DNA of 40,711 nt from contig CAIOMN010000272.1 of the NCBI GenBank assembly GCA_903859415.1, forward strand, positions 1-40,711, read 5' to 3'. Under the pieces are notes generated by a model. The model searched no databases and had not been told where the DNA came from. It worked only from the letters and a program-made list of their open reading frames with translations. This stretch comes from an uncultured Methylococcaceae bacterium (GTDB lineage: Bacteria; Pseudomonadota; Gammaproteobacteria; Methylococcales; Methylomonadaceae). Each line of letters opens with the position of its first letter. Position 1 is the first letter of the stretch. Both the position numbers and the translations under genes were made by a program. Positions 1 through 40,711 of the stretch are shown here, one piece after another.

Positions 1-2
1 TA

Positions 3-78
3 GTCCCCATCGTCTAGCGGCCTAGGACACTGCCCTTTCACGGCGGTAACAGGGGTTCGAACCCCCTTGGGGACGCCA
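3..78 (+). tRNA. tRNA-Glu (anticodon TTC)
   Basis: The sequence folds as a complete cloverleaf. The acceptor arm GTCCCCA (3-9) pairs with TGGGGAC near the 3' end. The anticodon loop CTTTCAC carries TTC, and the T arm has the GGTTCGAACCC core. The discriminator base G75 is followed by an encoded CCA (76-78). The 76-nt length and intact arms indicate a functional glutamate tRNA. Confidence 0.97.
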
Positions 79-87
79 TCAATAATT

Positions 88-118
88 AAAGGCTTACCTT
101 TTGGTAGGCCTTTTTTTT
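88..118 (+). terminator. Rho-independent terminator after tRNA-Glu
   Basis: AAAGGCTTACC pairs with GGTAGGCCTTT (one G-T wobble) around a TTTT loop and runs into eight T residues. It sits 9 nt after the tRNA and should end the tRNA transcript. Confidence 0.9.
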
Positions 119-119
119 G

Positions 120-200
120 TCAAGCTTGTCGTGATCTTGCTATACCTTTATTAATTTCTTCTTGTAACTCTCCAATTGTTTTATAGCTTAGACCAGGGAT
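120..200 (-). pseudogene. possible C-terminal remnant of an unidentified small protein
   Basis: The minus strand has a 26-codon open stretch between two stops that reads like a helical tail (it contains the peptide GELQEEINKGIARSR). It has no start codon of its own. It could be the end of a decayed antitoxin-like gene or simple chance. I do not recognise the family. Confidence 0.15.
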
Positions 201-299
201 TTAGTTAACTACTCAGTACGCTGCTTGTTTAGCTGAGAGGGTGCCTGTAAAATGTGGGAACATAATTACAATGCTTTTACCGTTTTAAAAGGAATCAAA

Positions 300-1154
300 A
301 TGAGCGTTACAAAAACACTGGCTGGCTTGTGTTTGGCGGCCGTTATATTGCCCACTATTGCAGCAGAAAAGTTTAAAGTCTGTGCTGATCCCCTTAATCC
401 TCCTTATTCAACAAAAGATGAGCAGGGCTTTGAGAATAAAATTGCTGAGTTATTTGCTAAAGAGCTAGGGCAAAAAGTTGAATATACCTGGTTTGCTCAG
501 CGCATAGGTTTTATTCGTAATACCTTGACAGCTGATGTGGATGAATGGAATGCGGGTAAGGATGAATTTAAATGCGATATCGTTATGGGTGTTCCGGCGG
601 GTTATGATTTGACCGCAACGACTGCACCCTATTATAAATCGACTTATGTATTGTTGATTGCGAAAGGCCGTGGCTGGGATGATATAAAAGATTCCGCTCA
701 ATTACCTGAGTTACCTTTGCAAAGACAAGAGAGCTTAAAAATAGCTATGTTTGATCGAGGCCCAGGGGCTGCGTGGTTGCAACAAAATGGTTTGCTTGAT
801 CAAGGTATTTCTTATCAATCCATGTCTGGGGATAGTGAGAATAACGTAGCCATGCAGATAGATAAGGACTTTAAAGCCAAGAAAATTGATATGGTAATAC
901 TGTGGGGGCCTATGGCTGCCTATGTCATGGCTCAAGGCCAAAAAAACACCTACACAATGATTCCAATGAAATCAACCCCAGGAATTAAGTTTGATTTTGC
1001 TATGGCGATGGGAGTTCGTAAGGGCGATAAAGAGAAAAAACAATTACTGGATAAGTTGATTGTTAGTCAGGCAGATAAAATAAAAGCTATTATAGAAAGT
1101 TATAATATTCCTCTGTTGACGATTACTAAAGAGGTGGGTCAAGATAAGAAGTAG
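300..1154 (+). CDS. XoxJ/MxaJ-type periplasmic binding protein
   Basis: The predicted product is a secreted solute-binding-fold protein of the quinoprotein-dehydrogenase-associated family that includes MxaJ and XoxJ, partners of PQQ methanol dehydrogenases. The family-typical features seen are VCADP just after the signal peptide, GFENKIAELFAKELG, GFIRNTL, CDIVMGVPAGYD and YYKSTYV. The start at 300 (284 aa) is chosen because it opens directly into a signal peptide (SVTKTLAGLCLAAVILPTIAAE) and has AAAGGA about 8 nt upstream. An upstream in-frame ATG at 252 would place 16 extra residues before the signal and has no better ribosome site. No methanol dehydrogenase gene or cytochrome partner lies in this window, so it is an orphan copy or the edge of a larger locus. 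MxaJ versus XoxJ cannot be decided here. Confidence 0.8.
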   Translation: MSVTKTLAGLCLAAVILPTIAAEKFKVCADPLNPPYSTKDEQGFENKIAELFAKELGQKVEYTWFAQRIGFIRNTLTADVDEWNAGKDEFKCDIVMGVPAGYDLTATTAPYYKSTYVLLIAKGRGWDDIKDSAQLPELPLQRQESLKIAMFDRGPGAAWLQQNGLLDQGISYQSMSGDSENNVAMQIDKDFKAKKIDMVILWGPMAAYVMAQGQKNTYTMIPMKSTPGIKFDFAMAMGVRKGDKEKKQLLDKLIVSQADKIKAIIESYNIPLLTITKEVGQDKK

Positions 1155-1202
1155 TGAAATGACTTTATGAACTGGTCACAAGATTAATTGTAGAGGAATT
1201 AT

Positions 1203-1230
1203 TGTGGGAGTTGCTAAAGCTGCTCCCACA
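1203..1230. terminator. hairpin between convergent genes; bidirectional terminator or REP-like element
   Basis: TGTGGGAG (1203-1210) and CTCCCACA (1223-1230) form a perfect 8-bp stem. The loop contains further pairing (GC...GC). It lies between the convergent XoxJ-like gene and malQ. There is no long T tract, so it may be a repetitive extragenic palindrome; the TGTGGGAG...CTCCCACA form is common for such elements in gammaproteobacteria. Confidence 0.5.
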
Positions 1231-1253
1231 GAATTGCTAGCTTCGTTTACTTA

Positions 1254-2732
1254 TTATGATTTACGGTCAAATAAGGACACTAAATAACTAAATCGGGCGG
1301 TTTGGTCATGCGACAGTTGATGCCATTGAAAGCGCCATTTCCAGTTCCCTACTGTTGTACCAGGCGTATTCATTCTTGCCTCTGAGCCCAGTTCAAGAAT
1401 ATCTTGCATTGGGATAATTGCCAAATTTGCGACTGAGCCTAATGCGGCTTGAATGAGCATGCAGTTGATTGGCAAAGATGAGTGGCCAAGATAATCATAA
1501 ACATGAGATCGTTCATAGTCTTGAATAGTCTGTGACCAGCCTATTGTCGTATCGTTATCGTGAGTGCCGGTATAGACAACGCAGTTTCTTTCATAATGAC
1601 CAGGTAAATAAGGATTTTCGTTACCACTGCCAAAAGCAAATTGTAAGATTTTCATTCCTGGTAAATTAAATTCATCTCTTAACGCTTCAACTTCCTCAGT
1701 AATGATACCTAAATCTTCAGCAACTAAAGGAATGGAACCTAATTTTGCTTTAATTGCGTTTAATAGCTCGCTTCCAGGTGCTTTAACCCATTCTCCAATT
1801 TGCGCTGTTGGTTCATTCGCTGGTATTTCCCAAGCAGCTTCTAAACCACGAAAATGATCAATTCGAAGAATGTCAAATTGTTCAAGCTGGGTTTCCATAC
1901 GTTCAGTCCACCATGCAAATCCTGTTTTATTGAGATAATCCCAATCATAATGCGGATTGCCCCAGCGTTGGCCAGTTTCAGAAAAATAATCAGGAGGTAC
2001 CCCTGCGACAACAGACATTTCTCCTGATTCATTGAGCTTAAAAACTTTACGATTTGCCCAGACATCCGAGCTATCGTAAGAAACGAAAATAGGAATGTCT
2101 CCAAACAAAAGTACGCCTCGCTCGTTAGCATAGGATTTTAATTTCATCCATTGTCGAAAAAAAACATATTGTTCGAATTTAATATTTTCAATGTCTTCAG
2201 CTAATCTTTTACTCGCTTCAGTAAGAGCATTTATTTCTCTTTCTTTGAAAGGTGTTGGCCATTGATTCCAGCATTGCTGATTGAACAGGGTTCGAAGTGC
2301 CATGAATAAAGCAAAGTCATTGAGCCAAAATGCTTTTTCTTGACAAAAGTTGGTGAAATCGTCTTTATCTTTTTGGGTCGCACGTTCTAAAAATCCTATA
2401 TAAGCTTTTGCAATTAAACAGCTTTTGTTAAATACGAAAGACCCTTTACATTCTTCGCATTGCTCTGAAGGTTTTAACCAATTTAACTTTATCAAGCTAT
2501 CTATATCAATTAATACAGAGTTGCCAGCATGAGCAGATAGACATTGATAAGGTGACCCATCGGCATGGGTCATGCCTAATGGCAATGTTTGCCATACACT
2601 AATGCCAGTGTCATGTAAAAAATTGACGAAGTTGTATGCCTCTTGTCCTAAATTACCTTGCTTATCAGTGCCCGGTAAAGAAGTAATGTGAAGTAGAACG
2701 CCTGCGCGGCGTTTATTTAAAAGGTTGTTCAC
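1254..2732 (-). CDS. malQ: 4-alpha-glucanotransferase (amylomaltase, GH77)
   Basis: This cytoplasmic enzyme transfers alpha-1,4-glucan segments between maltodextrins and serves glycogen turnover. The 492-aa length is normal for the short MalQ class. The N-terminus has the GH77 pattern RRAGVLLHITSLPG. The catalytic residues are in place: nucleophile D292 in RIDHFRG, acid/base E339 in AEDLG, and D392 in GTHDND. It follows the GH57 gene with a 16-nt gap and is probably co-transcribed with it on the minus strand, possibly from the glgC promoter. No oddities seen. Confidence 0.95.
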   Translation of the reverse strand: MNNLLNKRRAGVLLHITSLPGTDKQGNLGQEAYNFVNFLHDTGISVWQTLPLGMTHADGSPYQCLSAHAGNSVLIDIDSLIKLNWLKPSEQCEECKGSFVFNKSCLIAKAYIGFLERATQKDKDDFTNFCQEKAFWLNDFALFMALRTLFNQQCWNQWPTPFKEREINALTEASKRLAEDIENIKFEQYVFFRQWMKLKSYANERGVLLFGDIPIFVSYDSSDVWANRKVFKLNESGEMSVVAGVPPDYFSETGQRWGNPHYDWDYLNKTGFAWWTERMETQLEQFDILRIDHFRGLEAAWEIPANEPTAQIGEWVKAPGSELLNAIKAKLGSIPLVAEDLGIITEEVEALRDEFNLPGMKILQFAFGSGNENPYLPGHYERNCVVYTGTHDNDTTIGWSQTIQDYERSHVYDYLGHSSLPINCMLIQAALGSVANLAIIPMQDILELGSEARMNTPGTTVGNWKWRFQWHQLSHDQTARFSYLVSLFDRKS

Positions 2733-2748
2733 GCTTTAAAATCCCTGG

Positions 2749-4440
2749 TTAATGTTCAACGCCTGGTCGCATTGCTCCACCCATTGCTGGATCCCCAGAC
2801 CCATGAGTAAAAGAAAGTGCTAGATAAGATGGAGGTTCTTCGCCTAATAATAGGTATAAATTTGTTAAATTAAGCCGAAATTGCTTTTCAAAGCTACTCA
2901 CGGCATGGCCTGGATTATAATCCCCAAACCACCAGAACCAGTCTGAACCTTCACAGATGGAAAGTTGAAACTCAGCCTGTTGAATTTGTTTGGTAGTCAA
3001 ACGATTGGCTAAAACTGCTTTATCAAAAGCATTTTTTACGTCACCTAGCATATCCCAGCCACGATTTTTATCTTCAGACCCTATCCAGGTTGAAAATGTA
3101 CCGTAGACCCAACTACCTGCAACTAGTGATGATAAAGGTTTTATAGTCGGTTTATTTTTTAGGCAATCTGAAAAAGTGCATAATTCAATGGTTGGGTGGT
3201 TAGCCAAGTATTTGTATAAGTAACTCAGGAAATGGTACCCGTTATCTGGAAAGTATTCCCATGCATTTTCACCATCCATGATAATAGAAACAACCTTATT
3301 GCTCGGATCATGGTCTGTAATGGTTTCTAAGTGATGAATAAAATCACCAACTGCATCCTCTGCATGCCACTTTGAATATTCAAATCCAATAAGATCGGAT
3401 AAGCCATCATCTCGAAAAAAACAGCTAATTTTTGTATCTTTCAATTTAAATGGATGGTGGATTCCAGTGGGTTGGATATTCTCAGACAATTTTAAACTAT
3501 TCATTAGAACGGAACCACCACTGGCTGTCCAGCTAAAGCCAAAATCACTCAGAATTTTGAGTGACTGCTCACTGATACTTCCTTCCGATGGCCAACATCC
3601 TTTAGGTTTGGTGCCAAAAAAACGCTTGAAGGTTTCCACACCTTTTTTAAGGTGCCATATTACTCTTTCTTCACCACCAGGATAAGTTTTTATATTGGGT
3701 AAAGGAGCATCCGGCATGGCCTCATGAGCGGTGTTTAAGTCTAGTAAAAGCGGTATAATTGGGTGCGCATAAGGAGTAACTGAAAGCTCAATTTGTCCCT
3801 TGTCTGCTAATGCTTTGTATCTTGGAATAACATTTTTAAGAAGATCCCCGATGACGTGTAAGAGTTGTACCCTATCTGCCAGGCTGTAATCAGAACCCTT
3901 TTCGATTAAGTATTTTACTCTGCTATCTGTTAATTTAACAGTCTCTCCAATCCATGCCAAATGATACCAAACTATTATGTCATTTAGAAATTGGTCATTG
4001 ATATAACGTAATGTATCGTAGTTTTGTTCAACCCACTCGACCATATCAACTAGTTTTTTGAAAGCAGGGTAGCGGTTAATTTGACGTTCTCTATTTGCAC
4101 GAAGACAATCTTTAATCAATTTCCAGCGTTCTTCTTGGTGGATAGGATTAAATTGGGCAATTAATGCGGCAAGCAGAGGGTCTTTTAATAAACGACCCTG
4201 CTCTAAATAGTTAGTGACCTGATTATTGTAATCTTCAATTTGTTCCAGTAGAACAGGAGCAAAGTTGACTACTGCTTTAGCTTCTGGGACGGATTCCAAA
4301 TGTCCAATCATGTCTACATAATCTTTAATGACATGAAGATAAGTCCAAGGTAACTTAAATTCTCCGGTTTGTAAGTCCCTATACTCCGGTTGATGCATGT
4401 GCCAGCACATGACTAACTTCAACTTTCTTTTATCGGTCAT
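2749..4440 (-). CDS. GH57 family alpha-amylase/glucanotransferase-like protein
   Basis: A glycoside hydrolase family 57 protein of 563 aa, predicted cytoplasmic because no signal peptide is seen. The N-terminal signature is CWHMHQPEYRD. The presumed nucleophile is E286 in WPSEGS, and the presumed acid/base is D389 in DGENAWEYF. GH57 members act on alpha-glucans as amylases, 4-alpha-glucanotransferases or branching enzymes. A GH13 branching enzyme (glgB) is already encoded nearby, so an amylase or glucanotransferase role in glycogen breakdown is more likely than branching. That is inference from context. It lies between glgC and malQ on the same strand. Confidence 0.88.
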   Translation of the reverse strand: MTDKRKLKLVMCWHMHQPEYRDLQTGEFKLPWTYLHVIKDYVDMIGHLESVPEAKAVVNFAPVLLEQIEDYNNQVTNYLEQGRLLKDPLLAALIAQFNPIHQEERWKLIKDCLRANRERQINRYPAFKKLVDMVEWVEQNYDTLRYINDQFLNDIIVWYHLAWIGETVKLTDSRVKYLIEKGSDYSLADRVQLLHVIGDLLKNVIPRYKALADKGQIELSVTPYAHPIIPLLLDLNTAHEAMPDAPLPNIKTYPGGEERVIWHLKKGVETFKRFFGTKPKGCWPSEGSISEQSLKILSDFGFSWTASGGSVLMNSLKLSENIQPTGIHHPFKLKDTKISCFFRDDGLSDLIGFEYSKWHAEDAVGDFIHHLETITDHDPSNKVVSIIMDGENAWEYFPDNGYHFLSYLYKYLANHPTIELCTFSDCLKNKPTIKPLSSLVAGSWVYGTFSTWIGSEDKNRGWDMLGDVKNAFDKAVLANRLTTKQIQQAEFQLSICEGSDWFWWFGDYNPGHAVSSFEKQFRLNLTNLYLLLGEEPPSYLALSFTHGSGDPAMGGAMRPGVEH

Positions 4441-4553
4441 AATTTTATTTCTCGTTAATTATAGCCAAGAGGGGGAGAGCTAAGTTAATGGATCGATTAT
4501 GATTTATGTAACCTATAAAAACTACCTCGCACCTAAAATTAGTAATAAGAATG

Positions 4554-4590
4554 TCCTGCGAATAAAGATATTAATCTGATTTTCGCAGGA
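4554..4590 (-). terminator. hairpin downstream of glgC, possible terminator
   Basis: A perfect 9-bp inverted repeat, TCCTGCGAA (4554-4562) and TTCGCAGGA (4582-4590), starts about 20 nt after the glgC stop. On the minus strand it is followed by CATTCTTATTACT, which is only moderately T-rich, so termination is plausible but may be partial. Read-through would supply the GH57-malQ pair. Confidence 0.5.
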
Positions 4591-4611
4591 AAAATTTATT
4601 TTTAATAGCCT

Positions 4612-5892
4612 TTAGCGAACATAGTGTAGTTTTTGTCCAAGCATATCAGGAGTGACTAATACAACTCCACCAGAACTTACATGAAACCTCTTTTCGTCCT
4701 CTTCTCTATTTTCACCGATAACGGTTCCTTCTGGAATCTCACAACCCTTTTCTATAATAGCTTTGGTAATGCGGCAATGACGACCTATGTTAACTTGAGG
4801 TAGAACAATAGAATCTTTTACAGAACTATATGAATTAACCCGGACATTTGAGAATAACAAAGAATGTCGAACTGTGGCGCCAGAAATAACACAACCACCG
4901 GAAACCATAGAATCAACCGCGAGGCCACGTCTTTCATCATCATCAAAAACAAATTTGGCTGGCGGTGTTTGTTCTTGATTTGTCCATATTGGCCACGTAT
5001 TGTCATATAGATTTAACCCAGGATTTACTCCGATTAACTCCATATTAGCTGCCCAATAAGCGTCGATGGTTCCTACATCACGCCAATAACTTTGTGCGCC
5101 ACTTTGTAAATCCAAGAACGGATAGGCGTTGACAATATATTTATCAATGACAGAGGGAATAATGTCTTTTCCAAAATCATTGGTTGAGTTTTTATTGTCG
5201 GCATCTTTGAGTAATTGTTCAAAAAGAAAGCCAGCATTAAAAATATAAATCCCCATTGAAGCTAGAGCTGTATCGGTTTTGCCAGGCATAACAGGTGGAT
5301 TTTCTGGTTTTTCTACAAAGGCTTTAACGCGTCGGTTGTCATCCACGTCCATGACCCCAAAAGCGGTGGCTTCTTCAAGAGAAACTTCCAAACAACCTAT
5401 GGTTAAATCAGCCTTTTTTTGAATATGATCCGCAAGCATTGCGCCATAATCCATTTTGTAAATATGATCACCCGCTAGAACCAATATATGTGCTGGTTTG
5501 CGACTTCTAAGTATATCTATGTTTTGAAAGATAGCGTCAGCAGTGCCTTTATACCAAGAGTTTTCATCATGTCTTTGTTGTGCGGGCATGAGATCAACGT
5601 ATTCACCGAATTCGCCACGTAAAAAGCCCCAACCCTGTTGAATGTGACGAATCAAAGAGTCTGACTTATATTGTGTTAATATACCTATTTTGCGGATCCC
5701 AGAGTTAACGCAATTAGATAGGGGGAAGTCGATAATTCTAAATTTTCCTCCGAAAGGTACGGCGGGCTTTGCTCGCCAATCAGTCATGTTCATCAACCTT
5801 GAGCCACGGCCACCAGCTAATATTAATGCAATTGTATTACGGGTTAAGTGACCGACATTGTGATCGGGTTGGTTATTGCTTGGGGCTGACAT
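4612..5892 (-). CDS. glgC: glucose-1-phosphate adenylyltransferase (ADP-glucose pyrophosphorylase)
   Basis: Makes ADP-glucose from ATP and glucose-1-phosphate, the committed step of glycogen synthesis. The 426-aa length is normal. The N-terminal nucleotidyltransferase motif LAGGRGSRL is followed by [11 protein letters not shown], a typical substrate-site segment, and [23 protein letters not shown] is the conserved catalytic and metal region. The C-terminal third shows left-handed beta-helix hexapeptide character ([18 protein letters not shown]). It is divergent from glgB with about 96 bp between the starts, so the two branches of the glycogen locus share a control region. Confidence 0.97.
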
Positions 5893-5906
5893 ATTTCGTC
5901 TCCATG

Positions 5907-5935
5907 TTGATATAGATATTACAACTGTTTGTTAT
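5907..5935 (+). promoter_or_regulatory. candidate promoter in the glgC-glgB divergent region
   Basis: TTGATA (5907-5912) is followed after 17 nt by TGTTAT (5930-5935), a weak sigma-70-like pair oriented toward glgB. The start codon of glgB is 5989, preceded by GAGGT (5976-5980). The divergent spacing makes a promoter here necessary, but this exact assignment is tentative. Confidence 0.3.
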
Positions 5936-5988
5936 TTTGGTAAGATTCACTCAACATTCATTCTACTACTACACCGAGGTCATTCAAA

Positions 5989-8379
5989 GTGAAAAAGCGT
6001 TCTAATAACACACTTGACTCTGATACTAAAAAAGTTATCTCAGCAGAACCTGAAATAAACACACCTGCCTCTGAAATCAAAAAAAATATAAAGCAGGATG
6101 CGGCAACCAGAAATGTAAGCAATACGTCAAATAACAGTGTAAAACAGAAAGAAGTTTTAAAAGAAGAAGATGAAGTGCTTACACCCAATTTAGTCCAAGA
6201 GGTAGTGGTAAGTAAAGCAGTGAATAAGCTTGATGATGACTTAATAAAAATTAGTCAAGCTAAGCATCATGATCCTTTTTCTGTTTTAGGGCGACATATC
6301 AATAATGATCAGGTCCAAATTAAAGTTTATCTTCCTTACGCAGAAACTGTTTGTTTTAGCAGTAATGGCGTTGAGTTAAACCGCATAACCGGGTCTGATT
6401 TTTTTTCATATTTTGCAGAATCTAAAGACTTACCTGATCACTATAAATTAACATGGGTAGATAAAAATGGGTACACCCATGAAAATTATGACCCTTATGA
6501 TTTTGGCAGCCAATTACCGGATTTCGACCAGTATTTATTTGGGGAAGGTAAACATTGGCATGTATACCAAAAATTAGGCGGACACGTTCATGCTGTTGAT
6601 GGTATTGATGGTGTGTTATTTACGGTTTGGGCGCCTAATGCGGGTCGTGTGAGTGTCGTCGGGGATTTTAACCAATGGGATGGTCGTTGTAATCCTATGC
6701 GTAGTTTGGGAGGTAGTGGCATTTGGGAAATATTTATGCCGGGATTAAAAGTCGGGTGTCTCTATAAGTTTGAAATTTTAAATCGCTATACTCAGGAAAT
6801 ATTGTTAAAGACTGATCCTTACGGGCAGCAATTTGAGTTTCGTCCCAATACGTCATCAATTGTAGTCAAAGAAAAAAATTACAGTTGGAAAGATGAGCAG
6901 TGGCTAAATCGAAGAGCTAAGTTCGATTGGTTACACGAACCTATGTCTATTTATGAAGTTCATTTGGGTTCATGGAGACGAGATAACCAAAATAATTTTC
7001 TTTCTTATAGGGTCTTGGCTGTTGAGTTAATCAACTATGTCAAACAGATGGGGTTTACGCATATTGAGTTATTGCCTGTTACTGAACACCCTTTTGACGG
7101 GTCTTGGGGTTATCAAACCACGGGTTATTTTGCGCCAACCAGTCGTCATGGTACACCGGATGATTTTCGTTATTTTATTGATACCTGTCATCAGAATGGT
7201 ATTGGCGTTATTTTGGATTGGGTGCCGGCACATTTTCCAAAAGATGCGTTTGCTCTTGCCCGTTTTGATGGTAGCGCACTCTATGAACATGAAGATCCAA
7301 GAAAAGGTGAGCATCGTGATTGGGGCACATTGATCTATAATTATGGGCGAAAAGAAGTCAAAAACTTTTTGTTGGCGAGTGCGGTCTTTTGGTTAGAAGA
7401 ATTTCATTTAGATGGTTTAAGAGTGGATGCCGTCGCCTCTATGTTGTATCTCGATTATTCTCGTGAAGAAAATGATTGGATTCCTAATATGTACGGAAGT
7501 AATGAGAATTTAGAAGCTATTGATTTTTTCAGAGAACTAAATGCTGTAACGCATGATTTGCATCCCGGTACTGTCATGATGGCGGAAGAGTCGACCTCTT
7601 GGCCTCAAGTTACCCGTCCCACTTGGACTGGCGGTTTAGGGTTTTCTATGAAATGGAATATGGGTTGGATGCATGATGTGCTTGCTTACATGAGTGAACA
7701 ACCTATTCACCGTAAATATCACCACGACAAGCTGACTTTTGGAATGCTTTATGCTTTTACTGAAAACTTTGCTTTACCGTTTTCGCATGATGAAGTGGTG
7801 CATGGAAAGGGTTCATTAATTAATAAAATGCCAGGAGATGAATGGCAGCGTTTTGCTAATTTACGCTTGTTGTATACCTTCATGTTTACTTACCCCGGTA
7901 AGAAATTATTATTTATGGGCTGTGAGTTTGGTCAAGGTACTGAGTGGAATGCGAATAGAGAGCTAGATTGGTATGTATTAGATTATCCTCATCATAAGGG
8001 CGTACAAACCTTGGTTAAGGATCTTAATCATTTATATAAAACCCACCCTGCTTTATTCTCGCATGATTTTGAACATCAGGGGTTTGAGTGGATTGATTGT
8101 CATGATGTACAACAGTCTATTATCAGTTACAGACGTAAAAATAAGTTCGAAGAATTAATTGTGGTGCTTAATTTTACACCGGTTCCTAGAGAAAAATACC
8201 GCTTAGGTGTACCTGAAGAAGGTGTTTATACCGAAATTTTTAATTCTGATTCTAAGTATTATGATGGGACAAATACCGGGAGTGGTGCGGTTGTGTCAGA
8301 ATCAGTGCCCTGGATGAACCAACCTTACTCTATTAGCCTGAATTTACCCCCGTTAGGCGCTTTAATATTAAAGTTATAG
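5989..8379 (+). CDS. glgB: 1,4-alpha-glucan branching enzyme (GH13) with extended N-terminus
   Basis: Introduces alpha-1,6 branches into glycogen. The start is a GTG at 5989, supported by GAGGT 8 nt upstream. Of 796 aa, the first ~80 are low-complexity and rich in Lys, Glu, Ser and Asn, with no counterpart in a standard ~730-aa GlgB. The usual GlgB N-domain then begins ([12 protein letters not shown]), followed by a CBM48-type domain ([18 protein letters not shown]) and the GH13 barrel. Catalytic residues are D480 (GLRVDAVAS), E533 (MAEEST) and D601 ([11 protein letters not shown]), spaced exactly as in E. coli GlgB. It heads a plus-strand operon with glgA 39 bp downstream. Confidence 0.96.
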
Positions 8380-8418
8380 ATTAACCATAGGCTATAGTCA
8401 GGTGATTAAATAAATCCT

Positions 8419-9852
8419 ATGAAAAAAATTCTCTTTGTTACCAGTGAAGCACATCCTTTAATTAAAACCGGAGGGCTCGCTGATGTGTGCGGTAGTTTGC
8501 CAAAAGCATTAGTTGAGTTATCCCAAGATATAAGGTTGATAATCCCTAACTATCAGGCCTTAGAAACGACTGAAAGCGTGCGCTTTCTTTTTTCTCTGCG
8601 TGTTGATAATCGAAACATTAATATACTTGAAACGACTATGCCAGACAGTCAGGTGATTGTTTGGTTGATTGATTATCCTGCGTATTATAATTATCCAGGG
8701 AATCCGTATGTCGATGAACAGGGTAAACCCTGGGTAAATAATGCTGAACGATTTGGCTTATTTTGTCGTATTGTGGTTGAAGTGGCTATGGATAGGGTTC
8801 ATCAAGATTGGAAGCCTGATATTGTGCATTGCAATGATTGGCAGACCGGATTAGTGCCGGCTTTATTGTCTCTTGAATACAATCGGCCATCGACGGTATT
8901 CACTATCCATAATATGGCTTATCAGGGGTTATTTCCGGCTAGTTCAGCTGTTTCTTTGAATTTGCCGGGGCAATTGTGGCATCCTGAGGGACTTGAGTTT
9001 CATGATCACTTATCGTTTATTAAAGGCGGCTTAGTCTATGCCGATTATATTACTACGGTAAGTCCAACCTATGCGTTGGAAATACAAACAGAAGAGTATG
9101 GTTATGGTTTGGAAGGACTCTTGGCGCATCGTAAAGAGTCTTTGGGAGGAATTATTAACGGCATTGATCTTGAACAATGGGATTCCGAGCATGATCAGGC
9201 TATAGCCCAGACTTATTCAGAAACAACGCTGGCTAATAAAAAGTTAAACAAGAGAGCATTGCAGGAAAGGTTCGGGCTGCCTGTTAACGATGATATACCT
9301 TTGTTGGGGTTAATTGGTCGTTTAGTGGAGCAAAAGGGGATTGATTTAATTATAGAATGTTTGCCTGATATGGTAACTATGGAACTGCAATTTGTATTAT
9401 TAGGCAGTGGCGATAAAGGCTTTGAGAAGCAACTTAAAGACTTCGCGTTGTTGTATCCAGATAAAATAGTGATCTCCATCGGTTATGATGAAGCCTTGGC
9501 GCATTTAATTGAGGCGGGTTCTGATGTTTTTTTAATGCCTTCACGGTTTGAACCGTGTGGTTTAAACCAGATGTATAGTCAACGTTATGGCACTATTCCT
9601 ATCGTCAGAAAAACCGGAGGCTTAGCAGACACAGTGACCGATACCTTGCCAGGTACATTAGCAAACGACACAGCCAGTGGCATTGTGTTTAATGAAGCAA
9701 GTCCAAGTGCTTTGCTAGAGGCCATTAAAAGGACATTGATTTTATACAGCCTAACTAACACGTGGGAAAAAATGCAACTAAATGCGATGAGAAAAGATTT
9801 TTCATGGCAACGTAGTGCTCAAGAATACATAACGTTATATGAAAACCTTTAG
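8419..9852 (+). CDS. glgA: glycogen synthase (ADP-glucose-dependent, GT5)
   Basis: Elongates the alpha-1,4-glucan chain from ADP-glucose. Length is 477 aa, as usual for bacterial GlgA. The N-terminal ADP-glucose-binding motif KTGGL (K16) is present, as are HCNDWQTGLVP, the HNMAYQG segment, and the C-terminal GT-B motif SRFEPCGLNQMYSQRYGTIP followed by RKTGGLADTV. The gene follows glgB and its last 14 nt overlap the next gene in a different frame. This suggests translational coupling and a shared role with the CBM21-EEP protein. Confidence 0.97.
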   Translation: MKKILFVTSEAHPLIKTGGLADVCGSLPKALVELSQDIRLIIPNYQALETTESVRFLFSLRVDNRNINILETTMPDSQVIVWLIDYPAYYNYPGNPYVDEQGKPWVNNAERFGLFCRIVVEVAMDRVHQDWKPDIVHCNDWQTGLVPALLSLEYNRPSTVFTIHNMAYQGLFPASSAVSLNLPGQLWHPEGLEFHDHLSFIKGGLVYADYITTVSPTYALEIQTEEYGYGLEGLLAHRKESLGGIINGIDLEQWDSEHDQAIAQTYSETTLANKKLNKRALQERFGLPVNDDIPLLGLIGRLVEQKGIDLIIECLPDMVTMELQFVLLGSGDKGFEKQLKDFALLYPDKIVISIGYDEALAHLIEAGSDVFLMPSRFEPCGLNQMYSQRYGTIPIVRKTGGLADTVTDTLPGTLANDTASGIVFNEASPSALLEAIKRTLILYSLTNTWEKMQLNAMRKDFSWQRSAQEYITLYENL

Positions 9853-11365
9853 TAAGGTGAATAAGATTCAGTTGCTGTATGTGGAAAATGTAATTTCCCG
9901 AAAAAACAAGACAGTTCAACAAATAGTCTCTTTTTTTATGCAGTTAGATAATCTGGGTTATGACAAGCAGTGCGACGTTGTTTGGGCGGGTGAAGACGGT
10001 GAATGGTCTTCATTACCAGCAAGTTACCACAGTGCTTTGGGTGATAATACGGAATATTGGCGTGCTAAAATAACGCTCATGGGTACGAGTGAAAAATCAC
10101 TTCCTGGTAATATTGTTTTTTCTTTGCGTTATTTAGTGCAGGGTCAAGAGTATTGGGATAATAACGAGGGTTTAAATTATTCCAGTGAAGCGGACTCTGG
10201 CATAAAGGTTACGTCTAATCATATAGTACAAAATATTGGTTTTGAGAGTCACTTAGACGTTAAGCAGAAAAGCATTCCTATTGTTGTATCAATCAATGAA
10301 TCAATTCAGGCGCAGGCTGTGACGGTACATTGGACGGTAGATAATTGGTTACATACCTATAAAAATCCTTGCCAATATAAAAGAAATTATTGGGACGAGG
10401 TGGCTTGTAGTAACGCCAGAAATCCAAATCAGTATGGCTCCCAGATTTGGCAGGGATTATTAACGATAGATAATGCGTTTCGAGTGCAATATATTATCTC
10501 TTGTGAGGTCGATGATGAGGTTTTCTGGGATAACAATGGCGATAAGAATTATTCGCTGAGTCATGAAGCACTTAAGGTTTTGATTCTTAATTTGCATTGT
10601 TATCAGGAAGATAATCAGGACATGAAGTTTGCGCAGATAGCTAAAGCTATTAATGAGCAGAATGCTGATGTGATTTGTTTTCAGGAAGTGGCTGAGCTTT
10701 GGAATGATGGCAATGGAAATTGGGACACTAATTCGGCAAAAATAATTAATGATCAATTATTAAAGCCCTATCATATTTATACCGATTGGGCTCACTTAGG
10801 ATTTGATAAATACCGAGAGGGAGTTGCCATTTTAAGCCGTTACCCGTTATTAAAACAGTCCTCAAAATATGTATCTACTGTTCATAGTCCCTATAGCATT
10901 AATTCGAGAAAAGTGGTTATGGCCCAGATAAATGTTCCTTATATAGGGTTGGTTAACGTTTATTCGGCACATCTCAGTTGGTGGTCTGATGGTTTCTCAG
11001 AGCAGTTTAAAAATTTAAGCCAGTGGGCTGATGATAATCAAACCCAGGAAGTAAAGGCAACACTTTTATGTGGCGACTTTAATATCACAGCGGGTTCAGA
11101 AGGCTATCATTTTGTCGTTAATGATAATAGATATGATGACCAGTTTTTAGCGGTTAATTCTCAGGGCGCATTTGAAAAAATATTCAAAGTAAATGACCCA
11201 CATTGGCAACATTATCTTGCAGATGATTATCGGATTGATTATATTTTTATGAATAAAACGAGTGGACTTCACATCACTGATGGAAATGTACTGTTTACCG
11301 ATGAAGATTATGGTCGTGTCTCAGACCATTGCGGCTATTTGATGGCCTTTGAACCTAAGTTTTGA
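9839..11365 (+). CDS. CBM21-CBM21-EEP fusion protein, candidate glycogen/maltodextrin phosphatase
   Basis: A 508-aa protein in two parts. Residues about 20-115 and 140-245 each read as a CBM21-type glycogen-binding module, ending in the signature YWDNNEGLNY (Y105) and FWDNNGDKNY (F229). Residues about 246-508 form an endonuclease/exonuclease/phosphatase domain with every expected active-site residue: N251, E283 (CFQEV), H378 (SAHLSWW), D413 and N415 (GDFN), D467 (RIDYIF) and D496-H497 (SDH). The segments GFDKYREGVAILS and YSAHLSWWSD resemble, from memory, the maltose-6'-phosphate phosphatase MapP rather than DNA-repair nucleases. No signal peptide is seen. The start overlaps glgA by 14 nt and lacks a clear ribosome site, suggesting coupled translation. 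The phosphatase role is inference; a nuclease or phosphodiesterase cannot be excluded. Confidence 0.75.
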   Translation: MKTFSKVNKIQLLYVENVISRKNKTVQQIVSFFMQLDNLGYDKQCDVVWAGEDGEWSSLPASYHSALGDNTEYWRAKITLMGTSEKSLPGNIVFSLRYLVQGQEYWDNNEGLNYSSEADSGIKVTSNHIVQNIGFESHLDVKQKSIPIVVSINESIQAQAVTVHWTVDNWLHTYKNPCQYKRNYWDEVACSNARNPNQYGSQIWQGLLTIDNAFRVQYIISCEVDDEVFWDNNGDKNYSLSHEALKVLILNLHCYQEDNQDMKFAQIAKAINEQNADVICFQEVAELWNDGNGNWDTNSAKIINDQLLKPYHIYTDWAHLGFDKYREGVAILSRYPLLKQSSKYVSTVHSPYSINSRKVVMAQINVPYIGLVNVYSAHLSWWSDGFSEQFKNLSQWADDNQTQEVKATLLCGDFNITAGSEGYHFVVNDNRYDDQFLAVNSQGAFEKIFKVNDPHWQHYLADDYRIDYIFMNKTSGLHITDGNVLFTDEDYGRVSDHCGYLMAFEPKF

Positions 11366-11391
11366 ATAATAAGTAACAATAAGGATAAAAC

Positions 11392-12987
11392 ATGCCGATA
11401 GCAGAACAATTTGCCACACCCACACATGGATATTTAGGCGGTTATTTTCAAAGAGTTAATGATTATAACGAGAAATTTAATGTTCGTTGGGGGAAAATAG
11501 AATTCGATGTGTTTTATGGGGTTCAGGCTAATGTAAAAGTTGTTCTCAAGGTATATCGTGAGCATGGTCTATGTGAAACTTATGTTGTTGATACTGACGC
11601 CTATGATATTAAATGGGATAGACATAAACGATGTACGCGTGATTTTTATGTTCTCCCATTTTCTAATAACTTTGGAAAGATAAGTTGTATTAAATTTTCT
11701 TATATTATCCATTTGAATGAACATTCTATTGCCTCACATAAAGACTACATTTTTATGAACAGTCATGAGGCACAAGATGACAATCCGCAATTTCGCAAGA
11801 TTAGCAGTGATTGGTCAACTGTTAATGAGTATCGTACTTATGAGTTGAATTCAGCAGAATTGCAGAGTGATGTCGATTGGTATAACCACCATTTTGAGTC
11901 GTTAAATTTGACGCCAAAGTTTACCAAAGGGCAGCAATATCATCCTTATCATCCCAAACGTTATCTTCATGATCATATTGATAAGGTGATTCGTAGCAAG
12001 TGGGAAACCCCTGAGCGCTTGTGTACTATAAAAGTTAGTGTGGATTGTATAGATGATTCAGATTTTATTTCCCACTTGATTCATGCCAGTCATCATGGTG
12101 TTTTGGTACAGTGTATTGTTGATTGGCGCAAAATGACCTTAACTAATAGTCATAATTACGCTCGTCTGAAGCAGGCTCGTGTTGAATTGATTGGCGTATT
12201 TTGCACACCTCGACATCATCTTATAGAAGTTGAACCTGATATGCACACAAAGTTTGTAATTTTTAATGATGAAGATTGCATATTAGGCTCTTTTAATATC
12301 ACCTTCGATCGTTGGTGGGCTAATTGGGAGTCTGGAATGACTTTTCGTTCAAAGGGTGTGTGCCGATTATTGGATAATATATTCCAGAGTCAGCGTGGGG
12401 GGGTTAATCAAAAATATGGCGTTGATCCCTTAAGCCATTTTAATTTGCTTTATACCTTTGGCAGGCAAATGATGCTCAATGGCAAGCCTTATCGACCTCA
12501 TCACGCAATCCTTGCTGAAATCCATCACGCTAAATATTCAATTAGATTGTGCCTTTTTTTAATGGGGGACTTATTAGGGGAGCACTATGAGAGTGTTGTT
12601 GAGGCCTTAATTCAAGCAAAGACTAGGGGGGTTTATGTGCACATTCTTTTTAATGGGCATTTAGCAAGAGAAGGTCGTATTGGGGTTGAGCGCTCTATGG
12701 TTGATGAGTTAAATCGACCTTTATTACCTGCAGTACAACGCTTAAAGAATGCAGGTATTGCTGTAGGCTTGGTCTATGGTCAAGATGATCACCCTGTACC
12801 GTATTCACCCATTCATTCTAAATATTGTATTATTGATGATGCTATTGTCATTGAAGGTAGCTTTAACTGGTATAACACTTCGGTATTTTCTCATGATTTA
12901 GTCATTGTTACTAATAATCACCAAATTGCTCAGCCCTATCTTTATGAATTTGAGCAAATTCAGCGTTCGTTTAGGGTTTATTATTAA
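11392..12987 (+). CDS. phospholipase D superfamily protein with N-terminal beta-rich domain
   Basis: A 531-aa protein whose start has AAGGA 8 nt upstream. The first ~130 residues look beta-rich and could be a divergent carbohydrate-binding module, although I see no WDNN signature. Two HKD-type motifs follow. The first is HTKFVIFND at H285-K287, where the Asp position after four spacer residues is Asn (D comes one later). The second is a full HSKYCIIDD at H475-K477-D482. Each ends in GSFN. The family includes phosphodiesterases, nucleases, phospholipases and phosphatidyl transferases. No membrane segment or signal peptide is evident. It lies 26 nt after the CBM21-EEP gene in the glycogen operon, so a role in phosphodiester chemistry on glycogen is possible but unproven. 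Confidence 0.75.
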   Translation: MPIAEQFATPTHGYLGGYFQRVNDYNEKFNVRWGKIEFDVFYGVQANVKVVLKVYREHGLCETYVVDTDAYDIKWDRHKRCTRDFYVLPFSNNFGKISCIKFSYIIHLNEHSIASHKDYIFMNSHEAQDDNPQFRKISSDWSTVNEYRTYELNSAELQSDVDWYNHHFESLNLTPKFTKGQQYHPYHPKRYLHDHIDKVIRSKWETPERLCTIKVSVDCIDDSDFISHLIHASHHGVLVQCIVDWRKMTLTNSHNYARLKQARVELIGVFCTPRHHLIEVEPDMHTKFVIFNDEDCILGSFNITFDRWWANWESGMTFRSKGVCRLLDNIFQSQRGGVNQKYGVDPLSHFNLLYTFGRQMMLNGKPYRPHHAILAEIHHAKYSIRLCLFLMGDLLGEHYESVVEALIQAKTRGVYVHILFNGHLAREGRIGVERSMVDELNRPLLPAVQRLKNAGIAVGLVYGQDDHPVPYSPIHSKYCIIDDAIVIEGSFNWYNTSVFSHDLVIVTNNHQIAQPYLYEFEQIQRSFRVYY

Positions 12988-13055
12988 TCAGTGTCTGTAT
13001 CAGTGCTTTGCCTAGCTAAGTGAAAAGCGTTTTATTCTAATATATGTTAGGCTCA

Positions 13056-14159
13056 TCATTTTTGAGGGTTAAGAGAAAGCATACCGTTCTTTGTAAATTC
13101 ATATTTATGGTCTAGCCACCCTTTCCCAAATAATACAAGAACATTCTCGTAATAATGATCAGGTTTGGAAGATGTTTTTCTGGTTATTAACTCATTCAAA
13201 AAATTATTTGTCGTTTTTAAATCCTCTGCGCTGACTAAAAATGGTAATACAGCAGCTTTAAATCCAAGGGGGTGATAACCAGATTGGGTTTTTAATGCGA
13301 TATCGTATTGTTCTGCCACAAACTCATCAGATTGAATAATTTTTAACATGGGAGAATAATGACTCATCAGCGCTTTTTTTTCTGGCTCATCTTCACTTAA
13401 CATGCCTAGCCAAAGGTAGACTCGAATAGCATTGTATCCTCCTATTTTAGTATCGCTATTGTCATCTTGAATTTGGTTGTTGGTATTTAAAACTGCCCAT
13501 TCTGGTGCAAATCCTAGTGGTGAAGATTGGTTTAAGAGTTTTATACTATTTTCAGTGATTTCATGCCACACTGAATGTGGAAATAATACTTCAAAACGTC
13601 TTAAAATCTGTATTGGAAGATAGCTAGGATTTAACCGCCATGAGGTCGTAGTTACTTGGAACCCTCTTGATCCAGGTAGGACCATCCATCCATAATTAGG
13701 TATTTGTACGGCCTCCTTTTGTAAAATACGTTGGGCTAAAAAATAACCTAATGATTCATAGCGAGATTCATTCCAAATTCGTCCAGCTTCAGTTAGTGCG
13801 TAAGCAATCCATAAATCTGCATCTGAAGCTGAATTTGTATCTAAAACACTATAGGTTTCTTTATTTAGGCCCCATAACCAAGCGGGCAGGTTAACCGCTA
13901 AGTCATTGTTTGCTAAATTGCTTTCGGTCCAATTTAGCAAACGTTGAAATGTTTTCTTATCATCCGCAATCAAAGCAAATACCATTGCATAAGCCTGACC
14001 TTCTGATGTTGTGATCAATTTATGATTACTTCCATCAATAACACGTCCTTCAGGTGAAATATAAATAGCTTTAAATTCCTCCCAATCTTTCCATGTATCA
14101 TCATTTGCAAGTGAAAATAGTGGGGTTACTATTAACAAAATTACAAAAAAAAAACGCAT
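13056..14159 (-). CDS. bcsZ: endo-1,4-beta-glucanase BcsZ (GH8)
   Basis: Periplasmic cellulase of the cellulose secretion machine, which trims or releases nascent glucan. It is 367 aa with an N-terminal signal peptide (hydrophobic FFFVILLIVTPLFSLA). The GH8 motifs are present: SEGQAYAMVFAL holding the catalytic acid Glu, WLWGLN, and SDADLWIAYAL holding the catalytic Asp. It is the last gene of the bcs operon, 24 nt after bcsB. The plus-strand PLD gene converges on it with 68 bp between; I see no strong terminator hairpin there. Confidence 0.94.
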   Translation of the reverse strand: MRFFFVILLIVTPLFSLANDDTWKDWEEFKAIYISPEGRVIDGSNHKLITTSEGQAYAMVFALIADDKKTFQRLLNWTESNLANNDLAVNLPAWLWGLNKETYSVLDTNSASDADLWIAYALTEAGRIWNESRYESLGYFLAQRILQKEAVQIPNYGWMVLPGSRGFQVTTTSWRLNPSYLPIQILRRFEVLFPHSVWHEITENSIKLLNQSSPLGFAPEWAVLNTNNQIQDDNSDTKIGGYNAIRVYLWLGMLSEDEPEKKALMSHYSPMLKIIQSDEFVAEQYDIALKTQSGYHPLGFKAAVLPFLVSAEDLKTTNNFLNELITRKTSSKPDHYYENVLVLFGKGWLDHKYEFTKNGMLSLNPQK

Positions 14160-14183
14160 TTTGATTGCTCTTTTCTAATAAAA

Positions 14184-16466
14184 TTATCGGGATGTTTTCA
14201 AGCGTTTATAAGCAATATATTTAAATAGCCGCCACAGTGTTGTAATTAATAAGATAACCATCAAAAATGTGATCAGGCCAACTAATATAGGGTGGTCTGA
14301 TAATTCGAACCAAATTAGCTTATAGATAGGCAAATAGCCTATGAAGTAAGTTTCTCCTACTTGCACATTAACTACCTCCCCAGCTCTAAATAATGAAACA
14401 GACCCTGATACAACCTGATTTCTATTCATGATCGTTGAAATAATTTGCTTAAAACTAGACGGATGTGATGCCACCAAAGCTACTACACTTCTGTTTTTTT
14501 GCCAAGGTGACTCAAAGCTTAATAGCGCACCCACTTCATTATCACTGTTATTATTAAATTCGATTTGACTTGTTACAGTTCTCTCTGATTTTATATAGTT
14601 TGGTTGAAATATTTCTGTATTTTCAGCATTACGAATTGGTTGGGTAATCGCTTTTTTCATTTCTGATACCAAAACATTTGCTAATTTATTCTTATCGTTT
14701 TCTTGTACAATTTGGGTCGATAATTGACCAATTACGAGTATGTCTTTATCTTCAATTCCGTTATAAGGTGCAGAATCAAAAATAGTAAATTTAGTTGCCG
14801 ATAGTCCCGTTGAAGAACCAAATGACCCTAATAATTCCAAGTAGGTTTCTACTTCGCTCTCAGATGCGTTTTTATTAAGTATAACCCCAGTGTCTGCAAG
14901 ATCGGCTAATCGAGTAAATGGGAAGCCTAGGTTGCTAAAAGATCTTAAGTCAGGCATTGGCATATAATGATAAAATCCACTTAAATCAATCGTGGAATCA
15001 CCATCAACTTCACCATACATATAGTCGGCCGTTAAATCTCTACAATCTCCACCCTCAGGTTTGTTAAATGAATATTCAAATTGAATTCTATTTCGAGTAC
15101 TTAATCTAAACCCGGGAACCAGAATTCTGTTTTCTTCACCAAATACAAGATCATCAATGAGTGGAACTCTGACTCTGTCATTATCGGACTCTCCGCTTAT
15201 CCCGTTTTTGTTTAAAGAAAAACCTTTAATAAACAAGTCGTTTACAAACATAGATAGCTGTGAGTCATCCTCTTTATTTGGAGGCGAGTATCGATATTTA
15301 ATGTTGATCGGAATACCTCTGCTTTTCCAAGTAAATAAATCAGGTGCAATATTAAAATTCAGAATTATAGGTGTCGGTGTGCGACCATGGGTTTGTAATT
15401 GTGTAGGGGTTTCTACTAATTCACCTAATTTAACTTCTCTATCAAGAGGCATCCAAGAAGGGGCGTCGTAGGGTTTACGAGGTAACAATATATTGACATT
15501 GGTAATTTCGGTAAATGATCCTGCTAATATAGGAGAGCCAGTAACTAAACCTTCAATTGCAGTACGGAGATCTTGTTTGTCACGTCCTAAGATCAGTAAT
15601 AATTTTACAAAAGGGTTGGTTGGGTGAGCAATGAGCTGAATAGTTGGTTTACTTACTGGGGGTAGATCCTTTAAAAAATCGGGACGTTTGTCGTTAGTAG
15701 CGAACACAATGGCATGTTTTGTAGGCAGCTGATTAGTGAGAGTAGGAAATGATATAACTCGCCATTTAGCCAGACTACCAAAATACGAAGCTGCAATTCC
15801 AGCAGGTTCCAATGTTTCATTCTTTGAGTTTTCAGGAAAAATAAAAGGAATCTCTACTAAGGTAAAGTCATTGACATCAAAAAAAGGTTTTGGAAAAAGA
15901 GATAAATCGTTTTTTAGTGGAATTGGCTGTACCGTCAACACTAATTGACTCTGTTTACTAATTTCAAACCACTCACTCATTTGTGCTTGGTTTGCACAGC
16001 GCTCCTCACGATAAGTAATTAATTCAAAAGTAATTTCATTATATTTAGATAATAACCTTGGATCAAAATGCATGGTGTTTTTAATTTGAGTCCCTGCTTT
16101 ACTCCTGTCAACGCTAAAATATCCAGCAACTTGGTTATTTATGAGTACGCGCACTTGAGTTACATCTTCTGAAAGTGTAGGAGAATAAATATAAGATACG
16201 TCAATTTTAGCAGCTGTTACTAATTCGTCGAGTCGAGAACCAAAACCAATTGATTGTTTGGATAAATTCCCTTGCAATTTTATAGCTGATTTTATGCCCA
16301 ATTGTTCAAATGAGGTTACATCATCAATGACTGGAGGGTTATCAACAGTGTATGTCACGTTATCTTTAAAAAAATTACGTTGTGCACAAAAGCTCGGTGT
16401 CGACAAAGTAAACAATACAGAAAAAAAGAGTGCGAATAAAATTTTAGTTGTTGCAGAGACTTTCAT
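14184..16466 (-). CDS. bcsB: cyclic-di-GMP-associated cellulose synthase periplasmic subunit BcsB
   Basis: Membrane-anchored periplasmic subunit that partners BcsA and guides the emerging glucan. The start at 16466 (760 aa) is preferred. TGA of bcsA is followed by one base and then this ATG, with AAGGA 8 nt upstream, and the protein opens with a signal peptide (KILFALFFSVLFTLS). An in-frame TTG at 16487 would add seven residues inside bcsA and is unlikely. The C-terminus has one membrane helix (VGLITFLMVILLITTLW) followed by a basic tail, as expected for the BcsB anchor. Length is close to the enterobacterial protein. Confidence 0.93.
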   Translation of the reverse strand: MKVSATTKILFALFFSVLFTLSTPSFCAQRNFFKDNVTYTVDNPPVIDDVTSFEQLGIKSAIKLQGNLSKQSIGFGSRLDELVTAAKIDVSYIYSPTLSEDVTQVRVLINNQVAGYFSVDRSKAGTQIKNTMHFDPRLLSKYNEITFELITYREERCANQAQMSEWFEISKQSQLVLTVQPIPLKNDLSLFPKPFFDVNDFTLVEIPFIFPENSKNETLEPAGIAASYFGSLAKWRVISFPTLTNQLPTKHAIVFATNDKRPDFLKDLPPVSKPTIQLIAHPTNPFVKLLLILGRDKQDLRTAIEGLVTGSPILAGSFTEITNVNILLPRKPYDAPSWMPLDREVKLGELVETPTQLQTHGRTPTPIILNFNIAPDLFTWKSRGIPINIKYRYSPPNKEDDSQLSMFVNDLFIKGFSLNKNGISGESDNDRVRVPLIDDLVFGEENRILVPGFRLSTRNRIQFEYSFNKPEGGDCRDLTADYMYGEVDGDSTIDLSGFYHYMPMPDLRSFSNLGFPFTRLADLADTGVILNKNASESEVETYLELLGSFGSSTGLSATKFTIFDSAPYNGIEDKDILVIGQLSTQIVQENDKNKLANVLVSEMKKAITQPIRNAENTEIFQPNYIKSERTVTSQIEFNNNSDNEVGALLSFESPWQKNRSVVALVASHPSSFKQIISTIMNRNQVVSGSVSLFRAGEVVNVQVGETYFIGYLPIYKLIWFELSDHPILVGLITFLMVILLITTLWRLFKYIAYKRLKTSR

Positions 16467-16467
16467 A

Positions 16468-19086
16468 TCAAGCGTCCTTATACTCAAGAGTATTATCTAT
16501 AATGTTTTTAGGTAGCAATGTTTTGATATAGCTAATAAATGAGCTTAATAACAAAAAAGGCTTTGTAATAAATTGAGGGAGCATCCTAAGTAAAATAAGA
16601 TAGCCGTGGAAGCTCACTTTAAGAATTGATATTAAGCTTGAGAGAGGCTTGTCTTTAGCGAAATTTTGGTTCCAGAGGCTCCATGCATCTGATCGGGAAT
16701 AAGTACATTGGGTAAATTCAAGTTGTTGTTGAATGGTTAACTTTTCAAAAATAGCTCCAATATAGTTTTTATTTTCGTGGGTGATTCGTACAGGAAATAA
16801 GAATTCTTTATCACCGCGTGGAATTAGGATATGAATGATTTCATTTTTTTCAAGTTTTGTTTCATCATTTATGTAAAGCCCTACTCCTGCGCTCGAAAAA
16901 TCACGCAAAGTTGCGCAAAATAAATGACCTGAATTATTTTTAATTATAATTTCAGTATTAGCTTCAATCCTTTGATTTGTACGTAATTGTTTTGTTTCTT
17001 GTGCTACGCTGATTGCTCCACCCAGCAATATTAGATTATAAGCTGTCCACGCAAAATTTAAAATTACTGTAAGTTGTTCGTCATCCGGCCCAAAAAAATA
17101 TCTGTATACCGCAAGTACTATACCTATGATGTTTAGTACTATTAGCGTCAGGTAGGGTTTGGATATACTTAAATCAAAATAGTCTTTTTCGATTAAACCA
17201 CCTTTAGCCGTTACATTAAATTTCCCGATTTTTGGGTTAATCAATGCTACTGTTGTAGGGCGGGCAATGTACCAAGCAAGAACGGTTTCATATATCTCAG
17301 CCCAAAATGAGTAGCGATATCTACCCTGAATATAGGAGTTAGCGATATTGGCATGTATCAGTGTAGGGGCAGCGTAAAGTAAAATCTCTATTGCCGGTGC
17401 ATAAATCAGATAACTATGAAATAGAAGAAACCCTAATGGCGCTAACAAAAAAATTAAACGGGGTATTCCACCTAGAAAATGAATCATTGCATTTGTATAG
17501 CACAAGCGTTGACTAATACTTAGCCCTTTTCCAAGCAATGGGTTATCTATACGAAATATTTGTGCCATGCCTCTTGCCCAGCGAATTCGTTGTCCAACAT
17601 GTGCAGACAATGATTCTGTGGCTAATCCAGAAGCTTGAATAATATTTAGATAAGCAGAGGAATATCCTTTTCGGTGTAAACGTAACGCGGTGTGTGCATC
17701 CTCTGTGACTGTTTCTGTTGCAATACCTCCAACTTCTAGCAGGGGATCACGTTTTAATATCGAACAGGAGCCACAGAAAAATGAGGCATTCCATAAATCA
17801 TTTCCATCTTGAACAACACTATAAAACAAATTATTTTCGTTCGGGGTGCGTTTGAAATTACCAATGTTCCGTTCAAATGGATCTGGTGAGTAAAAGTGAT
17901 GTGGTGTCTGAACAAGCGCGAGTTTTATATCAGCTAAAAATGAGCCCATCGTAATTTGTAAAAATGATCTGACAGGCACATGGTCACAATCAAAGATTGC
18001 TATGTAATCACCTTGAGTAATTGTTAATGCATGGTTAATGTTACCAGCTTTAGCGTGATTATTATTATCACGAGTGATGTAGCCAGCACCTACTTCATTT
18101 GCAAATATTTTAAATTCTGGTCGATTACCGTCATCAAGAACAAAAACATTGATTTTATTTTTTGGCCAATCAATGTCCAGTGCTGCCAAAAGTGTAGTTT
18201 TAACAATTTCAAGCGGTTCATTATAGGTGGGTATAAAAATATCTACACTTGGCCAAACACTAGTATCTTCAGGTAAGGCTAGAGGCTTTCTTTCTAACGG
18301 CCACACTATTTGAAAAAATCCCAGTAACAAAACAATCCATGCATAAGTCTCTGCGAAAATTAAAATCACGCCAAAAAATACATCAAGACTGTTGTCGATG
18401 TTTAATGTAGAGTTATATCTCCACCATAAGTAACGTGAAGATATTGTTACTGAAAGAGTAATAAGCACTAATCTGGGTAATTTTCCAGGTGTTGAATAGG
18501 CTAAGAAAGCTACAAATAAAAGAAGTAAACTGAAGGTGACTTGTGCTGAAGTAGTAAAAGGAACTGAGAAACAAATAATCGCTAATAGACCTGCAAATAG
18601 CAAATATATCTGACTCTCAAACTTATTACTGAGGCTCATATTTGAAATTTCAACTTTGTTGAGCATACGGTCGGTTGAAATAGAAATTTTTTCAAGCGGT
18701 AAGAGAAGACTCAGTTTTATAAAAGTTAAAGCTAAATAAATAAAGTCTAAGTTAATTATTTTATTTTTAGTTCTGTTTGATTGTACAGTCGATAACCACA
18801 ATAATTGTAAGAAGAAACGAAGAATATCAGCCAGCGTAGGCTCTGAAAAATTGACGTGAGGGAAGTGTTTTTTGAAAATTTGGGCAGCATTCTTTCTGTT
18901 ATCATCATAACAAAAAGCAAAAAATACTATTCCAACTAAAATGCTAAATAGTGGTGTGTTATCAGCTAATAAAGTTTTTTTGAATACAACCCAGTCTTTA
19001 CCAATAGTCGATTGATTAATAATAAAGAATAATTTTACATCAATAGGCAGTTTTGTGTCTTTATTGAAATGATCTCTTGTAGACAT
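16468..19086 (-). CDS. bcsA: cellulose synthase catalytic subunit (UDP-forming, GT2 with PilZ)
   Basis: Inner-membrane processive glycosyltransferase that polymerises UDP-glucose and extrudes the chain. The 872-aa length matches the enterobacterial form with its N-terminal extension. GT2 motifs are in order: DDG (318-320), DCD (366-368), TED (461-463) and QRIRW (499-503). Several membrane helices flank the catalytic domain. The C-terminal PilZ domain has RTNQR (702-706) and DFSSAG, so the RxxxR and DxSxxG c-di-GMP contacts are intact. Neighbours are bcsQ (9-nt gap upstream) and bcsB (1-nt gap downstream). Confidence 0.97.
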   Translation of the reverse strand: MSTRDHFNKDTKLPIDVKLFFIINQSTIGKDWVVFKKTLLADNTPLFSILVGIVFFAFCYDDNRKNAAQIFKKHFPHVNFSEPTLADILRFFLQLLWLSTVQSNRTKNKIINLDFIYLALTFIKLSLLLPLEKISISTDRMLNKVEISNMSLSNKFESQIYLLFAGLLAIICFSVPFTTSAQVTFSLLLLFVAFLAYSTPGKLPRLVLITLSVTISSRYLWWRYNSTLNIDNSLDVFFGVILIFAETYAWIVLLLGFFQIVWPLERKPLALPEDTSVWPSVDIFIPTYNEPLEIVKTTLLAALDIDWPKNKINVFVLDDGNRPEFKIFANEVGAGYITRDNNNHAKAGNINHALTITQGDYIAIFDCDHVPVRSFLQITMGSFLADIKLALVQTPHHFYSPDPFERNIGNFKRTPNENNLFYSVVQDGNDLWNASFFCGSCSILKRDPLLEVGGIATETVTEDAHTALRLHRKGYSSAYLNIIQASGLATESLSAHVGQRIRWARGMAQIFRIDNPLLGKGLSISQRLCYTNAMIHFLGGIPRLIFLLAPLGFLLFHSYLIYAPAIEILLYAAPTLIHANIANSYIQGRYRYSFWAEIYETVLAWYIARPTTVALINPKIGKFNVTAKGGLIEKDYFDLSISKPYLTLIVLNIIGIVLAVYRYFFGPDDEQLTVILNFAWTAYNLILLGGAISVAQETKQLRTNQRIEANTEIIIKNNSGHLFCATLRDFSSAGVGLYINDETKLEKNEIIHILIPRGDKEFLFPVRITHENKNYIGAIFEKLTIQQQLEFTQCTYSRSDAWSLWNQNFAKDKPLSSLISILKVSFHGYLILLRMLPQFITKPFLLLSSFISYIKTLLPKNIIDNTLEYKDA

Positions 19087-19095
19087 GATTATTCA

Positions 19096-19851
19096 CTATC
19101 GATTGAAATGGTTTATTAACCAAATTGCAAGTGCTCTGAATTCAATTGCAGCAGGTGATTTTGGTGCATGTATAGTTACAGTTGTTTTATTGGCTAACGC
19201 CTCTTTGATATTTTCATCAAAATGGATTGTTACAGGAATTATTTTGTTTAATAGTAGCTTTTTCAGTATTAACGCGACATCATAATCAAGCAAACTAGTT
19301 GGTTCTAATTTGTTAATTAAATAAAATGATTTATTAATCAGTGATACGTCTTCATAAATGTAAGACGACTGAATCGAGTCTATGAGCTGTGATAAAGAAT
19401 TTATCTGGGGCTCAATTACCCTTATGATAATGTCGCTTGATTTTAATGCTTGAGTACTTAACTCATTAAGTTCGCTAGAAATATTTATAATTACCCATGA
19501 GTCATTAGACAAATTAAGTAAATTTAATTGATCTGGTAGCCAAGTTTCTGCAATGGAGTTAATTAATAAGGATTGGAGTTTTTTATAATTAATTTGGCCA
19601 AAAGGAATAAAGCGAACTCCCTGTTCACACTCAAAAGCTGCACTAAACCATGGTTTTTCATGGCTAATATTTGATGCCCATCCGCTAGGATTTTGCCAAT
19701 CCATATTAAAATGTAAGCGCAATAAATTATTTGGATTTAAATCAAATACTAACACATCATGACCTAGCTCTTTTAGAATTCGAGAGGCGTTTGCCACTAC
19801 TGTTGTTGAACCAACAGATGAATGAATACCTTGAACGCACAAGATTCGCAT
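19096..19851 (-). CDS. bcsQ: cellulose biosynthesis protein BcsQ (MinD/ParA-like)
   Basis: A 251-aa ParA/MinD-superfamily protein that helps localise or assemble the cellulose synthase. Family features include LGHDVLVFDLNPNNLLRL near the N-terminus, the GWASNI segment and RFIPFGQ. The P-loop region reads GIHSSVGSTT, which departs from the ParA KGGxGKT form and even from the RGGVGTT recalled for E. coli BcsQ, so nucleotide binding may be altered. Its ATG directly follows the TAA of the upstream 61-codon gene, indicating tight translational coupling. Confidence 0.9.
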   Translation of the reverse strand: MRILCVQGIHSSVGSTTVVANASRILKELGHDVLVFDLNPNNLLRLHFNMDWQNPSGWASNISHEKPWFSAAFECEQGVRFIPFGQINYKKLQSLLINSIAETWLPDQLNLLNLSNDSWVIINISSELNELSTQALKSSDIIIRVIEPQINSLSQLIDSIQSSYIYEDVSLINKSFYLINKLEPTSLLDYDVALILKKLLLNKIIPVTIHFDENIKEALANKTTVTIHAPKSPAAIEFRALAIWLINHFNR

Positions 19852-20037
19852 TTAAGCAGTTCTATTGTTGTTATAGTTTGAAGGATTTTCGTTAACAAAT
19901 GATACTATTTCATTAATAAGCAGCCATTTATTTTTTATTTTTGTAAGGTATTCATTTTCTTTAATTTCAACGTAAAAGTTAGCATCAACATTAATGCTTT
20001 CATAGAGCTCATTTACATCATTTTTTTCGTATTTCAT
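19852..20037 (-). CDS. bcsR: BcsR-like small protein
   Basis: A 61-aa soluble protein immediately upstream of bcsQ, where E. coli has bcsR. The pattern NDV..L near the N-terminus and K.KWLLINEI near the C-terminus parallels E. coli BcsR (NDI..L and KRWPLLAEF), as recalled. BcsR pairs with BcsQ at the cellulose synthase. Similarity is weak, so the name rests largely on position, size and these short patterns. Its stop codon abuts the bcsQ start. Confidence 0.68.
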   Translation of the reverse strand: MKYEKNDVNELYESINVDANFYVEIKENEYLTKIKNKWLLINEIVSFVNENPSNYNNNRTA

Positions 20038-20055
20038 TTCAATATCTCCTAGTAT

Positions 20056-21651
20056 TTACTGATTGTATGCAGTCCACTCGTCGTTATTAAATGAGTAGTA
20101 ATAGTTATTATTGTATCGCATAACAATTGAACCATCATTTTCAGAAAGCATCGGCGTTTCAGGGATGTTTTTCAGCAAACTTCCAGGATCGAACTCTTCT
20201 TTACTGAAAATATCTTGTTCAAGTAGCTGATTTACTAGGTGCGCAATCGCTAAATAACTACTTTGTTGAATAACGTGTTGCTGAAATCCTATCCGCTGAA
20301 TGCTATTACCAATTATCTTTAGTCCAACTGGGACGTTAGTTATTCCGGGGCTAGGTAGGTCTCGCATACCTGCAATTTGAATTTTATCACCTTTAATGTT
20401 GGCACCATGCTCTGGTATAAGTAGAACAACGATAGGGTGATTAGTTTTTTTCAGACTGTCTATTATTTCATATAGATCATCTAATAATGTAACTAATCTT
20501 TTTTCATACGTCTCAGAAGAAGTTGTTGATTTATTAGCTTCAAAGTGAAGTCCATCATGTAAGCTCACAGTGTTATATAAAGTAAACTTTTTGCTTTCGA
20601 AACTATTTTCTCGGTTCTTTATCCATTGATTAAAAATATCCTTATCTCGGTAAACGGGTGAGTTGTCAAAATTCAAAAGATAGGGTTTTACATTGAAACG
20701 GAAAGGCGATGATTCCAGTCTACCTTTATCTTTAAGTAATGTTGAAAAGTTGTCAAAAACACCATTATGATTAAGGATGAGTTCCGTATCATAACCAATT
20801 TTTTTTAGATTGTTAAATAAATAACATTGTTCATTTGATACCTTAGACATAATTTCAGAATGTGATTTTTGACCACAATTAGCCTCTAACAAACGTACTA
20901 AGGCTGGACCGCTATATGAAGTCGCGGTATTGAAATTTTCAAACAAGATATCAAATTCATTTAACAGCTTATGATTTTCCAGTTTGAAATATTTAATGTC
21001 CTCCCAGGACAACGAACAAATACTTAGAGCCAAAATATCAAATTTTGTTTTGTTCTGTAAGTTGATTTGGAATGGAATATTCAAACTGGCTTGTTTAGTG
21101 AAAAACTCATTTCTATAATTATTAAGCTGCCCCTTTTCTGAGGTATCAGTTCCATTTGTTTTTAATGGTGTTTTAAAGCTAGCAATGGGTTGAATTTCAT
21201 TATTTATTGCAGAAGGTGAATGAGGAGTAGTATGAGTAATTTGAACAAGAATTATGCTTGCGATGACCAGGACAGAAACACGAAGTGTTTTATAAAACAT
21301 AAAGTAGAACACTGTGCTGATAAATACTATCAAGACAAAATTAAGTGAAACAAAACGGGTAACTAACTCGATTATATAACTGATATCGAATTTCGATATT
21401 TGTTCAAATTGAGCAAATAAATGTCCTATTGGTGGTAAATAGGTGTCTTCATAAAAAAGTAGGAGTGCTAAAGGGATAGCAATAACCTGCCGCAGAATAG
21501 TGATAGACCTATTTTTTAAAGGCATTAATAGGAATGCTATAAATGCGATATTTTTTAGGAAGTTTAATTCAATTACGCCGTTTACAACTAGAATCAGCTT
21601 TATGATGAAATAAATATTCCATATACCTAAATTGGTATTACTTGATTTCAA
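20056..21651 (-). CDS. bcsG: cellulose phosphoethanolamine transferase BcsG
   Basis: Inner-membrane enzyme that moves phosphoethanolamine from phosphatidylethanolamine to cellulose. It is 531 aa with about five hydrophobic segments in the first ~150 residues, then a periplasmic alkaline-phosphatase-fold domain. Conserved sites are present: ICSLSWED (zinc Cys), TATSYSGPALVRLL (Ser nucleophile within SYSGP), and LLIPEHGAN (zinc Glu-His). It follows bcsF with a 1-nt gap and precedes bcsR. Its presence predicts pEtN-modified cellulose in this organism. Confidence 0.93.
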   Translation of the reverse strand: MKSSNTNLGIWNIYFIIKLILVVNGVIELNFLKNIAFIAFLLMPLKNRSITILRQVIAIPLALLLFYEDTYLPPIGHLFAQFEQISKFDISYIIELVTRFVSLNFVLIVFISTVFYFMFYKTLRVSVLVIASIILVQITHTTPHSPSAINNEIQPIASFKTPLKTNGTDTSEKGQLNNYRNEFFTKQASLNIPFQINLQNKTKFDILALSICSLSWEDIKYFKLENHKLLNEFDILFENFNTATSYSGPALVRLLEANCGQKSHSEIMSKVSNEQCYLFNNLKKIGYDTELILNHNGVFDNFSTLLKDKGRLESSPFRFNVKPYLLNFDNSPVYRDKDIFNQWIKNRENSFESKKFTLYNTVSLHDGLHFEANKSTTSSETYEKRLVTLLDDLYEIIDSLKKTNHPIVVLLIPEHGANIKGDKIQIAGMRDLPSPGITNVPVGLKIIGNSIQRIGFQQHVIQQSSYLAIAHLVNQLLEQDIFSKEEFDPGSLLKNIPETPMLSENDGSIVMRYNNNYYYSFNNDEWTAYNQ

Positions 21652-21652
21652 A

Positions 21653-21835
21653 TTAATTCCTCGATTCGATTGAAAAGAATTCTGTAAAGTTAACGGATTT
21701 TAATACTTTTGGTTTTTTAGTTATCGTCGCTATTAAGCTTAATAGAAGAGTCCATGCTCTTACTAATACTAATCCTATACTGATGCCTGTTAAGAGTGAA
21801 ACAGTTACTGTAATAATAAAATCGCTGATATTCAT
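21653..21835 (-). CDS. bcsF: cellulose biosynthesis protein BcsF
   Basis: A 60-aa protein with one membrane helix (residues about 7-35) and a basic, polar C-terminal tail. Size, topology and position between bcsE and bcsG match BcsF, the membrane tether that recruits BcsE in enterobacteria. The stop of bcsE lies 6 nt upstream and bcsG starts 1 nt downstream, so the three genes are translated as a unit. Confidence 0.8.
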   Translation of the reverse strand: MNISDFIITVTVSLLTGISIGLVLVRAWTLLLSLIATITKKPKVLKSVNFTEFFSIESRN

Positions 21836-21841
21836 TGTAAA

Positions 21842-23512
21842 TCAACCAATTAAAGTTAATGGTGCGGGGCGTGCGGCTTGTCTGATTCCTCTTTTATATT
21901 CGACATCCATGTTATGTTCAAAGTGTAATTGCTGGTCATTATCCAGTTGATAAGGGAGTTCATATTCCTCGGACGCAAGCAATCCAAGTTCATTTTTGAT
22001 GTCATCACTGAATGAAAAATATTCTTGGGCAAAAAATAAGTCATCAACGGGTAGTGAGAATATATGAGCTAAAGCATTTTTAATTTCTGATTTTTCACAT
22101 TGAAACAAAAACAGATATAAACAACTTTCAGTTAGGGTAAAAATATCGCCATTACGCTTTATTTTAATTAATGCAACTATTTCCTCAATTGGGATAGACT
22201 TATCTATTGCAAATTTAAGTAATGAAGAATTAATTTGAATTCTTTGGCTATTCTCAACTAATAAAATAGATTGTTTAATAAACTCAGTTAATGGTAGAAA
22301 ATTTTTTCTAAGGGCTTCCATCTCTGTGTCATGTGCTTCATCAATGTAATGGGGTATGTTACGTATAAAGTAACTCCCCTGTATTGCGTAAACCATTGTT
22401 ACAAATCTTAAGAAGGCAACATTATAAGGAATAATCAAGTTTGCTCCGACGTCAATTAGGAGTCTTTCTTCTTTTACTCTTAAGCAGTGTTCTGTTTCTC
22501 TTAAAATTATTTTTAATTGTCGTCCTGCTTTTTTCCTTAACTCAAGGATTTTAGTTGATATAAACCTGATATTGATATTAGAGTTTATATAGAAAATTAT
22601 CGTAGCGCTAGAATCAATGCTGATTTTGGCTTCCAATGTCTCAAGGGAATTAAAAACTTCCCATTCTTGGGGGAAAATATCCTCTAAGTCCTTTTGGGAT
22701 TTTATAACTAAAACACGATTATCGTGGGATATCGATAACTGTGGTGTTGTTTCACTGCGTGACTCTTGATCGATATTGGCACTAATTTCACACTTTATTT
22801 CATTGAATTGTAGGCTAAATGAAGTCTTCGTATTAATTGACGAATAAAGATGCCAAAATAATACTTCATAGTCTATGTTTGAATGATTAAATTTAATAGT
22901 GGCTAACCCATTAAAAATATTAAGCAATGTTGAGGCTTTGCTTTTTATAAGCTGTGATGCCTGGTCACCATGAATTATCCATACACAGGTTTTTTTTTGA
23001 TTAATTAACCAGTTTTGCCAGGATGAAATAGTTTTTGCTAATTCATCAGTCTGCATTGGAGCAAAAATATCTTGATAAATATCAATTAAAATTAGATCAA
23101 TTGATTCAAATACTTTATCTTTTATATCTTCAGCAATGTCATCAAATAAAGTTTCGGTCCGAGTTTTATTTGCGAAATTTAAAAGCAGGTTCCCACTCTT
23201 ATAAACTTTAAATAGCCTCTTATTTATTTGATTAGAAACTTTTAATAGCTCATTATTTTCTTTGAGAGAAATTAATGCTGTTTTTGTTGTTGGGTTAAAT
23301 AAAATTGTTTGAATTAAAATTGACTTAGAATAGGTAAAAGTGGGGGCTGTAATAATAAACAAACCATTTTTTTCAATAGAGCCATGGGAAGGGGTTAAGT
23401 TACTAATTCCAATAGTCAATGAAGACTCGCTTTCAGCAGTTTTAACAATCGTGGATCCTAAGCGATTTTTTGTAATTGATTGTTCTGAATCAGCGCCATT
23501 ATTTGTATTCAT
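21842..23512 (-). CDS. bcsE: c-di-GMP-binding cellulose regulator BcsE
   Basis: A 556-aa cytosolic protein needed for maximal cellulose output. The central receiver-like region carries LRVKEERLL.DVGANLIIP, close to the enterobacterial form. The C-terminal GIL domain keeps the RxGD c-di-GMP-binding motif as RNGD (453-456), followed by LTESCLYLFLFQC and a HIFSLPVDDLFF segment typical of BcsE. The N-terminal ATPase-like region lacks an obvious intact Walker A. A C-terminal extension of about 40 residues ends in a basic, Arg/Ala/Pro-rich tail. Strongly A+T-rich by eye, like the neighbouring bcsG. Confidence 0.9.
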   Translation of the reverse strand: MNTNNGADSEQSITKNRLGSTIVKTAESESSLTIGISNLTPSHGSIEKNGLFIITAPTFTYSKSILIQTILFNPTTKTALISLKENNELLKVSNQINKRLFKVYKSGNLLLNFANKTRTETLFDDIAEDIKDKVFESIDLILIDIYQDIFAPMQTDELAKTISSWQNWLINQKKTCVWIIHGDQASQLIKSKASTLLNIFNGLATIKFNHSNIDYEVLFWHLYSSINTKTSFSLQFNEIKCEISANIDQESRSETTPQLSISHDNRVLVIKSQKDLEDIFPQEWEVFNSLETLEAKISIDSSATIIFYINSNINIRFISTKILELRKKAGRQLKIILRETEHCLRVKEERLLIDVGANLIIPYNVAFLRFVTMVYAIQGSYFIRNIPHYIDEAHDTEMEALRKNFLPLTEFIKQSILLVENSQRIQINSSLLKFAIDKSIPIEEIVALIKIKRNGDIFTLTESCLYLFLFQCEKSEIKNALAHIFSLPVDDLFFAQEYFSFSDDIKNELGLLASEEYELPYQLDNDQQLHFEHNMDVEYKRGIRQAARPAPLTLIG

Positions 23513-23557
23513 AATTAGTTTCTTTTTAATAAGAATAGATGATCTTCTGTTATCTAC

Positions 23558-26500
23558 TTAATAATCCATATAATCAGTAAAAATCATGGGTACTTTTGGT
23601 GGTGTAGCTATCGGTGACCAATGTTCGTTAAAGTCATATTTTATATATAAGCCTATATTACTGGGATTATAATAAGGAGAGCGTTGTAATTGCGCTCTAG
23701 CACCAATAGACCAATGGGTTGTCAAGCGTCTTTCCAAGGTGGTATTAATACCATAAATCACTGAACCACTATTACTTCCAAGATAAACAGGAGATGCGCC
23801 AAGTGCCATGGCACTCGCTTGTAGGCTTGGGTCATTAGGATAGTAATTTGCATTATCGGTCTGTGTCATAGAGTAGCCTCCCGATAATCTTACTAAATAT
23901 GACCAGTCCCTATAACGTCCATAGGTCGTTATAGGGACTGAAAACGATGCATAAAATTTTGGGCTAAAATAACCACCGTGTCCAAATGTGTATTCATTTT
24001 GATTGTTATCGTAACTCATAAAGAGAGTGTTTAATCCTAAATCCACATTGCTTATATCATTTTTACTTCGCCAGATATTTCCATATAGACCTATTTGCCC
24101 TTGCAGTTTATTATTATCTTTAATATTTTCGCCCGTTATTCTTTGGTATTGCCAGTTCGACCAAATACCTACTGGGCCTCCATTATCATAACCCAAGTTA
24201 AAGCCAACACCAGATTGCCTTGCTCCTCCCCACGTTTTTCCTGTATTGGGATCGACAAGTCCAGCATAGGATAATACGGTATTTCTTACTGCTCTTCTGC
24301 CTGCAGTGATGGCCCAGGAAAAACTTTTTATGTCGCCATCAATACGTAGCCCGCCTATAACGTCGGTAACCAAGAAGTTTTCGGGGGTTCTACCAATGTC
24401 GGCCATCCAATGATTACCCATCCATCCAATATTATATCCAACACCAGTCGCTTGTAATGTGGATTGGTGTTGGCCGCAGTTTGGGTAACAGGGTCGTAAT
24501 AGTGAGCTACCGAAGTCTTTTGGATTTAAGTCTTGGCTTCCGGCGCTCAGGGAAAGTGGGTTAATACGGAAAATAAAATGTCCCATATTTTTGTAAGGGA
24601 GCTTTCCTTCAATAGATGCGCCAATTACATTGGTGTTAGTCCCAAAACGATAGTCAGGGAAAACGGAGACATAACCATCTGTTTTATCCCGCAACTGATC
24701 AATATTTTTTTTAACATTTTTGGCCAACCAGTTATCGTTATCAGTTAAGTATAGCTGTTTTTTTTCATTATCAGTAAGTAGTGCTGCATTAGCATTTCGA
24801 GTGGGGTTTGGCATTTTATTTGATTGTAATGCAGCATAACTTAAGGCTTCAGCTGTATCCCATTTCTTGATTTTCAAGGCAATCTCGGATGCGGTGTATA
24901 GAGCCTGATCCCCGTTTGAATGATCAGCCAACATTTCTTTCATAGCATTTTCAGCTTCTTCTTGTTGACCCAGCTGATCTAGTATTTGTATCTTTTTTAT
25001 TGTTTGAAACTGAGAGTACTCGTCAGCAACCGATAACCGGTCTTTATTCTTTTCAATCCAATCCGCCATCATTGATTTATTATTACTGTTAGAGATACTG
25101 GTTCCAGTTTTTACATAGTGCTCAAAAATGGCACTAAATATGGGATCATCCAGTAATAGAGAATAATAGAGTTCATTTGCTTCAACTGTTTTGCCTTCTG
25201 CAAAATATTGCTTTGCTTTATTAATTTTATAGTCCCGCATTAGTTTATGATAACGATTTTTCTCGTCACTTGAAGCAGATGATATATTAATAGATTTTTC
25301 TACAGTGGCTAGTTTATCAAATTCTTTCAGGTTATAAATCAGTTGTATATAGTCCAATTTGGTATCTAATGGCCACTTTTCGTTGATTTTGAGTGAGTCG
25401 ACTATACGTTTTGCCTGTTCTGGTTCATTGATGTTAAGCCAATAGTTAGAAAGATTAATCAGTTGATCAGTATCATTTTCTAGTTTTGGTTCAATTTCGT
25501 GTAAATGAATCATCGCTTGTTGTCTGTCAGACTTGAGTAAATCGTTAACATGAGAAAATTGATAGTTAATCCAAATCCTACGTTGGTTACTAATGATGTT
25601 AGGTGTGCGTTGGCTTGGATCGATTTTATCTATTTCATTTAGTGCGTCAAGGAATTTGTCTTGTTTATCTAGATATAGTGCTGTCGAAAAATAGAGATCA
25701 GTCGATGGTTTAGCGTTAGCTAGTAGTTGGTCAAAAATAAATTTCGCTTCAGTTTTTTGATTAAGCAGGTTTAATATGTTGGCAACACGGAAAGTTAGCC
25801 AGGGATCAACGGTTTTAAAGGATTTCGCAATCGATACTTTTTCATTGGCTTTTTTTAGATCATGTTGGCTCAATGCGCTTTCTGCATCAGCTACAAATAA
25901 TTTAATTTTTATATCGTCAAAGTTGTCTGTGATGATTTTCTTTTGTTGATCAGATAAGTTATCTACCAAAGCAAGTGCTTCGTTTAGCTTATCGTTATTA
26001 GCCCTCAAATAAATCCTACCAAGAAGAGCTTCACGATCATTTTTATCAATTTTTAAAGCTTGAGCAAAGAAACTATCTGCTCCTTCAAAGTCATTATTTT
26101 TGGCTAAAATTTTTGCAATCGCTAGATAAGCAAATATTTCTTTTGGATTTTGTGTAATAGCCGCTTTGTAAGAATTAACGGCTGATTGTTCATTAGACGA
26201 GGCTAAATTCTCTGCGTCCTTTATAAGACCCCAGTATCGGGCAGTAGTTATAAGTGAGCTCCACTCAGAACTATTTTTGCGGCTGTTATCTAGATTACTG
26301 CCCTGAATAAATAGATCGAGGCTTTCTTTATAGTTTCCCTGTGCAAGGCTGATCCGTCCCAAGCCATTAAAATTTTGTGGATCTGTGGGATGAATTTTAT
26401 TAGCTAATAGGAGAAACTTTTTTGCTAACGAATAATTCTTTCCTTTTAAAAGTTTGGCAGCTTGTAACTTTGCTTTATAGCCAGGGTCATTAATTTGTTT

Positions 26501-27301
26501 ATTATAGTTCTCTAGTGCTGATTTTAATTGTTTGGCAGTCGCGCTCACTGATTCATTATTAGGGAATGAATTGATCAGGTCGTCTATTTCGGCCTCAGTT
26601 AGTTTGTTAACAGGCACATCTGTTAAGGCGCTTTGCCAAGAGTAAGCAGCTTTGCCTTTAAAGTGTTCGCTATCAGATAACTGCTTAAAAGTTGTTATAG
26701 ACTCTTTATCATTGGGTGTTTTTTGAGTGATTGTATTGGCTAAGGCCAATTTATATTCAGGATTGTCTGGGTATTGGGCGTTTCTTTCCTGGAGTATTTT
26801 TTTGACCTTGTTAAAGTCTGCATTACTTCTTTTTGAAACCAGATTTAAATATTCAATTTCAATTGCTGCAGTAGGCATTCCATGAGGAAATAGCTCTTCG
26901 TAAAGAGTAACAGCTTCTTTAATGCGCTGATTACCAGCTAAAAAATGTGCTTGTTGAAGTTGGATTTTTTTTGTACTTGATGCTTCAAGTAAACTTTTTA
27001 GTTTATTTAAGCCGGAATAGGTTGGGTGTGACTTTTCAAGCCCAGAAACCTGTTTTTTGGCTGTTTCAATATCACCTTTTAGGATGTTAATGTGGGCTTG
27101 AAAATATAATGCTTCAGGATCATTCCCATCAATTGAGAGCCAGTGCTCTAATGCAGTTTCAGCAATATCATAGCGATGATTGGACTCAGCCAAAATAATT
27201 TGGTGCCTAAAATGATCTTGATGTTTTGTTTCGGCTTTTAATTCCGAGTTTACTATCAACGAAACACTTAATAATAAAATAATAGCGTTATTCTTTAACA
27301 T
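23558..27301 (-). CDS. bcsC: cellulose export protein BcsC (TPR and outer-membrane barrel)
   Basis: A 1247-aa envelope protein: signal peptide (NNAIILLLSVSLIVNSELKA), about 850 residues of tetratricopeptide repeats spanning the periplasm, and a C-terminal beta-barrel domain (about 880-1247) that opens the outer membrane. The barrel region is rich in alternating aromatic and glycine residues and ends in YIKYDFNEHW. Slightly longer than E. coli BcsC. It is the first gene of the operon here, while in E. coli bcsC is last. A 45-nt gap separates it from bcsE. Confidence 0.94.
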   Translation of the reverse strand: MLKNNAIILLLSVSLIVNSELKAETKHQDHFRHQIILAESNHRYDIAETALEHWLSIDGNDPEALYFQAHINILKGDIETAKKQVSGLEKSHPTYSGLNKLKSLLEASSTKKIQLQQAHFLAGNQRIKEAVTLYEELFPHGMPTAAIEIEYLNLVSKRSNADFNKVKKILQERNAQYPDNPEYKLALANTITQKTPNDKESITTFKQLSDSEHFKGKAAYSWQSALTDVPVNKLTEAEIDDLINSFPNNESVSATAKQLKSALENYNKQINDPGYKAKLQAAKLLKGKNYSLAKKFLLLANKIHPTDPQNFNGLGRISLAQGNYKESLDLFIQGSNLDNSRKNSSEWSSLITTARYWGLIKDAENLASSNEQSAVNSYKAAITQNPKEIFAYLAIAKILAKNNDFEGADSFFAQALKIDKNDREALLGRIYLRANNDKLNEALALVDNLSDQQKKIITDNFDDIKIKLFVADAESALSQHDLKKANEKVSIAKSFKTVDPWLTFRVANILNLLNQKTEAKFIFDQLLANAKPSTDLYFSTALYLDKQDKFLDALNEIDKIDPSQRTPNIISNQRRIWINYQFSHVNDLLKSDRQQAMIHLHEIEPKLENDTDQLINLSNYWLNINEPEQAKRIVDSLKINEKWPLDTKLDYIQLIYNLKEFDKLATVEKSINISSASSDEKNRYHKLMRDYKINKAKQYFAEGKTVEANELYYSLLLDDPIFSAIFEHYVKTGTSISNSNNKSMMADWIEKNKDRLSVADEYSQFQTIKKIQILDQLGQQEEAENAMKEMLADHSNGDQALYTASEIALKIKKWDTAEALSYAALQSNKMPNPTRNANAALLTDNEKKQLYLTDNDNWLAKNVKKNIDQLRDKTDGYVSVFPDYRFGTNTNVIGASIEGKLPYKNMGHFIFRINPLSLSAGSQDLNPKDFGSSLLRPCYPNCGQHQSTLQATGVGYNIGWMGNHWMADIGRTPENFLVTDVIGGLRIDGDIKSFSWAITAGRRAVRNTVLSYAGLVDPNTGKTWGGARQSGVGFNLGYDNGGPVGIWSNWQYQRITGENIKDNNKLQGQIGLYGNIWRSKNDISNVDLGLNTLFMSYDNNQNEYTFGHGGYFSPKFYASFSVPITTYGRYRDWSYLVRLSGGYSMTQTDNANYYPNDPSLQASAMALGASPVYLGSNSGSVIYGINTTLERRLTTHWSIGARAQLQRSPYYNPSNIGLYIKYDFNEHWSPIATPPKVPMIFTDYMDY

Positions 27302-27718
27302 CCTGAGAGATCACAAATACTATTAAAAATGTTTTGAAAAATACATTAGTGTGGTGTATTTTTCAATAGTTAATTTTTTGGCTTCAAGTTGTTCTTCTTA
27401 TATTGGCTTTCTGAGAATCTGTTAAAGCTATAACTGCTAAAGTTGTAATTATTTTTTATGCTTTTTACCACATATTTTCTAGAAGTGATAGAGCAATATT
27501 TATAAATGTGGCTAAATTAAGTCAACTTGAAAGTGGTTAATGAAATAAGTTTTTGATTGGAATAGCGTTGCGGCATTAATTTCGTTGCTAAATGGCACTT
27601 GCTCTTTGACGAGGATTGGTTTTATGCGTGATAAAGCTGTCATATTTGCTGTGTTATAATGACGGGCGTTAGGTTTTTTTAATGTTTAACTGTTTAAGCA
27701 AAGATTAGTAAAGTTTTT
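27302..27718. promoter_or_regulatory. 417-bp divergent control region of the bcs operon and the esterase genes
   Basis: This A+T-rich spacer has no convincing gene and must hold the promoter for the whole bcs operon (minus strand) and for the AXE1-like esterase (plus strand). A TATAAT box at 27655-27660 faces the esterase gene. Around it GTCAT...ATGAC forms an imperfect palindrome (about 27639-27663), a possible operator. No clear consensus promoter toward bcsC could be picked by eye. Confidence 0.45.
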
Positions 27719-28702
27719 ATGGATAATAGTCAATACCCTTTTGATCCCAGTTATGGTTACTCGCTTGAACAATTACTTACGGTAAAAGCGCAAAAAGAGC
27801 CTAAAGATTTTGATTTGTTTTGGCAGTTGCGTTATCAAAATGCTTTAGAGCTTGATCCAGTGCCACAGACAAAAATAATATCTGAGAATAAAGGCGGTTG
27901 GCGGGTATTTGAAATCAGTTATAAGTCGATGGGTGATTTTCTTATTCGAGGCTGGTTATTGTTGCCAAGTTCGGGTGAGGTGAGGCGAGGTTTTATTGTT
28001 GGGCATGGCTATGGCGGACGCGATGGGCCAGACTTTCATTTTCCTTTTAAAGATGCCGCGTTGTTTTTTCCCTGTTTTCGGGGTCTAGCACAAAGCGCCT
28101 CCCCTTTTATTTCTTCAGATCCTAATTGGCATGTGTTACATGATATTAACGACAAAGATCGTTATATTATCGGTGGCTGTGTTGAAGATGTATGGTTAGC
28201 AGTGAGCGCCTTATTAACCTTGTTCCCACATCTTGCAGGCTGTCTGGGTTATATGGGAATCAGCTTCGGAGGAGGGATTGGCGCTTTAGCGTTGGCTTGT
28301 GAAACACGCATCAGTAAAGCGCATTTAAATGTGCCTACTTTTGGTTATCAGTCTTTGCGTTTAAAGCTGGCTACTAATGGCAGTGCCAATAGTGTTCAAA
28401 AGTATTATTTGACGCATAAAAAACAAGTACTGACTGTTTTGCGCTACTTCGATGCCGCTTTCGCAGCAAAACGGATTAAGATACCGATGCATTGCGCTTG
28501 CGCAATATATGATCCATGCGTTGCTCCTCCAGGGCAGTTTGCGATATTTAACGCTTTATCCTGTGAAAAGCACTTGTTTGTCTTAGAAGCGGGGCATCAT
28601 CAATACAGTCATCAGGAGCAGCAAGACTCTGCTTTAATGCTCGAGCTCGATGAGTTTTTTGCCTCATTAAGTGGGTTAATAGTACTGTCAGATGAGATTT
28701 AA
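27719..28702 (+). CDS. acetyl xylan esterase (AXE1)-family deacetylase
   Basis: A 327-aa alpha/beta hydrolase resembling AXE1 / cephalosporin-C deacetylases, which remove acetyl groups from carbohydrates and small molecules. The catalytic triad is visible: S182 in GISFGGG, D265 in YDPCVAPPGQ and H293 or H294 in AGHHQYSHQ. The oxyanion region HGYGGRDG is present. There is no signal peptide, so it should be cytoplasmic. It is divergent from the cellulose operon and 39 nt upstream of a second esterase. A role in sugar deacetylation is likely; a link to cellulose is only positional. Confidence 0.8.
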   Translation: MDNSQYPFDPSYGYSLEQLLTVKAQKEPKDFDLFWQLRYQNALELDPVPQTKIISENKGGWRVFEISYKSMGDFLIRGWLLLPSSGEVRRGFIVGHGYGGRDGPDFHFPFKDAALFFPCFRGLAQSASPFISSDPNWHVLHDINDKDRYIIGGCVEDVWLAVSALLTLFPHLAGCLGYMGISFGGGIGALALACETRISKAHLNVPTFGYQSLRLKLATNGSANSVQKYYLTHKKQVLTVLRYFDAAFAAKRIKIPMHCACAIYDPCVAPPGQFAIFNALSCEKHLFVLEAGHHQYSHQEQQDSALMLELDEFFASLSGLIVLSDEI

Positions 28703-28741
28703 TGTTTTGAACCAATATAGTAATAAAATATAGGAAGCCAG

Positions 28742-29470
28742 ATGAATCGTGAGTATCACAAATGGTGGAGCCCCCGGTTGCAGCGCGATATGGAGCTATT
28801 AGTGTTCGGTCATGCAGGCGCTAAGGTGTTGGTTTTTCCGTCTCGGTTTGGGCGTTTTTATGAGTATGAAAAGCTGGGGCTTGTCGGGTCTTTAAAGGAC
28901 AAAATTCAGCAAGGTTATTTGCAACTTTATTGTGTTGATGGAGTTGATGCTGAAAGCCTTTATTGTCGATGGGCGCATCCCTCAGGGCGTATTTCGCGGC
29001 ACATCCAGTTTGAAGAATATATAATAAACGAGGTAATCCCCTTCATGCATGATAAAAATCCGCATGAATGTGTGATTTCTCATGGCTTAAGCCTAGGTGC
29101 TTTTCATGCGGCCAATATAGCGTTTAGGTATCCTGAACTGTTTAAAAAGTTAGTTGCATTCTCAGGACGCTACGACTTGACTCTAAGCATAGAGTTTTTT
29201 GATGATCTATTTGATGGCTTTTATAACGAAGATATTTATTTTCATACCCCGAGTCACTTTCTACCCAATTTAGATTGTTCATTTCGGTTAAGTAAGTTAA
29301 GAGAAATGGATATTATCTTGGTTATCGGTAGAGAAGATCCCTTTTTATCAAATAACGAGCACCTGAGCTCAATATTGCATCAAAAGAGTATAAATCATCA
29401 GTTGTTTGTTTGGGATCACAGAGCTCACAGCGGTTATTATTGGCGGCGTATGGCAGCACTTTATGTCTGA
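28742..29470 (+). CDS. putative esterase (esterase D / PF00756-like alpha/beta hydrolase)
   Basis: A 242-aa hydrolase with nucleophile S117 in HGLSLGAFHAAN, a likely Asp in REDPF and His in DHRAHSGYYW near the C-terminus. The opening WWSPRLQRDMELLVFGH and the following PSRFGRFYEYE are typical of the small cytoplasmic esterase family annotated as putative esterase. The ribosome site is AGGAAG about 7 nt upstream of the ATG. It is probably co-transcribed with the AXE1-like gene. The substrate cannot be told from sequence. Confidence 0.75.
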   Translation: MNREYHKWWSPRLQRDMELLVFGHAGAKVLVFPSRFGRFYEYEKLGLVGSLKDKIQQGYLQLYCVDGVDAESLYCRWAHPSGRISRHIQFEEYIINEVIPFMHDKNPHECVISHGLSLGAFHAANIAFRYPELFKKLVAFSGRYDLTLSIEFFDDLFDGFYNEDIYFHTPSHFLPNLDCSFRLSKLREMDIILVIGREDPFLSNNEHLSSILHQKSINHQLFVWDHRAHSGYYWRRMAALYV

Positions 29471-29543
29471 ATAACAGATGGCTATAAAGTTTTTTATTTA
29501 AATAAAATTAAGTAATTAGTTATTTCAATTGCAACATATTGTT

Positions 29544-29571
29544 TTGAAGTAACAAAAAAACCGTTTATAAT
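29544..29571 (+). promoter_or_regulatory. promoter of the rpsF operon
   Basis: TTGAAG (29544-29549) and TATAAT (29566-29571) are separated by 16 nt, a good sigma-70 match. It lies 86 nt upstream of rpsF and follows the end of the esterase gene. Confidence 0.65.
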
Positions 29572-29583
29572 ACGCGGTTCTAC

Positions 29584-29637
29584 GGAGCACCCCGCTCCTC
29601 CTTGCTTTACCTTCTTTTTAAGACAGAGAAGGAAGGC
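29584..29637 (+). promoter_or_regulatory. structured rpsF leader, candidate S6:S18 autoregulatory site
   Basis: Two hairpins lie in the 5' leader: GGAGC (29584-29588) with GCTCC (29594-29598), and CCTTCT (29610-29615) with AGAAGG (29627-29632) extended by GCTT/AGGC pairing. Leaders of rpsF operons in many bacteria bind the S6:S18 complex to control translation. I did not confirm the consensus motif, so the function is inference. Confidence 0.35.
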
Positions 29638-29656
29638 TTAACCGAAAGGAAAAATA

Positions 29657-30121
29657 ATGCGACATTATGAAATTGTCTTTTTAGTCCATCCGGACCAATC
29701 TGCTCAGGTTCCAGCAATGATTGACCGTTATAAGTCAACTATTGACGCGGCATCAGGTAAAATTCACCGTTTGGAAGATTGGGGTCGTAGACACCTCGCT
29801 TATCCTATAAGAAAAATTCACAAAGCACATTATGTGTTGATGAATGTTGAAGTTGATCAAGCAACATTAGAAGAATTGGAAAGTGGTTTCCGTTTTAATG
29901 ATGCTATTTTACGTAGTCTTACTTTATCGCAAAAAGTAGCCATTACAGCACCTTCTATTATTGCAACATCTACAGCTGAAGAAAATAAAGCGGCTGAATC
30001 TCGTGCAAGAGATGCCGCTGCCAGAGAAGCGGTAATCGTTCCGGCTACAGGTGATGTTGATTTAGACGATGTTGATTTAGACGATGTCGATTTTGACGCT
30101 GACGATATCATCGTTGATTAA
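29657..30121 (+). CDS. rpsF: 30S ribosomal protein S6
   Basis: Small-subunit protein that binds 16S rRNA with S18. The start [15 protein letters not shown] and the block [18 protein letters not shown] are diagnostic. At 154 aa it is longer than many S6 proteins because of an Ala/Glu-rich linker and an acidic tail with a short repeat (DLDDV twice, then DFDADD). Clear ribosome site AAAGGA upstream. It opens the rpsF-rpsR-DUF2232-rplI operon. Confidence 0.98.
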
Positions 30122-30153
30122 ACTTTTTAACTTATTGGATTACGGAAATTATT

Positions 30154-30381
30154 ATGGCACGTAACATTAGACGCAAAAAATTCTGCCGGTTCAGCGCAGA
30201 GGGTGGCACAGAGATCGATTATAAAGATCTTGATCTGTTAAGCGATTACATTACTGAAACTGGAAAAATTGTTCCTAGTCGTATCACTGGAACCAGTGCA
30301 AAGTATCAAAGACAATTATGTGTTGCAATTAAACGCGCGCGATTTATCGCATTGCTACCATTCTGTGACGCACATAAATAA
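30154..30381 (+). CDS. rpsR: 30S ribosomal protein S18
   Basis: A 75-aa protein with standard S18 motifs [27 protein letters not shown] and YQRQL..AIKRARF.ALLPF. It assembles as a heterodimer with S6 on the platform of the small subunit. It follows rpsF by 32 nt. Confidence 0.98.
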
Positions 30382-30406
30382 CAAACAATAACATAGCGGA
30401 GAGGCA

Positions 30407-31309
30407 GTGAATTTTTTAGCGACCTATATAATGCGAGGCAGGGTGCAAGCCATGATAGTGGCTTCATCGCTTGCGTTAGTGTCTCTAATGATGCCTCCCG
30501 TCAGTGTCTTAAGTTCTGCCACAGTGGCTCTTGTCACTTTGAGACTAGGGGCATTCGAAGGATTAATTATCCTGGGATGTTCTACTTTAGCAGCAAGTAT
30601 ATTAGGATTCTTTGCAACAGGTAATTTTCAGTTCGCATTTCTATACGTTCTGGTTTTATGGTTGCCCGTTTGGCTGATTTCAATCATCTTAAGGGAAGGT
30701 CGGCATTTATCGCTGGCGGTTGAAATTGCCACACTACTGGGTGTATTGGGTGTTATTGTATTTTATCTGTTTAGCTCTGAGCCTGCCGGGATGTGGAGCG
30801 CTGTGCTTGCACAGATGATTCCAGCGGATGCGCCAGTAGCTGAAATACAGGATAAAATAGAAATTCTTGTTCATTACATGACAGGCATAGTTGCTGCAGG
30901 CTCAGTATTGGGTTTGTTGTTTGGACTATTTTTAGGTCGGTGGTGGCAAGCGAATCTTTTTAATCCGGGTGGTTTTAAGCAAGAATACTTATTAATGTCT
31001 ACTAAGACCTGGTTATCAATAGCGAGTGTCGCAATTGTAGGCGTTGCTTTAGTGACTTCTGGTGAAGTATCTGAAATAGCCTGGAATATTATTATCTTGC
31101 TGTTTATATTATATACAGTCACTGGGACGTCAATATTGCATACCTATTTTGCAAAGATGAAGTTAGGACGTTTTATGGTGCCGATGCTCTATATAACCCT
31201 ATTTTTGATACCGCATTTGATGTTGCTTGTTGCCCTAGTCGGTGTCAGTGATCCGTGGTTAGACTTACGAAAAATAAAATCGAATCAACATACGCCTGAT
31301 GGCGTATAA
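30407..31309 (+). CDS. DUF2232 family inner-membrane protein
   Basis: A 300-aa polytopic membrane protein with about eight hydrophobic segments. Genes of this family (DUF2232, resembling energy-coupling-factor S components) often sit between rpsR and rplI in gammaproteobacteria, as here. The start is GTG at 30407 with GGAG just upstream; an alternative ATG at 30431 would shorten it by eight residues. No specific function is known to me. Confidence 0.8.
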   Translation: MNFLATYIMRGRVQAMIVASSLALVSLMMPPVSVLSSATVALVTLRLGAFEGLIILGCSTLAASILGFFATGNFQFAFLYVLVLWLPVWLISIILREGRHLSLAVEIATLLGVLGVIVFYLFSSEPAGMWSAVLAQMIPADAPVAEIQDKIEILVHYMTGIVAAGSVLGLLFGLFLGRWWQANLFNPGGFKQEYLLMSTKTWLSIASVAIVGVALVTSGEVSEIAWNIIILLFILYTVTGTSILHTYFAKMKLGRFMVPMLYITLFLIPHLMLLVALVGVSDPWLDLRKIKSNQHTPDGV

Positions 31310-31345
31310 ATAATCGGCTAATAACCGAAAGGTGAGGATTAAAAG

Positions 31346-31795
31346 ATGGAAGTTATTCTTCTTGAAAAGATAGCAAATTTGGGTAACCTAGGTGATAAGG
31401 TCACTATTAAAAACGGTTACGGCAGAAACTATCTTGTACCACAAGGTAAAGCGGTTGCAGCTACTGCAACTAAAATAGCCGAATTTGAAGCTCGTCGTGC
31501 TGAACTTGAAAAAGCCGCACAAGATAAACTGGCTGCCGCTCAAAAATTGGGTAATGAATTGGGTAAATTGCAAATCGTTATCGCTCATAAAGCGGGTGAT
31601 GAAGGTAGGCTGTTTGGTTCTATCGGAACTCATAATATTGCTGAAGCGATTACTGCAGCGGGTATTGCAATCGAAAAACATCAAATTCGTTTGCCACACG
31701 GTACTATTCGTCACCTAGGCGACTATGCTATTGACATCAATCTGCATTCTGATGTAATCGTAACTCTGACTATTAAAGTTACAGCTGAAGCATAA
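31346..31795 (+). CDS. rplI: 50S ribosomal protein L9
   Basis: A 149-aa large-subunit protein. The N-terminal rRNA-binding domain reads MEVILLEKIANLGNLGDKV.IKNGYGRNYLVPQGKAV. A long connecting helix rich in Ala, Glu and Lys follows, then the C-terminal domain with GRLFGSIGTHNIAEAI. The GAGGA ribosome site is 8 nt upstream. Last gene of the ribosomal operon. Confidence 0.98.
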   Translation: MEVILLEKIANLGNLGDKVTIKNGYGRNYLVPQGKAVAATATKIAEFEARRAELEKAAQDKLAAAQKLGNELGKLQIVIAHKAGDEGRLFGSIGTHNIAEAITAAGIAIEKHQIRLPHGTIRHLGDYAIDINLHSDVIVTLTIKVTAEA

Positions 31796-31800
31796 TTTAT

Positions 31801-31868
31801 AAAAACGCAAGGTTATAGGGTGTAAGCGTTTAGCTTTTTAAATCTTATACCTTGTATCTTGCGGTTTT
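31801..31868 (+). terminator. long imperfect hairpin after rplI, probable terminator
   Basis: AAAACGCAAGG...GTGTAAG pairs imperfectly with CTTATACCTTG...CTTGCGGTTTT, giving a stem of more than 20 bp with bulges around a T-rich loop, ending in TTTT. It lies between rplI and waaA and probably ends the ribosomal operon. Confidence 0.5.
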
Positions 31869-31873
31869 AAACG

Positions 31874-33139
31874 ATGCGATTTTTATATACATTTCTTTTT
31901 TATCTTTTAGTTCCCTTCATACTTTTGCGCCTGCTTTGGCGCAGTATTAAAGCACCTTCTTATCGAAGTAGATGGCGAGAACGGTTCGCTTTTTATCATC
32001 AAGAATTTCCTGATAACGTAGTTTGGTTTCATGCTGTTTCTGTAGGTGAATCTGAGGCTTTGTTTCCTTTGCTTCGGCAAATACAAAAGCACTCTCCAGA
32101 GATTAAGCTTTTAGTAACGACGACGACACCAACTGGGTCAGATCGAGTCAAAGCGGTGATGCAAGATAGCGTAAGCCATGTTTATCTCCCATATGATATG
32201 CCTGATACCGTTAATCGCTTTATCCGCTGTTTCAGGCCAAAGTTAGCAGTGATTATGGAAACCGAAATATGGCCCAATCTATTTGCGGCTTGTGGTGCAA
32301 ATCAAATCCCTTTATATCTGATTAATGCGCGTTTATCAGAAAAGTCCGCGCATGGTTATCAAAAAATTTCCAGCCTGGTTCATCAGACCCTGAGCAATGT
32401 CAGCATGATTGCTGCCCAGACAGAAGAAGATGCGCAGCGATTTATTAGTATCGGCGCAGAAGCTAATAAAGTAAAAACTTTAGGCAATATAAAGTTTGAT
32501 ATTCATGTGCCTGCTGACATTATTGAAGACGGGGCTCGTTTAAAACAGACCTTGTTTTCTAAGCGATTTGTGTGGGTGATAGCAAGTACCCATAAAGATG
32601 AAGAAGCCCTTTTTTTGGACATTTATAAAGATATTAAGCCACAGATACCTGAGTTATTAATGCTATTAGTGCCTAGACATCCAGAGCGTTTTACTGAGGT
32701 CAAACGGCTGTGTGAACAACAGCCCTTAAAAGTAGTTACTCGTACAAGCGGCGAAACAGTGACTGAAGTAGTCGATATTTATCTGGTGGATACGATGGGT
32801 GAGTTAAAAACTATTTATGCGGCTTCTGATGTAGCTTTTGTCGGCGGCAGTATGGTGCCTAGCGGAGGGCATAATATATTGGAAGCTTCGGCTGTCGGGA
32901 TTCCTGTGCTATTTGGTCCGTATATGAACAACTTCAAAGAGATTGCCAAAAAGGTTTTGAATCAGCGTGCGGCTATTCAATGTCAGGATAAAGACGCTGT
33001 TGTTAAATCGATTTTAACGCTGTATCAGCAACCGAGTGAGCGCTTAGCATTGGTAGCAAACGGTAAGCGCTTTCTTAAGCAAAATCAGGGGGCCGTCGCC
33101 AGAATTTTTGCGATGCTTGAACCGACTATCCGACTTTAG
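31874..33139 (+). CDS. waaA: 3-deoxy-D-manno-octulosonic acid (Kdo) transferase
   Basis: Transfers Kdo from CMP-Kdo to lipid IVA at the inner membrane during lipopolysaccharide core synthesis. It is 421 aa with an N-terminal membrane anchor (FLYTFLFYLLVPFILLRLLW), then the family blocks WFHAVSVGE, VTTTTPTGS, ETEIWPN, INARLSEKS, VPRHPER and GGSMVPSGGHNILEA. The glutamate in SVGESEALF is the expected catalytic base. No nearby LPS genes; it is a stand-alone gene here. Confidence 0.95.
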   Translation: MRFLYTFLFYLLVPFILLRLLWRSIKAPSYRSRWRERFAFYHQEFPDNVVWFHAVSVGESEALFPLLRQIQKHSPEIKLLVTTTTPTGSDRVKAVMQDSVSHVYLPYDMPDTVNRFIRCFRPKLAVIMETEIWPNLFAACGANQIPLYLINARLSEKSAHGYQKISSLVHQTLSNVSMIAAQTEEDAQRFISIGAEANKVKTLGNIKFDIHVPADIIEDGARLKQTLFSKRFVWVIASTHKDEEALFLDIYKDIKPQIPELLMLLVPRHPERFTEVKRLCEQQPLKVVTRTSGETVTEVVDIYLVDTMGELKTIYAASDVAFVGGSMVPSGGHNILEASAVGIPVLFGPYMNNFKEIAKKVLNQRAAIQCQDKDAVVKSILTLYQQPSERLALVANGKRFLKQNQGAVARIFAMLEPTIRL

Positions 33140-33156
33140 TGGGTTTCAGGTCGCGG

Positions 33157-33162
33157 TATAAT
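33157..33162 (+). promoter_or_regulatory. candidate -10 box upstream of the PP-loop gene
   Basis: TATAAT occurs 24 nt before the ATG at 33186, in the 46-nt gap after waaA. No good -35 element is seen at the right distance, so the promoter may be weak or activator-dependent. Confidence 0.35.
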
Positions 33163-33185
33163 CTATTTTTAAACACAAAGGTGTT

Positions 33186-34229
33186 ATGAGTAAACAAAGA
33201 AAAGCAGTCGCATTAATTTCGGGTGGATTGGATTCAATGCTGGCAGCAAAAGTCATCATGGAGCAGGGCATTCATGTTGAAGGTATTAACTTTTTTACCG
33301 GTTTTTGCGTCGAAGGTCATACTCATGCGATTCGTGAGCACAACAGCTCGAAGCCAAATCGTAATAATGCTTTATGGGTTGCAGAACAATTAGGCATCAA
33401 ACTGCATATAGTGGATGTGATTGAAGAGTATAAAAAGGTCTTGATTAATCCCCGGCACGGCTATGGGACGCATATGAATCCTTGTTTGGATTGTAAGATC
33501 TTTATGGTGAACAAGGCCAAACAATGGATAGTTGAAAATGATTTTGACTTTATCATTACCGGTGAAGTGATTGGTCAACGACCCATGTCGCAAACAAAAT
33601 CAAAAATGCCGATTGTGTCTAAACAATCCGGGGCTGATGATTTATTATTGCGCCCGATGTGCGCTAAAAATCTACCTGCAACCTTACCGGAAATTGAAGG
33701 TTGGGTGGATAGAGAAAAGCTTTATAGTATTACCGGCCGGTCACGCAAGCCTCAAATGGAGATGGCCAAGGAGTTTGGTATCGAAGATTATTCGCAACCC
33801 GCCGGTGGCTGTTGTTTTCTGACGGATAAGTTCTACTCAGCAAAACTGGTCGATTTGTGGAAAGCGCAAGGGTCTAAAGATTACGAATTAGATGATATTA
33901 TGCTCTTAAAAGTAGGTCGGCATATTAGACCTAAGCCCCATTTCAAATTGATAATAGCCAGAGAAGAAGGCGAGGGACGCTTTTTACAAGGGTATAAAAA
34001 AGAATTTATAAGCCTGCATTGCTCCAGTCATCCCGGTCCTTTGGCCTTAATCGATGGTGAATTATCTGCTGAAGATATTTATTTTTCAGCTAGAGTTGTA
34101 GCCCGATATGGACAAGGCCGAGACGCAGAGCAAGTGGATATCACGGTCACTGAAAAAGACGGCTCAGATAGAGTCATTCAGGTTAAACCTTTTGCCAAAG
34201 AAGAAGTGCCTAATGAATGGCATGTGTAA
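33186..34229 (+). CDS. PP-loop ATPase with C-terminal NFACT-R-like domain, putative RNA thiolation enzyme
   Basis: A 347-aa protein. The N-terminus has the ATP-pyrophosphatase P-loop SGGLDS (12-17), as in MnmA, ThiI and TtcA. A CxxC pair (C100, C103 in NPCLDC) and a later PAGGCCFLTD are candidate sulfur or metal ligands. Proteins of this type are often labelled tRNA (5-methylaminomethyl-2-thiouridylate) methyltransferase by similarity to MnmA. The C-terminal ~110 residues (from LKVGRHIRPKPHFKLIIAREE) resemble the NFACT-R_2 RNA-binding domain, from memory. The downstream TusA-like gene, 10 nt away, supplies a likely sulfur carrier, so sulfur insertion into RNA is the most reasonable role. Substrate unknown. 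Confidence 0.7.
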   Translation: MSKQRKAVALISGGLDSMLAAKVIMEQGIHVEGINFFTGFCVEGHTHAIREHNSSKPNRNNALWVAEQLGIKLHIVDVIEEYKKVLINPRHGYGTHMNPCLDCKIFMVNKAKQWIVENDFDFIITGEVIGQRPMSQTKSKMPIVSKQSGADDLLLRPMCAKNLPATLPEIEGWVDREKLYSITGRSRKPQMEMAKEFGIEDYSQPAGGCCFLTDKFYSAKLVDLWKAQGSKDYELDDIMLLKVGRHIRPKPHFKLIIAREEGEGRFLQGYKKEFISLHCSSHPGPLALIDGELSAEDIYFSARVVARYGQGRDAEQVDITVTEKDGSDRVIQVKPFAKEEVPNEWHV

Positions 34230-34239
34230 ACGATAAACA

Positions 34240-34473
34240 ATGCAAGCAATCAAAGAAACCTTAAATGCACGGCGTTTACTTTGCCCCTTGCCGGTGATCC
34301 GGACTCAAGATAAAGTAAAACAGCTTAAGCCGGGTGATTTATTAGAAGTTATCTGTACAGATCCTGGGGTTATGCATGATATTCCGGCCTGGTGTCGGAT
34401 TAATGGTCATACGGTGCTTGAAACAAGTTCGGGAAATCACGAATATATTATAACCATTAGAGTGGGTGAGTAA
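34240..34473 (+). CDS. TusA/SirA-family sulfur carrier protein
   Basis: A 77-aa protein with the TusA signature LLCPLPVIRT, where C15 is the persulfide-carrying cysteine, then the LKPGDLLEV...DPGVMHDIPAWC segment typical of the family. It could hand sulfur to the PP-loop enzyme encoded 10 nt upstream. Its stop codon overlaps the next start (TAATG), so it is translationally coupled to the cation transporter gene. Calling it tusA itself would overreach, since bacteria often hold several paralogues. Confidence 0.85.
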   Translation: MQAIKETLNARRLLCPLPVIRTQDKVKQLKPGDLLEVICTDPGVMHDIPAWCRINGHTVLETSSGNHEYIITIRVGE

Positions 34474-35627
34474 TGTCTGAAACCCTTGATTCAGCTAGAG
34501 CAAATAAACTAAAAGCCAGAGCCAGCTATGTGGGTGCGGGTGTTAATGTTTTTCAGACGCTTATCAAGATTGGTTTTGGTTTTTTGGTGCAATCCGCGGC
34601 TTTAATTGCAGATGGTATCCATTCATTATCAGATTTACTCAGTGATTTTTTGGTGATTATTGCGGTTAGAATGGGTAGTCGTGAGGCCGATTATGAACAT
34701 CCTTATGGTCATCGCCGTTTTGAGACCATTGCAACCGTTATTTTAGGAGTTAGTTTAGTTCTTATAGCGGGGGGAATTACGTGGTCTGTGCTGGAACGTA
34801 TGGCCCACCCCGAACACTTACCAGTGCCCAATCCCTATGGGATGGGGATTGCGGGCTTGTCTATTTTGGTTAATGAATGGCTGTATCATTACACCAAACG
34901 TATCGCTCGGCAAACCCGTTCAAAATTATTACTCGCTAATGCCTGGCATCAGCGGAGTGATGCCATTTCTTCGATCGTGGTGTTATTGGGTATCGGGGCA
35001 GTGATGTTGGGTTATCCTTTAGCCGATGCAATTGCTGCTATCGTGGTAGCTTTAATGGTCGCAAAAATCGGTTTAAACCTGATTTTCGACAGCATTAAAG
35101 AATTGGTTGATACGTCATTGCCCCCTAAGTTGGTCTCTGAAATTCGTAAGGCCATTATGACGATTGATGGGGTAGAAGGTATTCATTTATTGCGCACGCG
35201 GCAAATGGGTGAGGATGCCTTAATTGATGCGCATATTGTGGTTGATCCACGGATTACCGTTTCTGAGGGACATACCATTGGTGACACGGTTAGAGATGAA
35301 TTAATTAGCCGTTTTGATGACATTATGGATGTCTTGGTACATGTTGATCCTGAAGATGATGAAGGTTTATTTGAAAAGAACAAGCCGTTAAAGCGTGGCG
35401 AAGTAAAACGCTTAATAGATAAATATATGTCAGACTTTAAAGATTCAATCATCGATTTTAAAATTCATTATTTAAATGGCTTGATTGAACTAGAGCTTAT
35501 CTTACCTTTTGTAGTGACTACGCAACCGGAGATTATGGTTAAGTTAAATAAGCAATCCAGGCGCATGGAACAACGCGTCCGGAAGATTAAAAACATCACA
35601 TTATTTTTCAAACAAAATGAGGGTTAA
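34473..35627 (+). CDS. cation diffusion facilitator family transporter
   Basis: A 384-aa inner-membrane divalent metal/proton antiporter. Metal-site motifs are ADGIHSLSDLLSDF in helix 2 and WHQRSDAISS in helix 5, with about six membrane segments in the first ~210 residues. The usual cytoplasmic dimerisation domain follows (VEGIHLLRTRQMGEDALIDAHI). The protein then carries about 80 further residues beyond a standard CDF, of mixed alpha/beta character. Metal specificity (Zn, Fe, Mn, Co) cannot be told. Coupled to the TusA-like gene by a 1-nt stop/start overlap. Confidence 0.9.
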   Translation: MSETLDSARANKLKARASYVGAGVNVFQTLIKIGFGFLVQSAALIADGIHSLSDLLSDFLVIIAVRMGSREADYEHPYGHRRFETIATVILGVSLVLIAGGITWSVLERMAHPEHLPVPNPYGMGIAGLSILVNEWLYHYTKRIARQTRSKLLLANAWHQRSDAISSIVVLLGIGAVMLGYPLADAIAAIVVALMVAKIGLNLIFDSIKELVDTSLPPKLVSEIRKAIMTIDGVEGIHLLRTRQMGEDALIDAHIVVDPRITVSEGHTIGDTVRDELISRFDDIMDVLVHVDPEDDEGLFEKNKPLKRGEVKRLIDKYMSDFKDSIIDFKIHYLNGLIELELILPFVVTTQPEIMVKLNKQSRRMEQRVRKIKNITLFFKQNEG

Positions 35628-35630
35628 GCG

Positions 35631-36845
35631 ATGGCGGTAGGACAGTGTGATTTTCCAACCATGCATGACGTAGCTGGAATAACGTTAGGCACAGCCTGTG
35701 CAGGTATTAAGCAAACGGTTAAAGATGACATTCTAGTGATTCAGATGCCGGAGCAGGCGACCTGTGCGGGTGTTTTTACCCAGAATGCTTTTTGTGCCGC
35801 CCCCGTTCATGTGGCGAAGGCAAATCTGGCCCATCAACCTCGCTGGTTATTGATTAACTCAGGTAATGCCAATGCCGGAACAGGGGAACAAGGCATGCAT
35901 GATGCGCTATTATCCTGTGCCGAACTCGCCAAGGTGGCCGGTGGGCAAGAAAATCAGGTGTTGCCGTTTTCTACTGGCGTGATTGGTCAACCGTTACCTG
36001 TTGCCAAAATAACTGCAGTTTTACCGGTTGCAATTAAAGATTTAGCAATCAATCATTGGGGTAAAGCGGCTTACGCGATTATGACCACAGATACCTTTCC
36101 TAAAGGGGTGTCAAAAGTCATTACAGTCGGCGGTGAATCGATCACTATTAATGGCATCTCTAAGGGTGCCGGTATGATTCAACCGAACATGGCGACCATG
36201 TTGGGTTTTATAGCGACCGATGCCAAAATAAATCAAGCACTCTTACAGGAATGTTTAGCTCTGGCGGTTGAGCAGTCGTTTAATCGTATTACCGTTGATG
36301 GCGATACCTCAACCAATGATGCCTGTATCTTAATGGCGAGTGGTTGTTCTACGGCACCTGAAATTATGGCTGGCACCGAAAATTATACGATTTTTGCCCA
36401 TGCAGTGATGAGTGTTTGCAAGCAATTGGCTGAAGCGATTATTCGAGATGGTGAGGGTGCCACTAAATTAATCCGCATCAACGTGGAAGAAGCCTTACAT
36501 GATGAAGAGGCTGTGCGAGTGGGTAAAACGATTGCTCATTCACCGTTAGTTAAAACGGCTTTCTTTGCGAGTGATCCCAACTGGGGACGTATTCTTGCGG
36601 CGGTCGGGCGCTCTGGTGTTGAAAATATGATCCTTGAGAACGTACAGCTTTTCCTGGATGATGTGTGCATCGTCAGAAACGGCGGACGCGCTGTCGATTA
36701 TACTGAAGAAGCAGGGCAAGCAGTGATGGATAGAGAAGAAATTACGGTCACTGTAAAATTGGGTCGAGGTGAAGCTACTCAAGAAGTATTGACCTGTGAT
36801 TTATCGTATGACTATGTAAAGATTAACGCAGAGTACAGAACTTAA
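35631..36845 (+). CDS. argJ: bifunctional glutamate N-acetyltransferase / ornithine acetyltransferase
   Basis: Recycles the acetyl group from N-acetylornithine to glutamate in arginine synthesis. It is 404 aa. The self-cleavage site is KGAGMIQPNMATMLGF, with T189 as the expected N-terminal nucleophile of the beta chain. FTQNAFCAAPV, NSGNANAGTG, RITVDGDTSTND and FFASDPNWGRILAAVGR are typical. The ATG lies 3 nt after the CDF stop, with GAGGG inside the CDF end as ribosome site. Confidence 0.96.
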   Translation: MAVGQCDFPTMHDVAGITLGTACAGIKQTVKDDILVIQMPEQATCAGVFTQNAFCAAPVHVAKANLAHQPRWLLINSGNANAGTGEQGMHDALLSCAELAKVAGGQENQVLPFSTGVIGQPLPVAKITAVLPVAIKDLAINHWGKAAYAIMTTDTFPKGVSKVITVGGESITINGISKGAGMIQPNMATMLGFIATDAKINQALLQECLALAVEQSFNRITVDGDTSTNDACILMASGCSTAPEIMAGTENYTIFAHAVMSVCKQLAEAIIRDGEGATKLIRINVEEALHDEEAVRVGKTIAHSPLVKTAFFASDPNWGRILAAVGRSGVENMILENVQLFLDDVCIVRNGGRAVDYTEEAGQAVMDREEITVTVKLGRGEATQEVLTCDLSYDYVKINAEYRT

Positions 36846-36890
36846 GCCGTCTAATATATTTTAACAGCACTTTTCTAAATACTCCCGTTT

Positions 36891-37850
36891 GTGACAATTC
36901 AACCCCGTCTTCAGGTAGCCGTTGGTGTCGTAAAAAACGCTCAAGGTGATATTTTAATTTCTCTGAGGGATCAAACACTACATCAAGGGGGGCTGTGGGA
37001 GTTTCCGGGTGGTAAGGTCGAGGCTCAAGAAACGGTTGAGCAGGCCTTGCGACGTGAACTTAATGAAGAGTTGGGTATAACCGTTATTTCTGAGACGCCT
37101 CTAATTACCATTCAACATCAATATCCTGACTTGGCTGTAGAGCTAAAAGTGTTTCTCGTCGAGGATTATACCGGCGATGCCGTCAGCGGACTGGGTCAGC
37201 CCTGTCGTTGGGTTAAACCTGCCGACTTAAATCACTATGCTTTTCCAGCGGCTAATCAGCCGATTATCACAGCAGCCCAATTACCTTTTTATTATGCAAT
37301 CCTGGATGATGCAGAGGCGGCGGTGCTAATGGTTAATTTACAAAAACTGTTAGCAGGTGGCTTAAAGTTAATCCAACTTCGATTAAAGACGGTTCCTAAG
37401 CCTGTGTTAAAACAGTTTATTGAACAAGCGAAGATACTCTGCAAGCAAGCGGGGGCTTTATTGTTAATCAATTCTGCGGTTGATCATGCCATAGAGTATG
37501 CCGTTAATGGTATTCATCTAACCAGTCGGGATTTAATGTCAGCCACACAAAGACCCTCGGTTGAACATGAGCCATCTGATTCAAAGTATTGGGTGTCAGC
37601 GTCCTGTCACAACTTACAAGAGTTACTTCATGCACAAGCCATTGGTGTAGACTTTGCCGTACTTGCTCCTGTGAGTTTTACCCAAACCCATCCTGATACA
37701 GAGCCACTGGGCTGGAAACAGTTTTTAGAGCTTGTTTCACAAGTCAATCTCCCGGTCTATGCTTTGGGGGGGCTTTCTAAAGAGGATTTAGAAAAAGCCA
37801 GGAACGCAGGCGGGCAGGGAATTGCTGCAATCAGATCTTTTTTGCAATAA
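36891..37850 (+). CDS. Nudix hydrolase (MutT-like) fused to ThiE-like domain
   Basis: A 319-aa two-domain protein starting with GTG. Residues 1-130 form a MutT-type Nudix domain with the full Nudix box from G41 (GGKVEAQETVEQALRRELNEE). It probably cleans oxidised nucleotides such as 8-oxo-dGTP. Residues about 145-319 resemble thiamine-phosphate synthase (KLIQLRLK, LLINSAVDHA, GIHLTSRDL, FAVLAPVSFTQTHP, YALGGLS). This fusion is widespread in gammaproteobacteria, and the ThiE-like half may have lost synthase activity. No thiamine genes are adjacent. Confidence 0.88.
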   Translation: MTIQPRLQVAVGVVKNAQGDILISLRDQTLHQGGLWEFPGGKVEAQETVEQALRRELNEELGITVISETPLITIQHQYPDLAVELKVFLVEDYTGDAVSGLGQPCRWVKPADLNHYAFPAANQPIITAAQLPFYYAILDDAEAAVLMVNLQKLLAGGLKLIQLRLKTVPKPVLKQFIEQAKILCKQAGALLLINSAVDHAIEYAVNGIHLTSRDLMSATQRPSVEHEPSDSKYWVSASCHNLQELLHAQAIGVDFAVLAPVSFTQTHPDTEPLGWKQFLELVSQVNLPVYALGGLSKEDLEKARNAGGQGIAAIRSFLQ

Positions 37851-37872
37851 TTTATGTTAGGTTTTATTTTTT

Positions 37873-38379
37873 ATGCCATATCCAAAATTTAAATTAGCCA
37901 TTCTAGCCTTATTAGCGATTGATGTAGTTATCTACGCGTTCGTTGGCACGTTAACCCGATTTCTGGATGCCTTTTCATGGATGCTTTTGCTGATTATCTA
38001 TGAAATGGAATCAATGGAGATAGTGTTTATTTCGCAAGCTGTTGTGAGCTTGGTACGTAATAGTTTGATAGCCGTTATTGGCTGGGTATTATTGAGGTAC
38101 TTCCTTGATAATCAATGGCTGGATGTGACTAACTCTGCACTTTGGTTTGTCATGATCATCTTGTTTGAATTGAAAATGCGCTGGCCAACGATCGTGCAGA
38201 AATACCAGCCTGTTTATAATGTCACTAATATGGCTGTTTTGGCTGGACTGGGGATAGTTGCTTTGATTTGGCTGCTTGATTCCGCCTGGTTAGATGCTTT
38301 TGATGCCGTACTCTGGCTGGTTGCTCTAGTAGTGATTGATCTCGATGTTTTTAAGCTCGAAGAGCATAAACAAGCTTAG
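37873..38379 (+). CDS. uncharacterised small membrane protein
   Basis: A 168-aa protein with four to five hydrophobic segments (about 7-28, 48-75, 86-104, 117-135 and 140-158) and few charged loops. It contains a conserved-looking MESMEIVFI stretch after the first helix pair. No ribosome site of note precedes the ATG. I do not recognise the family. It follows the Nudix-ThiE gene by 22 nt and is the last intact gene before the repeat array. Confidence 0.65.
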   Translation: MPYPKFKLAILALLAIDVVIYAFVGTLTRFLDAFSWMLLLIIYEMESMEIVFISQAVVSLVRNSLIAVIGWVLLRYFLDNQWLDVTNSALWFVMIILFELKMRWPTIVQKYQPVYNVTNMAVLAGLGIVALIWLLDSAWLDAFDAVLWLVALVVIDLDVFKLEEHKQA

Positions 38380-38386
38380 CAGCAGC

Positions 38387-38404
38387 ACAGTAATCTACTG
38401 TTTT
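38387..38404 (+). terminator. weak terminator-like hairpin
   Basis: ACAGTA (38387-38392) pairs with TACTGT (38396-38401) over an ATC loop and is followed by TTT. The A+T-rich 6-bp stem is weak, but the position just after the membrane-protein gene fits a terminator. Confidence 0.35.
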
Positions 38405-38438
38405 CCAGTGTAAACCACGCGGAGCATCTTTATTTTCA

Positions 38439-38809
38439 GGCGGTTCTGGCGAAAAGCGTGAGGAACATTGCTTTTATCAGGTGGTATTGGCGAAAAGCGC
38501 GAGGAACATTACTTTTATCAGGCGGTATTGGCGAAAAGCGCGAGGAACATTGCTTTTATCAGGCGGTATTGGCGGAAAGCGCGAGGAACATTGCTTTTAT
38601 CAGGCGGTATTGGCGAAAAGCGCGAGGAACATTGCTTTTATCAGGCGGTATTGGCGGAAAGCGCGAGGAACATTGCTTTTATCAGGCGGTATTGGCGGAA
38701 AGCGCACAAGGAACATTGCTTTTATCAGGCGGTATTGGCGAAAAGCGCGAGGAACATTACTTTTATCAGGCGGTATTGGCGAAAAGCGCGAGGAGCATCA
38801 CCTTTATCA
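38439..38809 (+). repeat. 41-bp direct tandem repeat array, nine full units
   Basis: Units begin with GGCGGTATTGGCGAAAAGCG and start at 38439, 38480, 38521, 38562, 38603, 38644, 38685, 38728 and 38769. All are 41 bp except the seventh, which is 43 bp (GCGCACAAGG instead of GCGCGAGG). Units differ at a few fixed positions, such as GCGAAAAG versus GCGGAAAG, TTGC versus TTAC and GGCGG versus GGTGG. A decayed partial unit precedes the array (about 38416-38438) and another follows (from 38810). There are no spacers, so it is not CRISPR. All three forward frames stay open across it, while the reverse strand has TGATAA in every unit. Whether it is translated is doubtful. Confidence 0.95.
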
Positions 38810-38814
38810 GGTGG

Positions 38815-38838
38815 TTTTCGCCGAACACCGCGCGAAAA
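38815..38838. repeat. inverted repeat at the end of the tandem array
   Basis: TTTTCGC (38815-38821) and GCGAAAA (38832-38838) form a 7-bp stem with a 10-nt loop. The right arm matches the GCGAAAA of the repeat unit, so this looks like a diverged unit meeting its reverse complement. It could be the original structural element or a transcription stop. Confidence 0.5.
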
Positions 38839-38839
38839 A

Positions 38840-39028
38840 GGCCAGGTTCCTTGTGTTATTCGATAGGTTGCTCAATTACCGTGTAATAATGTATGCAGAA
38901 TAAACTGTACTTGTAAATTTTTTGTACATGCAACAATCACCCAGTTTCATTTAAAGAAGGCGGTTCGGTTGGTCTGGTAAAAGAAGCTCTCGAACAGTGG
39001 AATTTAAAACAATCAAATCAACGGATAG
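38840..39028. other. non-coding or decayed stretch after the repeat array
   Basis: No intact gene is seen. One forward frame is open from 38917 to a stop at 39045 and encodes SFKEGGSVGLVKEALEQWN, which reads like the C-terminal end of a real protein but has no start codon and no family I recognise. It overlaps the start of the helicase remnant. Confidence 0.3.
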
Positions 39029-39175
39029 ATGACAGTGATCACTGATTACCATGCAAAATATTATGCGTATGAACTGACCCGCCACTGTGCCGCTGGTGAT
39101 GTTGATCGCCTATCACAATCTTTATTCGATGCGACTGTTGATCTCAACCCACACCGTTACAAAACTCATTGTTAG
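39029..39175 (+). pseudogene. N-terminal fragment of a DEAD/DEAH or SNF2-type helicase
   Basis: A 48-codon frame starts at ATG 39029 and contains DYHAKYYAYELTR, then a short helix and SLFDATVDLNPH. This matches, from memory, the conserved N-terminus of large helicases that accompany adenine methyltransferases in type III-like and related defence loci. In intact members it runs on to a Walker A motif. Here the frame breaks right after DLNPH and ends at TAG. The methyltransferase gene 390 bp downstream supports this identification. It is a dead remnant. Confidence 0.55.
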
Positions 39176-39234
39176 AACTCTATGGGCTATCTACCTTATT
39201 AGACGAGCACCTATTTGGTGATGATAAATCATGA
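39169..39234 (+). pseudogene. unidentified coding fragment
   Basis: A short open frame with LLELYGLSTLLDEHLFGDD ends at TGA (39232-39234). It has no start or ribosome site. It may be another piece of the decayed gene set between the repeats and the methyltransferase. Confidence 0.2.
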
Positions 39235-39255
39235 TTTACTTAAGTTACAGCTTGA

Positions 39256-39438
39256 TCAAGCAGAGCAACGATTAGTTTACTGATTAAAGGTAAAGTTTCG
39301 TTAACTGAAAATATCGCGTTAAGATTAGAACCTGTTTTGGGTTCGACCGTTAATTTTTGGATTAATAGGGAAGTTAAATATCGGGAGCATGTAGCGGCTA
39401 TTGAACAACTAAAAAAGACAGATACACAATCGATCTAA
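39256..39438 (+). pseudogene. C-terminal fragment of an XRE/HigA-like antitoxin
   Basis: From just after a TGA at 39253, 60 codons remain open to TAA at 39436. The peptide contains RATISLLIKGKVSLTENIAL followed by RLEPVLGSTVNFWINREVKYRE. This matches the helix-turn-helix and tail of HigA-type antitoxins, where NIALRLE and FW.N are usual. The N-terminal half is missing or frameshifted and no toxin gene is visible nearby. Confidence 0.5.
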
Positions 39439-39447
39439 TGACTAAAC

Positions 39448-39479
39448 AAAAAGTCCCGATGACTCCATCGAGGCTTTTT
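39448..39479 (+). terminator. Rho-independent terminator after the antitoxin fragment
   Basis: AAAAAGTCCCGATG pairs with CATCGAGGCTTTTT through an ACTC loop, with two G-T type wobbles. The A and T ends make it usable in both directions. It separates the remnants from the methyltransferase gene. Confidence 0.75.
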
Positions 39480-39565
39480 GCCGACCCAGTATCCTTAATC
39501 CGATTTAATTATCGTTTGATTATAAGCAATTGACAAGCTACAACTAAAAAACACGAGCATAACGC

Positions 39566-40711
39566 ATGAGTAAAACCAAACTGGAACTGACTTGGATAGG
39601 CAAGGATAAACGCCCTAAGCTGGAGCCGCGAATCTTATTAGAAGACCCCAGCTTGTCGTATCATGCAAAACAGCGGGTTAATGAGTGTGACCAGTTCGAT
39701 AATAAGTTGATTTTTGGTGATAACTTGCTGGCTTTAAAGGCGTTGGAACAAGAGTATGCAGGTAAAGTAAAGTGTGTGTTTATTGATCCGCCTTACAATA
39801 CCGGCAGTGCTTTTACTCATTATGATGATGGTTTGGAGCATTCAATCTGGCTGTCATTAATACGTGACCGTTTGGAGATTATCCGTTCATTATTGTCAGA
39901 CGATGGTTCTTTGTGGATTACCATTGATGATGCGGAAGGTCATTATTTGAAGGTGTTGTGTGATGAGATTTTTGGTCGCCCTAATTTTATAGGCACTGTT
40001 ACATGGCAAAAAACGACAAGCGTCCATAACAATGCAGTTATGTTCTCATCTGCAACAGATATGGTGCTAGCGTTTAGCAAAGACATTACAAAATTTCAAA
40101 TGGGTAGGGTTCAGCGCAGTGAACGAAATAAAAGCGACTACTCAAACTCAGATAACGACCCTCGTGGACCTTGGGCTTCCAGTCCATTACATGTAAGTTT
40201 AACATCAGGGCAACGCGGTAAACAGTATGCTCAATCAGGAAAGAGCTCAGGACTTTACCCAATCATTAGTCCACTCGGAGAACATGTATTGCCTCCAAAA
40301 GGAAGGTGTTGGGGTTATTCTATAGAATCAATTCAAGCCTTTGAGTCTAATAATTTAATTTGGTGGGGTAAGAATGGTAAAAATCAACCAAGATTAAAGC
40401 GGTTTTTGAAGGATAATAAAGATGGGGTTGTACCGATTACTTTATGGTTATCTGAAGAAGTTGGACATAACCAAGAAGCAAAGGCAGAAAATGCTTCATT
40501 ACTTGAGCATGTCTCTGAACTATTTTCTACACCAAAACCTGAACGTCTTCTGAAACGTGTTTTAGAAATAGCCACCAATCCCGGCGATCTAGTCCTAGAT
40601 TCCTTCGCAGGCTCTGGCACCACTGGCGCAGTCGCCCATAAAATGGGCAGGCGTTGGATCATGATAGAACTCGGCGAACATTGCCACACTCACATCATCC
40701 CGCGTCTTAAA
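39566..40711 (+). CDS. type III-like adenine-specific DNA methyltransferase (Mod), partial
   Basis: The frame is open from ATG 39566 to the window edge (382 codons) with no stop, so the C-terminus is missing. The catalytic DPPY is at 74-77 (FIDPPYNTG) and the S-adenosylmethionine motif FAGSG at 347-351, giving the beta-class order (DPPY first) used by type III Mod and many solitary N6-adenine methyltransferases. The early block LIFGDNLLALKALE and later ATNPGDLVLDSFAGSG are typical. The region between holds a variable recognition domain. A restriction helicase subunit would be expected downstream, outside the window. The helicase fragment upstream suggests the locus has been rearranged. Confidence 0.88.
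   Translation, partial: MSKTKLELTWIGKDKRPKLEPRILLEDPSLSYHAKQRVNECDQFDNKLIFGDNLLALKALEQEYAGKVKCVFIDPPYNTGSAFTHYDDGLEHSIWLSLIRDRLEIIRSLLSDDGSLWITIDDAEGHYLKVLCDEIFGRPNFIGTVTWQKTTSVHNNAVMFSSATDMVLAFSKDITKFQMGRVQRSERNKSDYSNSDNDPRGPWASSPLHVSLTSGQRGKQYAQSGKSSGLYPIISPLGEHVLPPKGRCWGYSIESIQAFESNNLIWWGKNGKNQPRLKRFLKDNKDGVVPITLWLSEEVGHNQEAKAENASLLEHVSELFSTPKPERLLKRVLEIATNPGDLVLDSFAGSGTTGAVAHKMGRRWIMIELGEHCHTHIIPRLK

What the first reader, a model, noticed from the sequence alone, without database searches (positions are those of the whole stretch)
9839..11365. Two glycogen-binding CBM21 modules fused to a MapP-like EEP domain: a possible bacterial laforin analogue
The sequence directly shows two WDNN...NY CBM21 signatures and a complete set of EEP active-site residues in one protein, encoded in the glgBA operon. 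CBM21 is best known from eukaryotic glycogen-targeting subunits and fungal glucoamylases and is unusual in bacteria. The EEP part resembles maltose-6'-phosphate phosphatase as I recall it. A carbohydrate-binding module plus a phosphatase is the architecture of laforin (CBM20) and SEX4 (CBM48), though on an unrelated catalytic fold. This suggests a bacterial enzyme that removes phosphate from glycogen or maltodextrin.
Basis: partly seen in the sequence, partly recalled or inferred. Interest (0 to 1): 0.8.

Follow-up and report, generated by a model that had tools for sequence, protein, structure and literature searches.

The report
Glycogen-binding sugar-phosphatase of methane-eating bacteria
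Methane-eating bacteria carry, often beside their glycogen genes, an enzyme predicted to hold on to glycogen and clip phosphate off it, a job so far known from animals, plants and protists and done there by an unrelated enzyme, which makes it testable whether bacterial glycogen carries phosphate at all.

Summary
The 508-aa gene at 9839-11365 encodes two CBM21 modules (both over Pfam's cut-off) and an EEP domain whose catalytic residues are all kept. The EEP part is kin of MapP: a profile of five EEP enzymes encoded next to PTS sugar transporters scores it 134.6 bits, against 18 for YbhP and 15.5 for exonuclease III. Yet no PTS_EIIC was found in the 31 fusion-bearing methanotroph genomes searched, so PTS-made maltose 6'-phosphate is an unlikely substrate. 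The CBM21 modules resemble those of animal PP1 glycogen-targeting subunits and Rhizopus glucoamylase. The fusion is common in one methanotroph family and occurs in three Accumulibacter genomes. Best reading: a glycogen-bound phosphomonoesterase working with a PLD-like phosphodiesterase on glucan phosphate. It would work like laforin/SEX4 but is not a member (no DSP domain). A 2009 paper stated that no bacterial protein joins a phosphatase and a carbohydrate-binding domain. Activity, binding and substrate are inferred, not shown.

The parts
9839..11365 (+). CBM21-CBM21-EEP fusion gene (508 aa; true start may be GTG 9857)
9914..10183 (+). CBM21 module 1 (Trp56, Trp106, DNN)
   Evidence: Pfam 35.2 bits; profile matches Rhizopus glucoamylase CBM21 2.9e-6 and PPP1R3C 6.1e-6
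10262..10558 (+). CBM21 module 2 (Trp170, Trp230, DNN, Tyr238)
   Evidence: Pfam 38.9 bits; profile matches PPP1R3C 1.7e-9 and PPP1R3B 1.1e-7
10565..11362 (+). EEP catalytic domain, MapP type (aa 243-508)
11392..12987 (+). partner gene: PLD-superfamily protein with two HxK...GSxN motifs (531 aa)
   Evidence: Pfam PLDc_2 121.4 bits; next gene downstream in 72 of 80 loci
11392..11826 (+). N-terminal strand-rich domain of the PLD partner, no known relative found
12244..12297 (+). first HxK motif of the PLD partner (His285, Lys287; Asn292 at the usual Asp)
   Evidence: invariant in 16 sequences; motif layout recalled
12814..12867 (+). second HKD motif of the PLD partner (His475, Lys477, Asp482)
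   Evidence: invariant in 16 sequences; motif layout recalled
5989..8379 (+). glgB, glycogen branching enzyme
   Evidence: 1029.9 bits
8419..9852 (+). glgA, ADP-glucose glycogen synthase
   Evidence: 583.3 bits
4612..5892 (-). glgC, ADP-glucose pyrophosphorylase (divergent)
   Evidence: 687.6 bits
2749..4440 (-). GH57 family protein
1254..2732 (-). malQ, 4-alpha-glucanotransferase

Best explanation
The protein is a glycogen-tethered, metal-dependent phosphomonoesterase. Two CBM21 modules hold it on the glycogen particle (family shown by profile, binding inferred). Its EEP domain, of the MapP sugar-phosphatase type (shown by sequence), removes phosphate esters from glucose units of the glycogen or of maltodextrins being released from it (inferred). 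The PLD-superfamily protein encoded by the next gene probably acts first, opening phosphodiester adducts on the glucan and leaving a monoester for the EEP domain (inferred from the conserved pairing only). The phosphate would come from a side reaction of glycogen synthesis, since no glucan dikinase was recognised in the genome and no PTS sugar permease was found. In effect it would be a bacterial counterpart of laforin/SEX4, evolved on a different catalytic fold.
For: CBM21 x2 and EEP over curated cut-offs. The CBM21 profiles match PP1 glycogen-targeting subunits and Rhizopus glucoamylase among solved structures. The EEP part is of the MapP type: 134.6 bits to a profile of five PTS-context EEPs against 18.1 (YbhP), 15.5 (XthA), 2.9 (YafD), 2.4 (own XthA-like) and at most 5.5 for 200 shuffles; shared SHxG[FY] and HxSWW-type motifs; best solved relative 3teb. 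Six of seven related stand-alone EEP genes outside the order whose surroundings I read lie directly beside a PTS IIBC gene. Active-site residues invariant in 20 homologues. At least one glycogen gene in 59 of 80 loci, in two main arrangements. PTS_EIIC in 0 of 31 fusion-bearing methanotroph genomes searched. PLD partner next downstream in 72 of 80 loci, and in 126 of 128 fusion-bearing genomes of a draw of 251.
Against: No activity or binding data. It is not established that glycogen of these bacteria carries phosphate; PMC13011383 (passages seen) treats that as open. No phosphate-adding enzyme was found: the genome's two PPDK_N proteins are PEP synthase and PPDK. 21 of 80 loci show no glycogen gene, including all 3 Accumulibacter loci, though 6 of the 21 have under 1.5 kb of 5' sequence. 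EEP enzymes also include nucleases and phosphodiesterases: human neutral sphingomyelinase and TDP2 rank next by structure, and the window EEP scores 30.7 bits (3e-9) to a single-sequence YbhP profile, more than the MapP-type enzymes do (6.2 or less). The seventh EEP relative (L062) lies beside a GMC oxidoreductase gene, with no PTS gene recognised among the five neighbours scanned. Two of three Accumulibacter genomes do have a PTS_EIIC.
Confidence: 0.55

Rival explanations
1. A soluble-substrate enzyme: it dephosphorylates small phospho-maltodextrins or hexose phosphates formed during glycogen turnover, and CBM21 only places it where they arise. Glycogen itself is not the substrate.
For: MapP kinship; as recalled from Mokhtari et al. 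2013 (not seen here), MapP prefers phosphorylated alpha-linked disaccharides. glgX was confirmed in 7 of 7 candidate neighbours scanned and a GH57 branching-enzyme relative in 3 of 3.
Against: A stand-alone MapP-type paralogue without CBM exists in the same genome, so the fused copy presumably has a polymer-specific job; no PTS source of maltose 6'-phosphate found.
Confidence: 0.25
2. A glycogen-anchored phosphodiesterase, nuclease or nucleotide-sugar hydrolase: EEP and PLD domains both can act on phosphodiesters, and the pair degrades something other than glucan phosphate at the granule, such as ADP-glucose, RNA or membrane lipid.
For: PLD-superfamily partner nearly always present; structural neighbours after 3teb include neutral sphingomyelinase, TDP2, PDE12 and nocturnin; 30.7 bits to a YbhP profile.
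Against: EEP sequence lies with MapP, far from exonuclease III; the only NCBIfam match at E<=0.01 is the MnuA nuclease model at 17.3 bits, cut-off 185. Sphingomyelinase sequences were not compared, and whether NCBIfam holds a model for them was not checked.
Confidence: 0.15
3. A regulatory scaffold: CBM21-bearing, like PP1 targeting subunits, recruiting partners to glycogen, with catalysis secondary or lost.
For: CBM21 modules resemble PPP1R3 subunits.
Against: The residues taken as catalytic are invariant in 20 divergent homologues, so catalysis appears to be under selection.
Confidence: 0.05

Closest known systems
MapP, maltose 6'-phosphate phosphatase (Enterococcus/Lactococcus type) and its structural relative 3teb
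   Same: EEP fold, catalytic residues, SHxG[FY] motif and (MapP-type, not 3teb) HxSWW-type motif; nearest relatives by profile
   Different: The five MapP-type genes read on plasmids lie beside PTS sugar importers and are about 260-275 aa without a CBM; here no PTS found, two CBM21 modules and a glycogen-gene setting
Laforin (CBM20-DSP) and SEX4 (DSP-CBM), eukaryotic glucan phosphatases
   Same: Phosphatase domain fused to an alpha-glucan-binding module; presumed glycogen/starch phosphate substrate
   Different: Catalytic fold unrelated (EEP instead of cysteine-based DSP); CBM21 in two copies; bacterial
PP1 glycogen-targeting subunits PPP1R3A/B/C
   Same: CBM21 with the WDNN..NY-type signature
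   Different: Those carry no catalytic domain and recruit PP1, a protein phosphatase (recalled)
Exonuclease III / YbhP
   Same: EEP superfamily
   Different: 13.4 (XthA-type) and 30.7 (YbhP) bits to their profiles against 134.6 to the MapP-type profile; they lack the SHxG[FY] and HxSWW-type motifs

Membership tests
CBM21 | Match to the CBM21 profile above the curated cut-off | tested here: met
   35.2 and 38.9 bits, cut-off 28.9
CBM21 | Conserved ligand-binding aromatics (Trp47/Tyr94 of Rhizopus CBM21; residue roles recalled) | tested here: met
   In the printed alignment Trp47 lines up with W56 and Tyr94 with W106; I take W170/W230 as the counterparts in module 2. W56, W170, W230 invariant and W106 at 90% or more of 20
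CBM21 | Binds starch or glycogen | not testable with these tools
   needs protein
MapP-type EEP sugar phosphatase | EEP fold and catalytic residues | tested here: met
MapP-type EEP sugar phosphatase | Groups with MapP-context EEPs rather than with other EEP families | tested here: met
   134.6 bits against 18.1 or less; tree branch 89/96 (outgroups few and on long branches; sphingomyelinases not included)
MapP-type EEP sugar phosphatase | Coupled to a PTS maltose/alpha-glucoside importer | tested here: not met
   PTS_EIIC in 0 of 31 genomes
MapP-type EEP sugar phosphatase | Dephosphorylates maltose 6'-phosphate | not testable with these tools
   needs assay
Laforin/SEX4 glucan phosphatases | Dual-specificity phosphatase (DSP) domain | tested here: not met
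   Pfam at E<=0.01 finds only CBM_21, Exo_endo_phos and a sub-cut-off CBM_25
Laforin/SEX4 glucan phosphatases | Phosphatase joined to an alpha-glucan-binding CBM | tested here: met
   as architecture only
Laforin/SEX4 glucan phosphatases | Releases phosphate from glycogen or starch | not testable with these tools
   needs assay
Exonuclease III / DNA-repair EEP | Match to xth profiles | tested here: not met
   no xth model at E<=0.01, while E. coli XthA scores 316-516 bits to three of them
PP1 targeting subunit | RVxF PP1-docking motif (recalled) | not tested
   not looked for

The most novel reading that the evidence does not exclude
Some bacteria run a covalent phosphate cycle on their glycogen, with enzymes unrelated to the eukaryotic ones: a glycogen-bound EEP phosphatase paired with a PLD-superfamily phosphoryl- or phosphodiester-transfer enzyme. 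The PLD partner either opens phosphodiesters before the phosphatase acts (repair) or is itself the phosphate-adding enzyme (it shows weak, below-cut-off likeness to polyphosphate kinase, a PLD-fold enzyme, the last from a poor model). The pair was passed to Accumulibacter, known (recalled) for cycling polyphosphate and glycogen.
Probability: 0.3. Interest if true: 0.87.

Novelty: new variant of a known kind. Interest (0 to 1): 0.72.

Why it matters
[quoted passage not shown] PMC2714694 (2009, passages seen) concluded that no bacterial protein joins a phosphatase and a carbohydrate-binding domain and that a bacterial glucan phosphatase is unlikely. This protein is such a join, conserved across a family of methanotrophs, and gives a gene to delete and a protein to assay. 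If true, glucan dephosphorylation arose at least twice on unrelated folds, which bears on why glycogen phosphate matters (Lafora disease) and on carbon storage in methanotrophs and in wastewater Accumulibacter.

Tried and rejected
Rejected: (a) CBM_25 match at aa 262-301 (22.5 bits, under the 27.3 cut-off, inside the EEP domain): taken as chance. (b) The idea that the N-terminal domain of the PLD partner is also a CBM21: hhalign probability 0.4% against CBM21 module 2, while modules 1 and 2 find each other at 92.5%; no solved relative by sequence up to E 10. (c) A glucan water dikinase in the genome: the two PPDK_N proteins are PEP synthase (TIGR01418, 1138 bits) and PPDK (TIGR01828, 1258 bits). 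(d) An informative setting for the PLD gene where it stands apart from the fusion: five such loci plus the PLD locus of G190 were read; blastp against my reference set (window proteins, GH57 branching enzyme, DUF4912, GlgX, stand-alone EEP) found no glycogen gene near it. (e) Promoter/terminator scan of 5800-13100: 24 promoter-like sites against 24.1 expected, 5 terminator-like against 5.1 expected, so uninformative. (f) The structure model of the PLD partner is poor (mean pLDDT 62), so its fold matches are only a hint.

Corrected on the way: my first synteny script found PLD in 68 of 80 loci; it missed the gene in two Accumulibacter loci (L147, L148) and two others; tblastn gives 72 of 80. 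For the report check I recounted the co-occurrence, confirmed glgX in six more loci and read the neighbours of L062 and of the own stand-alone EEP.

Literature: searches (9 of 10 allowed; open-licence PubMed Central papers only) listed no title on a CBM21-EEP fusion. Only listings and, for the papers named in the report, passages were seen; no paper was read whole. That is no proof of absence, least of all in subscription journals.
Full report
WHAT IS THERE. The ORF at 9839-11365 (+) encodes 508 aa. Pfam finds two CBM_21 modules and an Exo_endo_phos domain, both families over the curated cut-offs; each CBM21 copy passes on its own at 35.2 and 38.9 bits. The gene follows glgB and glgA on the same strand, with glgC, a GH57 protein and malQ divergent. 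Homologues suggest that the true start may be the GTG at 9857, 4 nt after the glgA stop.

THE CBM21 PART. A profile of 20 homologues matches, among solved structures, PP1 glycogen-targeting subunits PPP1R3C (5.6e-8) and PPP1R3B (7.4e-8) and Rhizopus glucoamylase CBM21 (2.7e-6). Alone, module 1 matches Rhizopus glucoamylase best (2.9e-6) and module 2 PPP1R3C (1.7e-9). In the printed alignment the Rhizopus binding residues Trp47 and Tyr94 (their role is recalled; the one paper that I checked for them did not name them) correspond to W56 and W106; W170 and W230 are the likely counterparts in module 2. W56, W170 and W230 are invariant in 20 homologues and W106 nearly so. CBM21 is rare in the draw made: of 398 genomes drawn from the phylum only the window's own had a match (the 20 other rows shown are all of the same class, so the draw may lean to that class), and 0 of 14 control genomes did.

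THE EEP PART. Its best solved relative is 3teb, by sequence (7.3e-31 with the profile) and by fold (2.3e-19 against 2.8e-13 for the next, human neutral sphingomyelinase; model mean pLDDT 86.6). On plasmids 60 records match; none covers 80% of the query and the 20 listed cover 50-51%, the EEP half. I read the surroundings of five of the 60, and in each the EEP gene lies directly beside a PTS IIBC gene, with GH65, beta-phosphoglucomutase or alpha-glucosidase genes near it. Of the two EEP-only matches in the class-wide draw, one stands in a malQ-phosphorylase-EEP-PTS IIBC row (L155) and one (L062) beside a GMC oxidoreductase gene with no PTS gene among the neighbours scanned. The PTS setting is that of MapP as I recall it (Mokhtari et al. 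2013; not seen here). A profile of five of the PTS-context EEPs scores the window EEP 134.6 bits; E. coli YbhP gets 18.1, XthA 15.5, YafD 2.9, the window genome's own XthA-like protein 2.4, and the best of 200 shuffles 5.5. Against this reading, a single-sequence YbhP profile gives the window EEP 30.7 bits but the MapP-type enzymes only 6.2 or less, so the window EEP keeps some YbhP likeness that MapP lacks. SHxG[FY] and HxSWW-type motifs are shared with MapP-type enzymes and absent from XthA and YbhP, although L063 and 3teb lack the WW. In the tree the fusions form one clade (97/99), joined by the stand-alone paralogues (80/78), with the MapP-type group and L062 in the same 38-row part (89/96); outgroups are few and on long branches, so deep order is unsure.

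NOT AN ORDINARY MapP. PTS_EIIC is absent from the window's genome and from 30 of 30 further fusion-bearing methanotroph genomes (completeness 96% or more; chosen by me from the 127 others), while 7 of 14 control genomes ring. PMC8062543 (passages seen) says that Type I methanotrophs do not encode a PTS for glucose transport. So PTS-made maltose 6'-phosphate is an unlikely substrate. The window genome also carries a stand-alone MapP-type paralogue (G000:C61, 39% identical), which leaves the fused copy a distinct, presumably polymer-bound, task.

DISTRIBUTION. In a draw of 251 genomes of the order, 130 had a match, all shown as one family. I count 128 with the fusion-type gene (three of them partial: G158, G194, G230) after setting aside G173 and G190, whose best matches are at the level of the stand-alone paralogue (for G190 judged from its E-value alone, its row not being listed). 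In the class-wide draw 3 of 369 genomes matched: the window's own and the two EEP-only proteins. A scan of GTDB representatives gave 186 relatives, of which the best 80 were kept: 74 bear titles of methanotroph groups (Methylobacter, Crenothrix, Methylovulum, Methyloglobulus, Methylomonas, Methylococcales bacteria and the like), 3 are titled only as bacterium, proteobacterium or gammaproteobacterium, and 3 are Accumulibacter, 56% identical. The Accumulibacter EEPs nest inside the methanotroph clade, which suggests gene transfer. Accumulibacter is known for cycling glycogen and polyphosphate (recalled). Two of these three genomes do have a PTS_EIIC, so the no-PTS argument rests on the methanotrophs.

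SETTING. Two main arrangements occur: glgBA-fusion-PLD, as here, and DUF4912-GH57 (branching-enzyme-like)-fusion, usually with PLD and often beside glgX. The proteins scanned bear the names out: GlgX in 7 of 7, GH57 with BE_C in 3 of 3, DUF4912 in 2 of 2. In 59 of 80 loci at least one glycogen gene (by my tblastn identity thresholds) lies in the fetched stretch; 21 have none, 6 of them with under 1.5 kb of 5' sequence, and including all three Accumulibacter loci.

THE PARTNER. The gene at 11392-12987 is a PLD-superfamily protein with two HxK...GSxN motifs (the first has Asn292 where Asp is usual), invariant in 16 homologues, and a strand-rich N-terminal domain without known relatives. It lies next downstream on the same strand in 72 of 80 loci; 5 of the other 8 end within 600 bases of the fusion. 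The remaining three (L111, L117, L124) lie in genomes that have it elsewhere, in one of them only as a 111-aa piece. In the 251-genome draw: both genes 126, fusion only 2 (G223, whose contig ends 110 bases past the fusion, and G227), PLD gene only 3 (G098, G190, G242), neither 120. In G063, G116 and G142, assembled in one or two contigs, the two genes stand far apart yet both are kept. All this is within one family plus Accumulibacter, so shared ancestry explains part of it; in a class-wide draw 1 of 339 genomes (the window's own) has the PLD gene. The pairing is tighter than the tie to glycogen genes, so any mechanism should include it.

MECHANISM. Shown: domain content, MapP-type kinship, conserved active site, pairing with PLD, glycogen-gene setting, no PTS_EIIC in the genomes searched. 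Inferred: glycogen binding, phosphomonoesterase activity, glucan phosphate as substrate, PLD acting on a diester first. Source of phosphate: no dikinase was recognised; a side reaction of glycogen synthase, as proposed for mammals, is recalled and only a possibility here.

KNOWN OR NEW. [quoted passage not shown] The Chem. Rev. survey of prokaryotic alpha-glucan enzymes (PMC11046441; a term search of the first 300,000 of 445,374 characters) has no mention of CBM21 in that part. PMC13401447 (passages seen) reports that a methanotrophic mussel symbiont massively transcribes a gene annotated as maltose 6-phosphate phosphatase; whether that is this fusion or the stand-alone paralogue I could not tell. 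By fold it is a new variant of the MapP-type EEP enzymes; by work it would be a convergent counterpart of laforin/SEX4.

Noticed in passing
window 11392-12987: PLD-superfamily protein with an orphan N-terminal domain, nearly always paired with the CBM21-EEP gene; its alignment is more conserved (79% mean column identity, 16 sequences) than its partner's (62%, 20 sequences).
   Followed up: yes
L159 5396-6238 (own genome contig C61): Stand-alone MapP-type EEP paralogue (280 aa), found in many genomes of the family, beside an oligopeptide-type ABC-transporter ATPase gene.
   Followed up: partly
L030 6407-7147; L041 11147-11875: DUF4912 protein next to a GH57 branching-enzyme-like gene and near glgX: an uncharacterised glycogen-linked family.
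   Followed up: no
L146, L147, L148: Accumulibacter carries the fusion and PLD pair, its EEP nested in the methanotroph clade; in L146 it lies beside a carbamoyltransferase gene and pgk and tpi genes.
   Followed up: partly
L160, L161, L162 (G116, G142, G063), about positions 6490-6800: A divergent small ORF (86-100 aa, containing MNKITPHLxRDL) sits just upstream of the PLD gene where that gene stands apart from the fusion.
   Followed up: no
window 38436-38815: Tandem repeat, 41-bp unit, 9.2 copies at 93%, open in three frames, followed by about 1.5 kb without an ORF of 100 aa or more.
   Followed up: no
window 13056-27301: Cellulose synthesis cluster on the minus strand (bcsZ, bcsB, bcsA with PilZ, bcsQ, bcsG, bcsE, bcsC).
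   Followed up: no
G127:C38, G136:C45, G214:C163: Copies of the fusion with one in-frame stop codon; could be pseudogenes or assembly errors; left as they are.
   Followed up: no
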